64,000 nt of DNA. It comes from Sphingomonas sp. AP4-R1. Its GTDB lineage: Bacteria; Pseudomonadota; Alphaproteobacteria; Sphingomonadales; Sphingomonadaceae. The first letter of the stretch is position 1; every line of letters begins with the position of its first letter. A model generated the notes under the pieces. The model worked only from the letters and a program-made list of their open reading frames with translations. It did not search any database and was not told the origin of the DNA. Below, one piece after another: positions 1 through 64,000 of this stretch. Both the position numbers and the translations under genes were made by a program. The stretch covers positions 4,912,001 through 4,976,000 of the forward strand of contig NZ_CP053346.1 of NCBI RefSeq assembly GCF_013113735.1. Reading direction: 5' to 3'.

Positions 1-1482
1 GCCTGTCGAGGTCGTGACGAGTCTCGCGCTACCGCCTTGAATCCGAGCCACCGGTTTGCCGGCAATTTCCAACTCGGCGCCGCCGAGGCGATACCGCATG
101 TTCAGGCGCAGCCCTGCGTCACTATACGTCTCCAATCGCGCTTCGCGCGCGGCGGGATGCGATGGACGCACGTTCCAGCAGATCGTGTCCCGCTCTTCGT
201 GTACGCCTACAAGACGCCAGCTATATTCGATCATGACAAGTGCGGTGGGAGAATAGCCGGGAGCATCTTCTTGCGTGAAGGCGCCGGTGAGCGGATCGAC
301 CTGAGTTCGAATAGACAGATCCCGTTGAATGGCTTCGCACCATTTGCTCATCATCGTCCCGAATTCGGCAGTGCGGCCGTAATGATCGAACCAACGGCAG
401 GCTCGCAAAGCTGTGAGCGCCTGAGCGGCACCGCCCCAGCTGTTGTTCGGGATCGGCCGGACGAAGGTCGGATCGTCGAGCGCGACGGACGGCAGCGGGA
501 ATGCGGCCCAGAATTTCTTCGGATTGTGGATCTGGCGTTCCCATAATGTCTCGAAGAGCGCCTGATCCGGCACATGCTCGCCGATCACTCGGGATAGAAG
601 ATCGCAATTCACCCGGACGAAACGATCCTGCGCATCGCGATCGTAGAAGGTGGCATCCACAGGATCATAGAGCGTGGAGATGATGGTGGAGCGCAAGGTC
701 TCCGCCTCCGTCAGCCAGCGATCAGCGTCTGCAGACTTGCCAAGGGAGGTGGCCATCTCCGCCAAGGCGCGCCGGGCACCAAATGTGCTGGCAGACAGGT
801 CGGGACATAGGCGCGGAAGCGATGCGATCGGATGATGCGTGCGGGCATTCTTGTTCGGGCATTGGTTGGGCATACCGGCCCAACGCGGGCTGTTGTCATG
901 TCCGGTGTCATAGGTGCAGAACCCTTCGACCAGACCAGTCCCCCGCGTATCCCGATATTGCCTGAGCCAAGCGTCCCAGGCGGCGCACGCTTTGTAGGCC
1001 GTCGCAAGCAGTTCCTCGTCGCCGGTGCTGCGGGCAAGCTCCCAGGCAGTTGCAGCTATCGGCACGACCATCTGAATTTGGCCGAAACCGGTCTCGGTTC
1101 GCTTGTTATTGGCTGGAAGTTGGCCGTCCGCGCGCTGAAGATCGAAAAATGTTGTGTGGCTGTTTCGGGCGACATCTGGCCTGAACTTTCGGTAGACGAG
1201 CGCTTCGTGCGGCCCGCATTCCATCCAAATGCCTTGATAGACCGAGCCCTCGATCAGGACCGGTCCGTCGATATAGGGCATGACCTGAACATTGCCTGCC
1301 AGCACCGACAGCGCCTTGTCATAGGCGGCCTGCCATCGCGCATTCGCTATCGCGAACTTCGGCGCACGGTGATCCAACCGTGGCGAGGCCTGTGAAGCGC
1401 TCAACGGCGTCGCGTCAACACCGAGGACCGTTGCGGAAGCCACCGCACCTGTGGAGATCGTCAAAAACGCACGTCTGTCCAC
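1..1482 (-). CDS. Exported (alpha/alpha)6-barrel glycoside hydrolase, 3'-truncated by window edge
   Basis: The frame is open from GTG 1482 leftward to base 1, so the C-terminus lies outside the window. The GTG is preceded by AGAGGTGAG at good spacing. The N-terminus starts DRRAFL followed by a hydrophobic stretch, a Tat-like signal. The body carries TETGFGQIQ, DTGHDNSPRW and NNSWGGAAQALTALR, which resemble the six-hairpin glycosidase fold of MGH1/GH63/trehalase-like enzymes; DNSPRW is the best marker. A periplasmic glycosidase acting on an oligosaccharide is inferred and the substrate is not readable. GC content appears lower than in the rest of the window, in keeping with the integrase remnant next door. 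An unrelated alpha-barrel lyase is the main alternative. Confidence 0.7.
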   Translation of the reverse strand, partial: MDRRAFLTISTGAVASATVLGVDATPLSASQASPRLDHRAPKFAIANARWQAAYDKALSVLAGNVQVMPYIDGPVLIEGSVYQGIWMECGPHEALVYRKFRPDVARNSHTTFFDLQRADGQLPANNKRTETGFGQIQMVVPIAATAWELARSTGDEELLATAYKACAAWDAWLRQYRDTRGTGLVEGFCTYDTGHDNSPRWAGMPNQCPNKNARTHHPIASLPRLCPDLSASTFGARRALAEMATSLGKSADADRWLTEAETLRSTIISTLYDPVDATFYDRDAQDRFVRVNCDLLSRVIGEHVPDQALFETLWERQIHNPKKFWAAFPLPSVALDDPTFVRPIPNNSWGGAAQALTALRACRWFDHYGRTAEFGTMMSKWCEAIQRDLSIRTQVDPLTGAFTQEDAPGYSPTALVMIEYSWRLVGVHEERDTICWNVRPSHPAAREARLETYSDAGLRLNMRYRLGGAELEIAGKPVARIQGGSARLVTTSTG

Positions 1483-1708
1483 TCGATCTCACCTCTGATT
1501 TGCTAGGTCGATGTCACGTCTTTTATGCCGATGGCGAATAGTCGGAATGACCGACGGAAGTCGCCCCGGATGATAGCCAGGCCTGAGCTTTTCCCGCCTG
1601 TTCTATAATGAAACCTAGCACCCGAATTCGGCTTACAGCATGGTTTTCAGGAGAGCCGGCATGGTACTTTTCGTGACATTTTAGCTTACGACGCATGCGA
1701 AGAGTTTC

Positions 1709-1733
1709 AACTCAATCACCTAGTGATTGAGTT
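1709..1733. repeat. 11-bp perfect inverted repeat with 3-nt loop at integrase junction
   Basis: AACTCAATCAC, loop CTA, then GTGATTGAGTT. It is followed directly by TTCGAATCCCTCCGCCCC (1732-1749), which resembles the 3' end of a tRNA T-loop plus acceptor arm. The integrase-like coding homology begins right after it. It could be a recombination-site relic or a hairpin left at a deletion junction. Confidence 0.6.
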
Positions 1734-2202
1734 CGAATCCCTCCGCCCCGAGCTCGTGCCGCTGACGCCGCAGGCGATCGCGGTCCTGCGCGCTCTGGCC
1801 GCTCTCCGGTCATCGCAGGCCGGTCTTTCCAGCAATCGCCATGCCGATCGCCCGATGAGCGAGAATGCGATCGGCTATCTGCTCAACCGCGCCGGCTATC
1901 ATGGCCACCACGTGCCCCACGGCTTCCGGGCCGCTTTCTCGACGATCATGAACGAGTGGGTCGAACGGCACGGCAAGGACCATGATCGCAAGGTCATCGA
2001 TCTGATGCTCGCCCAAGGCCCAGGGGCCTCATGGGATCTTGACCCGCTCGCCGATCGACAGTGGACGGACTTTGGGCCTACGACGTCAACTTGCCCGATC
2101 TGCAGGCTTTCATCGCCTCTCGTGCAAACTTGTCGACCCAAGCGCCGCTGGAGGCTTCGATCCACGGTCGAATATGTTCGACGAGAGCCACATCCGCAAT
2201 GA
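1723..2202 (+). pseudogene. Tyrosine recombinase (phage/island integrase) remnant
   Basis: Integrase-like sequence runs from about 1750 to 2012. It contains ELVPLTPQAIAVLRAL, RPMSENAIGYLLNRAGY and HGFRAAFSTIMNEW, typical of the catalytic domain of P4-type integrases (HxxR is present as HGFR). The N-terminal arm-binding and core domains are missing. After DLMLAQ the frame leaves the family, so the second catalytic His and the nucleophile Tyr are lost. The frame stays open to 2202 but overlaps the opposite-strand HEAT gene, so that tail is probably non-coding. It marks an old integration or rearrangement site and should be inactive. Confidence 0.75.
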
Positions 2203-2593
2203 GCGTCGCAGCTTCAAAAACCGGTAGACTTACAGAATCACCAGACAGCGCCACGATCGCCCAAGGAAGGGCCAGCTCAGGATCGCGCTGCGCAAGACCC
2301 AAGAGAGCTTCCGCTCTGACTATCTCTTCCATGTCACTCATGGCATTGAGCAAAGCCTCTCGCACCTCAGGCGTATCGATGCTTTGCTGCGAAAGCAGCA
2401 TCGTTGCCCAATCTCGGTTCGCAACCTCATTGTCCCGCATCAGGGCGATTAGACGACGCAGGTTATCATTGGCGGATGCACCTCCAGCAAGAGAGACATC
2501 CCCACCTATAATCGCGTTCAGAAATCCGAAGGTGGATAATAGTCTTCGCTCATGTGCCAATTTTATCATTCTCGCTGAGCGTCCGCCAACCAT
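2078..2593 (-). CDS. HEAT-repeat-like protein
   Basis: 171 codons. The C-terminal two thirds form paired amphipathic helices with the HEAT/PBS-lyase pattern (TPEVREALLNAMSD, EEIVRAEALLGLAQRDPE, VSLPVFEAATLIAD). There is no signal peptide or membrane segment, so it should be cytoplasmic. Such repeats are protein-interaction scaffolds and no enzymatic role can be read. The start is uncertain: no clear Shine-Dalgarno precedes ATG 2593, and an in-frame ATG lies at 2569. Base composition is more AT-rich than in the metabolic clusters to the right, which fits a transferred segment. The opposite-strand frame over the same bases is judged a shadow. Confidence 0.6.
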   Translation of the reverse strand: MVGGRSARMIKLAHERRLLSTFGFLNAIIGGDVSLAGGASANDNLRRLIALMRDNEVANRDWATMLLSQQSIDTPEVREALLNAMSDMEEIVRAEALLGLAQRDPELALPWAIVALSGDSVSLPVFEAATLIADVALVEHIRPWIEASSGAWVDKFAREAMKACRSGKLTS

Positions 2594-2906
2594 GCTATAG
2601 TCTTACAAGTCTCGCATCAGACACTTTCGAACCGGCCGCAAACTGAACGAATGGCCGAGAGTTCGAAGCAGCCGAGCATGACGCGGCCAGACCGAAGAAC
2701 GTCTTGCCGGCCTTGCTGCCGGGCATAGGAGCCCGATCTGGTTTGGCGTGAGATCCCATGTTGCGACTTAACCGCGTGGACGCCCAAATATTCGATCCCG
2801 GAACTCGATGGTGCATCACCGAGGATCTCTATGCGATCGCGCCGATCTCCGTCTTCCACTTACAGTAGCGCTTCCCTGGCTAACGCACCGGTCGGCGGAT
2901 TCAGGC
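2594..2906. other. Intergenic stretch without recognisable gene
   Basis: About 310 bases between the HEAT gene and the end of the TonB receptor gene. Short open frames on the minus strand (to about 80 codons) show low-complexity Arg/Ser-rich translations and no family resemblance. No tRNA, terminator with T-run or repeat was recognised. Confidence 0.5.
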
Positions 2907-5387
2907 TCAGAAGCGAAACCGTATACCGGCCTGAACCGATCTCGGAGCGCCCGGCGCGTAGAAGGTCGAGTTCACCAGCGGCCGCTCGCCGCCGATCACC
3001 GGGGTCGCGAACGGTCGCGCCACGAAATTGCCGCCGCCGTCGAATGCGGTCGCAGCCAGTTGCGCGGCGGTCGCATAATGTTTGTCGAGGATGTTGTTGA
3101 CCTGCACGAACAGCGTCAGCGCCTTCACCGGGCGAAGCTCCGCGCCGACATTCACGACCGCGTAGGGATCGGTTTTGCCTGATCCGAGATAATAGACCCC
3201 ATCCGGCCTGTGCTGCCCATTCTCGTTCCCGCGCGCGATCATGCTCGACACCGCGATCAGCTCGAGGTCGAGCGAGAACCTGCGGCTCACGTCCCAGCCG
3301 ACCCCAGCCTTGATCGTGTGGCGCGGGATGAGCGGGATCCGGTCCCCCCGCGCAATGGCGATGTCGCCCCCGAAACCCGGCCCGGCATGATCGGCCGAAC
3401 TGTTGGCCGATCCGTCGACCTGCTCGGCCGAGCGATAGGTGGCGTCGAGGAAGCTGTAATGGCCGGTCAGCCGGAAGGCGCCGACGCGGCCGGACAGATC
3501 GACATCGATTCCCTGGCGCCGCGTCTTCCCGAAATTGCGGAAATAACCGAAGCCCGAGGCATCGTCGGTCAGGAACAATATGTCGTTGCGGCTCACCGTG
3601 CGGAATGCGCCGACCCGCGCGCGGATACCGGCGAGGTCGGCATCGACGCCGCCTTCCACCGTGCGTGCCACCACCTGCTTCAGCGGCGGATCGCCGGCCA
3701 GCGCATTGGGCAGGCGGCAGGGATTTTCGGGATCCGCACAGCCCAGTTCGATCGCGGACGGCACGCGGCTGGTCTGCGCGACCGCAGCATCGAAGGCGAG
3801 CGCCTTCGTGATCGCATAGCGCACCGCAATCGCCGGATTGAGTCGGTCATAGGTCTGGTCGCTATCCAGAGAGCCGGATCCCCCGCCCGGCGTGATCCGG
3901 TCGCGGTTGCGGATCGCGGTGCGGTCGTAGCGCGTCGAGAGGTCGACATGCAGCCTGTCCGTCAGCTCGATCGCATCCAGCGCATAGGCGCTGAAAACCG
4001 TCGTCCGCCCGGTCATGTCCACGCGCGCGTCGAACGCATTTTCCGAATCCTGCGATCCGTCAGCAAAGGCGCCAGGGCCCGCCACCGTCACGATCGTGCG
4101 ATCGGACGTGAGATAGCCGAACTGCGACAATTGGGTGAAATGCGCGCGGCCGGCCACGTAGTTGAGCCCCACCGTCAGCGCATTCTTCACGCCACCGATC
4201 GGCGTCACCAGTGTCACCTCGCCGGTCGCGCCCCATTCGCGCTGCGTGGTGCCGGATCGGTTGGCCAAGCCATCGCATTTCTCGTTCGGCTCGCTGTTGA
4301 GCAGGATGTTGGCGATGCAGCGCCATTTCGGGAAAGGCGTGTTGGCCTGCGTCTCGCCGCTTGTTGGGAAGCCCGTATAGCCGGCCCGCGCCAGCGCGGT
4401 GCGCTCCGCCGCGCTTGGCTGGTAGAGATTTTCGCCCAGCGCATCGTCATTCACGTCACCGTTGAAACCGCGCGTCCGGATATGCCGCCAGAAGATATTG
4501 CCGTTGACGCTCAGCCTGTCCGAGAAACGATGGCTGCCGGTCAGGTTGGCCAGCCAGGCGCGGTTCTTCGTCGTGTCGGGATAGGAATAGACACTGGCGC
4601 GGTCCGCTGCCAGCAGCCGCATCTCCTGCAGCCCGTTGCCGTTGAGATCGGTATCGGCATAGCTGCCCGACAGATGCACGGCTGTCGCCGCATCCGACCA
4701 GCCGACCTTGCCGAATAGTTGCTTCGCCTCTGACTGCGAAACGTCGCGCCAGCCCTTTTCCTTGAACCAGTCGCCACTCGCGAACCAGTCGATCCCGTTG
4801 CTCGCGCTGCCGCCCGCCTGCCCCTCCAGCATCTTGCGCCGGAACGAGCCGTAACTTCCCTCGATCTCATAGCCCGGATCGGAGGTGCCGTCCTTGGTGC
4901 GGATCGAAAGCGCGCCACCCAGCGAGTTTCGTCCGAACAGCGGATTGGAGCCGGGCACGAGGCTGACCGAGCGGATCGCCGATTTCGGGATCAGATCCCA
5001 GCTGACCACGTCGCCGAACGGCTGGTTCACGCGCACGCCGTCCTGATAGACGGACAGGCCCTGCGGCGTGCCGAGCAGGGGCGAGGCCGTGAAGCCGCGA
5101 TAATTGATGTCGGGCTGCAGCGGATTGCCCTGCACCTCGTTGACGAAGACCCCACCCGCAACGCGTTTCAGATAATCGGTCAGGTCCGTGGCGTGCGAGC
5201 GCTCCAGTTCCTCGTCGCTCGCGGTCTGCGCCGGAAAGGCCAGCGCGCCCTCCCCCACGTTGGACAAGGGCGTGGGCGCCGTCACCACGATCTCGGACGG
5301 CGCCTGCACATGCGACGGATCAGTCTGCGCGAGCGCCGGCACCGCCGCCAGGCCCGTCGTGGCAAACAGATACAGACGCCTGCTCAT
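2907..5387 (-). CDS. TonB-dependent outer-membrane receptor
   Basis: 826 aa with a Sec signal peptide ending near PALAQ. The plug domain (about residues 45-165) contains DINYRGFTASPLLGTPQGLSVYQDGVRVNQPFGD and FGRNSLGGALSIRTK. A 22-strand-type barrel follows and ends in GIRFRF, a normal outer-membrane C-terminus. There is no STN domain, so it is a plain transporter without FecR-type signalling. ATG 5387 follows GGGGAGAGG. It starts 70 bases after a response-regulator gene on the same strand and may be co-transcribed with that two-component system. Ligand is unknown. Because an alcohol-quinoprotein cluster follows and no PQQ biosynthesis genes are visible here, uptake of PQQ or a lanthanide chelate is a reasonable but unproven guess. 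Confidence 0.88.
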   Translation of the reverse strand: MSRRLYLFATTGLAAVPALAQTDPSHVQAPSEIVVTAPTPLSNVGEGALAFPAQTASDEELERSHATDLTDYLKRVAGGVFVNEVQGNPLQPDINYRGFTASPLLGTPQGLSVYQDGVRVNQPFGDVVSWDLIPKSAIRSVSLVPGSNPLFGRNSLGGALSIRTKDGTSDPGYEIEGSYGSFRRKMLEGQAGGSASNGIDWFASGDWFKEKGWRDVSQSEAKQLFGKVGWSDAATAVHLSGSYADTDLNGNGLQEMRLLAADRASVYSYPDTTKNRAWLANLTGSHRFSDRLSVNGNIFWRHIRTRGFNGDVNDDALGENLYQPSAAERTALARAGYTGFPTSGETQANTPFPKWRCIANILLNSEPNEKCDGLANRSGTTQREWGATGEVTLVTPIGGVKNALTVGLNYVAGRAHFTQLSQFGYLTSDRTIVTVAGPGAFADGSQDSENAFDARVDMTGRTTVFSAYALDAIELTDRLHVDLSTRYDRTAIRNRDRITPGGGSGSLDSDQTYDRLNPAIAVRYAITKALAFDAAVAQTSRVPSAIELGCADPENPCRLPNALAGDPPLKQVVARTVEGGVDADLAGIRARVGAFRTVSRNDILFLTDDASGFGYFRNFGKTRRQGIDVDLSGRVGAFRLTGHYSFLDATYRSAEQVDGSANSSADHAGPGFGGDIAIARGDRIPLIPRHTIKAGVGWDVSRRFSLDLELIAVSSMIARGNENGQHRPDGVYYLGSGKTDPYAVVNVGAELRPVKALTLFVQVNNILDKHYATAAQLAATAFDGGGNFVARPFATPVIGGERPLVNSTFYAPGAPRSVQAGIRFRF

Positions 5388-5456
5388 CGAGCCTCTCCCC
5401 TTTTTTCGTTGGCCGGGAAGATAGCGTCAGGCGCGGGTGCGATCCTGAAAACGGCT

Positions 5457-6155
5457 TCAGGAAGACTGATACCTTGGGTCGGTCTCCGTGCCCCCGGTGA
5501 GGCGGAAGCCCTGCCCGCGCACGGTTTCGATCGTCACCGCCGTGCCCGCTGCCGCGAGGCGCCTGCGGAGCGACCCAATATGCACGTCCAGCGTATTGTC
5601 GGTGATGTGCGCTTCCTCGCCCCAAAGGGCATCGATCAGGCATTGGCGCCCGATCACCGCATCTTTCGCGCGCACCAGCTGCAGCAGAAGATCGAAGGCC
5701 TTGCCCCCGCACGGAAGGAGCCGCCCCCTGCAGCGGACCTCGCGCAGCACGCCGTCCACGGTCAGATCGTGGTGCCGCAGAGGCTCGGGCGCGCGCTCGG
5801 CCACGCGACGCTCGATCACGCGCAGCCGCGCGATCAGTTCCTCGAAGGCGAACGGCTTGGGCAGATAATCGTCGGCGCCCGCATCGAAGCCCTCCAGCCT
5901 GTCCTCCACCGCATCGCGCGCGGTCAGCATCATCACCGGGATATTGCCCGTCGCGCGCAGCATGCGGCAGATCTCCAGTCCGTCGCCGTCAGGCAGGCCC
6001 AGATCGAGCAGGACCGCATCGAAACAGCCCGTCTCCGCCAGCTCGGAAACCCGCGCGGCGGTCCGCTCCCACGCCACCCTGTGCCCGCGCGCGGCGAGGC
6101 CGCGGTTGACGAAGCGGCCGATGCCGGCATCGTCCTCCACCAGCAGGATATTCAT
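5457..6155 (-). CDS. OmpR-family response regulator
   Basis: 232 aa. The receiver domain shows the acidic pair ED/D at residues 7-9, phospho-acceptor D51 in VLLDLGLPDGDG, and K in YLPKPFAFEE. A winged-helix C-terminal domain follows (GGKAFDLLLQL, LIDALWG, NTLDVHIGSLRRRL, VRGQGFRL), as in OmpR/PhoB regulators. ATG 6155 overlaps the kinase stop by four bases (ATGA), so the two are translationally coupled. A long open frame extends further upstream but its translation there is low-complexity shadow, which decides the start. Target genes are unknown; the TonB receptor directly downstream is the obvious candidate. Confidence 0.9.
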   Translation of the reverse strand: MNILLVEDDAGIGRFVNRGLAARGHRVAWERTAARVSELAETGCFDAVLLDLGLPDGDGLEICRMLRATGNIPVMMLTARDAVEDRLEGFDAGADDYLPKPFAFEELIARLRVIERRVAERAPEPLRHHDLTVDGVLREVRCRGRLLPCGGKAFDLLLQLVRAKDAVIGRQCLIDALWGEEAHITDNTLDVHIGSLRRRLAAAGTAVTIETVRGQGFRLTGGTETDPRYQSS

Positions 6156-7402
6156 GCCGCCTCCGCCAGCGGCAGGCTGATCGCGATCCGGCAGCCGCCG
6201 CCGATATCGTTCGCGGCACGGATGACGCCGCCATGTTGCTCCACCACCCAGCGGGCGAGCGCGAGCCCCAGCCCGGTGCCCCCGCGCATGCGGCCGGCGG
6301 CGGACTGATAATAGGCATCGAAGATCCGGGGCAGTTCGGCGGGCATCACGCCCGCGCCCTGATCCGCAATCTCGATCTCTGCGCATCCGTCGCGTTCCTG
6401 CACCAGCATGGAAAGCGTGCCGCCCATCGGCGAGAATTTGATGCCGTTGTCCAGCACCGCCAGCAGCGCCTGCCCCAGCCAGCGCGCGTCGCCCCGCACC
6501 GCCAGCGCGGGCGCGGACATGTTCAGCGCGAGGCGGACATCGGAGGACCGGGCGTACGGGGCCGCCGTATCGCCCGCAACGATGGCAAGCGCCACCAGAT
6601 CGAGCGGCACGTGATCGAGCCTGAGGCGCCCGTCCTCCGCGCTCGCCAGTCCCAGCAATTCCTCGATCCGGTGCCCGAGAAAATCGGCGTTGGCGACCAC
6701 ATGGCCCAGCGCCTCGCGCAGATCGTCCGTGCTGGCGGCGGGGTCGGCCAGCGATACCTCCGCCTCGCCCCGCATCACCGTCACGGGCGTGCGGAGTTCG
6801 TGGCTCGCCTTGGCGAAGAACAGGCGCCGCGAGGCATCGATCGCGCGCAGGTCCGCCGTGCGCGCCTCCACCTCGTCCGTCAACCGCCGGTTCGCCCGGG
6901 TCAACGCGGCGCTTCCCGCCAACGCCGCCGCGATGGCGGCACCAGCCAGGATCGAAGCGAGGAATGCCGTGCGCCTGCGCAGGGTCGCCATCGCGGAGAC
7001 GACTTCGGCCGCCTCGCGCTGCTCTCGGCGGGTGATGCGATCGGCTGTCGCGATCAACCGATCGCGCGGCCCGCCGGCTAGCGCCAGGGCGACGAGCCCG
7101 GCGGCCTCGTCCGCCTCGGCCTGCTGCGCCGCAAGCGCCGCAGGGCCGTCGAGCGAGCCGCGTTCGAGATCGATCGACGCGCGATAGTCGCGCGCGGCGC
7201 GCTCGATCGCATCGCGCGACGCCCACTCCGCCACCATCGCCTCAATCCGGGCGACATCCGCGAGTTGCGACTGCGCGATCATGGCGCGCTCCAGGTGACG
7301 GCCCGCCGCGCCCATACTCAGCAAGAAGGCGGCGAGCAACGCCACCAGAGACAGAATCAGCGCCGCCAGGAGCGCCGCACCCGCCAGTCTGGGCTGCGTC
7401 AC
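6152..7402 (-). CDS. Membrane sensor histidine kinase
   Basis: 416 aa. The transmembrane helix at about 8-30 and a second at 145-167 enclose a mostly helical, acidic periplasmic sensor of about 110 residues. The H-box is FFAKASHELRTPVT (His201), followed by N-box LLAVLDNGIKFSP, DQGAGV and GGTGLGLALARWVV of the HATPase domain. It phosphorylates the partner regulator encoded by the overlapping downstream gene. GTG 7402 is preceded by GGGGGAGGCAG. The sensed signal cannot be read. Being next to pseudoazurin and the PQQ alcohol locus makes alcohol, PQQ or metal sensing plausible, but this is inference only. Confidence 0.88.
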   Translation of the reverse strand: MTQPRLAGAALLAALILSLVALLAAFLLSMGAAGRHLERAMIAQSQLADVARIEAMVAEWASRDAIERAARDYRASIDLERGSLDGPAALAAQQAEADEAAGLVALALAGGPRDRLIATADRITRREQREAAEVVSAMATLRRRTAFLASILAGAAIAAALAGSAALTRANRRLTDEVEARTADLRAIDASRRLFFAKASHELRTPVTVMRGEAEVSLADPAASTDDLREALGHVVANADFLGHRIEELLGLASAEDGRLRLDHVPLDLVALAIVAGDTAAPYARSSDVRLALNMSAPALAVRGDARWLGQALLAVLDNGIKFSPMGGTLSMLVQERDGCAEIEIADQGAGVMPAELPRIFDAYYQSAAGRMRGGTGLGLALARWVVEQHGGVIRAANDIGGGCRIAISLPLAEAA

Positions 7403-7424
7403 GATCTGCCTCCCCCGGCGTTGG

Positions 7425-7726
7425 CTAGAGCGCCACGGCGCGCGAGATGACCGGCCCGATATCCGTGAAATTGGGCAGCTCGCCCCTCACGGCCGGGACC
7501 GTCGGCGATCCGAGCACCGCGTCGATCGCATCGCCCGATGCGAAGGTCAGCATCGCCACCGCCTTTTCGGCGCGCCTTCTCCGGCGGAGAAATAAGCCTC
7601 GGCCGAGGACAGACCATATTGCCGCGACGCCTTCACGACGAGCGGCAGCTGCGACGCGACATAATCTTCGCGATCGAACCGGCCGCCGCCGTCCCTGGGA
7701 TAGGTGGCGAACAGCGCGGCGGTCAT
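7425..7726 (-). pseudogene. EthD-like small protein gene with an apparent frameshift
   Basis: ATG 7726 overlaps the pseudoazurin stop by four bases (ATGA). The first frame reads [24 protein letters not shown] and AEAYFSAGEGAPK, then leaves the family and stops. A -1 shift near 7560-7575 restores AEKAVAMLTFASGD, AIDAVLGSPTVPAV and DIGPVISRAVAL ending at TAG 7427, the usual C-terminal half of EthD-domain proteins of about 100 aa. The two halves together make one complete domain, so this is either a recent frameshift mutation, a sequencing error, or less likely programmed frameshifting. EthD proteins are small dimeric ferredoxin-like-fold proteins, some linked to ether or alcohol degradation. 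Confidence 0.7.
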
Positions 7727-8166
7727 TTTGCGGACGCCAGCATCGGCGCCATCCGCTTCTTGGCCAGCGGCGGCAGCGCGACGGCGGCGGCCGCCGCCGC
7801 GTTCGGCGACGCGCCGGTGCCCACCTTCACCAGTGCGACCATTCCGATCGAAAAATGCGGCAGGCACTTGATGCCGTACAGGCCGGGCTTGGAGACGGTG
7901 AGAACATATTCCTTGTTCATGGCGCCGTTCGGCTCGCTCACGCCGTCGGGCATCATGCCGGCGATCGGCTGGGCATTATGGCCCATGTCCGTGGGCATGA
8001 AATGGATCTTGTCGCCGGGAGACGCCTGCACGAAGGCCGGCTCGAACACCATCATCCCGCCGCTCCCCTGATTTTTCATCTGGACGGTGATGTCCTTGGC
8101 GAAGGCGGGAGCGGCCAAAATCGCGCCACTGAACAGCATGATCGTGAGCGGCGTAGCAAAACGCAT
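7723..8166 (-). CDS. Pseudoazurin-type blue copper protein
   Basis: 147 aa with a Sec signal cleaved near AFA-KD. The cupredoxin copper site is complete: His63 in DMGHN, then Cys101, His104 and Met109 in [10 protein letters not shown]. The spacing matches pseudoazurins. It is a periplasmic one-electron carrier between cytochromes or quinoproteins and terminal acceptors. An Ala-rich, Lys-containing C-terminal tail follows the domain. It is divergent from the aldehyde dehydrogenase gene, with about 160 bases of shared upstream sequence, and is translationally coupled to the EthD-like remnant. In this setting it could accept electrons from PedF or the PQQ dehydrogenase. Confidence 0.88.
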
Positions 8167-8327
8167 TCGGGCATTCCCTTCGAAACGAGCAATTTAGGGA
8201 AGATCAGCACAGGCGCATGCGCCGTTCTATGGACCTTTGGTGCAATGGAGCAGTGCTTCCGACCCTGCAATTTTCACTGTTGAGGACGACCCCTGAGTCG
8301 ATCGGAACAGCATCTGGGAGAGCGGAC

Positions 8328-9848
8328 ATGTTGCAGCAGACCATCGAGCAGTTGAAAGGCGATGTCGTCATTCGCTCCAAATATGATAATTTTATTGGAG
8401 GACAGTGGGTTGCGCCGGTCGAAGGGCGCTATTTCGACAATCCCTCACCGATCACCGGCAAGACGGTCTGCCAGATTGCGCGCGGCACCGCCGCCGATAT
8501 CGAGCTGGCGCTGGATGCCGCGCACGCCGCCAAGGAGAAATGGGCCCGCACGTCGCCGCAAGAACGCGCCCGCATCCTCCTGCGGATCGCGGACCGGATG
8601 GAGGAGAAGCTCGATCTGCTCGCGCTCGTCGAGACGATCGACAACGGCAAGCCGATCCGCGAGACGACCCACGCGGATCTGCCGCTGGCCGTGGATCACT
8701 TCCGCTATTTCGCGGGCTGCCTGCGCGCGCAGGAAGGCTCGATCGCGGAGATCGATCACGACACGATCGCCTATCATTTCCATGAGCCGCTGGGGGTCGT
8801 CGGGCAGATCATCCCCTGGAACTTCCCGCTGTTGATGGCGGTGTGGAAGCTCGCCCCCGCGCTCGCCGCCGGCAATTGCGTGGTACTAAAGCCCGCCGAG
8901 CAGACCCCGATGTCGATCATGGTGCTGATGGATATCCTGTCAGACATCCTGCCGCCGGGCATCCTCAACGTCGTCAACGGTTTCGGCATCGAAGCCGGCA
9001 AGCCGCTCGCGCAGAACAAGCGCATCGCCAAGATCGCCTTCACCGGCGAGACGACCACCGGCCGCCTTATCATGCAATATGCCACGGAGAATTTGATCCC
9101 GGTTACGCTGGAACTGGGCGGCAAGAGCCCGAACATCTTCTTCGCAGACGTAATGCAGGAAGATGACGACTTCCTGGACAAGGCGCTGGAAGGGTTCACG
9201 ATGTTCGCGCTCAATCAGGGCGAGATCTGCACCTGCCCAAGCCGCGCGATCGTCCACGAGAGCATCTATGATCGCTTCATGGAGAAGGCCATCGCCCGCG
9301 TCCGCAAGATCCAGCAGGGCAGCCCGCTGGACGCGGCCACGATGATCGGCGCGCAGGCTTCCAACGACCAGCTCGAGAAGATCCTGTCCTACATCGATAT
9401 CGGCCGGGCCGAGGGCGCCAAGGTGCTTACCGGCGGCGATCGCGCGATGCTCGAAGGCGAACTGGCCGGCGGCTATTACGTCACGCCGACCGTGCTGGAA
9501 GGCCACAACAAGATGCGCGTCTTTCAGGAGGAGATATTCGGGCCGGTTCTCGCCGTCACCACGTTCAAGGACGAGGCGGACGCGCTCGCGATCGCCAATG
9601 ATACGCTCTACGGCCTCGGCGCGGGCGTCTGGAGCCGCAACGGCACGACCGCCTATCGCATGGGCCGCGGCATCCAGGCCGGCCGCGTATGGACCAATTG
9701 CTACCACGCTTATCCCGCGCATGCGGCATTCGGCGGATACAAGCAGTCGGGCATCGGTCGCGAGACGCACAAGATGATGTTGGATCATTATCAGCAGACC
9801 AAGAATCTGCTGGTCAGCTACAGCCCCAAGGCGCTCGGCTTCTTCTGA
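8328..9848 (+). CDS. exaC: NAD-dependent (acet)aldehyde dehydrogenase, ExaC/AcoD type
   Basis: 506 aa from ATG 8328, which follows GGGAGAG; an upstream in-frame ATG at 8217 lacks a ribosome site and adds an unrelated leader. ALDH hallmarks are present: [33 protein letters not shown] (general base Glu) and [14 protein letters not shown] with nucleophile Cys301. The GEICTCPSR context and length are typical of the acetaldehyde dehydrogenases of ethanol-oxidising bacteria. It oxidises aldehyde made in the periplasm by the PQQ enzyme to the acid, in the cytoplasm with NAD+. The DUF779 gene that commonly accompanies this family follows on the same strand. Confidence 0.9.
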
Positions 9849-9885
9849 GGCGCCGCCGGCTCGCCTATCCTGACTGGGGTCAGGA

Positions 9886-9935
9886 GTCCGGGAGGTTCTG
9901 ACGCTCCCCAAGGCTCTCCGCGGAGCCTCCCGGAC
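9886..9935. repeat. Nested inverted repeat downstream of the aldehyde dehydrogenase
   Basis: GTCCGGGAGG at 9886-9895 pairs with CCTCCCGGAC at 9926-9935, enclosing the palindrome CTCCGCGGAG (9916-9925). There is no T-run. It lies 38 bases after the stop codon and is probably a processing or attenuation hairpin. Confidence 0.6.
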
Positions 9936-9971
9936 GCTTTGTTGGATGCCGCCCCGGAGGTTCGTTCATCC

Positions 9972-10024
9972 CCGGCGCATCCTCCCGCATCGTTCTTCCC
10001 GTTCGATGCGGGAGGATGCGCCGG
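9972..10024. terminator. 21-bp perfect stem-loop between aldehyde dehydrogenase and DUF779 genes
   Basis: The arms 9972-9992 and 10004-10024 are perfectly complementary over 21 bp with an 11-base loop; the arm core is GCGCATCCTCCCGCATCG. There is no following T-run, so it is not a classical intrinsic terminator. It may block 3' exonucleases or separate expression of the flanking genes. Confidence 0.55.
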
Positions 10025-10089
10025 CTTCGACGGGCTGCGGACAGACGGCGCAGTTCCATCGCAGCCTCATCACTCAGGCAGATCGCACG

Positions 10090-10479
10090 ATGAAGCGCCC
10101 GCCCCGCATCCTCGCCACCCCCGCCGCCGAGGCTCTGATCGGGCAGCTTGCCGCGCAGCATGGTCCGCTGATGTTCCATCAGTCCGGCGGCTGCTGCGAC
10201 GGCTCCGCGCCGATGTGCTATCCCGCCGGTGAATTTCGGACCGGCGCCCAGGACGTTCTCCTGGGTCATGTCGCAGGCGATGTCCCCGTCTGGATCGGCG
10301 CCGCGCAGTTCGAATATTGGCGCCATACGCAGGTGACGATCGACGTCGTGCCGGGGCGCGGCGCCGGCTTTTCGCTGGAAGGGCCGGAAGGCTTCCGCTT
10401 CATCATCCGCAGCCGGGTATTCAGCGATGCGGAATCCGACGCGCTCGAGACCGGGCCACCGCTCGCGCGCGGAGGATGA
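10090..10479 (+). CDS. DUF779 family protein
   Basis: 129 aa, compact and cytoplasmic, with no signal peptide. Conserved features are LMFHQSGGCCDGSAPMC, in which a Cys pair and a third Cys could bind metal, then LGHVAGDVPVWIGAAQFEYWRHTQ and EGPEGFRFIIRSR. This family is regularly found beside acetaldehyde dehydrogenases; its biochemical role is unknown to me. ATG 10090 was chosen because family-like sequence starts there; the frame extends upstream through the stem-loop region without resemblance. Its stop overlaps the FIST gene start (ATGA), tying it to the sensor genes. Confidence 0.85.
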   Translation: MKRPPRILATPAAEALIGQLAAQHGPLMFHQSGGCCDGSAPMCYPAGEFRTGAQDVLLGHVAGDVPVWIGAAQFEYWRHTQVTIDVVPGRGAGFSLEGPEGFRFIIRSRVFSDAESDALETGPPLARGG

Positions 10480-11690
10480 AATTGCGCTCCACGACATGGA
10501 TGACGCGGCCGCGCGGCGCTGTCATACTGCCTGCCGTGGAGAGAAGAAAAGACGCGTACACGCCCGCCGTTCGCGCGGCGAGTTCCGATCTGGCCGATCC
10601 GGTCGGCGCGATCGAGGCCGTGTTTCGTGAACTTGATCCGCTCAGCCTGGCGGGCCTGATCCTGTTTTGCTCCAGCCGCTACGATCTAGCGGCGGTGGCC
10701 GATGCCATCTCAGAACGGAGCGAGGGCATCACCGTGATCGGCTGCACTTCCTCGGGCGAGATCAGCCCCGAAGGGATCAGCGAGGGCACGATCACCGCGA
10801 TCGGTTTTCCGGCCGAGCATTTCGCCATGTCCGCGATGCGCTTCGAGGCGCTCGACCAGTTCGATACCGGGCACGCGCATCGCGCCGTTCGCGAACTTGT
10901 CGCGAGCGCGGCCGAGCATTCGCGCCACCTAGGGCCGGATATCAGCCGCGCCGCGCTGTTCCTCGTCGATGGCCTGTCCCATCGCGAGGAGATGCTGACC
11001 GTCACGGTGCAGGATGCGCTCGGCGAGATTCCGCTGATCGGTGGCTCCTCCGGCGACGGGCTGGATTTCCGGGAGACCTTCGTGCTGCACGAGGGCGCCT
11101 TCCGCCGTGACGCGGCGCTGGTCGCGATCCTCTCCTCCACGCATCGGATGCAGGCGTTCCGCTCGCAGCATTACAAGCCCGGCAAGGTGAAGATGGTGAT
11201 CACCGGCGCGGATCCGGTCGATCGCATCGTTCACGAGGTGAATGCGGAGCCGGCCGCGCAGGAATATGCGCGCCTCGCCGGCGTATCGATCGCGGAGCTG
11301 GGTCCGGAGGTGTTCGCCTCGCATCCGCCGATGGTGCGCGCAGGCGGCGAATATTATTGCCGTTCGATCCAGTCTGCCAATCCCGACGGCAGCCTCACTT
11401 TCTATTGCGCGATCGACGAGGGCGTCGTCCTCACGTTGGGCGAGGCGCACGATGTGATGCACGAGTTGGAGGGCCTGTTCGATCGGCTGGACGAAGCGGT
11501 CGGCGGCATCGATCGGGTGATCGGCTTCGATTGCGTGTTGAATTCGGTCGATCTGCGCCAACGCCAGTTGCGGCGGGATGTCTCAAATCTCTTCGCCGCG
11601 CGCCGCGTCGTCGGTTTCAACACCTATGGCGAGCAATTCCATGCGTTGCATGTGAACCAGAGCTTCAGCGGCCTCGCGATCGGGCGATGA
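10476..11690 (+). CDS. FIST domain sensor protein (NosP-like)
   Basis: 404 aa starting at ATG 10476 directly after GGAGG. The FIST-N region (about 60-250) has GLILFCSSRYDL, VIGCTSSGEISPEGISEGTITAIGF and EIPLIGGSSGDGLDF. The FIST-C region (about 255-395) has YYCRSIQSANPDGSLTFYCAIDEG and VVGFNTYGEQFHALHVNQ. There is no signal peptide. In Pseudomonas the FIST protein NosP is a heme-based NO sensor co-cistronic with the kinase NahK (also named ErcS'), which belongs to the ethanol-oxidation regulatory network. Here it overlaps the DUF779 gene by four bases and the kinase gene by four bases, the same arrangement. Heme binding is not proven from sequence. Confidence 0.85.
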   Translation: MKLRSTTWMTRPRGAVILPAVERRKDAYTPAVRAASSDLADPVGAIEAVFRELDPLSLAGLILFCSSRYDLAAVADAISERSEGITVIGCTSSGEISPEGISEGTITAIGFPAEHFAMSAMRFEALDQFDTGHAHRAVRELVASAAEHSRHLGPDISRAALFLVDGLSHREEMLTVTVQDALGEIPLIGGSSGDGLDFRETFVLHEGAFRRDAALVAILSSTHRMQAFRSQHYKPGKVKMVITGADPVDRIVHEVNAEPAAQEYARLAGVSIAELGPEVFASHPPMVRAGGEYYCRSIQSANPDGSLTFYCAIDEGVVLTLGEAHDVMHELEGLFDRLDEAVGGIDRVIGFDCVLNSVDLRQRQLRRDVSNLFAARRVVGFNTYGEQFHALHVNQSFSGLAIGR

Positions 11691-13942
11691 GCAGCCGCCC
11701 AGCCCCCAATCTGCAGCAGCAACGCATCGCCGAGTTGGAAGCGAAGCTCGCCAAGGCCGAGCGGATCAATCTGGTGCTGATGGACCGGATCGAGCGTTCC
11801 ACCGATCTGCAGGGCAACGCTTTTTCGCTGTTCGAGACGGCCATCGCCCTAGAAGGGCATGTTCGCGACCGCACGGCGGATCTTGAGCGCGCCCTTGGTC
11901 AGCTGGCCGCGACCAATGCGGCGCTCGCCACTGCCAAGGAGCAGGCCGACGGTGCCGAACGACGGCTGCGCGATGCGATCGACAGCATCAACGAGGGCTT
12001 CGCGATCTTCGATGCCGATGATCGCCTGATCCTGTGCAACGAAACGTATCTCGGCCTGTGGCCCAGCGTCGCGCACCGCATTGTTCCCGGAATCACGTTC
12101 AGCGAGATCGTGCATCTGATCGGCGAGACCGGAGACAGCCTCGGCGCGCGCCTCGCGCCGGAACGCTGGGTATCGGAGCGGCTGGCACAGCATGGCGTGG
12201 TCGAGGGCGGGCATATCCACGTCCTGCCCGACGGCCGCTGGATCCAGGCCAACGAACTGCGGACGAGCGAGGGCGGCATCGTCGGCGTCTATACCGACAT
12301 CACGGACGTGAAGGCGGCCGACGCGCGCCAGCGCGCGCACGAACTGGCGCAGAAGACCGCGGTGCTGCAATCGACGCTCGACAATATCCGGCTGGGCGTG
12401 GCGGTGTACGATACCGATCGCCAGCTGATCGCCTCGAACGGCCCGCTGCTATCGATGATCGGCCTGCCCGACGATTGCCTGCCGATGGTGACGACCCATT
12501 CTGGCATGGTCGAGACCTGCCGCCGGCTGAACGGCCCGCTGGGCGATCCCAACCCGCTGGACTGGCTTCCGGCCGGATCGCCCGACATCGTCGCGCAGCG
12601 CCGTCAGTCGCGCGGCCATGTCATCGAGGTGCGCCGCTCCGCCATGGCCGATGGCGGCATGGTGATGAGTTTCGAGGACATCACCGAGCGTCTCGCCGCT
12701 GAGGAAGCCCTTCGCGGAACGGCCGAGACGCTGGAGCGCCGCGTCGAGGAGCGGACCGCCGACATCGCCGCCGTCAATGCCAAGCTGCAGCGCGAAGTGA
12801 GCGAGCGTCTCGCCGCCGAGGCGGCGCTGCGCGGGGCCAAGACGGCCGCCGAGGAGGCGAACCTCTCGAAGACGCGCTTCCTCGCTGCGGCCAGCCACGA
12901 TCTGCTCCAGCCTCTCAACGCCGCGCGGCTGTTCGTCTCGGCCATTGCCGAGCGGCGCCTGGCGACGCCTACGCGCGCGCTCGTCCGCCAGACCGGCTCT
13001 GCGCTGGATTCGGTCGAGGATCTGCTGGAGGCGCTGCTGGAAATCTCGAAGCTGGATGCCGGCGCGATCGTGCCGCATATGGCGGATTTCCCGCTCGCCG
13101 AGCTGCTCGGGGCGATGCGCGGCGAATTTGCGCCGGTCGCCCGTGCGCGCGGCCTCGCGCTGCGGATCCCGGCGACGTCCTTATGGGTGCGATCGGATAT
13201 GCGGCTGGTGCGTCGCATCATCCAGAATCTCGTCTCCAATGCGCTGCGCTATACCGAGCATGGTCAGGTCGAGCTGCGGTGCCGCAAAGCCGGCGATCGC
13301 GTGAAGATCGAGGTGATCGATACGGGCATCGGTATCGCGGCCGAGCATCACGCCATGATCTTCGAGGAGTTTCGCCGGCTTGACGACGGGCGCGATCGGG
13401 GCCGCGGTATGGGCCTGGGCCTCGCGATCGTTCAGCGCGCCGCCCGCACGCTCGACGCGCATGTCGCCATGCGCTCGGCGCCGGGCGAAGGCTCGCTCTT
13501 CCGCTTGTCCCTGCCGATCGCGGCGCCGCAGGAGATCGCACCCGCGCCCCGCGATCTCCCCCGGCGCCGCGCGGCGACCGAGCAGACGGTGCTCGTGATC
13601 GATAACGAACCCGCCATTCTGGAGGGGATGACCGCGATGCTGGGCGGCTGGGGCTGCCGCGTCACTGCGGTCCGCGACGATGCCGGCGCGCTGGCGGCGA
13701 TCGACGGAGGCGTCCAGCCCGACCTGATCCTGGCCGATTATCATCTCGATCAGGAAAAGACCGGCGATGAGGCGGTCCGTCGCGTCCGCGCGCGTCTCGA
13801 TGCGGACATTCCGGCGATCATCATCACCGCGGATCGCATGCTTGAATTGCGCGACCGCCTCGTCGCGGCCGGCTTCGACTGTCTGACGAAGCCGGTAAAG
13901 CCGGCCCAGCTGCGCGCGCTGCTGAGCCGGCCTGCGGCATAG
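11687..13942 (+). CDS. Hybrid histidine kinase, NahK/ErcS'-like
   Basis: 751 aa from ATG 11687, which overlaps the FIST stop (ATGA). Order: N-terminal coiled coil (10-95), PAS (about 95-215, SINEGFAIFDADDRLILCNETYLGLW), second PAS-like (about 225-345), coiled coil, HisKA with FLAAASHDLLQPLNAARLF (His404), HATPase (IIQNLVSNALRYTEHG, DTGIGI, GMGLGLAIVQRAAR), and a C-terminal receiver (about 635-751) with Asp684 in LADYHLD and Lys in LTKPVKP. No membrane segments, so cytoplasmic. The ASHDLLQPLNAARLF H-box is characteristic of the ErcS'/NahK group. The likely phosphorelay partner is the convergently encoded LuxR-type regulator; inhibition by the FIST protein is inferred from NosP/NahK. Confidence 0.88.
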   Translation: MSSRPAPNLQQQRIAELEAKLAKAERINLVLMDRIERSTDLQGNAFSLFETAIALEGHVRDRTADLERALGQLAATNAALATAKEQADGAERRLRDAIDSINEGFAIFDADDRLILCNETYLGLWPSVAHRIVPGITFSEIVHLIGETGDSLGARLAPERWVSERLAQHGVVEGGHIHVLPDGRWIQANELRTSEGGIVGVYTDITDVKAADARQRAHELAQKTAVLQSTLDNIRLGVAVYDTDRQLIASNGPLLSMIGLPDDCLPMVTTHSGMVETCRRLNGPLGDPNPLDWLPAGSPDIVAQRRQSRGHVIEVRRSAMADGGMVMSFEDITERLAAEEALRGTAETLERRVEERTADIAAVNAKLQREVSERLAAEAALRGAKTAAEEANLSKTRFLAAASHDLLQPLNAARLFVSAIAERRLATPTRALVRQTGSALDSVEDLLEALLEISKLDAGAIVPHMADFPLAELLGAMRGEFAPVARARGLALRIPATSLWVRSDMRLVRRIIQNLVSNALRYTEHGQVELRCRKAGDRVKIEVIDTGIGIAAEHHAMIFEEFRRLDDGRDRGRGMGLGLAIVQRAARTLDAHVAMRSAPGEGSLFRLSLPIAAPQEIAPAPRDLPRRRAATEQTVLVIDNEPAILEGMTAMLGGWGCRVTAVRDDAGALAAIDGGVQPDLILADYHLDQEKTGDEAVRRVRARLDADIPAIIITADRMLELRDRLVAAGFDCLTKPVKPAQLRALLSRPAA

Positions 13943-14085
13943 CGGGATCGGCATCATGACGATCCTCGGGGCCCGTTGCCAAATGACGTGACGCCACCTC
14001 GGCCGGGTCGCCGCTCGTTCACGCCGCTCCCGCCCGGTCCGAATGCAGCCGCCGTCCGCGCCGACGGAGCGGCATCCCGCGTCGC

Positions 14086-14829
14086 TCAGTGCGCCCCGGT
14101 CGCGCCCCGATCGAAACCGACCTTGTTGACCATGATCACCGCTTGCGTTCGGCTGAACACATTCAGTTTGGCGAGGATCGCCGAGACGTGCGCTTTCACC
14201 GTCGTCATCGAGACGTCGAGTTCATAGGCGATCTGCTTGTTCAGCTTGCCCTCCACCAGCAGCCCGAGCACCACTTTCTGCTGGGGCGTGAGATGTTCGA
14301 TCCGCCGCATGATCTCCCGCCGCTCGATCTGCCCTTCGCCGTCGTCGCTGGCATTGGCCGGAACGTAGATTTCGCCGGCCAGAACCGATTTCAGCGCCTC
14401 CACGATCGCCCCGCGCTTCAGCGATTTCGGGATGAAGCCCGCCGCGCCCGCGCTCAGCGCGGCGGATACGATGTCGCGCTCGCATTCGGCCGAGACCATC
14501 ACGATCGGCAGCGCTGGAAAGCGCCGCCGAAGCGTGACGAGCCCGCTGATGCCGCGCGCCCCAGGCATGTTGACGTCGAGCATGACGAGATCGAAATCGC
14601 CCTCGCGCTCGATCACCGCGATCGTCTCGTCGAGGGTTGCCGCCTCGAAGGTTTCGCAACTGTCGAACGCGACCGAGATGACGGAACGCAGCCCGTCCCG
14701 CACCATCGGATGGTCGTCCGCGATCAGCACGCGCTCCACCGATGTCGCCTCCGCCATGCTCTCTTCTACCAGCGCCGGCACCGGATCGCGAGGCCAGCCG
14801 ATGCCGGGCGGAGGGACCGCGGCGGTCAT
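14086..14829 (-). CDS. LuxR/NarL-type response regulator, ErbR/AgmR-like
   Basis: 247 aa. Receiver with [11 protein letters not shown], phospho-acceptor Asp in [12 protein letters not shown] and Lys in [10 protein letters not shown]-terminal LuxR helix-turn-helix [25 protein letters not shown] and [16 protein letters not shown]. The closest recognised context is ErbR (AgmR), activator of the PQQ ethanol dehydrogenase in pseudomonads. ATG 14829 overlaps the stop of the PQQ dehydrogenase gene (ATGA), so regulator and enzyme are coupled, which may give positive feedback. An internal start at 14757 (MAEATSV) would give the usual receiver N-terminus and cannot be excluded. It is convergent with the hybrid kinase gene. 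Confidence 0.85.
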
Positions 14830-16568
14830 GCCTTGGGAAGCTTGAACACCCACAGCGATCCTCCCTGGTTGATGTGCTGCACGGCCTTGGCCACCTCGCC
14901 CCCCCACAGCGGAACAGCACCGCCCCAGCCCGACATGACCGCGATATATTGCTCGCCATCCTGCTCCCACGTCACGGGCGAGCCGACCACGCCGGATCCG
15001 GTGTTGAACTTCCACAATTCCTTGCCGGTCTTCGCGTCGAACGCCTTCAGATAGCCTTCGGGGGTGCCGGTGAAGACCAGGCCGCCGGCGGTGGTCAGAA
15101 CGCCGCCCCAGAGCGGAGCCTTGTTCTTATATTCCCACATGATCTTGCCGGTGGCCGGGTCCACCGCGCGCAGGGCGCCGATATAATCCTGATTGAGTGG
15201 CTTGATCGTGAAGCCCGCGCCCAGATAGGCCGCCCCCTTCTTGTAGGTGATCGGCTCGTTCCAGATGTCCATGCCCCACTCGTTGGCGGGCACGTAAAAA
15301 TAGCCGGTCTGCTGCGAATAGGCCATCGGCATCCAGTTCTTCGCGCCGAGGAATGCGGGCGCGGAGAAGACGGTCGATCCCTTGTCCGTGGTGGGCGCGC
15401 CGGGACGGTTGCTGTCGTCGAAGATTGGCCGGCCGGCCTTGGTATAGCCCTTGGCCCAGGTGATCTTGTTCACGAACGGCGTCGCCTGGATGAACTTGCC
15501 GTTGGTCCGATCCAGCACGAAGAAATAGCCGTTGCGATTGGCCTGCGCGCCCAGCTTCATCATCTTGCCCCCGACCTTGGCGTCGAAGGGAATGAATTCG
15601 TTGACGCCGTCGAAGTCCCAGCCGTCGTGCGGCGTATATTGATAGTGCCACTTGATCTCGCCCGTATCGGCATCGATCGCCAGTGTGGACGAGGTGTAGA
15701 GATTGTCGCCCGGCCGGAGATGGCTGTTCCACGGCGCCGGATTGCCCGTACCGAAGAAGACGAGGTTGGTGTCGGGATCATAGGTGCCGCCCAGCCACGG
15801 CGCGCCGCCGCCCGTTTTGTACTGGTCGCCCTGCCAGCTGGCGTTGGTCTTGCCGGTGACGGTGGAATCCTTGCCGTTCAGCTGGCCCATATTCCCTTCG
15901 ATCGTCGGCCGCGACCACACGAGTTCGCCGGTGTTGACGTCGCGCGCCTCGACCCTGCCGATGATGCCGAATTCGCCGCCGGAATTGCCGTAGATCACCT
16001 TGCCCTTCACGATCATCGGCGCGGCCGTGTTCGAATAGCCGGCCGCATAATCCTGCAGCGTCTTGTTCCAGATCACCTTGCCGGTGTTGCGGTTGAGCGC
16101 GACCATGTGCGCGTCCAGCGTCGCGAAAATGATCTTGTCGCCATAGATCGCGGCGCCGCGATTGACGACGTCACAGCAGGGCATGATGCCGTCGGGCAGG
16201 CGCGCGCTATATTCCCATTTCTCTTCGCCCGTCTTGGCGTCGAACGCGAACAGGCGGCTGTAGGAGCCGGTGACGTAGATCGTGCCGTCATAGACGATCG
16301 GCTGGCTTTCCTGCCCGCGCTGCTTCTCGCCGCCGAGCGAAGCCGAAAAGGCCGGAACGAGCTTGGCGACGGTCGTCGTATTGATCTGGTCGATCGGGCT
16401 GAAACGCTGTGCCTTCGGGCCCATGCCATAGGTGAGGACGGACGCGGTGTTCGTCGCGGATGACATCAGATCCGCATCGGTCGGCCCGGCGGGCGACTGG
16501 GCGATCACGGAGGATGCCAGCATCGACGTCAGCGCCCCCAGCGCCGCAATAGTTGGAAAGCGCTTCAT
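14826..16568 (-). CDS. PQQ-dependent alcohol dehydrogenase with lanthanide-type ligands (PedH/ExaF-like)
   Basis: 580 aa with a Sec signal to about residue 23 (VIAQ). Eight-bladed quinoprotein propeller without a heme domain. The vicinal disulfide pair is Cys131-Cys132 (MPCCDVV). Predicted metal ligands are Glu199 (GGEFG), Asn276 (GTGNPAPWN), catalytic Asp318 and an additional Asp320 ([11 protein letters not shown]). An acidic residue two positions after the catalytic Asp is the known mark of lanthanide-dependent enzymes; calcium enzymes have Ala, Ser or Thr there. It oxidises primary alcohols in the periplasm and passes electrons to a cytochrome c such as the PedF homologue nearby. ATG 16568 follows AAGGAGAGGGG. 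No pqqABCDE genes are in the window. Confidence 0.92.
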
Positions 16569-16713
16569 CGGTCCCCTCTCCTTGTTGTCCGCGTGACTGA
16601 CGCACGCATCGGGATGAGTGCGATGCTAAAAGCGGGGGCTGGGCGAGCAATTGGACCTTGGACCAAGTCTGAAGTCTTTTTCAGGTTTCGGAAGGGTCCG
16701 ATTCCCTTCTCCG

Positions 16714-16827
16714 TTCGCACCGAGCTTGTCGAAGCACCGTCCTTCCTCTTACCGGCAAGAAGGACGGCACCCTTCGACCGCGTGGAAGACAGGCGTTCAG
16801 AGCATGCTTCGACAAGCTCGGCGCGAA
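16714..16827. repeat. Sphingomonad-type intergenic palindromic repeat, intact copy
   Basis: Arms 16714-16736 and 16805-16827 (core GAGCTTGTCGAAGCA / TGCTTCGACAAGCTC) are complementary at 22 of 23 positions. Inside, CCGTCCTT and AAGGACGG form a second hairpin. It fills the space between the alcohol dehydrogenase start and the XoxJ-like gene end. The same motifs recur in degenerate form at about 22893-23046. Confidence 0.75.
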
Positions 16828-16838
16828 CAGGACGGGAA

Positions 16839-17699
16839 TCAGCTTTCCGCTGCGGGCCGGTAGGTCACGCCATAGCGTTCGAAGATCGCCGGGATCTTGC
16901 CGTTGGCGATCAGCGCCGTCACCACCGCCTCCAGCTTGTCGCCCAGATCGCGGCTGTCGTCCTTCACGGCCAATCCGACATTCCAGCCCGGCGACATCAT
17001 CATCGGCAGCGGCCCCTTGCGGGCCACCAGCCGCGCGCGATCCTTCACCAGCCCGTGCTCGATCTGCGCCCGCGTCGCGACGACGGCCTCAGTGTCGCCG
17101 GCCGCCGTCGCGCCCACCGCCAGCACGCCGTTGGAAAAGTGCTTCACGCTCGGCCGCAGCGCGCCCCCGCCCACGCTCGACAGGTAGAAATCGGGGATGG
17201 TGTCGATCTCGGCGGCGAGCGGGTTGCCCTTCAGCTCGGTCGGCGCGATCTCGCAATCCGGCTGCTTCTCGCGGTTGCACGCCATCGTGAAGCTCTCGCG
17301 ATAATAAGGCGCTATCAGAACCGCGCGATCATTGGCGAGCGCCAGTTGCCGATCGATCGGCACGTGCATCATCACGTCGGCGGGCGCCTGGCCGACCACC
17401 GATCCGCGCCACACCGCGTTGCGGAGATCGGCCGCCACATCGTCGCCGGGGATCAGCTCCACGAAGCTCGCCCGCACCGCCAGCGCGGCCGCGATCAGTT
17501 CGCCCATCTCGATGTCGATGCCCTTCAGCGCATCGCCGTCGCGCCACGACCAGGGCTCGAAATCGCGATAGACAGCAATCGAGAGCACATCGTTCTTGAT
17601 GACCCTGTCCAGCGGCGCGGCGAATGCCGGCAGCGCGATCGTCACGGCCGCGCCACCGGCCAGCGTCATCATCCGTCGCCGCGTGATCAGGGGCGTCAT
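16839..17699 (-). CDS. Quinoprotein-associated periplasmic binding protein (XoxJ/MxaJ-like)
   Basis: 286 aa. The N-terminus TRRRMMTLAGGAAVTIALPAFA is a Tat/Sec-like signal. The mature part follows the SBP_bac_3 pattern (SIAVYRDFEPWSWRDGDALKGIDIEMGELIAAAL; DVMMHVPIDRQLALANDRAVLIAPYYRESF; LEAVVTALIANGKIPAIFERYGVTY). An insertion rich in Cys and Pro (about 145-170) is typical of the quinoprotein-dehydrogenase-associated subgroup rather than amino-acid receptors. Such proteins (MxaJ, XoxJ) assist maturation or activation of the PQQ enzyme. The start ATG shares one base with the stop of the cytochrome gene (TGATG), so pedF and this gene form one unit. Confidence 0.8.
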   Translation of the reverse strand: MTPLITRRRMMTLAGGAAVTIALPAFAAPLDRVIKNDVLSIAVYRDFEPWSWRDGDALKGIDIEMGELIAAALAVRASFVELIPGDDVAADLRNAVWRGSVVGQAPADVMMHVPIDRQLALANDRAVLIAPYYRESFTMACNREKQPDCEIAPTELKGNPLAAEIDTIPDFYLSSVGGGALRPSVKHFSNGVLAVGATAAGDTEAVVATRAQIEHGLVKDRARLVARKGPLPMMMSPGWNVGLAVKDDSRDLGDKLEAVVTALIANGKIPAIFERYGVTYRPAAES

Positions 17700-18133
17700 C
17701 AGCTGTCGGTATGCTTGGTTTCGAGCCATGCGCGGATCGCCCAGCCAGCCTTCTGGCCCAGCACCTCGCCCATGGGCGGCATATAGACCTTCCCGTCGCG
17801 GGCCGAGCCATGCTGGTAGCGTTGGATGAACCATTCGTCGCCGCTGTCGCCCACCTCCAGGTAGCGCAGATCGGGTGCAATCCCGCCCGATATCGCCTCG
17901 AGGCCATGGCAGCGCGCGCAATTCTGGCCGTAGGCGCCTTCGCCGATCTTGATGGCGGTGGCGTTGCCCCGATAGGGATTATGCTTCAGCCATTCCTCGC
18001 CTATGTCGGGCAGCGCGGAGGTGTCGACCGCCTGCGGCGTGACATTGCCGTGCGCGATCACCCGTCCGGAAATGGATGCCCCCGCCGCCAGCGCCGCGAG
18101 CCCCATCGCCACCGTGCTCACCCCAGCCTTCAT
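17699..18133 (-). CDS. pedF: Cytochrome c-550 PedF
   Basis: 144 aa starting at ATG 18133 after GGAGGG; a longer in-frame start at 18205 would add a charged leader before the signal peptide and is rejected. The signal peptide ends near VIA-HG. A single heme site is formed by Cys72, Cys75 and His76 (CARCH), with the distal Met likely in VYMPPMGE. The sequence between (GIAPDLRYLEVGDSGDEWFIQRYQHGS) matches the PedF family, cytochromes that go with PQQ ethanol dehydrogenases. It takes electrons from the quinoprotein in the periplasm. The gene is divergent from the beta-propeller gene across about 125 bases. Confidence 0.85.
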   Translation of the reverse strand: MKAGVSTVAMGLAALAAGASISGRVIAHGNVTPQAVDTSALPDIGEEWLKHNPYRGNATAIKIGEGAYGQNCARCHGLEAISGGIAPDLRYLEVGDSGDEWFIQRYQHGSARDGKVYMPPMGEVLGQKAGWAIRAWLETKHTDS

Positions 18134-18258
18134 GCAACCCTCCAGATACAGCGCGACCCTTCGCCGCTTCGCATCGGACAGTAGGATGGCCGGGATACGC
18201 GCCACATCGGACTTTCGGACTAGAGGCGGGAGTGCGGTCGGACGTCTAGAGTGACGGC

Positions 18259-19239
18259 ATGCGCAAGACCTTCTTCGCCCTCGCCCCCACGCTCGTCCCC
18301 GCTTTCGCGTTGGCCCTGCCCGCCGCGCTGCCGGCGGCGACGGCCTATGTCTCCAACGAGCGCGGCAACACGATCACGGTGATCGACACCGCCACGCTCA
18401 AGACCATCGCGACGTGGGAGGTGGGCAAGCGCCCCCGCGGCATCCTTCTCTCGAAGGACGGCACGAAGCTCTACATCTGCGCGAGCGACGAAAATGCCGT
18501 GCAGGTGCTGGACCGCGCGACCGGCCGGCTGCTCGGCAATCTCCCCTCGGGTGAGGATCCGGAGCAGTTCGCCCTGTCGCCCGACGGCACCACCCTGTAC
18601 GCCGCCAACGAACGCGACGCGGCCGTCACCGCAATAGACATCGCGAAGAAAAGCGTGGCCTGGCAGATCCCGGTCGGGGTCGAGCCCGAGGGAATGGCCG
18701 CCTCGCCCGATGGCAGATATGTCCTCTCCACCAGCGAAACGGACAGCCAGGTCCACTGGATCGACGTCGCCACCAGGACGGACGTCGCCCAGACAGAGGT
18801 CGGCCTCCGCCCGCGCCATGCCGAATTCACGCGTGACGGCGCACAGGTCTGGGTCTCGTCCGAGATCGGCGGCACGGTGAGCGTGATCGACGGGCGGACG
18901 CGTGCGGTGACGACGACGATCGCCTTCCGCCCCCCCGGCGTCCCGGCCGACAAGGTGATGCCCGTCGGCATCCGGTTCACCGCCGACGGCAAGACCGCGA
19001 TCGTGGCGCTCGGCCGTGCCAACGCGATCGCGCTGGTGGATGTGGCGAGCCATCAGGTGACGGGCTACGTCACGGTCGGCCAGCGCGTCTGGCAGGTCGC
19101 GATCGAGCCGGGCGGCGCGCGCGTCTTCACCGCCAACGGCCTGAGCAACGACGTGTCGGTGGTCGATCTCGCGAAACGCACGGTCACGGCCACGCTTCCG
19201 GCGGGCAAGGCTCCCTGGGGCGTCGTGATCGCGCCGTGA
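18259..19239 (+). CDS. PQQ-dependent catabolism-associated beta-propeller protein
   Basis: 326 aa with a Sec signal ending near AAT-AYV. It is built of about seven YVTN-type repeats (AYVSNERGNTITVIDTAT, LYICASDENAVQVLDRAT, LYAANERDAAVTAIDIAK, VWVSSEIGGTVSVIDGRT, VFTANGLSNDVSVVDLA). This periplasmic family regularly accompanies PQQ-dependent catabolism genes; its precise role is not known. It is the first gene of a rightward set facing pedF and is followed by a hairpin and the porin gene. Confidence 0.85.
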   Translation: MRKTFFALAPTLVPAFALALPAALPAATAYVSNERGNTITVIDTATLKTIATWEVGKRPRGILLSKDGTKLYICASDENAVQVLDRATGRLLGNLPSGEDPEQFALSPDGTTLYAANERDAAVTAIDIAKKSVAWQIPVGVEPEGMAASPDGRYVLSTSETDSQVHWIDVATRTDVAQTEVGLRPRHAEFTRDGAQVWVSSEIGGTVSVIDGRTRAVTTTIAFRPPGVPADKVMPVGIRFTADGKTAIVALGRANAIALVDVASHQVTGYVTVGQRVWQVAIEPGGARVFTANGLSNDVSVVDLAKRTVTATLPAGKAPWGVVIAP

Positions 19240-19245
19240 TCCCGC

Positions 19246-19270
19246 TCCTCCCCATTCGCGGTGGGGAGGA
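19246..19270 (+). terminator. Stem-loop after the beta-propeller gene
   Basis: TCCTCCCCA pairs with TGGGGAGGA (9 bp) about 6 bases after the stop codon. No T-run follows, so termination strength is uncertain. Confidence 0.5.
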
Positions 19271-19403
19271 TGGGAGCCGATTCCGACCCAAAGTCTCATG
19301 GCCCAAGGTCCAATAATCCAAAGTGCAATTTCGGCGAAAACACCGCCGGGGCAGTCTCCCCCGCAATCGGCCATGAGAGGCCGTCGAAACAGGGAGATAA
19401 GGG

Positions 19404-20819
19404 ATGAGGACCCGGAAGGGGCGGCTTCACGCCGCCGTTGCGCTCGCATGTCTGATCGGGGTCGCCAGCCCCGCCATGGCGCAGGACGCGACCGATGCCC
19501 TGCTGCTGAAGCTCAAGGAGAAAGGCATCTTGAGTGAGGAGGAATATCAGACGCTGTCGGCGCGCAAGGCGGCAGCCCCGCCCGCCGCGACGACCGTGTC
19601 GACCACCGGCGCCGAAGGCGCCGCCCCGCAGCAGGCGGCGGCAGGCGCGCTGGACGACAAGAAGCTCGTCCGCGTGATGGATTCGGGCATCGGCATGAGC
19701 GTGGGCGACGTGAACATCGCCTTCGCAGGATCGGTAAACGGCTTCTACGTGCACGACAGCGGCGGCAACACCGCCGCCAATCGCCAGGTCGCCGGCGGTC
19801 TCGCCTCGGCCGGCCCCAAGAGTTCGTCGATCCGCAACGGCCTCCTTCCCGGCTTCTTCAAGATCAACGTGACGACGCAGCAGGCAGGCTGGGATGTCGG
19901 CGCGCATTTCGGTTTCTATCCCGGCATCAATTCGGTCTCCGGCGTCGGTGGCGCCAATTCGGCCGGCACGCCGCAGGCGCTGGCCACCGCCGGCATCGAT
20001 TTCCGCCAGACCTACCTCACCTTCGGCAAGCCGAACGTGGGCGAGTTCAAGATCGGGCGCGATATCGGCCTGTTCGCGTCGGAAGCGATCCTGAACGACA
20101 TCACCTTGCTGTCCGTGGGCTCTACCGGCGGCAACGCCGCGCCGTCGAACACGTCGCTCGGCCGGATCGGCCTTGGCTACATCTACACCGATTTCCAGCC
20201 GCAGATCACTTACACCACACCCAAGATCGGCGGATTCCAGGCGTCGGTCGGCGCGTTCCAGCCGCTGGTGACGATCGGCAACAACGAGGTGAACAAGCAG
20301 CCGGGCTTCCAGGGCAAGGCGACCTACGATTTCACTGCGGACAAGTTTACGGGCCATCTGTGGGTCGGCGGCATCACGCAGAAGCATGACGGTCTGCCCG
20401 GTTTCCCGTCCTACACCGGCAGCGGCTTCGATGCGGGCGCCAAGTTCGGCTATGCGGGCTTTACGCTGACCGGCTATTATTATGGCGGCAAGGGCATCGG
20501 CACGACCGGCCTGTTCATCCTCTCCACCGACGCCGCCGGCCGCAAGCGCAAGAGCAATGGCTGGTATGGCCAGGCCGCCTATACGATCGACAAGTTCACG
20601 ATCGCCGGCAGCTACGGCGTCAGCCACCTGAGCCTGGCCAAGGGCGAGGTGAATCCGCTGCTGCTGGACGACAACAGCTCCTATGTCGGCCAGCTCCGCT
20701 ATGGCCTGACCCCCTGGGTCACGCTCATCAGCGAATATGTCCACACCCGATCGACGGCGCACGGCCCGAACAAGGCCAATTCCGATGCTCTGGCGACCGG
20801 CGCGATCCTGTTCTTCTGA
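19404..20819 (+). CDS. Outer-membrane porin with N-terminal coiled coil
   Basis: 471 aa with a Sec signal ending in AMA-QD. A short helical segment ([25 protein letters not shown]) is followed by an Ala/Pro/Thr linker, then a beta-barrel of alternating aromatic and polar residues ending LFF. It resembles DcaP/OprO-like sphingomonad porins in which the N-terminal helix trimerises. Because it sits between the alcohol dehydrogenase accessory genes and acetyl-CoA synthetase, it may admit alcohols or acetate. Substrate cannot be read from sequence. Confidence 0.78.
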
Positions 20820-20884
20820 GCCCTCACCCGGTCGGCGGCGGGCCGCCGCCGTCGACCGCTTTCTATCCCGAGGAGTTGAGCCGC

Positions 20885-22837
20885 GTGGCTGACGATCTGA
20901 TCCCCATCCCGGCCACCTTCCAGATCGATCCGCTCTACGATTCCGCTGGCTATGCGCGCGATTATCATCGCTCGCTCCACGATCCCGACGGCTTCTGGCG
21001 CGATCAGGTGCACCGGCTCGACTGGATCGAGACGCCCACCCGCATGGACGAAAGCAGCTTCCACGAAGCGGATTTCGGCATACGCTGGTTCGCGGACGGC
21101 ACGCTGAACGTCGCCGCCAACTGCCTCGATCGCCATCTCGCCACGCGGCCCGACCAGACCGCGATCCTGTGGGAACCGGACAATCCCGCCGATGCGCCGC
21201 GCGCCATCACCTATGCCCAGCTTCACGAAGACGTCTGCCGCCTCGGCGCGGCTCTGCGCGCGCTGGGCGCGGGCAAGGGCGCGCGCGTCGCGATCTACAT
21301 GCCGATGATTCCGGAAGCGGCCGTCGCGATGCTCGCCTGCGCGCGCATCGGCGCGATCCACTCGGTCGTCTTCGGCGGCTTCTCGCCCGATGCGCTCGCC
21401 GGTCGCATCCAGGATAGCGACGCCGGCATCGTCATCACCGCCGATGAGGGCCGCCGCGGCGGCAAGTCCGTCCCCCTCAAGGTCAATGTCAACGAGGCGC
21501 TGCGCCATTGTCCGGGCGTCCACGCCGTCCTCGTCGTCCGCAGCGGCAACGACACCGGCGGCGCGCCCGACGTCGTGATGCAGGCCGGGCGGGACCATTG
21601 GTATGACGAGGTGATCGCCCGCGTGCCGCCCGATTGCCCGCCCGAGCCGATGAACGCCTGCGATCCGCTGTTCATCCTTTATACGTCGGGCTCTACCGGC
21701 AAGCCCAAGGGCGTCGTCCATTCGTCGGGCGGCTACCTCCTGTGGGCCGCGCTCACCCATCAGGCCTGTTTCGATTATCGCCCGGGGCAGATCTTCTGGT
21801 GCGCGGCCGATGTCGGCTGGATCACCGGCCACACCTATATCGTCTATGGCGCACTCGCGAACGGCGCGACGACCCTGATGTATGAAGGCGTTCCCAACTG
21901 GCCGACGGCCTCGCGCATGTGGGAGGTCGTCGAGCGCCACAAGGTGGAGATCCTGTTCACCGCGCCCACCGTGCTGCGCTCGCTGATGCGTGAGGGTGAC
22001 GAGCCCGTCGCGCGCACCGATCGCTCGTCCTTGCGGCTGCTCGGCTCGGTCGGCGAACCGATCAATCCGGAAGCGTGGCGCTGGTATCATGATGTCGTGG
22101 GCGAAGGCCGCTGCCCCGTGATCGACATGTGGTGGCAGACGGAGACGGGCGGCGGCATGATCGCCCCCCTCCCCGGCGCGATCCCGCTCAAGCGCGGCTC
22201 GGCCACCATGCCGCTGTTCGGGATCCAGCCCGAACTCGTCTCCGCCGACGGCCAGACGATCAAGGGTCCAGCGGATGGCAATCTCGTCATCGCGCGATCG
22301 TGGCCGGGCCAGATGTGCACGGTCTGGAACGATCATGCGCGCTTCTTCCAGGCCTATTTCTCCACCTATCCGGGCTATTATTTCACCGGCGACGGCGCCC
22401 GCCGCGACGCCGACGGCTATTGGTGGATCACGGGCCGCGTGGACGACGTCATCAACGTCTCCGGCCACCGAATGGGTACGGCGGAAGTGGAAAGCGCGCT
22501 CGTCCTCCACCACCAGGTTGCAGAGGCGGCCGTGGTCGGCATGCCGCATGCGCTGAAGGGCCAGGGAATCTATGCCTATGTGACGCTGAATGTGGGCGAG
22601 TTGCCGTCCGAGGATCTGCGTCGCACGCTGCGCGACTGGGTCCGGCGCGAGATCGGCCCGATCGCCGCGCCCGATGCGATCCAGTTCGCGCCGGGCCTGC
22701 CCAAGACCCGCTCGGGCAAGATCATGCGCCGCATCCTGCGCAAGATCGCCGAAGGCGAAGTCGGCGCGCTGGGCGACATCTCGACGCTCGCCGATCCCAG
22801 CGTGGTGGACCATCTTATCGCCAACCGGGCGAGCTAA
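20885..22837 (+). CDS. acsA: Acetyl-CoA synthetase
   Basis: 650 aa. The adenylation P-loop is [21 protein letters not shown], with [13 protein letters not shown] and the C-terminal [19 protein letters not shown], whose Lys is the known acetylation-regulated residue. The N-terminal ACS domain and GEP of the family ([11 protein letters not shown]) are present. It converts acetate, ATP and CoA to acetyl-CoA, the last step of ethanol assimilation. GTG 20885 was chosen because AGGAG ends 10 bases before it; the in-frame TTG at 20876 is too close to that site. It follows the porin by about 65 bases. Confidence 0.93.
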
Positions 22838-22892
22838 CGCCCAGCCTTCCACCTCTCTCACTCTCTCACCGGATCGTCGCGTCCCTCCATTC

Positions 22893-23046
22893 CCGTTCGT
22901 GCCGCGCCTGTCGAAGCACCGTCCTTCCTTCTGAAAAAACAGCCGGAAATGGACGGCCTCCTGCGACTACCTGCAGGGCAGGCGCTCGGGACAGGCTTCG
23001 AGACGAGCCCTCGGCTTCGCTCGACCCCGCCTCAGGATGAGCGGGA
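22893..23046. repeat. Degenerate copy of the intergenic palindromic repeat
   Basis: CGTTCGTGCCGCGCCTGTCGAAGCACCG near the left end matches the left arm of the element at 16714. The right side (GGCTTCGAGACGAGCC, GGATGAGCGGGAAC) preserves fragments of the complement. CCGTCCTTCC and GGACGG correspond to the inner hairpin. It separates convergent acsA and the metallohydrolase gene and has no coding content. Confidence 0.6.
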
Positions 23047-23065
23047 ACATGAATGTGGATCGGTC

Positions 23066-24007
23066 CTAGCCGCGTCCGTCGATGCGCGGCAGCAATTCGG
23101 CCTCGATCGCCGGATACAGGTGACTCACCGATCGCTCCAGTTCGTAGCGTGCCGCCGCCATCCGGGCGAAGCGGTCGGGGATCGGCATCGCGCCCGCCGC
23201 CACCATGTCCATCCCGGCCAGCACGGCCGCGCGCAGCGCGCCCGTCAGCCATTCCAGCCAGTCACGCGTCTGGTCGATCGCGCTGGCGGGTCCCGGATCG
23301 AACGGGCCGTGCCCCGGCACGGTCGTCCGATGATCGATCGCCTTCAGCCTCGCCAGCGAGGCGAGCCACATCGGCACGTCGGCGTGCGGCGTGCTCGGCG
23401 CGCGATCGTGGAAGACGAGATCGCCCGCGATCAGCGTGCCCGTGGCCCGATCGAGGATCGCCAGATCGGCGCCGCTGTGGCCTGCCAGCGGCAGCAGGCC
23501 GAAGGTCCGGCCCCCGATCGTCTCGCTTTCGCCGGACAGGACCACGCCCGGCATGCGGAATTCGGTGCCGCGCATCCAGTCGCCCAGCAGCCGGTACATG
23601 CCATCGGCAAAGCCCTGCCCCTCGGTCCGCAGCGAGGCTGCCAGCGCCGGGGTCGCCGCCACGATCGCCGGATCGAACGCCGCCGCGCCATAGATATGAT
23701 CGGGATGGAGATGCGTCAGATAGACCCGCGTCACCGGCTTTCCGGTCAGCGTGGCGGCCACCTGCGTCAGCGCCTGTCCATAGCGCAGCGAAGGGCCGCA
23801 ATCGATCAGCACGGCGCCCGCATCGGTCGCCAGGATCGTGATGTTGGCGATCGCCCCGCCATTGCCCATCTCGATCGGGGCATCAGCGCCGTGGATCATC
23901 CAGATGCCGTCTCCGATCCGCTCCGGCACGATCCGATAGGCCGGCAGGGCCGCCGCCAAGGGCGCGGCGATCAGCCCCGCCAGGATGGTTCGGCGGCTCG
24001 GCGTCAT
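23066..24007 (-). CDS. Quinoprotein relay system zinc metallohydrolase
   Basis: 313 aa with a Tat-like signal (SRRTILAGLIAAPLAAALPA). Metallo-beta-lactamase fold: zinc motif THLHPDHIYG, then PLAGHSGADLAIL, IAGDLVFHD and VPGHGPFDPG. Length and motifs match the quinoprotein-relay metallohydrolase 2 family, which co-occurs with SoxYZ-like carriers and the CxxCW protein. Periplasmic. The reaction is unknown. The ATG overlaps the stop of the SoxYZ-like gene by four bases (ATGA), indicating a tight two-gene operon. Confidence 0.85.
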   Translation of the reverse strand: MTPSRRTILAGLIAAPLAAALPAYRIVPERIGDGIWMIHGADAPIEMGNGGAIANITILATDAGAVLIDCGPSLRYGQALTQVAATLTGKPVTRVYLTHLHPDHIYGAAAFDPAIVAATPALAASLRTEGQGFADGMYRLLGDWMRGTEFRMPGVVLSGESETIGGRTFGLLPLAGHSGADLAILDRATGTLIAGDLVFHDRAPSTPHADVPMWLASLARLKAIDHRTTVPGHGPFDPGPASAIDQTRDWLEWLTGALRAAVLAGMDMVAAGAMPIPDRFARMAAARYELERSVSHLYPAIEAELLPRIDGRG

Positions 24008-24807
24008 GGCCGCGCCGCACCGACGGGGGTGGAGGTGGAAGGGGAGGCGGCGGTCACCGGCAACCGCGCATCATATTCGATCCCGCTCGTGTCGCGTCCC
24101 GTCACCGCCACCACGCTTCCCGGCGCGGCATCCACCAGAAGGGTCAGCGCGGGATCCTCGCTTACAGAGGCTTCCAGCGAGACGATGCCATATTCGTTCC
24201 CGTCGCGATCCGAGAGCGTCACCGTCTCCAGATTGTATGTGGGGATGTTGGCGACGAAGCCTGTATCCATCGGATGGCGGAACGAGAGTTGCACCCGCGC
24301 CACCCCGTCCGTCGCGATGGCCCGGCCGCGCACCTCGCCCAGATGTTGCGCCCAGTCGCCTCTCACCCGGCTCACCGGCGGGGCCGAGCAGCCCCCGCCC
24401 GCCGCGTCGATCCAGCCGCCCGCCGCCGCCCAGCTGCCGTCTGCCAGTTGCGCCGCGGCGCGGACGGGTGTGCGCTGGTCGAGCTTGATGCGCGTCGCGA
24501 TGAAGGGTCTGGCGTGGGGCCCCGGCGCGAAATCGATCGCCAGCGGAATCGGGTTGAGGTCGGCAAAGATCAGGATCCGCTTCACCTGGCCCAGGGCGCG
24601 CGCATCCACCTGCACCGGAAACTGCCGCTGGTTTTCAGCGATGGCCGGAAAATGGACGATCAGCAGCGGATCGAAGCGCACCGGGTCGTCGCCGAAGAAG
24701 GTCTGCGCCAGCGCCGTCCAGTTCGGAGAACCCAGCGGATCGGCTGGTGGCGCTGCTTGCGCGCCGGTCGCGAACAGAAGCGCCAGCAGAAAAGCCTTTG
24801 CGGCCAT
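24004..24807 (-). CDS. Quinoprotein-associated SoxYZ-like carrier protein
   Basis: 267 aa with a Sec signal (FLLALLFATGAQA). The N-terminal part is SoxY-like (VRFDPLLIVHFPAIAENQRQFPVQVDA) and ends in a Gly-Gly-Gly-Cys segment (WIDAAGGGCSAPP), like the carrier Cys of SoxY swinging arms. The C-terminal part is SoxZ-like (VQLSFRHPMDTGF, VANIPTYNLETVTLSDRDGNE). It is a fused SoxYZ arrangement known from quinoprotein loci. It presumably carries a covalent intermediate handled by the adjacent metallohydrolase. The promoter region is shared with the divergent CxxCW gene. Confidence 0.85.
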   Translation of the reverse strand: MAAKAFLLALLFATGAQAAPPADPLGSPNWTALAQTFFGDDPVRFDPLLIVHFPAIAENQRQFPVQVDARALGQVKRILIFADLNPIPLAIDFAPGPHARPFIATRIKLDQRTPVRAAAQLADGSWAAAGGWIDAAGGGCSAPPVSRVRGDWAQHLGEVRGRAIATDGVARVQLSFRHPMDTGFVANIPTYNLETVTLSDRDGNEYGIVSLEASVSEDPALTLLVDAAPGSVVAVTGRDTSGIEYDARLPVTAASPSTSTPVGAARP

Positions 24808-24878
24808 GTCCTTCTCCCAAGGGACGGGTTTGACGTCACGCCGCAGCCGCTACAATGGCACCTTGGGAGGAGAGGAAG

Positions 24879-25445
24879 ATGATCGCTGCCTTGCTCCTGG
24901 CCTTCATGACGCCGGCCGTCGGCCCCGCCCCTGCGCCTCCCGCAGCCCCCGCCCCTCGCGATCCCGCCCTGTTCGATCCCGCGACCGGATATCGCATCAC
25001 CGCCTATCGTGGCGTGGTCCCCGCCCGGCCGCCCGGCATCGCGCGCATCGGGACTGCCGAGGCATCGCGGAGGCTGGCAGACGGCCGCACGTTGTTCATC
25101 GACGTGACGCCCGCGCGGGGCGCCGTTCACGATGCGGAGACCGGCGAATGGCGTCTCTCGGAGCCCCACGAGACGATCCCCGGCGCGCACTGGTTCCCGG
25201 AGGCCGGCCGGGGGACGCCCGATCCTGCGATCGATCGTTGGTTCGAACGGGGCCTCCATCGCCTCAGCCGAGGATCCCGTCGTAGCCCGATCGTCGTTTT
25301 CTGTCTGGCCGACTGCTGGATGAGCTGGAACGCGGGCTGGAAGCTCCGTCGTCTCGGTTACCGGACGGTCGCCTGGTATGCGGACGGTCTGGACGGCTGG
25401 CGCGAGACGAACCGGCCTCTCGTCGGTGCACGCCCCGATCACTAG
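24879..25445 (+). CDS. PQQ-dependent catabolism-associated CxxCW rhodanese-like protein
   Basis: 188 aa. ATG 24879 follows GGGAGGAGAGG; the in-frame ATG at 24855 lies before that site and is rejected. Signal-like N-terminus, then a rhodanese-like domain with LFIDVTPARG, ETIPGAHWFPEAGRG and the diagnostic CLADCWMSWNAGWKLRRLGY (Cys-x3-Cys-Trp here). The usual family motif is CxxCW; the sequence C-L-A-D-C-W has one extra residue between the cysteines. Periplasmic, divergent from the SoxYZ-like carrier, likely part of the same relay. The reaction is unknown. Confidence 0.82.
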   Translation: MIAALLLAFMTPAVGPAPAPPAAPAPRDPALFDPATGYRITAYRGVVPARPPGIARIGTAEASRRLADGRTLFIDVTPARGAVHDAETGEWRLSEPHETIPGAHWFPEAGRGTPDPAIDRWFERGLHRLSRGSRRSPIVVFCLADCWMSWNAGWKLRRLGYRTVAWYADGLDGWRETNRPLVGARPDH

Positions 25446-25659
25446 CTGCGCCACGGCTCCTGCCGCGGCCGACGACGCCGTCTTGCCGTTGGCCTACGTC
25501 CGCCAGCGATGCACTGCATGCGACTTTTCGCAATGGGTCTAACGTATCGTGGCGGCCGGCGCATAAACGCGGGAATGGAAAAGTCGGGCGGAAACGATCG
25601 GACATAACCAGCGAGCGGCCCCACCGGACCCTCGCGCTCCGCACGAGGAGAGGCGCGCC

Positions 25660-26346
25660 ATGGCTGCGAACGAGATCGACGGGGCGCGCTACACTCGCGT
25701 CGCGATGTGGCTACACTGGCTGATCGCCCTCGCCGTTTTCTACAATCTCGCGTCGGGCCTGTTACGGCCCGTTTTGCCACGCGGCTTCTTCGTCTGGCAT
25801 ATTTCATCGGGCATCACGATATTGGCACTGACGGCCGTCCGCGTGTTGTGGCGACTGACCCACCGGCCACCGCCCCTCCTCCCGATGAGAAAAGCGGAGG
25901 CGACAGCCGCCCATATTATCCATTTCCTGCTCTACGCCGCGATGGTGCTTCTGCCTTTGACCGGCTGGGCAATGATTTCGGCCAACCCACCGATCGGATC
26001 GCCGGGTGCGGCCTATGCCAGGCACCAAGCCATCGCAAACGCCGCGGCCCAAGGCCAGCTTGCTCCCCCGCCCCGGAAAGCGACGATGGTATGGAACCTG
26101 ATCAAGTTACCGATGATCGGGCCCATAAATGAGATCGGCCGGGCGCCCAGCGCCCTGGCTAAACAGAATAAACTGCACGAGCGACTCGAACGGCTACATA
26201 TGCTCGGCGGCTGGACGATGCTCTTGCTCCTGCTGATTCATGTCGGCGGTGCGATGAAACATCAGTTCGCGGACAGAGAACCAGAGTTGCAGAGAATGGG
26301 CTTTCGCCGTCCTGCTCGTCGCTTTATCCGCCAAGAGCAGAAATAG
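25660..26346 (+). CDS. Cytochrome b561 family membrane protein
   Basis: 228 aa with four predicted transmembrane helices. Heme-ligand histidines are expected in the first (AMWLHWLIALAVFYNLASG), second (FFVWHISSGITILALTAVRVLWR), third (IIHFLLYAAMVLLPLTGW) and fourth (RLHMLGGWTMLLLLLIHVGGAMKH) helices, matching bacterial cytochrome b561. It transfers electrons between the periplasmic face and the quinone pool. An insertion between helices 3 and 4 (about 60 residues) is usual in sphingomonads. It ends the alcohol region. ATG 25660 follows GAGGAGAGG. Confidence 0.85.
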   Translation: MAANEIDGARYTRVAMWLHWLIALAVFYNLASGLLRPVLPRGFFVWHISSGITILALTAVRVLWRLTHRPPPLLPMRKAEATAAHIIHFLLYAAMVLLPLTGWAMISANPPIGSPGAAYARHQAIANAAAQGQLAPPPRKATMVWNLIKLPMIGPINEIGRAPSALAKQNKLHERLERLHMLGGWTMLLLLLIHVGGAMKHQFADREPELQRMGFRRPARRFIRQEQK

Positions 26347-26869
26347 CGATTACGTCCCAGCTATCTTGCTCATTCTTCATTTGACATGGCATCGAGGCGG
26401 TCGGCGACGAGCCGACCGTCGATGACAACTGACCTCATTCTGTGGGCAGCCCGCGCATCAGACAGACTGTTCGATGATCTGGACGTGTCGCCCCCGAAGG
26501 ATCCGCCGGGAAAAACCTGACGCGGACTGTAGAGCTGCGGTGGAGAAGCTGGTGGCCGACCACAGCTTCCCCGATCCACGGATGAGGGGAATTGCGGCGG
26601 CCAAGCGACGCTCAGTGCCGCTTCCACGTTCGGATGTCATGGCGACTGCAAGCCTGCGCCCGAAAAGCCGAACCCGAGGGCCATCATTGCCCAGGTTACC
26701 GGCTCGGACACGTCCGCGGCGGGGGCGTCCAGCCTCGACAGCGGCCGGTGCGGCATCTGGGCTGCGCCCCGACGCCTGAGAGCCGAGCCGGTCCAGATGA
26801 CGCGGCGCCTCTGGCGGCCATTCGCCGGTTGTGATCGTCGGGCATCCGCCCCCTTCTTTTCCGGATGGA
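26347..26869. other. 520-base intergenic region with decayed coding traces
   Basis: No intact gene is seen. On the minus strand a short stretch at 26637-26711 resembles a protein-sorting tail (listed separately). Another minus frame ends near 26370 with VVIDGRLVADRLDAMSNEE and has no recognised family. The region looks like the remains of deleted genes between the alcohol and sugar loci. Confidence 0.5.
26637..26711 (-). pseudogene. PEPxxWA-CTERM-like sorting tail remnant
   Basis: The minus strand encodes VSEPVTWAMMALGFGFSGAG before a stop at 26637. Sphingomonad PEPxxWA-CTERM tails read about (P)EPxTWAMMxxGFGxxGxxxRR. The first Pro is Ser and the closing Arg cluster is absent. Upstream sequence in this frame shows no recognisable domain, so this is probably the degraded end of a lost exported protein; chance similarity is possible. 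Confidence 0.4.
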
Positions 26870-29077
26870 CTAACGGAGCACCAGGATTTGCGAACCGTAT
26901 CGCGGCAGATCGATCGACAGGCTGCGGCCGCCGCGCACGGCGCGGCTGGCCACGGTGCGTTCCTCGCCCGTCGATGGATCCCAGCTCTGGACGCTCCGCC
27001 CGGCGCCCCGAAGCATGATCGTCGAGGCGAGGGGGGCGGCGCTTTCGTTGAACAGGAAGAAGACTTTCGCATCGGCCAGCTGGCGGTGCGTGTAGCGGAG
27101 CGCGGTGCTTCGCGATGCCAGTTCGAGGTCCTCCATCCCGACGGCCGATCGCACGGCAGCGGCAAGCTTCGGCGGCACGATCTGCGGCGGCGGGGGTGCT
27201 GCGGGCGGCTGGTCGGGCGGTGTCGGCACCGGTGCTAGCCGCCCGGTTTCGACCGTCGCCCACGAAAATTCGTCGGGCCGCGCCGGTCGCGCCTCGCGAT
27301 AGCTGCCCTCCGTGATCCGTGGCGGTGTCCGTCCCAGAAACAGCACCCTGCCGCCTGACGAAGCGAACGTCCGCAATCGATCGACGACCGCCTTCGGCAT
27401 CAGATCCGGCATCGGCACGATGATGCTGCGGTAGCGGTTGCCGCTGGCCGTCTCGAACGTTCCCCCGCCCGCCTTGAGCGTCGTCCCGACCGCATCCTCG
27501 TCGACCAGATCATAATCGACCTGCATTTCGGACAGCATCCGTTCGGTGGCGACGAACATGTCGTCCGCGCCCTTATCCCGCATCCACACGGTGCCGCGCG
27601 ACTGCAGCACGGCGACGCCCGCATCGGGCCGCCCCATCGACATCAGATAGGAGGCGCGCCGCGTATAGGCGGCCAGCGCCGGAAAATCGGGATCGGCATA
27701 GAAACTCGGCGTCGGCCGGCCACCCGGAATATACATGAATTCGAAGAGGTTGATGCCGCGCACCAGTTGCTCGTCCACCACGTAGCGCGCGACCGGCAAC
27801 TCGGGCGTGGGCCGGAAGGCAGCGAAGCTCTCCGTCATCGCCTGCGGCCTTCCGTTCAGATGCGCGACCGACGACCCGAACCGCGGAAAATCCGATACCG
27901 TGTCGGTCCAGATCTGGTGCCAGATCGCATCGATGCCGGGCGACTGGACGCTGCGCATCGATCGGAAGAAATCGCCCTCGCTCTTGCCGAGCTCGATCTG
28001 GCGCTCCTCGTGATTGAGATGCACCTGATATTGCAGCCCGTAGCGCGCGCACCAGTCCGACTGCATCTGGAAGAAGGTGTCCGCGAACAGCCGCGAGAAG
28101 ACGTCGTAATAATCGGCGCGCACCAGCGTCTGGCGCTCCGTCAGCCGCGTGTCATCATCAAGCAGGAGCGCCGGCAGATCCGCCGTCGGATCATATCCCT
28201 TCAGCGCTTTGAACGTCGCCAGGAAGGCACCCGTCCACGGCAGACTGCCCTTGATCGAATAATCCGGTTCGTCGCCGCGAAAGCCGAGGATCGTCTTGCC
28301 GAATTCGTCCCCCACCGCCGCGCGATAGGCTTCGTGCGTGACCGCGATGTAACGCGCGGTCGCCTCCGGATCGAGATAATCGTGGAGCGACTGGGTATCG
28401 TCCTTCTTGCCCGTGGGGTTCGTATCGGAGCGCGTCGGCGAAGTCCGGAATGCGTGCGCCACGGCGATGACGCGCCATGTGCGCCCGGCGGGGGCCTGCC
28501 AGCCTATCCGTCCGTCGCGGGGTTCGATCGCATGGCTCTCGCCCGAAACCGGATCGATCGCGCTGACGGCGATCAGATCCCCGGGCACGGGGACATCCAG
28601 CGCCCCGCCCCCGGAGACGCTCCAATCGCCCGCCTTCACCAGCGCCTTCATCCGCAGCGCCGGCGCCTGCGCGCTGATCTTTCCGCCGGCGAACCCGCTC
28701 GGATAGCCCGCATCGTCGACGATCCAGATCCGCATGTCGCGCTGCTTCGCGGCGGCCACGAAGCGCTTGAAGAAGGCGAAATAATCCGCGCTGAGATAGG
28801 GATAAGGCAGCCGCCGTCCCCACTGGACGGTGATCGCCTGAAACCCCAGCCCCTTCACCCGATCGAGTTCGGCGGCGATCGCCGCGTCGGTCACGCCATC
28901 ACCGATCCCGTAATAGGGCTCGGGCCCATATTCGGGCGGAGGGCTTTTCCAGCGGGCGAGAACCTCCGCCGCCTTCGGCATCTGCAGGCGCTGCCAGTCC
29001 CGCCCCGCCGCGATCGACGGGCTCGCCATCGCCAGCAGGCCGGCGGCAACGAACCAGCGATCATATCGGCTCGACAT
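26870..29077 (-). CDS. Exported GH106-like glycoside hydrolase (alpha-L-rhamnosidase-type)
   Basis: 735 aa from ATG 29077, preceded by AGGGGGAAGGG; frame continues upstream but only as shadow. The Sec signal ends near SIA-AG. The catalytic-barrel part shows GFQAITVQWG, MRIWIVDDAGYPSGFAGG, GKTILGFRGDEPDYS and YQVHLNHEER, resembling the TIM barrel of large GH106/GH2-like rhamnosidases. A Pro-rich stretch (about residues 615-640) precedes a C-terminal beta domain ending LPRYGSQILVLR. At 735 residues it is shorter than most GH106 enzymes (about 1000). It lies just downstream of the STN-type TonB receptor, as glycosidases in utilisation loci do. Exact substrate is unknown. Confidence 0.68.
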   Translation of the reverse strand: MSSRYDRWFVAAGLLAMASPSIAAGRDWQRLQMPKAAEVLARWKSPPPEYGPEPYYGIGDGVTDAAIAAELDRVKGLGFQAITVQWGRRLPYPYLSADYFAFFKRFVAAAKQRDMRIWIVDDAGYPSGFAGGKISAQAPALRMKALVKAGDWSVSGGGALDVPVPGDLIAVSAIDPVSGESHAIEPRDGRIGWQAPAGRTWRVIAVAHAFRTSPTRSDTNPTGKKDDTQSLHDYLDPEATARYIAVTHEAYRAAVGDEFGKTILGFRGDEPDYSIKGSLPWTGAFLATFKALKGYDPTADLPALLLDDDTRLTERQTLVRADYYDVFSRLFADTFFQMQSDWCARYGLQYQVHLNHEERQIELGKSEGDFFRSMRSVQSPGIDAIWHQIWTDTVSDFPRFGSSVAHLNGRPQAMTESFAAFRPTPELPVARYVVDEQLVRGINLFEFMYIPGGRPTPSFYADPDFPALAAYTRRASYLMSMGRPDAGVAVLQSRGTVWMRDKGADDMFVATERMLSEMQVDYDLVDEDAVGTTLKAGGGTFETASGNRYRSIIVPMPDLMPKAVVDRLRTFASSGGRVLFLGRTPPRITEGSYREARPARPDEFSWATVETGRLAPVPTPPDQPPAAPPPPQIVPPKLAAAVRSAVGMEDLELASRSTALRYTHRQLADAKVFFLFNESAAPLASTIMLRGAGRSVQSWDPSTGEERTVASRAVRGGRSLSIDLPRYGSQILVLR

Positions 29078-29169
29078 AGGCCCTTCCCCCTGCGCCGTCC
29101 CGATCGTGCATCGGGATCCCGCGAAACGCACAGGACGGGCAGACCCAAACGGCCCACCCGCCCGATTTT

Positions 29170-32139
29170 TCAGAAATGCTTGCGAAGACCCAGCGTGACG
29201 ACACGACCTAGGATGTTGCCGGCGCCATAGCCGTTGCTCGAGCGCATGTAGGATGGCTCCGTATCGAACAGATTGTCGATGTCCGCCGTCAGTTCCATGC
29301 TCTGCAGGAAGCCCTCGTCCGGCAGCTTCAGCCCGATGTGGGTCTCCACCGTCGTGAAGCTCGCGATCCTCCCCGTCGCCAGCGGGCCGGCGAAGGTGGT
29401 GTAGGCGTTGTGATAGGCGCCGCTGTAGTTCAGGCTGGCCGAAACGCTGAGGGGCCCCTTCTGTCCCGAAAGCGTGCCGCGCGTCCGAAACCGCTGCTGC
29501 CCGAGCGGAAACTGATCGACCATCGCCGCGCCGGCCGCCGCCGCCTGATTGAACTTCAGGACATAATTGCCCTGAACCTGCGCGGCGAAGCTCGTCCCCC
29601 ATTTCTGCCAGCGATAGCCGACGTCGAAGTCCAGGCCCTCGGTCTTGATCACGGACAGATTGGTCCGCCGCAGCAACGTCACGTTGTAGATCGGCGGAAG
29701 ATCGGCCGGGCCGTTGACGGTATTCGGAAAGTCGACCCGGCTGATATCCTTGATCAGGTTCCAGACGATATTCGGATCGAGCGGCCGCGCCTGGCAGTTC
29801 GTTCCCGTCGGATAGGTGCCGCTGCTGCAGACGATATTGTCGACGATATATTTGCGAAAGTTGGGATCGGTATAGAAGGTCCGGCTCGGCGTGCTGATCC
29901 GATCCTTGAACATCAGATTATAGTAGGTCAGGCTCGCCTTGAAGCCGGGTAGGAAACCCGGCTGAAAGTCGGCGCCGAGCGACCAGGTCTCGGCACGCTC
30001 CGGCCCGAGATTGGGATCGCCGCCGGCAATGTAGATGCCGCCGGGCACCGAACCCTGCGGCAGGCCGGGCGGCAACGTGCCGTTGGCCAGATAGCCGGCG
30101 CGCGTATCGGGCGAATACAGATCGTTGAGCGCGGGCGCGTGGAAGGATTTCCCATACGTCCCCCGGAAGGTCAGCCCCGAAACCGGCGCCCAGTTCACGC
30201 CGATCTTGGGATTCTTGGTCGATCCGAAATCGTTATAATGATCGTAGCGGCCGGACAGAGAAATGTTCAGAAGCTGCAGGAAAGGCAGCGCATTCGCCTG
30301 GGAAAAGACCGGGATGAACAATTCGCCGAAGCCCGAATAGATCTTCCGCGTGCCAAGCCCGCGCTGCGCGCCTTCATCGAAACCGATCCGGCCGGTGGCG
30401 AACAACCCGTTATAATGTTCGGTCCGGTAGACACCGCCCAGCGCGACCTTGAGATCGCCCGCCGGCAGGGTGATCAGCGATCCGTCGATCTTGCTGTTCA
30501 GTTCCCACAGATACTGCTTGCCGACATAATGGTTCTCATAATCGGCGATCGTGATCTGGTTGGCGGCGCTCGTCCGCCCCCCGAAAGGGTCCAGCGCCGT
30601 ATCGGTCGTGGTGCCCGCAAGCAGCGCCGTCACCGCGCGGGGATTGAACGACGCCTCGTGGATGTCGGTATTGCTGCGCGATCCCGTCAGGTAGCTCGAC
30701 CATTTGAAATCATGCGGCAGCGTCACGTCGGCCGTCAGCGTGCCGCCGTAGGTGGTCAGCGTCGTATGATCGAGCAGCGGTATGCCCGTGATCGTCTGCG
30801 GGCTGAAATAGGTCGTGATCGAGGTGACGCTGGCGGGCAGCCCGGTCGGGAAGAAAGGGTTGGCACGCGCGATCACGCCCGAGGTGAAGCTCGGCACGTT
30901 ATAGGCGTTCGCCTTGGTCCGCGAATAGAAGCTGTCGAACCCGATCTCGACGCCGCCCGTCACCTCCTGATGGCCCGACGCGAAGAAGCTCAGCCGCTCC
31001 TGATGCGGATAGAGATCGCCATATTGATAGGTCGTGCAGCGCGGATCGATGGCGCCGGTCGCGGGCTGGATATAGCTGCCCGTCGCCGCGCCGGCCGCAT
31101 TGTTGACCTTGTAGGTCGGCGGAATGCACGCATTGCCGATCAGCCGGAGATCCTGTCCGCCGGTGCCCGAGAAGTCGTTGGTCAGGAATGTCTTGGTCGA
31201 AGCGCGCAGCCGGCTCGTCGCGGAATATTCGCCGGAGACGATCACGCCGCCGCCATCCCACTTCTTGCCGGTCGAGGCATTGCCATTGAGAAGGTGATAA
31301 TTGCTGCCGAAGCCCGAGCGAAACGTGCCCTCCAGCCCGTCATAGTCGCGCCGCGTGATGACGTTGACCACGCCGGCCACGCCGTCCGATCCGTAGGTGG
31401 CCGAGGCGCCGTCCGCCACGATCTCGACGCGCTGGATCGCCGAAGGCGGCACCATCGAGGGGTCGGGCAGGCTCGAAAGCGCGCCGACGCCCACGATGCG
31501 GTGACCGTTGACCAGCGTCAGCGTCGCGCTCTGCCCGATGCCGCGAATGTCGGGCCCCGTGGACAGGCTGCTGTTGGAACGCTGGCCGGGGCGGGGCGCC
31601 GTGTTGAAGCTGGCGAGTTGCGGAACGGTGGCCAGCAATTCCTGCGTGGTCGTGGCGCCCGTCTTGATGATGTCGTCGCGGCCGAGCTGGATCAGATTCG
31701 ATCCGGTCGGCGGCGTGCCCCGGATACTGGAGCCGGTGACGACGATGTCCGCGACCTTTTCGTCGGACGGAGGCGCATCGGCGGCGCTGTTGCCGGGCGC
31801 CGGATCGGCCGGCGGCGGTGTCTGAGGATCGGCGGCCGGCGCGTTCGACGCCAGCGCATAGGTCTGCGCGCTCGTCTGTTGTGCCGTCAGCCCGGTGCCG
31901 CTGATCAATTGGTTGAGCGCGACCGGAACGGCCATCTTGCCGCGCACGGCATTGGCCTGCTTGCCGTCGGTCAACCGGCGCGCCGCGACGATCTGGACGT
32001 CGGCCTGCCGGCCGAACTCGACCAGCGCCAGCGTCACCGGCTGCGCGGCGATGTCGAAGGACTTGGCCTGCGCATGCGCCGGCCCCGCCAGGGCGACAGC
32101 GAATAGCGCGGTCGACGCCAGCATCTTATGATCGATCAT
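29170..32139 (-). CDS. TonB-dependent receptor with STN signalling domain
   Basis: 989 aa. The Sec signal ends near AHA-QA. The STN domain (about 27-100) is KSFDIAAQPVTLALVEFGRQADVQIV followed by LNQLISGTGLTAQ. After a Pro-rich linker the TonB box and plug follow (DIVVTGSSIRG, TQELLATVPQLASFNT, IQRVEIVADGASATYGSDGVAGVVNVIT). The barrel ends VVTLGLRKHF. An STN domain signals to FecR, and fecR/fecI lie directly upstream, so this receptor induces its own locus when loaded. Plug and barrel are strikingly similar to the receptor at 38825-41611, which lacks STN. It probably imports an oligosaccharide or sugar derivative. ATG 32139 follows GGGGAGGA. Confidence 0.92.
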   Translation of the reverse strand: MIDHKMLASTALFAVALAGPAHAQAKSFDIAAQPVTLALVEFGRQADVQIVAARRLTDGKQANAVRGKMAVPVALNQLISGTGLTAQQTSAQTYALASNAPAADPQTPPPADPAPGNSAADAPPSDEKVADIVVTGSSIRGTPPTGSNLIQLGRDDIIKTGATTTQELLATVPQLASFNTAPRPGQRSNSSLSTGPDIRGIGQSATLTLVNGHRIVGVGALSSLPDPSMVPPSAIQRVEIVADGASATYGSDGVAGVVNVITRRDYDGLEGTFRSGFGSNYHLLNGNASTGKKWDGGGVIVSGEYSATSRLRASTKTFLTNDFSGTGGQDLRLIGNACIPPTYKVNNAAGAATGSYIQPATGAIDPRCTTYQYGDLYPHQERLSFFASGHQEVTGGVEIGFDSFYSRTKANAYNVPSFTSGVIARANPFFPTGLPASVTSITTYFSPQTITGIPLLDHTTLTTYGGTLTADVTLPHDFKWSSYLTGSRSNTDIHEASFNPRAVTALLAGTTTDTALDPFGGRTSAANQITIADYENHYVGKQYLWELNSKIDGSLITLPAGDLKVALGGVYRTEHYNGLFATGRIGFDEGAQRGLGTRKIYSGFGELFIPVFSQANALPFLQLLNISLSGRYDHYNDFGSTKNPKIGVNWAPVSGLTFRGTYGKSFHAPALNDLYSPDTRAGYLANGTLPPGLPQGSVPGGIYIAGGDPNLGPERAETWSLGADFQPGFLPGFKASLTYYNLMFKDRISTPSRTFYTDPNFRKYIVDNIVCSSGTYPTGTNCQARPLDPNIVWNLIKDISRVDFPNTVNGPADLPPIYNVTLLRRTNLSVIKTEGLDFDVGYRWQKWGTSFAAQVQGNYVLKFNQAAAAGAAMVDQFPLGQQRFRTRGTLSGQKGPLSVSASLNYSGAYHNAYTTFAGPLATGRIASFTTVETHIGLKLPDEGFLQSMELTADIDNLFDTEPSYMRSSNGYGAGNILGRVVTLGLRKHF

Positions 32140-32320
32140 CTTATCCTCCCCACCCGGCTATTCTGTGCCGGCGAAGGGGAAGAGGCCCGGAGCCCGAAAA
32201 TCCTTGAAAAGAAAATTTCGGCGGACGCATTTTTGTGGGCGACCGTGCGCCGGGACGACCGTGGACGGGATAGGATGGGGCGACTTCTGACCTGTCGGAG
32301 CGGGCCCGGCGCCATCCGGC

Positions 32321-33274
32321 TCAGAGAGCCCGCGAACCCGGAACACCTATCCGAATATCTCCCGTGGACGGGATGGCGACCGGCGCGTTCAGCGTCACGC
32401 GCAGCGCCTTGGCGAACCCTTCGACGTCGTCGGTCCGGAAAAAGCCGTCCAGCCGTTCCTTGGCCAGCGCGGGATCGTCGAGGATCAATTGCCGGTCATT
32501 GTAGCGGTTGAACTCGCTGATCGCGGCCGCCACGGTTTCGCCCCGAAGATCGATGCGGCCATCGCGCCAGGCCAGCACATGATCCACCGATCCCTCCGCA
32601 TCGCGCTGGACCTGCGCGCTATCGGACAGGAATATCCGTTCGCCCGCCGACAGACGCACGCTGGCGGTGTCCTTGCCTTCGGTCCAGGCCTTCACCGTGC
32701 CTTCGGTGACGACGATGTCCGCCCCCTGTTCGCGACGCCGCACCGAAAATGCGGTGCCCACGGCCATGACGCGAACCGATCCCGCCTCCACGAGAAACGG
32801 GCGATGCGGATCGCGGGATACCTGGAACCACGCCTCGCCGCGCTTCAGGGTCACATCGCGGCTTTGCTCGGCGAAGGCGATCTTCATCTCGCTGGCGGTG
32901 TTGATCGCCGCCACCGATCCGTCGGGCAACGGCAGCCGCCGTATCTCGCCGACCTCCGTCTTGATGGTCCTGGCCTTCGTCCAAAGCGCGACGCCGCCCA
33001 CGAACGAGGCTGCCAGCGCCGCTCCTCCGCCCATCAGCAATCGACGCCGCAGAGGATTGATCTCCTCTTTCACCGGCGCCGCTTCGTCTTCGATCTTGTC
33101 GTCCAGCGCCAGCCACAAGGCCTGCGCGTGCAGGAAGGCGCCCCGATGCCGCCTATCCTGCTTCAGCCAGGCGTCCAGTTCCTGCTCATCGTCGAAGCTC
33201 CAGCCCGCACCGTCCATGCGGACGATCCAGTTCGTCGCGATATCGTCGATCTCGTTCCCGCTTGCGCTCGGCAT
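32321..33274 (-). CDS. fecR: FecR-family anti-sigma factor
   Basis: 317 aa. N-terminal DUF4880-like segment (ATNWIVRMDGAGWSFDDEQELDAWLKQDRRHRGAFLHAQALW), single transmembrane helix (LLMGGGAALAASFVGGVALW, about residues 80-100), then the periplasmic FecR domain (GEIRRLPLPDGSVAAINTASEM, FLVEAGSVRVMAVGTAFSVRR) and a C-terminal STN-contacting part. It holds the sigma factor until the loaded receptor signals. ATG 33274 starts 3 bases after the fecI stop; an alternative GTG 33292 would overlap fecI. Confidence 0.9.
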   Translation of the reverse strand: MPSASGNEIDDIATNWIVRMDGAGWSFDDEQELDAWLKQDRRHRGAFLHAQALWLALDDKIEDEAAPVKEEINPLRRRLLMGGGAALAASFVGGVALWTKARTIKTEVGEIRRLPLPDGSVAAINTASEMKIAFAEQSRDVTLKRGEAWFQVSRDPHRPFLVEAGSVRVMAVGTAFSVRRREQGADIVVTEGTVKAWTEGKDTASVRLSAGERIFLSDSAQVQRDAEGSVDHVLAWRDGRIDLRGETVAAAISEFNRYNDRQLILDDPALAKERLDGFFRTDDVEGFAKALRVTLNAPVAIPSTGDIRIGVPGSRAL

Positions 33275-33278
33275 CGAC

Positions 33279-33860
33279 TTACTTTCTCGCACTTCGCAGC
33301 CACCGATCCTTATCGGTGGCGATCACACGACTCCAGCCCAAACGAACGGCCTTCAATCCCAGCCAGAGCTGCTTTTCGACCGTTTTCTCGCTGATGCCGA
33401 GATGCTGCGCGATCTCCCGCTGCGACCATCCCTCGATCTTTCGCAATTCCATGATCTGGCGGCACTTGATCGGCAGCGCCCGGATCAGGCCCAGCAGGCA
33501 CTCATATTCCTGCCGGTCCGCCGCCTGCCGTTCGGGCGACTGCCCATGCAGGTCGTGACATGCATCGATCTCGGCGATCGTCTCGATCTTGACGATGCTT
33601 TCGCGCCGCAGCCGACGGATGGCGAGATTTCGCACGATCGAGAAGAAATAGGCGCGCGGATCGTCGATATGGCTGACGGTGTCGAGCGTCGCGATCCGGC
33701 AATAGGCATCCTGGATGATCTCGTCGCTGTCATCCTGCCTGACGCCCCAGCGCGACAGCCATGCCCGCACCTGACGCTCGCACGGAATGATATGCACGGA
33801 TACCCAGCGCGCACGCGCCATTCTCGATGCTGTCGCAGAGGAACCGTCCCTGCCCGACAT
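33279..33860 (-). CDS. fecI: FecI-like ECF RNA polymerase sigma factor
   Basis: 193 aa from ATG 33860, preceded by AAGGGG; a GTG two codons upstream is possible. Sigma region 2: DDSDEIIQDAYCRIATL and DDPRAYFFSIVRNLAIRRLRRES. Sigma region 4: LPIKCRQIMELRKIEGWSQREIAQHLGISEKTVEKQLWLGL. It directs transcription of the STN receptor operon. The upstream region carries the palindrome TTATCCGATAA (33930-33940), suggesting additional control by a repressor or activator of the sugar locus. Confidence 0.9.
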   Translation of the reverse strand: MSGRDGSSATASRMARARWVSVHIIPCERQVRAWLSRWGVRQDDSDEIIQDAYCRIATLDTVSHIDDPRAYFFSIVRNLAIRRLRRESIVKIETIAEIDACHDLHGQSPERQAADRQEYECLLGLIRALPIKCRQIMELRKIEGWSQREIAQHLGISEKTVEKQLWLGLKAVRLGWSRVIATDKDRWLRSARK

Positions 33861-33929
33861 ATCCACCCCTTATCTTCTGGCGTGACATGGATCCGGCAAA
33901 TCACGGACCGCAGCCGACTTCAGTATATT

Positions 33930-33940
33930 TATCCGATAAT
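33930..33940. promoter_or_regulatory. Palindrome TTATCCGATAA upstream of fecI
   Basis: Perfect 11-bp palindrome about the central base, 70 bases upstream of the sigma-factor start. The same core occurs at 41727 and 52053, each in a promoter-sized gap of this locus. The regulator is unknown. Confidence 0.5.
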
Positions 33941-34022
33941 TGAAGGAGCTGACCCTCGCTTTGTCAATCGCGCGGTCCAACGCTTGGCCGCATTCAAGAT
34001 CATCTTGCCGACAGACGGGCGC

Positions 34023-35153
34023 TCACCGCAGTTGGACATCCCATACTTTGGATCGCCGCGATGTCCCGCTCGGGCCGGTCACGTCCAATATCGTCACGAA
34101 ACTGCCCGCCTTGGCGAAGGCGTGGATCGGATGTCGCTCGGTAGAGCTGGTGCCGTCGCCAAAATCCCAGTGCCACCCCGTCGCCTCGCCCACGCTGTCA
34201 TCGTGAAAGGCGACGAGGCGGCGATCCATGTCGACGACCTTCCAGCTCCAGCGCGCCTCCAGCCTGGGCTGATATTGCGGCTCGACCGGCATGAGCCTGA
34301 ACAAGGGCAGATCGGAGCCGAGCGCGAACATCGGGCGCTGACTGGAGAGCGACCAGAAGCCGTTCTTCCGATCGGTTCTGACATCGTCATAGTCGATCAC
34401 GATCCAGCCGAGCGCGATCAGGGCATTCTCCCGCAGCTTCGATTCCACCGCGCGCTCCGGCCCCTCCGGCCCGGCATAATCGAACGGGGTGATGTAGAAT
34501 TCCAGCCGGTACGTGCCGCCCTGCCCCGGCTTGAAATTGTAGCTCTGGGCCGAGTTGGCGAAGGGGAAATCCTTGATCCATGTGGGGGAGCCCCACGCCA
34601 TCGCCCAATCCTTGTCCTTGCGGGGCGTCATGATGTGATAATTCTGGGCCTGCACACCGTGGCTGTACCAGTGGGTGAGCGAACCGGGCACGCGCGGGTC
34701 GGTCCTAGAGGCGCGCTCGCCGACCCATTCGGGTTTCCAGATATCCTGATGCTGGACGTCGATCAGGGGCGTGCCGGTGAGATCGGCATCCACCACCACC
34801 TCGAACGTGTCGTTGTGCAGGCCCGGCAGCGAGAAATCCCAATAATCGTCCTTGGCCTCGTACAGGAAATACAGCCGGTTGAGCCCCTTCACCCAGCCGA
34901 CCTTCACGCGGATGGTGAGCGTCTTGTCGGGATTGTGGTGGCCGCCGTCCTGATCCGTCATCTGGTCCTGGCCGACGACATAGCTGTCGGGCACCATGTC
35001 CCAGTCCGAAAAGTCACCGTCGATGCGCGGGATGCGGTCCTGCGGAAACTGGAACACCTTGTAGGTGGTCTGCGGCTTGTCGAACGCCGGGGCGGGAGCC
35101 GCCACCAGCCCCACCGCCAGCGCGGCTGCCGACAGAGCATGGGTGCGGATCAT
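34023..35153 (-). CDS. Exported CBM9-like protein with C-terminal PKD domain
   Basis: 376 aa. ATG 35153 has GAGAG six bases before it and gives a proper signal peptide (RTHALSAAALAVGLVAAPAPA); further ATGs up to 35171 overlap the upstream gene stop. The N-terminal half has the CBM9-like start IPRIDGDFSDWDMVP and Trp/Tyr-rich strands (LYFLYEAKDDYWDF, DTFEVVVDADLTG). The C-terminus is a PKD domain (GWHWDFGDGTSSTERHPIHAF). Probably periplasmic or outer-surface carbohydrate binding. Translation is likely coupled to the upstream PQQ dehydrogenase gene, so binding and oxidation of the same sugar is a sensible inference. Confidence 0.75.
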   Translation of the reverse strand: MIRTHALSAAALAVGLVAAPAPAFDKPQTTYKVFQFPQDRIPRIDGDFSDWDMVPDSYVVGQDQMTDQDGGHHNPDKTLTIRVKVGWVKGLNRLYFLYEAKDDYWDFSLPGLHNDTFEVVVDADLTGTPLIDVQHQDIWKPEWVGERASRTDPRVPGSLTHWYSHGVQAQNYHIMTPRKDKDWAMAWGSPTWIKDFPFANSAQSYNFKPGQGGTYRLEFYITPFDYAGPEGPERAVESKLRENALIALGWIVIDYDDVRTDRKNGFWSLSSQRPMFALGSDLPLFRLMPVEPQYQPRLEARWSWKVVDMDRRLVAFHDDSVGEATGWHWDFGDGTSSTERHPIHAFAKAGSFVTILDVTGPSGTSRRSKVWDVQLR

Positions 35154-35167
35154 CGTCATCTCTCTCA

Positions 35168-37516
35168 TCATTTCTTCGCGTCGAGCCGGAAGGCCACGAT
35201 CGCGTCGCCCTGCGGATCCTTGAGCGAGCCGCCGCCCGCCGGGATCACGACATACTGATGTCCGTCGGCGCCGCGATAGCTCATCGGCGTGGCATGCCCC
35301 CCGGCGGGCAATTTCGTCTGCCAGACGAGCTTGCCGCTATGGACGTCGAACGCGCGGAACATCTCGTCCTGCGTCGCGGCCACGAAGACCAGGCCGCCAC
35401 CGGTGGCCAGCGTGCCGCCGATGTTCGGTGCGCCCAGCACGATCGGTAGGCCCAGCCGCAATCCGAACGGACCGCTGGCGCGCGCATCCCCCAGCGGCCG
35501 CGTCCACACCGCCTTGCGCGTCTTCAGGTCGATCGCGGTGATCTCGCCATAAGGCGGCTTCTGGCAGGGCACGCCCAACGCCGAGAGGAACGGGCCCCAG
35601 TGCGCCGCATAGGGCGTGCCCGCCATCGCGCCGCCCGGAGCGGAATGGCCGCGCGGATCGACGCGGGGGATCAGGCCCTCGCGATCGGCCTGCGCCCGCG
35701 AGATGAGCTGGTCGCGATCCGCCATATGGTTGGAATTGACGATCAGCAGCCCGCGACCGGCATCGATCGAAACGCTCCCCCAGTCGATCCCACCCAGTTC
35801 GCCCGGATAGCGGATCGTGGGTGTCCTCCCCATCGGCGTGTACATGCCGTGATAGACGGACCGCCGGAACGCGATCCGGCAGGAAAGCTGATCGAAGGGG
35901 GTAAGGCCCCACATGTCGCGCTCGGTCAGGTCGCCCTTGAAGGGGCTCGGCATCCCGACCGAGAAAGGCTGGGTCGGCGCGGGGCGCTCGCCGGTTGCGG
36001 AGGCGGCCGGGGCCTTGCGCTCCTCGATGCGCGTGAGCGGACGCCCGGTGCGTCGATCGAGCACGAAGAGCTGCTCGGTCTTGGTCGCGAGGAGGATCGC
36101 GGGCACCGTCGCGTTGCCGACAGGAAAGTCGACGAGCGCAGGCTGCGCCGCGAGATCATAATCCCACAGATCGTGATGCACCGCCTGGAATTGCCAGCGG
36201 ATCGCCCCGGTGGTGGCGTCCAGCGCCACGAGCGAGGTGGCGAGGCGATCGGTGCTGGCGGTGCGCTGGGCGCCGAAGAAATCGGGGCTGCCATTGCCCA
36301 TCGGCACGAACACCAGATTGAGGCGATCGTCGCCGCTGAACACCGTCCAGGCGTTGGGCGTGGAGGGCGTGTAGATCGTGCCGGGCGGCGGAGGCTGGCG
36401 CGCCTCGGGCTTCGCGGGATCGAACGCCCATTTGAGCGTGCCCGTCACCGCATCATAGCCCCGGATCACGCCGGGCGGCACCTCGGTCGATTGGTTGTCG
36501 ACCACGTAAGCCCCGATCACGGCCGTACCGTTGACGATGGTCGGCGGTGAGGTCGGGTGGGTCCAGCCCTGCGGGATCTGGCCGAGGCCGTCGAGCAGAT
36601 CGGCCCGCCCGCCCGTGCCGAAACCCTGGCAGAAGGCGCCGGTCCTGGCGTCGAGCGCGATCAGATGGTTGTCGATCGTGCCCGCGATGATCCGGGTGGG
36701 GCAGTCTGCGGTCCCTGCCGGCGCATGGAAGAAGGTGACGCCCCGGCATGCGGGATGGCCGCCGGAGGAATCGCGGACGAGCGTATCGGTGCGCCACACC
36801 TGCCTGCCGGTCGTAGGATCGAGCGCGAAGACGGTGCTGAAGGCGGTGCAGCCATAGACGAGGCCGTCGGCCATCGTGGGATTGAACTGCAGCCCCCCGC
36901 GCCGCTTGCCGTCGGGCGACCGCAGGCCGCTATGATAGATCCAGGCCTGCTGCAGCCGGCCTACGTTGGCGGGCGTGATGTCCGCGAGCGGCGAATAGCG
37001 ATTGGCCGAGCGGTTACCGTAGCTGGGCCAATCGACCGGAGCGGCGGAGACGAGCGACGTGGGCGCGACGCCCTCGCCTTCGATCCCGGCGCCCCTGAGC
37101 AAAGGCGACAGCAGCACCACCAATGCGACGGCCGCCAGCACGCCCAACGCTGGACGAGCCCCCTTGCTCGCCATCGGCACGCGGCGGAACGCGAGCAGCA
37201 ATCCGATCGCGAGCGCCACCGGGAAGAAAAGACGCGGCATCAGCGCCCAGAAGTCGAAACCGCCTTCGGCCAGCGACCAGATGATCGTTACCGCAAGGAG
37301 CGCCGCCATCAGCCACAGCGCGGCCGGATTCCGCCGCCAGGCCAGCCACGCAATGGCCAGCAGCGCGATGCCCGCAGGCAGATAATAAGCCGATCCGCCA
37401 AGCGCGATCAGCCACGCCCCCGGAAGCGCCAGGCCAGCGCCGCTCACGGCGAATATCACGATCGCGATCCACAGCAGCCAGGGTCTTCGCCCCGATATGC
37501 GTTCTCGTCGGATCAT
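35168..37516 (-). CDS. Membrane-bound PQQ dehydrogenase, glucose/quinate/shikimate family
   Basis: 782 aa. Five N-terminal transmembrane helices (about 12-150, for example LLWIAIVIFAVSGAGLALPG and ALGVLAAVALVVLLSPLL) form the quinone-binding anchor. The periplasmic propeller follows: DWPSYGNRSANRYSPLADI, then HHDLWDYDLAAQP with the catalytic Asp, and C-terminal HATPMSYRGADGHQYVVIPAGGG, as in Gcd and QuiA. No vicinal Cys pair, as expected for this branch. It oxidises a sugar or cyclitol to a lactone or keto acid in the periplasm and reduces ubiquinone. The lactonase-like gene is divergent upstream, across 170 bases. Confidence 0.9.
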   Translation of the reverse strand: MIRRERISGRRPWLLWIAIVIFAVSGAGLALPGAWLIALGGSAYYLPAGIALLAIAWLAWRRNPAALWLMAALLAVTIIWSLAEGGFDFWALMPRLFFPVALAIGLLLAFRRVPMASKGARPALGVLAAVALVVLLSPLLRGAGIEGEGVAPTSLVSAAPVDWPSYGNRSANRYSPLADITPANVGRLQQAWIYHSGLRSPDGKRRGGLQFNPTMADGLVYGCTAFSTVFALDPTTGRQVWRTDTLVRDSSGGHPACRGVTFFHAPAGTADCPTRIIAGTIDNHLIALDARTGAFCQGFGTGGRADLLDGLGQIPQGWTHPTSPPTIVNGTAVIGAYVVDNQSTEVPPGVIRGYDAVTGTLKWAFDPAKPEARQPPPPGTIYTPSTPNAWTVFSGDDRLNLVFVPMGNGSPDFFGAQRTASTDRLATSLVALDATTGAIRWQFQAVHHDLWDYDLAAQPALVDFPVGNATVPAILLATKTEQLFVLDRRTGRPLTRIEERKAPAASATGERPAPTQPFSVGMPSPFKGDLTERDMWGLTPFDQLSCRIAFRRSVYHGMYTPMGRTPTIRYPGELGGIDWGSVSIDAGRGLLIVNSNHMADRDQLISRAQADREGLIPRVDPRGHSAPGGAMAGTPYAAHWGPFLSALGVPCQKPPYGEITAIDLKTRKAVWTRPLGDARASGPFGLRLGLPIVLGAPNIGGTLATGGGLVFVAATQDEMFRAFDVHSGKLVWQTKLPAGGHATPMSYRGADGHQYVVIPAGGGSLKDPQGDAIVAFRLDAKK

Positions 37517-37600
37517 GTCGTCCGATCCCTCATCCGGTCATCCTCTCCCGCGGGTGCTAGACGCGGCGCGGCCGGCCTGCATCCCGGGGTTGCGCCGCAG

Positions 37601-37617
37601 CCCTCACAGGATGAGAG
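37601..37617. promoter_or_regulatory. Putative IclR operator, site 1 (CCCTCA-N5-TGAGAG)
   Basis: CCCTCACAGGATGAGAG, one mismatch from CTCTCA-N5-TGAGAG. It lies 68 bases before the lactonase start and 85 bases before the divergent PQQ dehydrogenase start, so it could serve both. Confidence 0.6.
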
Positions 37618-37684
37618 ATCGGCCTCTGGCTTGGTTGGCGACGGGCGCGCCGGGTGCCACTTCTTCCATCCAACGGAGAAAGTC

Positions 37685-38668
37685 ATGACGGGAACCGGAA
37701 GCGAGATCGGGCGGCGTGCGCTGCTGGTCGGCGGAGTGGCGACGTTGGCGGCGGCCGCGACGGCCAATGCCGCCGCGCGCCCGATCCCGATCATCGATAC
37801 GCACATCCATCTGTTCGATCCGCGACGGCCGCAGGGCGCGCCCTATCGCGGCCCGCGCAACAGCCCGACCTATGAGAAAGGCGCGTTCCCGGCCGATTAT
37901 GCCGCGCTCGTCCGCCGTCATCACGTGATCGGCGCGATCGAGGTGGAGGCGAGTGCGTGGTTCGAGGACAATTTGTGGGTCCTCGAAACCGCCGCGCGCG
38001 ATCCGATCATGGTCGGCGCGATCGGCAACATGCCGATCGAAGCGGCGGACTTCGACAATATCGTCGCCCGCTTCGCCAAGGACCCCCTGTTCCGCGGACT
38101 GCGCTACGGCAATCTGTGGGGCTATGATCTCGGTGCGCGGGTTCGCGAGGCGCCGTTCCTCGCCGGGCTGAAGCGGATGGCGGAGATGGATCTGGTGCTG
38201 GACACCGCCAACCCCCGGCTCGATCTGATGCAGGCGGTGGTGCGCGTCTCCGATGCGGTGCCGAGCCTGCGCATCGTGCTGGATCATCTGCCGCGCTTCG
38301 ATCCCAAACCGGAGGAACAGGCGGAATACACGACGGTGCTGCGCGAGATCGCGCAGCGGCCCACGATCTTCGCCAAGCTGTCCGAGATCATCCATCCCGT
38401 GAACGGCAGGACGGCGACCACCGCCGAGGCCTATCGCGATCGCCTGCGGACTCTGATCGACGCGCTCGGGCCCGATCGCGTGCTGTTCGGCAGCGACTGG
38501 CCCAACATCCTGCAGGATGCCACGCTGGATCAGGTCTTCGCGGTGGCCCGCGACTTCTACGCCGATCGGCCGATCATCGAGCAGGAGAAGTATTTCTGGC
38601 GCAATTCCGTGGCCGCCTACAAATGGCGCGCCCGCTCGCCGGCACAGCATCGCCTGATCGCCGCATGA
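37685..38668 (+). CDS. Tat-exported amidohydrolase, sugar-lactonase-like
   Basis: 327 aa from ATG 37685 after GGAGAAAG; the long upstream open frame is a shadow of the PQQ gene. Tat-type signal GRRALLVGGVATLAAAATANA. Amidohydrolase-2 fold with metal motif IIDTHIHLFDP (His40, His42), LRIVLDHLPRFD, PTIFAKLSEI and VLFGSDWPN (Asp ligand). Family members include L-rhamnono- and L-fucono-lactonases. Export to the periplasm places it where the PQQ dehydrogenase would release a lactone, so hydrolysis of that lactone is inferred. An exported member of this normally cytosolic family is unusual. Confidence 0.78.
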   Translation: MTGTGSEIGRRALLVGGVATLAAAATANAAARPIPIIDTHIHLFDPRRPQGAPYRGPRNSPTYEKGAFPADYAALVRRHHVIGAIEVEASAWFEDNLWVLETAARDPIMVGAIGNMPIEAADFDNIVARFAKDPLFRGLRYGNLWGYDLGARVREAPFLAGLKRMAEMDLVLDTANPRLDLMQAVVRVSDAVPSLRIVLDHLPRFDPKPEEQAEYTTVLREIAQRPTIFAKLSEIIHPVNGRTATTAEAYRDRLRTLIDALGPDRVLFGSDWPNILQDATLDQVFAVARDFYADRPIIEQEKYFWRNSVAAYKWRARSPAQHRLIAA

Positions 38669-38682
38669 ACAGGTTCCCGACG

Positions 38683-38699
38683 CTCTCACCTGTTGAGAG
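38683..38699. promoter_or_regulatory. Putative IclR operator, site 2 (CTCTCA-N5-TGAGAG)
   Basis: CTCTCACCTGTTGAGAG, perfect 6-bp arms with a 5-base spacer. It lies 18 bases upstream of a TTGACA box before the second TonB receptor gene, a position suited to activation. Confidence 0.65.
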
Positions 38700-38717
38700 T
38701 GAACAGATTGGGCCGGT

Positions 38718-38747
38718 TTGACACTAACCTCCCCGCAGACACACTAT
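38718..38747 (+). promoter_or_regulatory. Candidate sigma-70 promoter of the second TonB receptor
   Basis: TTGACA at 38718-38723, an 18-base spacer and CACTAT at 38742-38747. The -10 box is weak, which fits dependence on an activator at the adjacent palindrome. Confidence 0.45.
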
Positions 38748-38824
38748 TTCAATGGCCGCCGGACCCATCCGGCAAGAACATAAAAGATCGAAAGCCAAAA
38801 AAGCTCGGTCACTGAGGAGGGTGT

Positions 38825-41611
38825 ATGAAGGGATTCCTTGAAGGGAGGCGGCTGCGCGTCGCACTTCTGTTGGGCGCCGGGCTCAACACCATGATTTTCA
38901 CCGATCCGGTTCTCGCACAGGCCAGCGCATCGAATCCCGCACCGCCGGCCGCTCCCGATGCGAGCGCCACCACCCTGCCGCCCTCACCTCCCGCGAGCCC
39001 GTCCGAGGCCGACGTCGCCGAAATCGTCGTCACCGGCTCCAGCATCCGCGGCGTGCCGCCGACGGGATCGCAGCTCATCCAGCTGAGCGCCGATGCCGTG
39101 GTCAATACCGGCGCCACCACGACGCAGGAATTGCTGTCGAACGTGCCGCAACTCGGCACGTTCAACACCGCCGTCCGCCCCGACCAGAGATCGAACGGCA
39201 TCATCTCCACCGCGCCGAACATTCGCGGTATCGGCCAGGCGCAGACCCTGGTGCTGATCAACGGCCACCGCCTCGTCGGCGTCGGCCAGCTCCAGAACAT
39301 TCCCGATCCCTCGATCGTGCCGCCGTCCGCCATCCAGCGCGTGGAGATCGTCGCGGACGGCGCCTCGTCGGTTTACGGCTCGGACGGTATTTCCGGCGTG
39401 GTGAACGTCATCACCCGGAAGGATTATGAGGGCCTCGAGACCTCGTTCCGCGTCGGTTACGGCGATCATTACAGCACGCTCAACGCCAATGCCGTCGCCG
39501 GCCACAAATGGGGCACCGGCGGCGTGATGGTATCGGCCGAATATACGAAGAACAGCCGGATCGCGAACAAGGACCGCGATTATCTGACCGAGGATTTCTC
39601 GGCCGTCGGCGGCCGCGACAATCGCGTGATCGGTACGCAGTGCACGCCGGGCACCTATCGTTACAACACGTCGGCCACGGGTGGGGCGACCGGCGACTAC
39701 ATCCAGTTCGGCACCGGCGCGCTCAATCCGCGCTGCAGCAATTTCAATGATGGCGACATCTATCCGAAGCAGGAACGGCTCAGCTTCTTCGGGTCGGGCC
39801 ATCAGGATGTGAACGACACGATCGACCTGTTCGGCGATGCATTCTACTCGCGCACGACCTCCGACGCGCTACGCCCCAGCGGCGGGCTCTACACCAGCGG
39901 CGTGATCACGCGCGCCAGCCCCTTCTTTCCGGCCGGCATTCCGGCGAACGTCCCCTCGATCACGGCCTATTACAACGTCAACCGGATCACCGGCATCCCC
40001 GAGCGCGATTCGCAGGACATTAGCGTCTATGGCGGCACGGTCGGCGCCAACGTGAAGCTGCCGCGCGAATTCGTGTGGACGACCTATGTGACCGGATCGC
40101 GCAGCAAGACCGATCTGCACGAGGGCAGCTTCAGCTCGATCGCCAATTCGGCGCTGATCAACGCGACCACCGCCGCCACCGCGATCGACCCCTTCGGCAA
40201 CGGCACCAGCGACCAGACCAGGATCACGTTGGCCGACTGGGAACAGCGCTATTTCTCCAAGCAGTATATCTGGGAGATCAACTCCAAGGTGGACGGGCGG
40301 CTGTTCACCCTGCCCGGCGGCGACGTGAAGATCGCCGTCGGCGGGGTCTATCGCCAGGAATCCTATGACGGCCTGTTCCTCAACGGCCGGATCGGGTTCC
40401 GCGAAGGCGTCGGCGCGCAGGCCGGGCTCCGCAAGGTCTATTCGGGCTTCGGCGAATTGTTCATTCCGATCTTCGGCGACAGCAACGCCACGACGATGCT
40501 CCACCGCCTCGATATCTCGCTCTCGGGCCGCTACGACCATTATAATGATTTCGGATCGACCAAGAATCCGAAGATCGGCGTGAACTGGTCGCCCGTCGGC
40601 GGCTTCACGCTGCGGGGCAGCTACAGCACCTCGTTCCACGCACCGGCCCTGCCCGACCTGTTCGGTCCGGACACGCGCGCGGGGTATCTCACGAACGGGC
40701 TCCTGCCTCCGGGAATGCCGGTCGGCTCGGTGCCCGGCGGCATCTTCATCGCCGGCGGCAATCCCGATCTCGATGCCGAAAAATCGAAGAGCTATTCGCT
40801 CGGCTTCGATTTCCAGCCGGAGAGCATTCGCGGGCTGCACGCCAGCCTCACTTATTACAATGTCCGCTTCAAGGGCCGCGTCGCCTTCCCGAATTCGGCC
40901 TTCTTCTATGTCGATCCGGCCTTCAATCCGTATTTCGTGAGCAATATCGTCTGCGCCAGCGGCTCCTATCCGACCGGCTCGAACTGCGTCTCCCGGCCGA
41001 TCGACAAGGCGACCGTCTACAATCTGGTCAAGAATCTCCCGCTGCAGGGCTTTCCCAATCCCGTGAACAGCGCGGCCGATCTGCCGGACATCTACAGCGT
41101 CACGATCCTGCGGCGCGCCAATCTCGGCCAGATCAATACGGACGGCCTGGATTTCGACGTGGGCTATCAGTTCGATACGCGCTTCGGCCAGATCGGTACG
41201 CAGGTTCAGGGCAATTACGTGATCAATTACGATCAGAGCGGCGCCCCGGGATCCGCGTTCGTCGATCAATTCAACTTCGGCCAGCAGCCTTTCAAGGCGC
41301 GCGCCCAGGTCTCGCTCAAGTCGGGCCCGTTCATCGGCGTGGTGACGGTCAATTATACGAGCAAGTACAAGAACCAGTATAATCTGGCGACCGGCGCGCT
41401 CGGCGTCGAAAAGATAGCGAGCTACACCACGGCCGATCTGCACTTTGGCTATCAATTCCCGCAGGGGGGCATTCTCAGCGGCAGCGAGATCGATCTCGAT
41501 GTGAGCAACCTGTTCGATCAGGATCCGCCCTTCATCCGCTCCGCCACCGGCTACGGCATCGGCGATGTGATCGGCCGCGTCGTGAGCGTCGCGGTTCGCA
41601 AGAAGTTCTGA
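38825..41611 (+). CDS. TonB-dependent receptor, no STN domain
   Basis: 928 aa from ATG 38825 after GAGGAGGG. The Sec signal ends near VLA-QA; an Ala/Pro/Ser linker leads straight to the TonB box and plug (EIVVTGSSIRGVPPTGS, TTQELLSNVPQLGTFNTAVRP, PNIRGIGQAQTLVLINGHRLVGVG, VYGSDGISGVVNVITRKDYEGLE). The barrel ends VVSVAVRKKF. Plug and barrel strongly resemble the STN receptor at 29170-32139, so the two are recent paralogues probably for related ligands. It has its own operator and promoter and a strong terminator, so it is a single-gene unit under IclR-type rather than FecI control. Confidence 0.92.
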   Translation: MKGFLEGRRLRVALLLGAGLNTMIFTDPVLAQASASNPAPPAAPDASATTLPPSPPASPSEADVAEIVVTGSSIRGVPPTGSQLIQLSADAVVNTGATTTQELLSNVPQLGTFNTAVRPDQRSNGIISTAPNIRGIGQAQTLVLINGHRLVGVGQLQNIPDPSIVPPSAIQRVEIVADGASSVYGSDGISGVVNVITRKDYEGLETSFRVGYGDHYSTLNANAVAGHKWGTGGVMVSAEYTKNSRIANKDRDYLTEDFSAVGGRDNRVIGTQCTPGTYRYNTSATGGATGDYIQFGTGALNPRCSNFNDGDIYPKQERLSFFGSGHQDVNDTIDLFGDAFYSRTTSDALRPSGGLYTSGVITRASPFFPAGIPANVPSITAYYNVNRITGIPERDSQDISVYGGTVGANVKLPREFVWTTYVTGSRSKTDLHEGSFSSIANSALINATTAATAIDPFGNGTSDQTRITLADWEQRYFSKQYIWEINSKVDGRLFTLPGGDVKIAVGGVYRQESYDGLFLNGRIGFREGVGAQAGLRKVYSGFGELFIPIFGDSNATTMLHRLDISLSGRYDHYNDFGSTKNPKIGVNWSPVGGFTLRGSYSTSFHAPALPDLFGPDTRAGYLTNGLLPPGMPVGSVPGGIFIAGGNPDLDAEKSKSYSLGFDFQPESIRGLHASLTYYNVRFKGRVAFPNSAFFYVDPAFNPYFVSNIVCASGSYPTGSNCVSRPIDKATVYNLVKNLPLQGFPNPVNSAADLPDIYSVTILRRANLGQINTDGLDFDVGYQFDTRFGQIGTQVQGNYVINYDQSGAPGSAFVDQFNFGQQPFKARAQVSLKSGPFIGVVTVNYTSKYKNQYNLATGALGVEKIASYTTADLHFGYQFPQGGILSGSEIDLDVSNLFDQDPPFIRSATGYGIGDVIGRVVSVAVRKKF

Positions 41612-41646
41612 TCCGGCTCCCGGTCGCCCATCCCGGCGGCTCAATG

Positions 41647-41682
41647 GGTCGGGCTTCCAGCGGGAAGCCCGACCTCTTTTTT
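41647..41682 (+). terminator. Rho-independent terminator of the second TonB receptor
   Basis: GGTCGGGCTTCC pairs with GGAAGCCCGACC (12 bp, perfect) around loop AGCG, followed by TCTTTTTT. The clearest intrinsic terminator in the window. Confidence 0.92.
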
Positions 41683-41726
41683 GTGCGCCTCGCGGCGCTG
41701 GACACGATCCGGCCCCCGGAGCATAA

Positions 41727-41737
41727 TTATCGTATAA
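41727..41737. promoter_or_regulatory. Near-palindrome TTATCGTATAA upstream of the IclR gene
   Basis: One mismatch from TTATCNGATAA. It lies about 190 bases before the regulator start and between terminator and operator site 3, in an otherwise gene-free gap. Confidence 0.4.
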
Positions 41738-41800
41738 ATGTTCGCGACACCGAACGAAGAATGCGTCATGCTCCGGCAAGAGGCCTCGCGAGGGATCGAC

Positions 41801-41817
41801 ATCTCATCAGGTGAGAG
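41801..41817. promoter_or_regulatory. Putative IclR operator, site 3, upstream of the iclR gene itself
   Basis: ATCTCATCAGGTGAGAG. Read on the other strand, site 2 is CTCTCAACAGGTGAGAG, identical at 15 of 17 positions. It lies 108 bases upstream of the regulator start, suggesting autoregulation. Confidence 0.6.
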
Positions 41818-41924
41818 GGGGACGCTGCCGACGGCGTGTCAGACGTGGGCGAACAGCCCTGAGATACGATAAAAGACGCACCAAAATGGGCCGGAAAAAG
41901 AGCCCTAAACAGGAGGAGAGGCTC

Positions 41925-42761
41925 GTGGGAACTCCGAAAAACCAATCGGTTATGAAGGCTTTCGTCCTGTTGCGGGCGTTTCGCCGGCCGGATGAATGGC
42001 TGACCAGTTCGGAGTTGTCGCGACGCGCCAAGATGCCCGAGGCGTCCGGCTATCGGATGATGCAGACGCTGGAGGGGATCGGCGCGGTCGTTCGCGACGC
42101 GCGCGGGCGCTATCGCCCCGGCATGCTGCTGCTGGAACTTTCGCACAGCATCGACGCGCAGGATCTGTGGCGGACGGCGGCGCAGGCGATCATCGAACGC
42201 TGGTCCCAGCGCCTGGACATGATCGTCCAGATCGGGGTCTATGAAGAGGGCATGGTCACCTATGTCGCGCGTGCGGGCCGGCCACGCGGCAGCTTCCGGC
42301 TGGCGCAAGGCATGCAGTTCGAGGCGTATTGCACGGCGCTCGGCAAGGTTCTGCTCGCCGAACTCACCGAAACCCAGTTGAAGGACTTTTTCGGCGAGGG
42401 CGATCTCATCGCCTTCACGCCCCAGACGATCACCCGCGAAGGCGAACTGCGGGCGGAATTGCAGGAGATACGATCGCTCGGTTACGCGCTGGACGATCGC
42501 GAGACGCTGGACGATGTCCGCTGCGTCGCCGCTCCCGTCCGCGATGCCGCAGGACGGGTGGTTGCCGCCATCTCCTTCTGCGACGCCGCCGATCGACTGG
42601 CCGAGGGCCGCCGACGGGAGTTGATCAGGGATTTGCTGGATGCCGCAGGCGAAGTCGGGCGCCGCATCTATCCGTGGTGCGAAACGCCGACGATGGGCAA
42701 CCTGCCCTTGATCGCCGCGAAGGATACCAGCCTGATCGCGCAGTTCGGCGACGCCCTGTGA
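41925..42761 (+). CDS. IclR-family transcriptional regulator
   Basis: 278 aa from GTG 41925, which has AGGAGGAGAGG five bases before it; an in-frame ATG at 41886 has no ribosome site. Winged helix: SVMKAFVLLRAFRRPDEWLTSSELSRRAKMPEASGYRMMQTLEGIGAVVRD begins about residue 8. The effector domain carries RLAQGMQFEAYCTALGKVLLAEL, RSLGYALDDRETLDDVRCVAAPVRDAAGRVVAAISF. It should bind a small sugar-acid-like ligand. It is followed by an MFS gene in the same unit, and four palindromes of one type around the locus are the likely binding sites. Confidence 0.92.
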   Translation: MGTPKNQSVMKAFVLLRAFRRPDEWLTSSELSRRAKMPEASGYRMMQTLEGIGAVVRDARGRYRPGMLLLELSHSIDAQDLWRTAAQAIIERWSQRLDMIVQIGVYEEGMVTYVARAGRPRGSFRLAQGMQFEAYCTALGKVLLAELTETQLKDFFGEGDLIAFTPQTITREGELRAELQEIRSLGYALDDRETLDDVRCVAAPVRDAAGRVVAAISFCDAADRLAEGRRRELIRDLLDAAGEVGRRIYPWCETPTMGNLPLIAAKDTSLIAQFGDAL

Positions 42762-42781
42762 ATGCGGGCACGGGTGCCGGA

Positions 42782-44059
42782 ATGGCAACGAAGCGTGGCC
42801 GGCTGCGCTGGAGCGTCGTCACGTGGGCGTTCGTCATCAGCGCGGTCTCCTATCTCGATCGCAACAACATCTCGATCGCGGGCTCTTCGATCAAGGAGGC
42901 GTTCGCGCTCAGCGACAGGCAATTGGGTCTGGTCTTCTCGGCCTTCGCGCTGGGCTATGCGCTGAGCCAGCCCTTTGCGGGGCGGATCGCCGACCGGTTT
43001 GGCGCCTATCGCTGCGTGGCGGCCGCCATCGTCTGGTGGGGGGTGTTCACGGCGCTGACGGCGATGCTGCCGCCCGGCCTGCCGTTCGCCCTGACGCTGC
43101 TGATCCTCGTGCGCCTGCTGCTGGGCGTGGGCGAGGCCGTGATCTTCCCCGCGACCAACCGGCTGGTGAGCAGCTGGATTCCGCCATCCGAGCGCGGCTT
43201 CGCCAACGGCTTCATTTTCGCGGGCGTCGGCATCGGCGGCGGCATCGCGCCGCCGATGGTCACCGCGATCGTCGTGAATTTCGGCTGGCAATGGGCTTTC
43301 TACGCCAGCGCGATCATCGGGCTCCTCGTGGGCGTGGCGTGGCTGGCGGCGGTCCGCGATACGCCGGCCGAACACCCGTCCATCACGCCGCAGGAACTGG
43401 CCTATATCGAGGCACGCGTGGCGCCCAGGTCCCAAGGCGGCGCATCGACCAGCTGGCGCACCGTGATCAAGGATCGGCAGGTGCTGCTGCTCACGACGAG
43501 CTATTTCTGCTTCGGCTATGTCGCCTACATCTTCTTCTCCTGGTTCTTCATCTATCTGTCGAAGGTGCGCGGGCTGGATCTGAAATCCAGCGCCCTGCTC
43601 GCTACCCTGCCCTTCCTGGCGATGACGATCTTCTCGACGCTGGGCGGATCCGTGTCCGATCGCGTGGCGGCCCGGCATGGCGATCGCGTGGGGCGCTGCC
43701 TGATCGCCGCCGCCGCGATGATCCTGGCGAGCCTGTTCGTGGTGATCGCCACCGCCGTCTCCAGCGCGCAGTTAGCGAGCATCGTCCTCGCGGGCGGAGC
43801 CGGCTCGCTCTACTTCGCACAGAGCGCCTACTGGACGCTGAGCGCCAATATCGGCGGGCGATCGAGCGGCGTGCTTTCGGGCGTGATGAACATGGGCGCG
43901 CAGATCGGCGGGGTCGTCACCGCCTCGACCATGCCGATCGTGGCCGAAGCGTTCGGCTGGACCGCATCCTTCCTCGTCGCGGGCGGCATCGCGCTGATCG
44001 GCGGCCTGCTGTGGCTGCTGATCGATCCGCAGCACAGCCTGGCCGAAGCGGAGGGGTGA
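42782..44059 (+). CDS. MFS transporter, anion:cation symporter (hexuronate/sugar acid) type
   Basis: 425 aa, twelve predicted transmembrane helices. First-helix motif SYLDRNNISIAGSSIKEAFALSDRQLG and loop GRIADRFGAYR are typical of ACS-family transporters for hexuronates, glucarate or galactonate. Further marks are ATNRLVSSWIPPSERGFANG and GGAGSLYFAQSAYWTLSANIGGRSSGVLSG. ATG 42782 follows the iclR stop by about 20 bases; GTG 42758 overlapping that stop is an alternative. Inner-membrane import of a sugar acid made in the periplasm is the natural role. Confidence 0.88.
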   Translation: MATKRGRLRWSVVTWAFVISAVSYLDRNNISIAGSSIKEAFALSDRQLGLVFSAFALGYALSQPFAGRIADRFGAYRCVAAAIVWWGVFTALTAMLPPGLPFALTLLILVRLLLGVGEAVIFPATNRLVSSWIPPSERGFANGFIFAGVGIGGGIAPPMVTAIVVNFGWQWAFYASAIIGLLVGVAWLAAVRDTPAEHPSITPQELAYIEARVAPRSQGGASTSWRTVIKDRQVLLLTTSYFCFGYVAYIFFSWFFIYLSKVRGLDLKSSALLATLPFLAMTIFSTLGGSVSDRVAARHGDRVGRCLIAAAAMILASLFVVIATAVSSAQLASIVLAGGAGSLYFAQSAYWTLSANIGGRSSGVLSGVMNMGAQIGGVVTASTMPIVAEAFGWTASFLVAGGIALIGGLLWLLIDPQHSLAEAEG

Positions 44060-44064
44060 TGAGA

Positions 44065-44089
44065 GGGAGGCTTGCACGCCAAGCCTCCC
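44065..44089. terminator. Bidirectional stem-loop between convergent MFS and cupin genes
   Basis: GGGAGGCTTG pairs with CAAGCCTCCC (10 bp) around loop CACGC, six bases after the MFS stop codon. There is no long T-run, so efficiency is uncertain; its place between convergent genes supports a terminator role. Confidence 0.6.
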
Positions 44090-44129
44090 GACCAACCGCC
44101 GTATATGCAGCTTCGCGCCGAAAACGCGG

Positions 44130-44672
44130 TCAGGGCTGGGCGGACGCTTCGCTCCTGGGGATGTGCATCGAGATCAGCACAAGCTCCCCATCCGGCGCGG
44201 GGAATTGATGCGCGGTGCCGGCCGGTATGTAGAAGACGTCGCCGGGGCCGACCTTGATCGTGCGGCCGCCCTCGATGTGCATGCCGGAGACATTGCCGCC
44301 CTTGCCCGGCTTGGCATCGGTGATCGTGCCGCCCAGGATCAGCGTCCCCGTGCCGCGCACGACATGGAAAAGCTCGATGTCGGGATGTGTCGCGGCCGTC
44401 CAGCCGCCGCGCCGCACCTCGACGAAGCTGGTGTACGAGCCGAACTGGTGGATGGGCTGGACGATCACCGGCTGGCCCGGCTTCATTGCGCCTTCGGCAT
44501 GCCGGATGATCGCCTCGATTTCGGACGAGGTGGCGTAGCTCGGGATCGCCGTCGGCCCCTGCAGCGGCAGCGCCAGCGTATAAGCGGGCTGCTGGGCGCA
44601 GGCCGCACCGGCCAAAGCGAGCGCGCCGAGGCCGGCGAACGAACGAGCGAGGGCGGCCATCGGCATCACCAT
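44130..44672 (-). CDS. Exported cupin-domain protein
   Basis: 180 aa. ATG 44672 begins two bases after the upstream gene stop; further ATGs at 44666 and 44660 are possible. Sec signal (RSFAGLGALALAGAACA-QQ). The cupin barrel shows THPDIELFHVVRGTGTLILGG and later GPGDVFYIPAGTAHQFPAPDGELVLISMHIP, with His residues positioned for metal binding. It is the last gene of the dehydratase unit. Such cupins can be sugar isomerases, dioxygenases or KdgF-like enzymes acting on unsaturated or keto sugars; which applies here is unknown. Periplasmic placement matches the other enzymes. Confidence 0.75.
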   Translation of the reverse strand: MVMPMAALARSFAGLGALALAGAACAQQPAYTLALPLQGPTAIPSYATSSEIEAIIRHAEGAMKPGQPVIVQPIHQFGSYTSFVEVRRGGWTAATHPDIELFHVVRGTGTLILGGTITDAKPGKGGNVSGMHIEGGRTIKVGPGDVFYIPAGTAHQFPAPDGELVLISMHIPRSEASAQP

Positions 44673-44674
44673 TC

Positions 44675-45661
44675 TTATACGCGCAGATAGGGGCGCAGAT
44701 AGGTATCGAGCACGCGCCTGATCTCCTCGACCGAGCGCGCGGGCAGATAGCGTCCGGTGGACGCGCCCGCCGCCGCCGGCGCCGCACGCAGCGCCGTGCC
44801 CGGCTTGAACAGGCCGCGCGCGATCATCGTCTCCACCGCACTTTGCGAGAACATCGTGTTCGCCGCCTGGATCGCGCCGAAGATCTGGAACGCCTTGGCC
44901 TTGTCGCCCGCCTGCCACGCTTCCCACGCGCTCTGATAGACATCGGGCAGGCTCATGAACGGACACGCGCCGATGAAGCCGCGCTCCATCTCGGTGACGA
45001 GCGTGTTGGCACCGCGACCGGAGAAATCGGCCACCTCGCCCTTCGTGCGCCGGAGGAGTTCCTGGACGCGCTCCAGCGGCTCGCCGGATTCATCCTTCAC
45101 GTAGCGCATCGTCGGGATCGACTCGTACATCCGAACGAGCAGATCGACGCTCATCTTGCCCACGGCCTGCACGAACAGAGGCAGATGCGTCATCTTGCCG
45201 ACCTGCTGATAATAATCGAGCAAGGCCGCTTCGTCCGTCACCTTCTCGGGCGGGATGCAGATGATCGCGTCGGCACCGATCTTGGCCGCGTGCGCCGCAT
45301 AACGCTTCACCGCCGCCAGATCCGGACTTTGCACGCCGATCACGACGGCCGTCTCGCCCCCTTTGGCCGCCGCGACCAGCGCCTCGGCGCCCTGCAGACG
45401 CTCCGCCTCGCTGAGGACAGTCCAGCCGCTGGCGATCTGCGGCCAGGCGATGCCGGGCACGCGCGCACGACGCAGGAAGGTGACCTGCCCGCCCAATTGC
45501 GCGAAATCCACCTTGTCGGCCGCGTCGACCGGCGTCGCGCCGATCGGGAAGAGGCCGCGAAAGCGCGTGTCCGCCGCCGCCGCGCGCAGCAGCGCGCCGG
45601 GCATCGCGATCGCCGCCGCGCCCAGCGCGATCCCTTGCAGCACATGTCGCCGCGTCGGCAT
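44675..45661 (-). CDS. Tat-exported DHDPS/aldolase-family protein with atypical active site
   Basis: 328 aa from ATG 45661 (GGTGA before it; GTG 45670 overlapping the upstream stop is an alternative). Tat signal TRRHVLQGIALGAAAIA. The fold matches the dihydrodipicolinate synthase/N-acetylneuraminate lyase family with Schiff-base Lys189 in MRYVKDESG. However the usual GTTGE loop is replaced by IASGWTVLSEAER and the usual Tyr of the YNxP motif is absent (LPLFVQAV). It may be an aldolase or hydratase of 2-keto-3-deoxy acids, or a non-catalytic relative. An exported member of this family is unusual. Confidence 0.75.
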   Translation of the reverse strand: MPTRRHVLQGIALGAAAIAMPGALLRAAAADTRFRGLFPIGATPVDAADKVDFAQLGGQVTFLRRARVPGIAWPQIASGWTVLSEAERLQGAEALVAAAKGGETAVVIGVQSPDLAAVKRYAAHAAKIGADAIICIPPEKVTDEAALLDYYQQVGKMTHLPLFVQAVGKMSVDLLVRMYESIPTMRYVKDESGEPLERVQELLRRTKGEVADFSGRGANTLVTEMERGFIGACPFMSLPDVYQSAWEAWQAGDKAKAFQIFGAIQAANTMFSQSAVETMIARGLFKPGTALRAAPAAAGASTGRYLPARSVEEIRRVLDTYLRPYLRV

Positions 45662-45666
45662 GGTAA

Positions 45667-47067
45667 TCACCGCAGGATCTTCTTCGTCGCGCGATCGAAG
45701 GCGGCGCGATCAATCTCCACGCCCAGCCCCGGCGCGGTCGGCGCGTGAATATAGCCGTCCTTATCGGGGCGATACCTGGCCGGCATATAGGGATGATCCA
45801 CCAGAGTGGGCGGATAGGGCACTTCGAACCACGAGGCGTTGGGCAAGGCCAGCTCCAGATGGAAATGCACGGCGAGGTCCATCGGGTTGCCCCAATTGTG
45901 CGGCGTGCATTCCAGCCCGAAGGCGTCCGCGAGCAGGCCCACGCGCATCGATCCGCTGATGCCGCCCGTATTGTCCGCGATCAGGCGGACCACATCGAGC
46001 GCGCCCTTGGCGATATAATCGGCGAAATCGGCGATCGAATAGATGAACTCGCCGACATGGATGGGCAGGTTCGCATATTTGCACAGCTCGATCAGGCCAT
46101 CCTGATCGTCGGTCCGCAGCGGATCCTCGAACCAGGAGAAATCGAGATCGTCGAGCACGCGGGCGACCTTCATCGCCTCGTAGCGATTGTACATCATCAC
46201 CGGATCGTGGGCGAGGATATACTCGTCGCCCACCGCCGCACGGATCTGCCGGGCCTCCTCGATATGGCCGAGATAGGCCGGCACGTCCGCGCCCTTGCGG
46301 TGCGCGCCCGTGCCGGGGTGGATCTTGTAGGCGCGGAAATTCTCGGACTTCGCCTTCAGCGCTTCCGGCGCATAATCCTCGATGCTCGGGTGATGGGTGG
46401 AACTGGCATAGGCCATCAGCTTGGTCTTCTGCGCGCCGACGCCGCCGTGCAGGATCTGGTAGATGGGCCGGTTCACGGCCTTGCCCATGATATCCCACAG
46501 GCAGACATCGGCCGCCGCGCGATACCAGTTCGGCCAGGCGCCCCCGCCCCGCAGGACGAGGCCGCTGCCGCGCAGCGCCTCGGTCATGAAAGCGGACTCG
46601 TCGCCCACCCCGCCGCGCCGGCCGAAGGTCTGCGCCCCGGTGTAGCGGCCCGTATCCTTGGGATCGCCGATCTGCCCGTTGAAGCCGTACGTGCCCTTGA
46701 GCCCCGACGTGGAGGCCAGCGAGGGCAGCAGATCGACGACGCTCTTGCCGACCAGCGTGGCCTTGGCCCAATCGACCCAGCCCTGCGCCGGCGTCTTGTT
46801 GCGGTTGCCGAGCGTGTAGAGCCCCTCGATCCCGCTGTTGGTGGTGATCGAGACGATCTCGCCCACTTCGCCGTTCAGGCTCTTGTAGCTGCCGATATCG
46901 GTGACGTAGGCCTTCACCTCCTTCACGGTCAGGTCGGGCAGATCGCCCGATTTCACGCCGACCGTCTGCGCGGCGGCCGTGCCCGGATCGGCCAGCGCCG
47001 CGAACCCCGCCGTGGCGAGCGCCGCCGAGGAGCCGAAGAACTCGCGCCGGGAAGCCATGGGATTCAT
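45667..47067 (-). CDS. Tat-exported enolase-superfamily (mandelate racemase-like) sugar-acid dehydratase
   Basis: 466 aa with Tat signal SRREFFGSSAALATAGFAAL, cleaved near AAAQ-T. Mandelate racemase-like lid and barrel: candidate catalytic residues Lys248 and His250 (AYKIHPG), metal ligands Asp288 (LAHDPV), Glu314 (SWFEDPL) and Glu340 (IHVGEF), and His390 (CTPHNWGNP). This pattern fits acid-sugar dehydratases that form 2-keto-3-deoxy acids. First gene of the dehydratase, DHDPS-like and cupin unit, preceded by a perfect CTCTCA-N5-TGAGAG palindrome 79 bases upstream. Most relatives are cytosolic; here export is clearly encoded. Substrate unknown. Confidence 0.82.
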   Translation of the reverse strand: MNPMASRREFFGSSAALATAGFAALADPGTAAAQTVGVKSGDLPDLTVKEVKAYVTDIGSYKSLNGEVGEIVSITTNSGIEGLYTLGNRNKTPAQGWVDWAKATLVGKSVVDLLPSLASTSGLKGTYGFNGQIGDPKDTGRYTGAQTFGRRGGVGDESAFMTEALRGSGLVLRGGGAWPNWYRAAADVCLWDIMGKAVNRPIYQILHGGVGAQKTKLMAYASSTHHPSIEDYAPEALKAKSENFRAYKIHPGTGAHRKGADVPAYLGHIEEARQIRAAVGDEYILAHDPVMMYNRYEAMKVARVLDDLDFSWFEDPLRTDDQDGLIELCKYANLPIHVGEFIYSIADFADYIAKGALDVVRLIADNTGGISGSMRVGLLADAFGLECTPHNWGNPMDLAVHFHLELALPNASWFEVPYPPTLVDHPYMPARYRPDKDGYIHAPTAPGLGVEIDRAAFDRATKKILR

Positions 47068-47145
47068 GCGATGTCGCGCCTCTGCCTGATGTTTATCATT
47101 CTCCCCCGGACTTTGGCCGACGCCCTTGGCGGGCGCAAAAACCGC

Positions 47146-47162
47146 CTCTCACGATGTGAGAG
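47146..47162. promoter_or_regulatory. Putative IclR operator, site 4 (CTCTCA-N5-TGAGAG)
   Basis: CTCTCACGATGTGAGAG, perfect 6-bp arms, 79 bases upstream of the exported dehydratase start. Best match together with site 2. Confidence 0.65.
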
Positions 47163-47236
47163 ATGAGGCTTCCTGCGGCGGCGAGGTGATCTCGATCGAC
47201 ATGGCGAGCGCAGCGAAGCCATCCATCCCCGCACGC

Positions 47237-48541
47237 CTAAGACTGGCGCGCGGCCGGACGCGCGGAGCGCAAGCCCATCATCAGCCCCGCGCCGAGCAAG
47301 GTGAGCAACGCCAGCAGATAAAGGCCGGCCCCGCTCCGCCCCGTCAGCGTGTCCGCCATCACGCGCGCATTGGGCGCCAGGAACGCGCCGATCGCCCCGC
47401 AGCTGTTGATCAGCGCGATGCTGGCGGCCGCCGTCACGCCGGACGGACCGCCGGAGGCCTGCGCCCAGAAGATGGGCTGCGCGGCGATGAACCCGCTCGC
47501 CGCGAAACAGAGCCCCAGCAGACCGAGCCAGGCCGATCCCGCCGCGACCGATCCCGCAATGCCGAAGCCGGCCGCGATCAGCGCCCCCGCCGCGATCTCG
47601 CGCCGCCGCCCCGTCCGGTCGGCGAGCCGCGGCAGAAAGAAGGTGGCTCCGAGTGCGCAGACCCAGGGGATGGCCGAGACGATTCCCACCTCGACCCCGA
47701 CACCCCTGCCGAGCAGCGCGGCCACCTGCGACGGCAGGAAGAAGACCACCCCGTACACACTCATCTGGATCAGCAGATAGATCAGGCCCAGATAGAGCAG
47801 GCGCGCGTTGAACAGATACGCGAGCACGTCGCGCAGGCCCGGCACATGCTCCGGCTCGGCGCCGGAGCGCAGCGCGCGCGCCAGCGCCGCCTTTTCCTCG
47901 GGCGACAGCCAGCGCGCATCGTCGGGCTGATCGTCGAGGTAGAAAAATGCGGCGATCCCCACCGCCGTGGCGCCAAGCCCGGTGGCGACGAACAGCCATT
48001 GCCAGCCATGCAGGCCACCCTGGCCGTCCATGTCGAGCAGCAGCCCCGCCACCGGCCCGCCGAGAATGAACGTGATCGGCGCGCCGAAATAGAACAGCCC
48101 GATCGCCTGGCTGCGCGCCTGCGGCGGATACCAGCGGGTGAGGTAATAGATCACGCCCGGAAAGAATCCGGCCTCGCAGATGCCGAGCAGCAACCGCAAT
48201 GCGTAGAAGAGCGGTTCGCTGCGGATGAACATCATCACGGCGGTCACAATCCCCCAGGTGATCATGATCCGCGCCATCCACAATCGCGCGCCGACACGGT
48301 GGAGGATGATGTTCGAAGGGATTTCGAACAGCGCATAGCCGAGGAAGAAGATCGAGGCGCCAAAGGCATAAGCGGCATCGCCGATCGCAGTGTCATGCTG
48401 GAAAGCGTCGCGCGCGAAGCCCACATTCGTCCGGTCGAGGAAGGCGAGAATATACATCAGCAGCAGGAACGGCATCAGCCGGCGCTGCAGCTTCCCGATC
48501 GGCAGGCCGCCATCGTCCCGCGAATTTCCATCCATCCTCAT
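47237..48541 (-). CDS. MFS transporter, anion:cation symporter (D-galactonate/tartrate-like) type
   Basis: 434 aa, twelve transmembrane helices. LLLMYILAFLDRTNVGFARDAFQHDTAIGDAAYAFGASIFFLGYALFEIPSNIILHRVGARLWMARIMITWG is the classic ACS start, followed by LLLGICEAGFFPGVIYYLTRWYPPQAR. Import of carboxylate sugars or tartrate-like acids by proton symport is expected. A partial operator (CTCTCA at 48585-48590 with a poor second arm) lies upstream. It is monocistronic, followed by site 4 and the dehydratase unit on the same strand. Confidence 0.88.
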   Translation of the reverse strand: MRMDGNSRDDGGLPIGKLQRRLMPFLLLMYILAFLDRTNVGFARDAFQHDTAIGDAAYAFGASIFFLGYALFEIPSNIILHRVGARLWMARIMITWGIVTAVMMFIRSEPLFYALRLLLGICEAGFFPGVIYYLTRWYPPQARSQAIGLFYFGAPITFILGGPVAGLLLDMDGQGGLHGWQWLFVATGLGATAVGIAAFFYLDDQPDDARWLSPEEKAALARALRSGAEPEHVPGLRDVLAYLFNARLLYLGLIYLLIQMSVYGVVFFLPSQVAALLGRGVGVEVGIVSAIPWVCALGATFFLPRLADRTGRRREIAAGALIAAGFGIAGSVAAGSAWLGLLGLCFAASGFIAAQPIFWAQASGGPSGVTAAASIALINSCGAIGAFLAPNARVMADTLTGRSGAGLYLLALLTLLGAGLMMGLRSARPAARQS

Positions 48542-48628
48542 GCTTCGTCCCGACGCGTGTTGCGCGCCAGCCGAGCCGGCGCCTCTCTCACCCTGTAACC
48601 CCGCATGCCCCGGCTGGCTCTCGTCGGT

Positions 48629-50059
48629 TCAATCGTCCACACGCCATGATCGCTCGATCTCTTCCAGCGATTTGCCCTTCGTTTCGGGCAGGCGGCGCAG
48701 GATGAAGACGAAGCCCGCCGCGCACACGATCGCATAAAGCCAGAAGGTCAGGCCGGTGCCCGCGGCGGCATTGAGCAACGGGAACCTGTAGGTGAGCACG
48801 AAACACGCTCCCCAGAGTGCCGTGGTCGCTGCCGCCATACTGGCTCCGCGCGCCTCGCCGGGGAATATCTCCGAAAGCGCGACCCAGGTGACCGGCGCCA
48901 GCGTCATCGCGTAACAGGCGATCGCCGCCACCACGAGCAGCAACATCGGCCAGCCCTGCAGGCCCATCACGTAACAGCCCCCCAGCGCGACATAGATGAT
49001 GGCCAGGCCCGCGCAGCCGATCAGCAGCAGGCGCCGCCGCCCGAGCCGCTCGATCGTCCCCAGCGCCACCAGCGTGAAGACGCCGTTCACGACTCCGGTG
49101 ATGACGATGTTGAACAAAGTGTCCGACACGGCATAGCCGGCCGAGGCGAAAATCTCCTGCGCGTAATTGAAGATCACGTTGATCCCGCACCATTGCTGGA
49201 GGATCGCGAGGACCATCCCGATCGCCAGCACGCGGCGGAAGCGGGGCTCGCGCAGGATCGCGCGCAGGCTTCGCCCCGGTGCCCCGGCCAGCGCCACCCG
49301 AATGTCGGCAATCGCGGCGCGGGCATAATCCTCCCCACCCAGCCGGCGCAGACTGGCCGCGCTGTCGTCCCAGCGCCCTTTCTGCGCGAGCCAGCGCGGG
49401 CTTTCCGGCAGGAAAATGCAGCCGATCAGGAAGCCGGCGGCCGGCACGGCGGTCGCCGCGAACATCCAGCGCCAACCGACCGTCCCGTTCCACGACGCCG
49501 CGATCTCGGCCATGCCCGCATGGGGCGGCACGGGCGCCGCGATCAGCAGGTTCACGATCTGCGCGCCCAGCAGCCCCAGCACGATCGCGATCTGATTGAG
49601 CACGACCAGCCGCCCCCGGCTCCGCGCGGGCGCGATCTCTGCGATGTAGAGCGGCGACAGTCCCGATGCCATGCCGATCGCGACACCACCGACGATCCGC
49701 CAGACGACGAACACGTCGAAGCCTGACGCCAGCGCCGTCCCGATCGAGGAGACGGTGAAGAGCAAGGCCGCGATCAGCAGCGCGGGCTTGCGCCCCAGCC
49801 GGTCGCTCACCACGCCCGAATAGGTCGCGCCGGCAAGACATCCGATCAGCGCGCAACTGACCGCCCAGGCCTGCGCGGGCGGCGACACCAGCCCGAACGC
49901 CGCCTCGTAGAAGGGCTTGGCGCCCCCGATCACGACCCAGTCATATCCGAACAGCAGTCCGCCCAGCGCGGACACCGCCGCCGCCAGCCAGATCGCGCCG
50001 GACGCACCGGCCGGGGAAGGTCCGTCCGCGCGCGGCGGGGCGAAATCCATTCCCTGCAT
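48629..50059 (-). CDS. MFS sugar porter
   Basis: 476 aa, twelve helices of the sugar-porter branch: GGLLFGYDWVVIGGAKPF in helix 1, SDRLGRKPALL between helices 2 and 3, PESPRWLAQKGR, QQWCGINVIFNYAQEIF and the closing RRLPETKGKSLEEIE. Proton-linked import of a neutral hexose or pentose is expected. ATG 50059 starts three bases after the SDR stop, so it belongs to the DgoD-like, SDR, porter unit; a second ATG at 50050 is possible. Confidence 0.9.
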   Translation of the reverse strand: MQGMDFAPPRADGPSPAGASGAIWLAAAVSALGGLLFGYDWVVIGGAKPFYEAAFGLVSPPAQAWAVSCALIGCLAGATYSGVVSDRLGRKPALLIAALLFTVSSIGTALASGFDVFVVWRIVGGVAIGMASGLSPLYIAEIAPARSRGRLVVLNQIAIVLGLLGAQIVNLLIAAPVPPHAGMAEIAASWNGTVGWRWMFAATAVPAAGFLIGCIFLPESPRWLAQKGRWDDSAASLRRLGGEDYARAAIADIRVALAGAPGRSLRAILREPRFRRVLAIGMVLAILQQWCGINVIFNYAQEIFASAGYAVSDTLFNIVITGVVNGVFTLVALGTIERLGRRRLLLIGCAGLAIIYVALGGCYVMGLQGWPMLLLVVAAIACYAMTLAPVTWVALSEIFPGEARGASMAAATTALWGACFVLTYRFPLLNAAAGTGLTFWLYAIVCAAGFVFILRRLPETKGKSLEEIERSWRVDD

Positions 50060-50061
50060 CG

Positions 50062-50783
50062 TCAGAGCCGCCCCATCCGGCCGCCATCGGCCACGATATC
50101 CTCGCCGGTGATAAAACGCGCGCCCTCGGAGGCGAGGAAGATCGCGAGCGCCGCGATATCCTCGGGCTGCCCCAGATCGGCGGGATCGACCACCTCGGCG
50201 CCGGAGCGGATATTGGGGCTGTCCCGCAGCATCGGCGTATCGATCGCCCCCGGCAGGATCGCGTTGACGCGGATGCCGAGCGGCTTGCCCTCGATCGCCG
50301 CCGAGCGCGTCAGGCTGACGAGCGCCGCCTTGGCCGCCGCATAAGGCGCCACGAGCGGCGAGGTCCGCCGGGCGTGGACGGAGGCGACGTTGATCACGCA
50401 CCCGCCCGGCCGCATCCGCCGCAGCGCCTGCCCCGTCAGCAGCGCGGCGCCGATCAGGTTCACGTCGAGCAGCCTCCGCCAGTCGGCCGCATCCAGATCG
50501 GCGACGGGCTTGTAGATCATCGCGCCGGCCACGTTGACCACCACGTCCAGCCCACCGAAGCGGGCCACCGCCTCCTCGACCGCCCCGAGAAGTGCCGCTT
50601 CGTCGGTGATGTCGATCGCGGCGCACAGCACGTCCGCCGCTCCGGCGGAGCGCAGCCCATCGGCCGCCGAACCATCGTCGGCACGCGCATCGATCAGCAG
50701 CAGCGACGCGCCTTCCGCCGCGAATGCGCGCGCGACGGCCATACCGATGCCACCGAGCCCGCCGGTGACGATCACGCTGCGGC

Positions 50784-50790
<7 letters not shown>
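50062..50790 (-). CDS. Short-chain dehydrogenase/reductase
   Basis: 242 aa classical SDR: cofactor motif TGGLGGIG (about 9-16), NVAG, catalytic Ser in NVASVHARRTSPLV and YAAAK, C-terminal GEDIVADGGRMG. Asp at the end of beta-2 (LLLIDARAD) favours NAD(H). ATG 50790 overlaps the dehydratase stop by seven bases; GTG 50787 would give a GTGA overlap. In this operon it probably oxidises a sugar to a lactone, or interconverts keto-sugar acids. Cytoplasmic. Confidence 0.88.
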
Positions 50791-51980
<1,190 letters not shown>

Positions 51981-52052
51981 GAACTTCCCTCTCCGCTCGA
52001 TCCGCTTCGTTTCAAGCCAGATTGGATCGCCGGCACGGGATCGGCAACTCAA

Positions 52053-52063
52053 TTATCAGATAA
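52053..52063. promoter_or_regulatory. Palindrome TTATCAGATAA upstream of the DgoD-like gene
   Basis: Perfect 11-bp palindrome with the sequence AATTATC, also seen at 41725. It lies 73-83 bases before the dehydratase start. Third occurrence of this motif in the locus. Confidence 0.5.
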
Positions 52064-52249
52064 AAGGATTTCGCGGCGTCGGATGCATAGCCGGGGGGCG
52101 TCCGAACCAGATCGATCGCGGAAGGCGCGGTCGTCCGCCGCCCCCCTTTCCTGGCGCAGACAAGGCGCGGAAACCGGGCTCGACACCAGAGCCGATACCC
52201 GACGAGAGACATGGCTCGGCCTCGATGCCGGTGTCAGCTGGACCGGCGC

Positions 52250-52846
52250 CTAGGGCTGAGGGTTAGCCCCACCCTGCCCTGGCGGTTGCGCCGCCTGGGC
52301 CTTACGCATCTCCGCAATTTCAGCCGCCGTCTTGAAATCGATCAGCTCGACCTGGAAGACGAGGTCGGAGTTGGCCGGGATCGTCTCCGACGCCTGCGCC
52401 CCGTACGCCATCGCCGCCGGAATGCAGAGCCGTGCGATTCCGGTTCTGCTCAGCAGCTGTAGCCCCTCCGAGAAGCCCGGAATCACGCCGCCGACCGGCA
52501 TCGGCGTCTGCATGTTCTGATCGAACACCGCCCCGGTCGCGGCGAGATACCCGACATAGTTGACGAGGACCGTGTCCTCTCCCGCCGGCTGCGCGCCCGT
52601 TCCCGCACGCAGCATCGTATAGCCGAGCCCGGACGGTGTCCTGGCGGCGCACGCACGCTGCGACGCGGGCACGATGGGCATCAGGGGCAGCGGGATAATT
52701 CCGGTGTTCGGTTCAGCCGGCTTCGGCGAAGCCATGGCCGGCTTCGCTCCGCCAACGGCCTGCGCTCCGGCGGGCAGCGGCGTTGCCAAGAATGGCAGGG
52801 AGATCAAACAGATCAGGCGGGGCATCACGCGACGGAAGCTCTTCAT
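52250..52846 (-). CDS. Exported FKBP-type peptidyl-prolyl isomerase
   Basis: 198 aa; start ATG 52846 or ATG 52825, the latter giving MPRLICLISLPFLATPLPAGA as signal. Pro/Ala-rich mature N-terminus, then FKBP core: GLGYTMLRAGTGAQPAGEDTVLVNYVGYLAATGAVFDQ, GGVIPGFSEGLQLLSRTGIARLCIPAAMAYG, IPANSDLVFQVELID. It assists folding of periplasmic proteins at prolyl bonds. No functional link to the neighbouring sugar locus is evident. Confidence 0.88.
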   Translation of the reverse strand: MKSFRRVMPRLICLISLPFLATPLPAGAQAVGGAKPAMASPKPAEPNTGIIPLPLMPIVPASQRACAARTPSGLGYTMLRAGTGAQPAGEDTVLVNYVGYLAATGAVFDQNMQTPMPVGGVIPGFSEGLQLLSRTGIARLCIPAAMAYGAQASETIPANSDLVFQVELIDFKTAAEIAEMRKAQAAQPPGQGGANPQP

Positions 52847-53056
52847 GATCGAGGCATATGCAGGATCGAGGCGTTCGGGCAAGCGGAAGACGATCGACCC
52901 GACGATGCGACGGAGCGACGCTTTCTGAAGCGCGGCGTGTGACGCAGCGAAGCCGGTGCGGCCGGACTCATGGCCGACCTCTATCCGCATCATGCAACGC
53001 GGCGGCACGAAGCCACCACGACCGGGTGCCACGCGATGCTGGTGAAGGACCGGCCG

Positions 53057-53389
53057 TCAGCGCTGCTTCTTCGTGATGGTCGCGGTGAAATCCGGGTCCT
53101 TCTTCGCGACCCAGTCGACGAACTTGCGCACATTCGGATGGGCCAGCAGCGCCTCGACATCCATCCCGTGGCGCTGGAGTTCCGAGTTGGTGAAATTGGC
53201 GATGAGCGTCTGCTGGCAGATGGAGTGCATCGGGACGACATCGCGTCCACCCCGGCTCTTGGGGATGGGGTGATGCCAGACGATCGTCTTGCCGGTCGGC
53301 CGCCCACAGAGCCAGCAGGCGACGGGAGCCGCAGGCGCTTCCTCCTCGCCGGCTTCGTAGGAATCATGTTTCGAATTTCTACGAGCCAT
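53057..53389 (-). CDS. Small HNH endonuclease-like protein
   Basis: 110 aa, basic. CWLCGRPTGKTIVWHHPIPKSRGGRDVVPMHSICQQTLIANF shows the zinc-type CxxC, HH and PHSxC pattern of small HNH proteins; the second CxxC of many relatives is reduced to one Cys. Standalone, with no methylase or phage genes alongside, so a restriction role is not supported. The start ATG 53389 has a weak ribosome site. Confidence 0.78.
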   Translation of the reverse strand: MARRNSKHDSYEAGEEEAPAAPVACWLCGRPTGKTIVWHHPIPKSRGGRDVVPMHSICQQTLIANFTNSELQRHGMDVEALLAHPNVRKFVDWVAKKDPDFTATITKKQR

Positions 53390-53477
53390 CTGTCTAACCG
53401 AATACCTCTTGCTGCGAAGCCAATTATCCTGACTTGGACCGCTTTGCCACTCGTGCGTTCGGGGAGCGGAAGACGCC

Positions 53478-54599
53478 CTATGCGTCGCGTCTTTGCAGGG
53501 TGAAGCGCGTCAGTTCGGACGGTTTGCCCAGTCTCAGGGCGAAGCCGGGCCATATGCCGGTGCCGTTGTTGACGTAGAGCGTCATTCCGTCGACGGCATA
53601 GCGGCCCGATACGAAGCCGCCATTGGCGCGGGCTACGAGACGGTGGAGCCCCAGGATCATGCCGCCATGGGTATGGCCCGATAGCTGGAATGCGACCCCG
53701 CGTTCCGCCGCCTGCCGGGCGCGTCCCGGCTCGTGATCGAGCAGCACCACCGGCGCGCCTGTCGGCCGACCGGCCAAAGCCCTGTCGAGGTCCGGCGGAG
53801 GCAGATTGGCGCGGCGCGCGGAGGGATCCGTCACACCGGCCAACACGAGAGAGTCGCCGCCGTGCCGGATGACGGCGTGCGCATTGGCGAGGATCCGCAT
53901 CCCCAACGAGCCGAGATGCGCCATCCACGCGGCATAGCCGGACAGATATTCGTGATTGCCGGGGATCAGATAGACCCCGTCAGCCGCCCGCAAGCCGCGC
54001 AACGGTTCGACGTCCGCACGTCGCATGGCGACGCTGCCGTCGATCACGTCGCCCGTTACCACGATCAGGTTCGGCTCAAGCCGATTGGTGGCGTCCACGA
54101 CGGCCCGCGTCCAGGCTTCCGGGAAGAGGCGGCTGATGTGCAGGTCCGTCAACTGGACCAGCGTGTAGCCGTCGAATGCGGCGGGCAGCCCCGGAACGGC
54201 GATCGTCACGTCGCGCAGCCGGGGGACGCGGACGGCCTGCCGGACGCCCAGCGCGGCGAGGACGAAGGCGACAGCGGCGATCGCATACCGGCCTTCGATC
54301 CAGACGTCCGATCCCGCACCGCCAGCCGCCAGCGCGACCAGCGCCGCCAGATCCAGCCCGATCTGGAACACCGCCAGCAAGGCGATCGCGCCGAAGATCC
54401 AGTTGAACAGGAGGATCAGCGGGCGGGGGAATTCGGGCGTGAACACCGAACCGGACGAGAGCCGGCTCCAGTAATGGAACTGGGCACCCGCCAGCAGGGC
54501 GACGGAGACCGCGATCTTGATCGCGACATCCCAGGGCAAAGGCGCGACGGTCCGCGTCACCACATACAGCCACGGGAGCGCGAAGAGGACATGAAACAT
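53478..54599 (-). CDS. Membrane metallophosphoesterase
   Basis: 373 aa from ATG 54599. Four N-terminal transmembrane helices (about 1-130) then a calcineurin-like phosphoesterase domain: QLTDLHISRLFP, VVTGDVIDGSVA, PGNHEYLSGY, LDHEP and LSGHTHGGM, a full metal set (DxH, GD, GNHE, H, GHTH). The layout matches YkuE/YaeI-type membrane phosphoesterases, some of which act on lipid precursors. Substrate unknown. An in-frame extension upstream to 54689 lacks conservation. Confidence 0.85.
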   Translation of the reverse strand: MFHVLFALPWLYVVTRTVAPLPWDVAIKIAVSVALLAGAQFHYWSRLSSGSVFTPEFPRPLILLFNWIFGAIALLAVFQIGLDLAALVALAAGGAGSDVWIEGRYAIAAVAFVLAALGVRQAVRVPRLRDVTIAVPGLPAAFDGYTLVQLTDLHISRLFPEAWTRAVVDATNRLEPNLIVVTGDVIDGSVAMRRADVEPLRGLRAADGVYLIPGNHEYLSGYAAWMAHLGSLGMRILANAHAVIRHGGDSLVLAGVTDPSARRANLPPPDLDRALAGRPTGAPVVLLDHEPGRARQAAERGVAFQLSGHTHGGMILGLHRLVARANGGFVSGRYAVDGMTLYVNNGTGIWPGFALRLGKPSELTRFTLQRRDA

Positions 54600-54835
54600 T
54601 GTCGAGGGCTTTCTAACCGACCGTCTACGTGGGTCGGAATATCGGATGCGGGGAGCGCATGAGGCGGACATCGTCTGTCGTGCGACCAACCCGCATTGTA
54701 AATCTCTTCCAAGCCCCCATATGGAAGCTTAGCGTCGCCTGCGACGGAATTGCTGTCGCCGCTTAGCGCTGCCGGATTTTCCCTTTCACGCTGCATCGTT
54801 GGTTGGCCGTTGCGCCGGCTGGGCCCTCTTCGTGG

Positions 54836-55054
54836 ATGGACTATCTCTTGCCTGTCGGCACCGTCAAATTCTTCAACGGCATCAAAGGCTTTGGCTTCAT
54901 CACGCCGGATGGCGGCGGCAAGGACGACTTCGTCCATGTCGACGCCGTCGCCAAGGCCGGGATGAGCACGCTCAAGCTGCGCCAGCGGATCGCATATGAT
55001 CTCGTCACCGATGCTCGCGGCAAGGACACCGCCGTCAACCTGAGGCGGACCTGA
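54836..55054 (+). CDS. Cold-shock-domain protein
   Basis: 72 aa. RNP-1-like [27 protein letters not shown] and [35 protein letters not shown] match CspA-type single-strand nucleic-acid binders, which act as RNA chaperones. ATG 54836 was chosen because the domain starts six residues later; no clear ribosome site is visible. The stop is two bases before the IF-1 gene start, a coupling suited to cold adaptation. Confidence 0.88.
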
Positions 55055-55056
55055 TC

Positions 55057-55317
55057 GTGGCCAAGGAAGAACTCATCACCTTCGAGGGGCTGATCGAGGA
55101 GGTGCTTCCCGACGGACGCTTCCGCGTTCTGCTCGACAACCAGCATGAGGTTATCGCCTACACGGCCGGAAAGATGCGGCGTTTCCGTATCCGGACCGTG
55201 TCCGGCGATCGGGTGCATGTCGAGATGACGCCCTACGATCTCACGAAAGGGAGGCTCGTCTATCGCGAGCCGACGGCAGGAAGCGGCGGTCCCAGACGGC
55301 GGACCTTCCGACGCTAG
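55057..55317 (+). CDS. infA: Translation initiation factor IF-1
   Basis: 86 aa from GTG 55057. OB fold [70 protein letters not shown] matches IF-1 throughout. The C-terminus is longer and more basic ([10 protein letters not shown]) than the 72-residue standard form, so this may be an accessory copy besides a housekeeping infA elsewhere. It is in one unit with the cold-shock gene. Confidence 0.88.
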
Positions 55318-55364
55318 CTCCCCCTCATTGTACATGCGGGCCAGACGGCCCGCCCAAGGATAAT

Positions 55365-55532
55365 ATGCACGATAACATCACTACCCCGGCCGGCCCTTCG
55401 CGACGCCGCCTTTCGCTTTCCTATCCGGCCAGCCAGCCGGAGGCCCGCTCGTCCGAACCGTCGGCTACCCTGCCCACCTCCATCATATCGCGCGCCGAAC
55501 TGCGCCGCATCGTGGCGGAAATGGTGGGCTAG
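55365..55532 (+). CDS. Small hypothetical protein, 55 aa
   Basis: ATG 55365 is preceded by AAGGA at five bases. The peptide begins MHDNITTPAGPSRRRLSLSY, has a Ser/Pro-rich middle and ends SIISRAELRRIVAEMVG, a plausible short amphipathic helix. No recognised family. Support is the good ribosome site, the position immediately after infA and before another small gene, and normal codon use. Confidence 0.5.
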   Translation: MHDNITTPAGPSRRRLSLSYPASQPEARSSEPSATLPTSIISRAELRRIVAEMVG

Positions 55533-55580
55533 ACACCTAACAGCAGTTCCCATCCGACCATCGCCATTGGAGATCGTCCA

Positions 55581-55817
55581 TTGAAGTCCAGCTTCCGCAA
55601 AAACCCGGCCGTGCCGCATCTCACCAGGGAACAGGCGGCACGCCAAAGCCGGGTTTCTCGTCTGGCCTTCGAAACGCTCCGCAAGCCGGGAACGGCGGTA
55701 ACCTTTCTCAACGCGCACAATGATGCGCTCGAAGGCCGCCCGATCGATCTTGCGATCGCAAGCGACGATGGCCTGATCCGGGTGGAAGGGGTCATCGCCG
55801 CGCTGGCCCGCGGCTGA
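55581..55817 (+). CDS. Small MbcA/ParS/Xre-antitoxin-like protein
   Basis: 78 aa from TTG 55581, with GGAG about nine bases upstream. The C-terminal half (FLNAHNDALEGRPIDLAIASDDGLIRVEGVIAALA) resembles the MbcA/ParS/Xre antitoxin toxin-binding domain, in which a Gly-Arg-Pro-Leu/Ile-Asp-Leu-Ala segment is typical. The N-terminal HTH part is short or absent. No RES-domain toxin gene lies next to it, so it is an orphan or has another regulatory role. Confidence 0.55.
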   Translation: MKSSFRKNPAVPHLTREQAARQSRVSRLAFETLRKPGTAVTFLNAHNDALEGRPIDLAIASDDGLIRVEGVIAALARG

Positions 55818-55968
55818 CGTCTTCTCGCGGACGGCATCGGATGACGGCTGCCGAGGGCGCAGCCGCCGGAGCGCCACACCGGAACGAATGCCCGGAATCG
55901 CCCCGGCGACCGCCCCGTGCCCGTCTTTGAGGGCCATGTTCAACGACGGCGCGATGCCCGTACGGATC

Positions 55969-56002
55969 CGGATACGCGATGGAGCCCGCATCGCGCTATC
56001 CG
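55969..56002 (-). terminator. Stem-loop after cyoD
   Basis: CGGATACGCGATG pairs with CATCGCGCTATCCG with one bulged base and a 7-base loop, 11 bases beyond the cyoD stop on the minus strand. No T-run follows, so the call is tentative. Confidence 0.45.
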
Positions 56003-56013
56003 TTTGGCCCGGG

Positions 56014-56382
56014 CTACATCTCGCCGGCCGCGCCGCCCGGCATCGGCATCATGTTCGCGTTCAGGTGATACATCACCCACATCGATCCACCGATCGTCAG
56101 CACGACGATGATCGTCGTGAAGAGAAAGGCGAGCAGGCTCCAGCCGCCTTCCGAGCGCGTGTCCAGATGCAGGAAGCAGATGACGTGGACGACGATCTGC
56201 GCCAGCGCCATCGCGAAGATCACGGCGATGGTCGCCTGGGCATTGTGCAGCGCGTCCGACATGACGAGCCAGAAGGGGATGGCGGTCAGCAGGATCGCCA
56301 GGATCGTTCCGACCCAATAACCCCGTCCATGGCCGTGCGCGGACGCGCCAGCCGGATTGCCTGTGTGCGACGAGCGGCTCAA
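56014..56382 (-). CDS. cyoD: Cytochrome bo3 ubiquinol oxidase subunit IV
   Basis: 122 aa. Begins at TTG 56382, which overlaps the cyoC stop (TTGA) and has GGAG five bases before; no ATG or GTG is available near the domain start. Three helices: YWVGTILAILLTAIPFWLVM, IAVIFAMALAQIVVHVICFLHL, GWSLLAFLFTTIIVVLTIGGSMWVM. Assembly subunit of the oxidase; last gene of cyoABCD. Confidence 0.9.
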   Translation of the reverse strand: MSRSSHTGNPAGASAHGHGRGYWVGTILAILLTAIPFWLVMSDALHNAQATIAVIFAMALAQIVVHVICFLHLDTRSEGGWSLLAFLFTTIIVVLTIGGSMWVMYHLNANMMPMPGGAAGEM

Positions 56383-57011
56383 CGGACGACTCCAAACAGA
56401 TAGACGAAGGTGAAGACGCCGATCCAGATGATGTCCAGGAAGTGCCAGAACATCGAAAGGCAGATCAGGCGGCGTTTCATGGGCACGCTGAGGCCATGCC
56501 CGCCGAGCTGGACGAGCAGGACGAGCATCCACAGCAGCCCGACGGTGACGTGCAGGCCATGCGTGCCCACCAGCGTGAAGAAGGCGGACAGGAAGGCGCT
56601 GCGCTGCGGTCCCGCGCCCTCCGCGATCAGATGGGAGAATTCGTAAAGCTCGATGCCCACGAACCCCGCGCCCAGCAGCCCCGTGATGGCGAGCCAGAAG
56701 CGGGTGGGCCCGACCCGGCCCGCCTCCATGTGCGGCATGGCCTGGCCGAAAGTGATCGACGAGGCGAGCAGCATCGCGGTGTTGACCGCGACCAGCGGCA
56801 GATCGAAGATTTCGCGCGGTGCGGGCCCGCCCGCGAAGGCGGCGCTCACCACGCCGTACATCGCGAACAGCGAGGCGAAGATGAGCGCGTCGCTCATCAG
56901 ATAGATCCAGAAGCCCAGGACCGTAGCCACGCCGCTGCCATGATCATGGTCGTCCTCGGTGACGTGCCAGATCGGGGCCTCACCGTCGGAATGAAGGGTA
57001 AGCTCGGTCAT
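56379..57011 (-). CDS. cyoC: Cytochrome bo3 ubiquinol oxidase subunit III
   Basis: 210 aa from ATG 57011, one base past the cyoB stop, with GGGAG upstream. Five helices, with FWIYLMSDALIFASLFAMYGVV, LLASSITFGQAMPHMEAG, FVGIELYEFSHLIAEGAGPQRSAFLSAFFTLVGTHGLHVTVGLLWML and FWHFLDIIWIGVFTFVYLFGVV, all characteristic of the heme-copper oxidase subunit III family in its quinol-oxidase form. Confidence 0.93.
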   Translation of the reverse strand: MTELTLHSDGEAPIWHVTEDDHDHGSGVATVLGFWIYLMSDALIFASLFAMYGVVSAAFAGGPAPREIFDLPLVAVNTAMLLASSITFGQAMPHMEAGRVGPTRFWLAITGLLGAGFVGIELYEFSHLIAEGAGPQRSAFLSAFFTLVGTHGLHVTVGLLWMLVLLVQLGGHGLSVPMKRRLICLSMFWHFLDIIWIGVFTFVYLFGVVR

Positions 57012-57012
57012 G

Positions 57013-59010
57013 TCAGGCTCCCGTGGCAAGCTGGGCACGCTTGCTCTCCGTGCGGGCGACGTCGTCGGCCGGAATGAAATAGTCGCGCGCGAAGTTGAAG
57101 GCGTGGCCGATCGCCACGATCAGCAATCCGGCGAAGCTCAGCGCGGCCAGCCACCACATGTACCAGACCATCGCGAAGCTCATCACCATGGCCAGGCCAG
57201 CCAGGATCACCCCTGCGCCGGTGTTGCGCGGCATGTGGATCGATCGGTAACCGCCGGTCTCGGGCTTGTAGCCGCGCTGCTTCATGTCGTGCCAGGCGTC
57301 GAGGCTGTAGACCATCGGCGTGAAGGCGAAATTATAGGCCGGCGGCGGCGACGAGGTCGACCATTCGAGCGTGCGGCCATCCCAGGGATCGCCGGTCGTG
57401 TCGCGTAGCTTGTCGCGGTTCACCAGACCCATGACGATGCTCATCACGAAGCCGAGGATGCCGATCAGGATGATGACCGCACCGAGCGCCGCGACGATGA
57501 AGTAAGGCTGCAGCGTCACGTCGTCGAAGTGGTTCACGCGCCGCGTCGTGCCCATCAGGCCGACGATGTAGATCGGCGTCCACGCGACCCAGTAGCCGAT
57601 CACCCAGCCCCAGAAAGCGACATGGCCCCAGAACCGGTCGAGCTTGAAACCGAAGGCCTTGGGGAACCAGTAGACCATGCCGGCGAACAGGCCGAACACC
57701 ACGCCGCCGATGATCGTGTTGTGGAAGTGGGCGACGAGGAACAGCGAATTGTGCAGCACGAAGTCCGCAGGCGGGATCGCCAGCAGCACGCCGGTCATGC
57801 CGCCGACCACGAAGGTGATCATGAACGCCACCACCCACATCATCGGCAGTTCGAAGCGGATATCGCCGCGATACATGGTGAACAGCCAGTTGAAGATCTT
57901 GGCGCCCGTGGGGATCGCGATCACCATCGTGGCGATGCCGAAGAAGCTGTTGACGCTCGGCCCCGCGCCCATCGTGAAGAAATGGTGCAGCCAGACCAGA
58001 TAGGACAGCAGGGTGATCACCACCGTCGCATAGACCATCGACGAATAGCCGAAGAGGCTCTTGCCGGTGAACGTCGCGGTGATTTCCGAATAGATGCCGA
58101 AGGCGGGCAGGACCAGCACATAGACTTCCGGGTGACCCCAGATCCACACCATGTTCCAGTACATCATCGGCGCGCCGCCGAGTTCGTTGGTGAAGAAGTG
58201 CGTCCCGATGTAGCGATCGAGCATCAGCAGGAAGAAGGCGGCGGTGAGCGCCGGGAAGATCGCGATCGCGAGGATGTTGGAGCACAAAGCCGTCCAAGTG
58301 AAGACGGGCATCTTCATCATCGTCATGCCCGGCGCGCGCATCTTCACGATCGTCGCCACCATGTTGATCGCCGACAGGGTCGTGCCGACACCGGCTATCT
58401 GGAGCGACCAGAGATAATAATCGACGCCCGTATCCGGACTGTAGGCGAGGCCCGCGAGCGGCGCGTAGGACAGCCACCCCGTGCGCGCGAATTCGCCGAC
58501 GAAGAGCGAGATCATCACCAGCACCGCTCCGGCGGCGGTGAGCCAGAAGCTCAGATTGTTGAGGAACGGGAAAGCCACGTCGCGCGCGCCGATCTGCAGC
58601 GGCATCACGAAATTGATGAGCCCCACCACCAGCGGGATCGCCACGAAGAAGATCATGATCGTGCCGTGCGCGGTGAAGATCTGGTCGTAATGGTGCGGCG
58701 GCAGGAAGCCTTCATTGGCGCCGAAGGCCACGGCCTGCTGCGCCCGCATCATCACCGCGTCGGAAAAGCCCCGGAGCAGCATGATGATGCCGAGGACGAT
58801 GTACATGATGCCGATCTTCTTGTGATCGACGCTCGTGAACCACTCCTTCCAGAGATAGCTCCAGAGACGGAAATACGTGATCGCGGCGACGAGGCCGAGG
58901 CCCAGCGTCGAGACGACGACGAACGTCCAGAACAGGATGGGCTCGTGAAGGGGAAAGGATTCCCAGGAAAGACGCCCGAAGATCGTCTTGAGAAGGCTGC
59001 TGTCTGTCAT
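57013..59010 (-). CDS. cyoB: Cytochrome bo3 ubiquinol oxidase subunit I
   Basis: 665 aa. Heme-copper core: [37 protein letters not shown] (heme b His), [19 protein letters not shown] (CuB His and cross-linked Tyr), [10 protein letters not shown] (CuB His pair) and [12 protein letters not shown] (heme o and b His). Start ATG 59010. It reduces oxygen to water with electrons from ubiquinol and pumps protons in the inner membrane. Length and the extra N- and C-terminal helices match CyoB rather than cytochrome c oxidases. Confidence 0.95.
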
Positions 59011-59031
59011 GATGTCCCTGCCGGCTGGCGG

Positions 59032-60210
59032 TCAGGCCCGCGCGGCGCGGAGTGCGCCGGGGGCAAGGAGTGGTTCGATGGCCGAAAGATCCCGGTTCCG
59101 CGGATCACCGGGCCGCTTCGCGCCCGGCGCGGCCCCCGGATGGGCGGGCTGGGTGACGTTCGGGCCGATATCCTTTTCGGCCGGGGTCTTTTCCAGCGCG
59201 GGCGTCGGCTGGAGGCCGTTGGCGGGGGTCGTGTCGCGACCCGGCGGCATCGGACCATGACCGCCCACGGGAACGACGCCGCTGCGCGCCATGTCGTGCC
59301 GCATCACGTCGATCATGCAGGGCGTGCCGGGCTGGACGCAGCGGTTGAGCACGCGACCGAACAGGCCGGGCGTGACCGAGGCGAAGTGCATCACCGGCAC
59401 CTTCTCGCTCGGCTTTTCCAGCGCCAGATAGCTGGCCGGCGCGAGGGCGCCCTGCCCGCTCGTCTTCACCTGGGCGATCCACTGGTCGAAGGCGCCGGTG
59501 TCCATCGCGCGCAGCCTGAAGCGGTTATCGGTGTGGCCGGCGCCGGTATAATTGCCCGAATAGCCCCAGCTCTCGCCCGGCTTGTTGATCACGGCGTGAA
59601 GCTGGGATTGCATGCCCGGCATCACGTAGATCATCCCGGCCATGGTCGGCGCGTAGAAGGTGCTGAACTGGTTCGCGGAGGTAATCTTGAAGCGGACGGG
59701 CCGATCGACCGGCAGCGCCAGTTCGTTGACCGTGGCGATGCCCTGCGCGGGATAGATGAAAAGCCATTTCCAATCGAGCGAAACCACCTCCACCTCGAGC
59801 GGCTTGGTTCCCGGCGGGATCGGTCGCCCCGGCGCGATCCGGTCGAGCGGGCGGAACGGATCGAGCTGATGCGTGGTCGTCCACGTCACCGCGCCCAGAG
59901 TGAGGATGATCAGGAGCGGGCAGGTCCAGATGACCAGTTCCACCTTCGTCGAATGGGTGAAGCCCGGATCGTAATTCTTGTTCGGATTGCCGCGCCGGTA
60001 TCGCCACGCGAACAGCACGGTCAGCACGATCACCGGCACGATGATCAGCAGCATCACGCCGGTCGAAAGCAGAATCAGATTGCGCTGCTGCAGGGCGATA
60101 TCGCCCGTTGGGTTCATAACCACCATGTCGCACCCGCCCAACAGGACGGGCAGGACGAAAGGTGGCAGGCGGCGGGCCCATCGGGCGAGAGGGTGTGCTG
60201 CGGTCCACAT
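59032..60210 (-). CDS. cyoA: Cytochrome bo3 ubiquinol oxidase subunit II
   Basis: 392 aa from ATG 60210. Lipoprotein signal with lipobox VLLGGC, two transmembrane helices (NLILLSTGVMLLIIVPVIVLTVLFAWRYR, VIWTCPLLIILTLGAVTW), then the cupredoxin-like domain lacking CuA ligands, as in quinol oxidases (VEVVSLDWKWLFIYPAQGIATVNELALPVDRPVRFKITSANQ). A Pro-rich C-terminal tail of about 60 residues extends past the usual end. First gene of the operon; a perfect FNR-type box lies 36-49 bases upstream of the start. Confidence 0.93.
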   Translation of the reverse strand: MWTAAHPLARWARRLPPFVLPVLLGGCDMVVMNPTGDIALQQRNLILLSTGVMLLIIVPVIVLTVLFAWRYRRGNPNKNYDPGFTHSTKVELVIWTCPLLIILTLGAVTWTTTHQLDPFRPLDRIAPGRPIPPGTKPLEVEVVSLDWKWLFIYPAQGIATVNELALPVDRPVRFKITSANQFSTFYAPTMAGMIYVMPGMQSQLHAVINKPGESWGYSGNYTGAGHTDNRFRLRAMDTGAFDQWIAQVKTSGQGALAPASYLALEKPSEKVPVMHFASVTPGLFGRVLNRCVQPGTPCMIDVMRHDMARSGVVPVGGHGPMPPGRDTTPANGLQPTPALEKTPAEKDIGPNVTQPAHPGAAPGAKRPGDPRNRDLSAIEPLLAPGALRAARA

Positions 60211-60245
60211 GGGTCCCGTGCTAGCCAGCAACCGCCTCCGCACCT

Positions 60246-60259
60246 TTGATCTGGATCAA
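60246..60259. promoter_or_regulatory. FNR/ANR/FixK-type box between cyoA and ubi hydroxylase gene
   Basis: TTGATCTGGATCAA matches the consensus TTGAT-N4-ATCAA perfectly. It sits 36 bases upstream of the cyoA start, close enough to block RNA polymerase, so repression of the aerobic oxidase without oxygen is the likely effect. It lies 140 bases upstream of the divergent UbiH/UbiM-like gene and could affect that gene and the hemoglobin gene too. Confidence 0.75.
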
Positions 60260-60398
60260 AGGCGGAATCACAGCCGATGCGTATCTCCCACGGCGAACGG
60301 GCAACACCCTTTATGCAGTGTCCCATGGTGACCAGCCCACCATCGACGCCGTCGGTTTAGCAGGCCTGCCGTTCGGCCGTATAACGCTGGAGCTTTGC

Positions 60399-61568
60399 AT
60401 GTCCTTCGATGTGATCGTGGTGGGCGGCGGCCCTGTCGGGCTGGCCTTCGCCCGCTCGCTGGCCGGCAAGGGACTTCGTCTCGCGCTGGTGGAGCGGCAA
60501 CCGCTCACGGCTCTGGCCGAGCCGGCGAGTGACGGGCGCGAGATCGCGCTCACCCGCCGATCGAAACGGATCCTGGACGAACTGGGCGCGTGGCGCCATC
60601 TCGAACCCGCCGACATCGCACCGCTGCGCGCGGCCCGCGTGCTGAACGGGGATTCCAGCTTCGCCCTCGCCTTCGATCCCGCGGCGACGGGCGATGACCG
60701 GCTCGGCCACCTGGTGTCGAACCATCGCATCCGGGCCGCGCTCTTTCGCACGGTCGAGGATCAGCCCGGCCTCGATCTCATGACCGGGGTGGGGGTCGCG
60801 TCGATCCGCCACGATTCCTCCTCCGTTGCGGTCCGCCTGACGGACGGGCGCGAGATCGAGGCCCGGCTTCTGGTGGCGGCGGATTCGCGCTTTTCGCGCA
60901 TCCGGGATCAGCTCGGCATCCCGGCCGCGATGAACCCGCTCGGCCGTTCGATGATGGTCGCCCGGATGGCGCACGACAAAGATCATCGCGGGATCGCGAC
61001 CGAATGGTTCGGCCATGGCCAGACGATCGCCATGCTGCCGCTCAACGGCCGCCTGTCTTCGGCCGTACTCACGCTGTCCGCGGCCGAGATGTCGCGCATC
61101 GCCACGCTCGACACCCCCGTTCTCGGCGAAGAGATTACGCGCCGCTTCGGCCGGCTGCTCGGATCGATGCGGCTCGTGGGCGGGCTGCATATCTATCCGC
61201 TCACGACCAGCTACGCGCGACACTTCGTCGCCCGGCGGGCCGCGCTGATCGGCGACGCCGCCGTCGGCATGCATCCCGTCACCGCGCACGGATTCAATCT
61301 CGGACTGGTGGGGCAGGAAACGCTCGCCCGCCTCATCGCCTCGGCGCAGGCGAAGCGCAGCGACATCGCCTCGCCGAACCTGCTGCGGGATTATGAGCGG
61401 GCACACCGGCTGGCCACGCGCCCGCTCTACACCGCCACGAACCTGCTTGTCCGCCTCTACACCGAAGAGGGGCGCGCCGCCCGCTTGCTGCGGCACGCGA
61501 CGCTGCGGGTGGGCGCCCGCCTGCCGCTGGTCCGCCGGACGGTGACCAGCCTGCTGATGCAGAATTGA
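60399..61568 (+). CDS. UbiH/UbiF/UbiM-type FAD monooxygenase (ubiquinone biosynthesis)
   Basis: 389 aa from ATG 60399 with GGAG six bases before. FAD motifs: DVIVVGGGPVGLAFARSLAGKGLRLALVER at the N-terminus, RLLVAADSRFSRIRDQLGI (DG-like) and RRAALIGDAAVGMHPVTAHGFNLGLVGQETLARLI (GDAAH-like). The family hydroxylates the ubiquinone ring. The middle segment (MMVARMAHDKDHRGIATEWFGHGQTIAMLPLNGRLSSAVLTLS) recalls UbiM. It may alternatively be UbiH or UbiF. It precedes a truncated hemoglobin gene by 16 bases and faces cyoA. Confidence 0.83.
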   Translation: MSFDVIVVGGGPVGLAFARSLAGKGLRLALVERQPLTALAEPASDGREIALTRRSKRILDELGAWRHLEPADIAPLRAARVLNGDSSFALAFDPAATGDDRLGHLVSNHRIRAALFRTVEDQPGLDLMTGVGVASIRHDSSSVAVRLTDGREIEARLLVAADSRFSRIRDQLGIPAAMNPLGRSMMVARMAHDKDHRGIATEWFGHGQTIAMLPLNGRLSSAVLTLSAAEMSRIATLDTPVLGEEITRRFGRLLGSMRLVGGLHIYPLTTSYARHFVARRAALIGDAAVGMHPVTAHGFNLGLVGQETLARLIASAQAKRSDIASPNLLRDYERAHRLATRPLYTATNLLVRLYTEEGRAARLLRHATLRVGARLPLVRRTVTSLLMQN

Positions 61569-61584
61569 CCAATCCCCCGCGCCG

Positions 61585-62019
61585 ATGGAGACCCCGATCG
61601 TGAAAGACGCCCAGCCTGCCCCACCTCCGCCCGTCGGGGAGCCCACCCCGAGCCTGTTAGAGCGGGCGGGCGGCGCGGCCGGCGTCGGCACGCTGGTCAA
61701 CCGCTTCTACGATCTGATGGAGAGCCAGCCCGAATATGCGGAGCTTCGCGCCCTGCACCAGCCCGATCTCCGGCTGACGCGCATCTCCCTGACGGATTTT
61801 CTCACAGCCTGGCTGGGCGGCCCGCGCACATGGTTCGAGACGCGACCGGGCGTCTGCATCATGTCGATGCACCGATCGATGGCCATGTCGCGGGAGACCG
61901 CCGCGCAGTGGGTCCATGCGATGAGCCGGGCGATGGCGGAATGCGGGATCGAACCGGCACTCGCCCGGCAAATGCAGCAGGCCTTCCTGCGGATGGCGAA
62001 CGGAATGCTGGCGCGTTGA
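61585..62019 (+). CDS. Group II truncated hemoglobin
   Basis: 144 aa. Truncated globin features: LLERAGGAAGVGTLVNRFYDLMESQPEYAELRALH, then TDFLTAWLGGPRTWFETRPGVCIMSMHRSMAMSRETAAQWVHAM; proximal His lies in SMHRSM and the Trp/Phe distal pattern (GGPRTWFE) is that of group II. A Pro-rich N-terminal tail is extra; GTG 61600 with GGAG upstream is an alternative start that removes five residues. It binds oxygen or NO in the cytoplasm; pairing with the hydroxylase suggests oxygen delivery or NO protection. Confidence 0.87.
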   Translation: METPIVKDAQPAPPPPVGEPTPSLLERAGGAAGVGTLVNRFYDLMESQPEYAELRALHQPDLRLTRISLTDFLTAWLGGPRTWFETRPGVCIMSMHRSMAMSRETAAQWVHAMSRAMAECGIEPALARQMQQAFLRMANGMLAR

Positions 62020-62196
62020 TCGCCTTTCCGGCGTGACCACGCTTGACCGGATTTGACACCGACATTGCTGCCTTCGGCCTAATCCTTCCCCATGACGGAA
62101 CTCCACCTCCCAATCGGGAGTCGCCAGGATGCGAAGGACGGCGATTGCAGCGATCCCGGCGCTGAGGCCCGCGTCGGTCAAACAGGTCCGCTGATC

Positions 62197-63897
62197 ATGG
62201 AAGCGCCGATCCTGTCGGCCGTCCTCCCGGTCATCCTGCTGTTGGCGCTGGGCGTAGTGACGGTGATCGTGTCGAAGGCGGTGCGCCTCGGTCCCATCGT
62301 CGGCTATCTCCTGCTCGGCGTCGCCCTCAGTTCCTCCGGCCTCGTGCAATCCAGCGATGCCGTCCACATCCTCGCCGAACTCGGCGTTGTCTTTCTCCTG
62401 TTCGATGTCGGCCTGCATTTCTCGCCGCGCCATCTCAGAGATCAGGTCGTGGACGTCTTCGCGTTCGGACCGGTCCAGGTGGCGGCCTGCACACTTGGTC
62501 TGGGCCCTCTCGCGATCGCGCTCGGAATGCCGGCCGCGCCCGCTTTCTTCGTGGGGGCCACGCTCTCGCTGTCTTCAACCGCCGTCGTCGCCCGCATCAT
62601 CGCCGATCGCCACCAGCAGAGCTGCCCGGTCGGCATGGCGGCGACCGGTATTCTCGTCTTTCAGGATCTCGCCGCCATCTTTCTGCTCATCATCGCGAGC
62701 GCCCTGTCGTCCGGTGCCGCGTTGCTGCCGGCGCTCGCGATCGCGCTTGTGAAGGCCGCGGCATCGTTCGCGGCCGCGATGATCCTCGCGCGCTTTCTCG
62801 TTCGGCCGGTGTTCGACCTGGTCGCGCAGACCCGCAACGAGGAGGTGTTCACGGCCATGGCGCTCCTCGTGGCGCTCACGGCCGGCTGGGTGACGGGCAC
62901 CCTGGGATTATCGCTAACGCTCGGCGCATTTCTCGGGGGCATGATGCTGGCCGACACACCCTATCGGGCGATCGTGCAGTCGGAGATCAAGCCATTCCGC
63001 GGCTTGCTCCTGGGATTCTTCTTCATCTCCGTCGGCCTGTCGCTCCAGATCGCGCTTCTGCAGCGCCTGTGGCCCCTGATACTGGTCGTAAGTCTCGGAC
63101 TTGTTGCCGCGAAGGTCGCGCTGAACGGTATTGCCAGCCTCGTCTTCCGCTGGTCGGTGCCCGGATCGCTGCAGCTCGGGTTTCTGCTGGCCCAGAGTTC
63201 CGAGTTCGCACTGGTGATCTTCAGCCTGTCTCCGGTGCGGGCGATGGTCGGCGCGGACCGAAGCGACGTCCTCATCGCCGCGGTGGTGCTGAGCCTTGGC
63301 GCGACACCGCATCTCGCATCGCTCGGCCGGTCCCTGGCGGGTCGCCTGCGCCACGGTCGGCTCGACCAGCCTGCGCAGGAGCTTCAAGCGCGAGACCTGA
63401 CCGGCCCGGTCTTCATCGTGGGGATGGGGCCGCGAGGGCGCACGGTGGCAGACGCCCTCCATGAATTCGAGATCCGATACGCGGCGATCGAGACCGACGC
63501 CGCCCGGTTACGACGCGCGATCGCCGACGGCTATCATGTGGTGTTCGGAGATCTGGCCGACCCCCGAATTTGGGAGCCCTTTGCGATGCAGGATCGCAGG
63601 ATCAGCGTCCTCACCATGCCCTCGTTCGAATATTCGGCCGACATTTCGCCGGTCGCGCACACATTCTATCCCGGGCTCACGCGCATGGCGGTCGTCGACA
63701 CGCCCGCCGAGGCCGCACAATATGCCGCCATCGGGGTCGTTCCCGTCGTCGATGTCGGGCACGTGCCCGGTCTCGAAGCGGCGGCCGCCGTGCTGCACCG
63801 CCTCGAGCTCGACGCCGAGGCGATCACGGCTTGGATCAAGCGGCAGACGGAGAAGGCGGCGTTGCAGCCGGACGGTGACGATCTGGTCGGCCTATGA
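62197..63897 (+). CDS. KefB-type monovalent cation:proton antiporter (CPA2)
   Basis: 566 aa from ATG 62197; an upstream in-frame ATG at 62092 adds a polar leader and is less likely. About twelve helices of the Na/H-exchanger fold (GYLLLGVALSSSGLVQ, ELGVVFLLFDVGLHFSPRHL, GATLSLSSTAVVARIIADR, GILVFQDLAAIFLLII, LSLTLGAFLGGMMLADTPY, GLLLGFFFISVGLSL). A C-terminal TrkA-N-like domain follows (GPVFIVGMGPRGRTVADALHEFEIRYAAIETDAARLRRAIADGYHVVFGDLADP). Potassium efflux in stress is the usual role of the family. No ancillary KefF/KefG gene is adjacent. Confidence 0.88.
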   Translation: MEAPILSAVLPVILLLALGVVTVIVSKAVRLGPIVGYLLLGVALSSSGLVQSSDAVHILAELGVVFLLFDVGLHFSPRHLRDQVVDVFAFGPVQVAACTLGLGPLAIALGMPAAPAFFVGATLSLSSTAVVARIIADRHQQSCPVGMAATGILVFQDLAAIFLLIIASALSSGAALLPALAIALVKAAASFAAAMILARFLVRPVFDLVAQTRNEEVFTAMALLVALTAGWVTGTLGLSLTLGAFLGGMMLADTPYRAIVQSEIKPFRGLLLGFFFISVGLSLQIALLQRLWPLILVVSLGLVAAKVALNGIASLVFRWSVPGSLQLGFLLAQSSEFALVIFSLSPVRAMVGADRSDVLIAAVVLSLGATPHLASLGRSLAGRLRHGRLDQPAQELQARDLTGPVFIVGMGPRGRTVADALHEFEIRYAAIETDAARLRRAIADGYHVVFGDLADPRIWEPFAMQDRRISVLTMPSFEYSADISPVAHTFYPGLTRMAVVDTPAEAAQYAAIGVVPVVDVGHVPGLEAAAAVLHRLELDAEAITAWIKRQTEKAALQPDGDDLVGL

Positions 63898-64000
63898 TGG
63901 TTCGTGCCGGTCGCATCGATGTCATGGCGACCGTCGCCAACGGCGCCTGCCGCAGCCGTTCCCGCCCTTCGAAGGCAACCTCGGACCGAAACGGACAGCG

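Follow-up and report, generated by a model that had tools for sequence, protein, structure and literature searches.

The locus raises the question of whether sugar-acid enzymes that carry export signals, encoded within a 64,000-nucleotide stretch of Sphingomonas sp. AP4-R1 (the window), could operate together outside the cytoplasm. Our analysis leads to the proposal, to which we assign a probability of roughly 0.5, that a block of nine genes at 34023-47067 specifies a non-phosphorylative pathway for sugar acids that runs outside the cytoplasm. The block and the terminator-like hairpins associated with it comprise the following.

34023..35171, minus strand: secreted PKD-domain protein with a Sec-like signal by eye (PF18911, 43.1 bits), the first gene of the block
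35168..37516, minus strand: membrane-bound PQQ dehydrogenase of the glucose/quinate/shikimate family (TIGR03074)
37685..38668, plus strand: amidohydrolase with a predicted Tat signal, L-fuconolactonase-like, probable lactonase (PF04909)
38825..41611, plus strand: TonB-dependent outer-membrane receptor (PF00593, PF07715; 81.2% identity in S. natans)
41646..41675, plus strand: terminator-like hairpin of 13 pairs 3' of the TonB receptor gene, suggestive only
41895..42761, plus strand: IclR-family regulator, start uncertain (PF01614, PF09339; 80.9% identity in S. natans)
42782..44059, plus strand: MFS transporter of the galactonate-transporter (ACS) type (TIGR00893, 260.3 bits against a cut-off of 395; 90.6% identity in S. 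natans)
44130..44672, minus strand: cupin with a Sec-like signal by eye (PF07883, 44.9 bits)
44675..45670, minus strand: DHDPS-family enzyme with a predicted Tat signal and Schiff-base lysine K189 (PF00701, 51 bits)
45667..47067, minus strand: enolase-superfamily enzyme with a predicted Tat signal (PF13378, 164.7 bits)
47145..47163, minus strand: terminator-like hairpin between the MFS gene at 47237 and the enolase operon, suggestive only

Linkage of these genes is known from two genomes, this one and Sphingomonas natans, which keeps all nine in the same order and orientation at 78-91% identity. This includes the PKD protein (90.7% over residues 30-382), the PQQ dehydrogenase (82.2%), the cupin (77.9% over residues 27-180), and the enolase (91.2%), and the flanks on both sides of the block differ between the two genomes. 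Judged from this gene-order comparison, the functional unit is the nine-gene block, which is better bounded than the originally described region beginning at 35168. The enzyme genes had been called consecutive, which holds only in part: the TonB receptor, IclR, and MFS genes intervene and both strands are used. The PQQ dehydrogenase gene overlaps the start of the PKD gene, and the enolase, DHDPS, and cupin genes are tightly ordered, their ends overlapping or almost adjoining. Two ACS-type transporters had been assigned to uptake of the acid products; that at 42782 is the sole MFS within the conserved block, whereas that at 47237 lies outside it and does not belong to the module. Annotation and N-termini mark every one of the nine products as a membrane, secreted, or regulatory protein, and no cytosolic enzyme is evident among them. 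Terminator-like hairpins in the region number 8 against 6.6 expected from shuffles, and the promoter count is likewise near its shuffle expectation (1 against 2.0).

The open reading frames and N-termini are as originally claimed, and the twin-arginine (Tat) signals predicted for the amidohydrolase (37685), DHDPS-family protein (44675), and enolase-superfamily protein (45667) are confirmed and conserved among homologues. The enolase begins with MNPMASRREFFGSSAALATAG, the amidohydrolase with MTGTGSEIGRRALLVGGVATLAAA, and the DHDPS-family protein with (V/M)ITMPTRRHVLQGIALGAAA, from either a GTG codon or an ATG three codons further on, its gene start overlapping the enolase stop. For the cupin, the Sec signal is borne out, by eye, by a Sec-like hydrophobic N-terminus here and a signal-like one in S. 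natans. Tat assignments follow our own crude rule of an RR motif plus a hydrophobic stretch, not SignalP. On this rule, Tat-like signals are present in 114 of the best 120 of 1180 enolase homologues (115 with a slightly widened rule), in 116 of the best 120 of 565 DHDPS homologues under both versions, and in 107 of the best 120 of 4149 amidohydrolase homologues, amounting to 337-338 of the 3 x 120. Among the exceptions, 20 of 23 seem by eye to be shortened or over-extended; two enolase homologues (P0056 and P0111) have a single Arg in place of RR, and one homologue (P0054) falls narrowly below the hydropathy threshold. Because the signals are conserved in the best 120 homologues of each enzyme, mis-called starts, which had been raised as an objection, are very unlikely.

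It could still be argued that the signals arise from faulty annotation and that the enzymes are cytosolic, as the three families usually are; indeed, at the seven viewed loci of the 12 other enolase-superfamily loci of this genome, none of the first five ATG starts per frame is Tat-like. We consider this highly improbable in view of the 337-338 homologues sharing the RR and hydrophobic stretch, the GGAG motif just upstream of the amidohydrolase ATG, and the modeled DHDPS structure, in which residues 1-30 form a low-confidence segment ahead of the barrel (mean pLDDT 69, 60, and 53 per ten residues). TatC was found in this genome. A lenient any-start scan gave a background of 22 Tat-like ORFs in 277 of the same genome (7.9%, a value inflated by membrane proteins), at which the probability of at least three Tat-like genes in nine is 0.03; this argues weakly against chance clustering, and the case for export therefore rests on conservation rather than on clustering. 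From that conservation, we take the export signals to be real, and an extracytoplasmic location of the three enzymes is strongly predicted.

Among the enzymes of the block, only the PQQ dehydrogenase clears an NCBIfam cut-off (TIGR03074, 866.8 against 832.65 bits over residues 19-779), in agreement with the membrane glucose/quinate-type dehydrogenase originally placed nearby. Aligned with E. coli Gcd, it is identical at 319 of 782 residues, and its D452 and K479 coincide with Gcd D466 and K493, which we take to be the catalytic Asp and the PQQ-site Lys. PqqE was not recognizable in this genome (47 bits against a cut-off of 381.35, which is passed in 26 of 142 genomes of the class), and the PQQ may therefore come from outside the cell. 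A PqqC search gave no match in this genome or in genome G002, and no control matched either.

The other three enzymes score far under every NCBIfam cut-off, and their assignment to known enzymes was rejected on that basis; the names "dehydratase" for the enolase and "lactonase" for the amidohydrolase are ones we infer. The amidohydrolase is an Amidohydro_2 protein that resembles L-fucono-1,5-lactonase (NF052480, 90.8 bits against a cut-off of 400) and is probably a lactonase. The C-terminal barrel of the enolase places it in the MR/MLE enolase superfamily (164.7 versus 29.4 bits), with its best score against the acid-sugar dehydratase models (ManD, galactonate, rhamnonate, and talarate/galactarate) being 111.6 against 550 bits. 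Six of its residues are the same in all 42 aligned rows, namely, the metal-ligand-like acids D288, E314, and E340 together with K248, H250, and H390, in an active site that is non-canonical. Profile score, fold, and Schiff-base lysine place the DHDPS-family protein in the DHDPS/N-acetylneuraminate lyase family (AlphaFold pLDDT 90.6, DHDPS fold), with K189 and E191, counted from the ATG at 45661, present in each of the 49 rows that have no gap there in an alignment of 50. Its Q165 stands where the usual Tyr would presumably be expected; L-2-keto-3-deoxyarabonate dehydratase likewise has "VQ" at this position. Among solved matches, the same dehydratase ranks first by sequence (2.5e-11), profile, and fold (tied in the last two), at 22% identity in the structural alignment, although absence of a family from the fold list excludes none. 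Excerpts of two papers assign this dehydratase to the DHDPS family (PMC6336799, PMC7374468).

When these families are placed in the order originally predicted, the export signals and the linkage to the PQQ dehydrogenase and MFS genes in the conserved block agree with periplasmic oxidation, lactone opening, and dehydration, for which we infer the reactions, their order, the substrate, and the transport. The TonB receptor would admit a sugar or a small saccharide to the periplasm, where the membrane PQQ dehydrogenase would convert the aldose to an aldonolactone and pass electrons to the quinone pool. Lactone opening would then fall to the Tat-exported amidohydrolase, the exported enolase-superfamily enzyme would dehydrate the aldonate to a 2-keto-3-deoxy acid, and the exported DHDPS-family enzyme, via its Schiff-base lysine, would dehydrate this acid further or cleave it. 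The MFS symporter would take up the resulting acid, and IclR would provide regulation. More tentatively, and with somewhat less confidence than in the pathway itself, it is conceivable that the whole non-phosphorylative route from aldose oxidation to the Schiff-base enzyme converting the 2-keto-3-deoxy acid is periplasmic, that what crosses the inner membrane is solely an acid that central metabolism can take up at once, and that the exported enzyme set is perhaps common in little-sequenced bacteria.

The wider distribution of the genes also bears on a different possibility, in which the enzymes are exported but form no single linear pathway: the PQQ enzyme would gain energy by making acid, and the other three enzymes would trim or isomerize, within the periplasm, different TonB-imported plant compounds such as glycosides or uronic-type acids. 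Among the matches listed, some enolase and DHDPS homologues are named Acidobacteria, Rhizomicrobium, Povalibacter, or Steroidobacteraceae, where the three genes may travel separately. Homologues of the three enzymes pair up on equal-sized contigs with a shared source tag in at least 5, 3, and 6 cases (best 120 each), one contig size being common to all three. The at least 14 pairs fall on 12 contig sizes, of which four are probably close relatives, and none falls on six shifted sizes used as a control; this pairing speaks for the pathway, with equal size being an indirect sign of a shared contig. In a Bryobacterales genome, neither of two Tat-type DHDPS paralogues shares a contig with the enolase gene. 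The small number of pairs and these paralogues, together with the non-canonical enolase active site, would suit separate roles, but the conservation of nine genes in two genomes despite changed flanks and the tight enolase-DHDPS-cupin order do not, and we regard separate roles as possible yet doubtful.

In genome surveys, enolase matches occurred in 2 of 59 relatives (E 1e-60) and 2 of 397 family genomes (1e-80), this genome included in each, in 1 of 385 class genomes (1e-90), this one, and in 1 of 396 genomes of the phylum of genome G442 (1e-90), G442 itself; DHDPS matches occurred in 1 of 398 phylum genomes (1e-60), again this one. The large surveys scored the first 4-5 candidates per genome. 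A plasmid search returned one enolase match, at 36.5% and in another gene context, and none for the DHDPS-family protein or the amidohydrolase.

The flanking genes could be expected to indicate a substrate. Here, they include galactonate dehydratase and rhamnosidase-type genes, with the galactonate dehydratase and a sugar porter over their cut-offs. In S. natans, they encode an AraD1 protein, a GluP-type transporter, and an epimerase, all over their cut-offs, and an arabinosylfuranosidase model match below its cut-off, a set that we read as a putative L-arabinose route. As the flanking sugar genes differ between the two genomes, the neighbors do not fix the substrate, and a reading from them was rejected. 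A weakly supported guess is an arabino- or galacto-configured aldose, L-arabinose for example, whose breakdown would resemble the Weimberg route in ending at alpha-ketoglutarate semialdehyde. It could alternatively be speculated that the PQQ enzyme oxidizes a cyclic polyol of the quinate/cyclitol type, making the module a functional relative of the quinate pathway, as TIGR03074 spans glucose, quinate, and shikimate enzymes, the best model for the IclR protein is the PcaR/PcaU/PobR subfamily (134.1 bits against a cut-off of 284.75), and the layout is the same as in QuiA-QuiB-QuiC. This appears unlikely, since families of dehydroquinate or dehydroshikimate dehydratases are absent from the Pfam matches of the nine genes, sugar acids are the better fit for a lactonase-like protein together with a Schiff-base keto-acid enzyme, and sugar genes flank the block on both sides.

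If the sugar-acid pathway holds, enolase-superfamily and DHDPS-family enzymes, cytosolic in textbooks, would make up an exported catabolic chain with a direct link to the respiratory chain, and part of sugar breakdown would precede uptake, saving the ATP otherwise spent on phosphorylation and capturing carbon ahead of competitors. As the best 120 of the 1180 enolase homologues (60-91% identical) nearly all carry a signal, the assumed compartment would then need revision in many bacteria.

Several known systems share elements of this proposal. The 3-keto-glycoside pathways employ exported Gfo/Idh oxidoreductases, with supposedly cytosolic families acting outside the cytoplasm, but their C3 chemistry and enzyme families differ from those of the block. 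The Weimberg and non-phosphorylative L-arabinose pathways use the reaction types proposed here and are cytosolic, whereas in the block an enolase-type enzyme would perform the first dehydration. In the Gcd and Zymomonas GFOR systems ("periplasmic trapping"), aldose oxidation is periplasmic, as proposed for the block, but ends at the aldonate or keto-aldonate, with dehydration and later steps being cytosolic; the block would go further. Excerpts of the literature describe Tat signals on periplasmic Zymomonas GFOR and on Caulobacter AAOR (PMC4628093) and the conversion of sugars into sugar acids before transport (review, PMC12076931). The original prediction that no characterized pathway is laid out in this way stands in part: among the literature matches listed, no periplasmic sugar-acid chain of this kind was described, but quinate catabolism in Acinetobacter shares the layout. 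In the excerpt of PMC4213383, the quinate dehydrogenase and two dehydratases are periplasmic and the product then passes to the cytoplasm; that of PMC9171043 gives the same reactions for acetic acid bacteria, with the dehydratases not placed. On these excerpts, the pathway of Acinetobacter baylyi (QuiA, QuiB, and QuiC) is the closest known layout, with a periplasmic dehydrogenase followed by dehydrations and then import. It differs in using other enzyme families after the first step on an alicyclic substrate, and in proceeding without the lactone opening and the Schiff-base keto-deoxy-acid enzyme that are both proposed for the block.

The export signals reported for the amidohydrolase (37685), the DHDPS-family protein (44675), the enolase-superfamily protein (45667) and the cupin (44130), beside a membrane PQQ dehydrogenase, are confirmed, and the gene positions are correct. 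The N-termini of the enolase, the DHDPS-family protein and the amidohydrolase carry SRREFF, TRRHVL and GRRALL, respectively, each followed by a hydrophobic stretch. By one crude rule (RR among the first residues plus a hydrophobic 13-residue window), a Tat-like signal is found in 114 of the best 120 of 1180 enolase homologues (115 with a slightly wider rule), in 116 of the best 120 of 565 DHDPS homologues with both versions, and in 107 of the best 120 of 4149 amidohydrolase homologues (wider rule); the concern attached to the original prediction, that homologues might lack the signals, is thereby answered for the best-listed sequences. Viewed by eye, 20 of the 23 homologues failing the rule start within the domain or are over-extended, and the other three are two enolases with a single arginine and one sequence narrowly below threshold. 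TatC is present in the genome, where no Tat-like signal was seen at the displayed ATG starts of seven other enolase-superfamily loci (7 of 12 others viewed) or of a DapA-like paralogue (L013).

A nine-gene unit emerges from comparison with a 52-kb stretch of Sphingomonas natans, in which all genes from the PKD-domain protein (34023) to the enolase (end 47067) keep their order and orientation.

Genes of the conserved block, with identity to S. natans, and an adjacent hairpin
PKD-domain protein, 90.7%
PQQ dehydrogenase, 82.2%
amidohydrolase, 79.5%
TonB receptor, 81.2%
IclR regulator, 80.9%
MFS transporter of the block, 90.6%
cupin, 77.9%
DHDPS-family protein, 87.8%
enolase-superfamily protein, 91.2%
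47163-47145, minus strand, terminator-like hairpin between MFS 47237 and the block (suggestive only)

Of the genes on the flanks, those for GH106, FecR, the sigma factor and the sugar porter find no counterpart in the same 52 kb at E 1e-10; the STN-type TonB gene hits the block's own receptor alone, and every match of MFS 47237, an SDR and a galactonate dehydratase is distant. MFS 47237, previously counted as a pathway member, is for that reason placed outside the block. Judged from annotation and N-termini, all block products are predicted to be outer-membrane, inner-membrane, secreted or regulatory, with no evident cytosolic enzyme among the nine. A PDB hit of cupin (44130-44672) residues 40-91 to MS2 coat-protein chains (E ~1e-6) is probably spurious. 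Positions 26870-33866 of the window look like a separate rhamnoside-uptake unit: a GH106-type alpha-L-rhamnosidase, its N-terminus signal-like, is accompanied by an STN-type TonB receptor and, by eye, by FecR-like and sigma-like genes. This unit did not turn up in the S. natans sequence searched. In S. natans, about 24-28 kb past the block (L024:7117-10895), tblastn matches a gene of the enolase family, and inspection by eye suggests an amidohydrolase-like gene with no evident signal, so that counterparts lacking a signal may coexist.

Genome surveys under strict E-value limits, scoring only the first few candidates per genome, turned up the enolase in 2 of 397 genomes of the family (the window's own included), in 1 of 385 of the class and in 1 of 396 of the phylum to which a Bryobacterales genome (G442) belongs; the protein collection contains at least 120 homologues at 60-91% identity. 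As a proxy for linkage, longest contigs of equal size (at least 3 kb, common source tag) were matched across the three homologue lists. Among the best-listed 120 of each, 12 sizes gave five enolase-DHDPS, three enolase-amidohydrolase and six DHDPS-amidohydrolase pairs, with none at six shifted control sizes; size 172977 is common to all three. Sizes 7097, 33007, 13217 and 120752, with proteins 76-91% identical to the window's, probably come from close relatives, and the other eight (55-79%) point to linked genes in more divergent organisms too. This evidence is indirect, since equal size is not proof of a single contig and most homologues have no contig partner. Elsewhere in the genome (C1 ~4.4974-4.5016 Mb; L020:7443-11601), an MFS-like gene has two neighbours whose products show Tat-like N-termini: L020:7443-8720, and L020:8899-10017, which reads MERRAFMALGG and is by eye putatively mannonate-dehydratase-like. 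Beyond them lie a DHDPS-family match and matches to the enolase family.

We take the block to encode an exported sugar-acid route. The periplasmic oxidative pathway originally proposed is partly supported: families, signals and linkage stand, and from them we infer the reactions and their order. A substrate would enter through the TonB receptor and be oxidized by the PQQ dehydrogenase; lactone opening, dehydration and conversion of the keto-deoxy acid would follow before import through the MFS transporter. Beside the S. natans block, an AraD1 protein, a GluP-type transporter and an epimerase score above their cut-offs, and we read these adjoining genes as an L-arabinose route; in the window's genome, a galactonate dehydratase and a sugar porter do so. 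L-arabinose and D-galactose share their C2-C4 configuration, and an arabino/galacto-configured aldose is therefore our low-confidence guess.

A weak point of the oxidation step is PqqE, whose score in this genome, 47 bits, stays below the cut-off of 381 that 26 of 142 class genomes pass, so that the oxidase may need PQQ from neighbours; E. coli Gcd likewise depends on PQQ from outside. The window nevertheless contains a quinoprotein dehydrogenase-type gene (14826-16568). Its surroundings (14826-24807) include a solute-binding-protein match and a YVTN-type propeller, as well as a protein of metallo-beta-lactamase fold whose start is Tat-like (23066-24007) and, at 24004-24807, a SoxY/SoxZ protein.

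Periplasmic conversion of sugars into sugar acids ahead of transport is described (PMC12076931), Tat signals are known on aldose oxidoreductases, with GFOR periplasmic (PMC4628093), and the DHDPS superfamily includes L-KDA dehydratase (PMC6336799, PMC7374468). What would be new, if true, is sugar-acid dehydration and keto-deoxy-acid chemistry outside the cytoplasm, of which no report was found in the mainly open-access literature searched. A known relative is the Acinetobacter quinate route. Its oxidation step (QuiA) and its two dehydration steps (QuiB and QuiC) are periplasmic, and only then does the product pass into the cytoplasm (PMC4213383); acetic acid bacteria are listed with the same reactions (PMC9171043). 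With the observation confirmed and its interpretation supported in part, the block could represent a variant of periplasmic oxidative catabolism.
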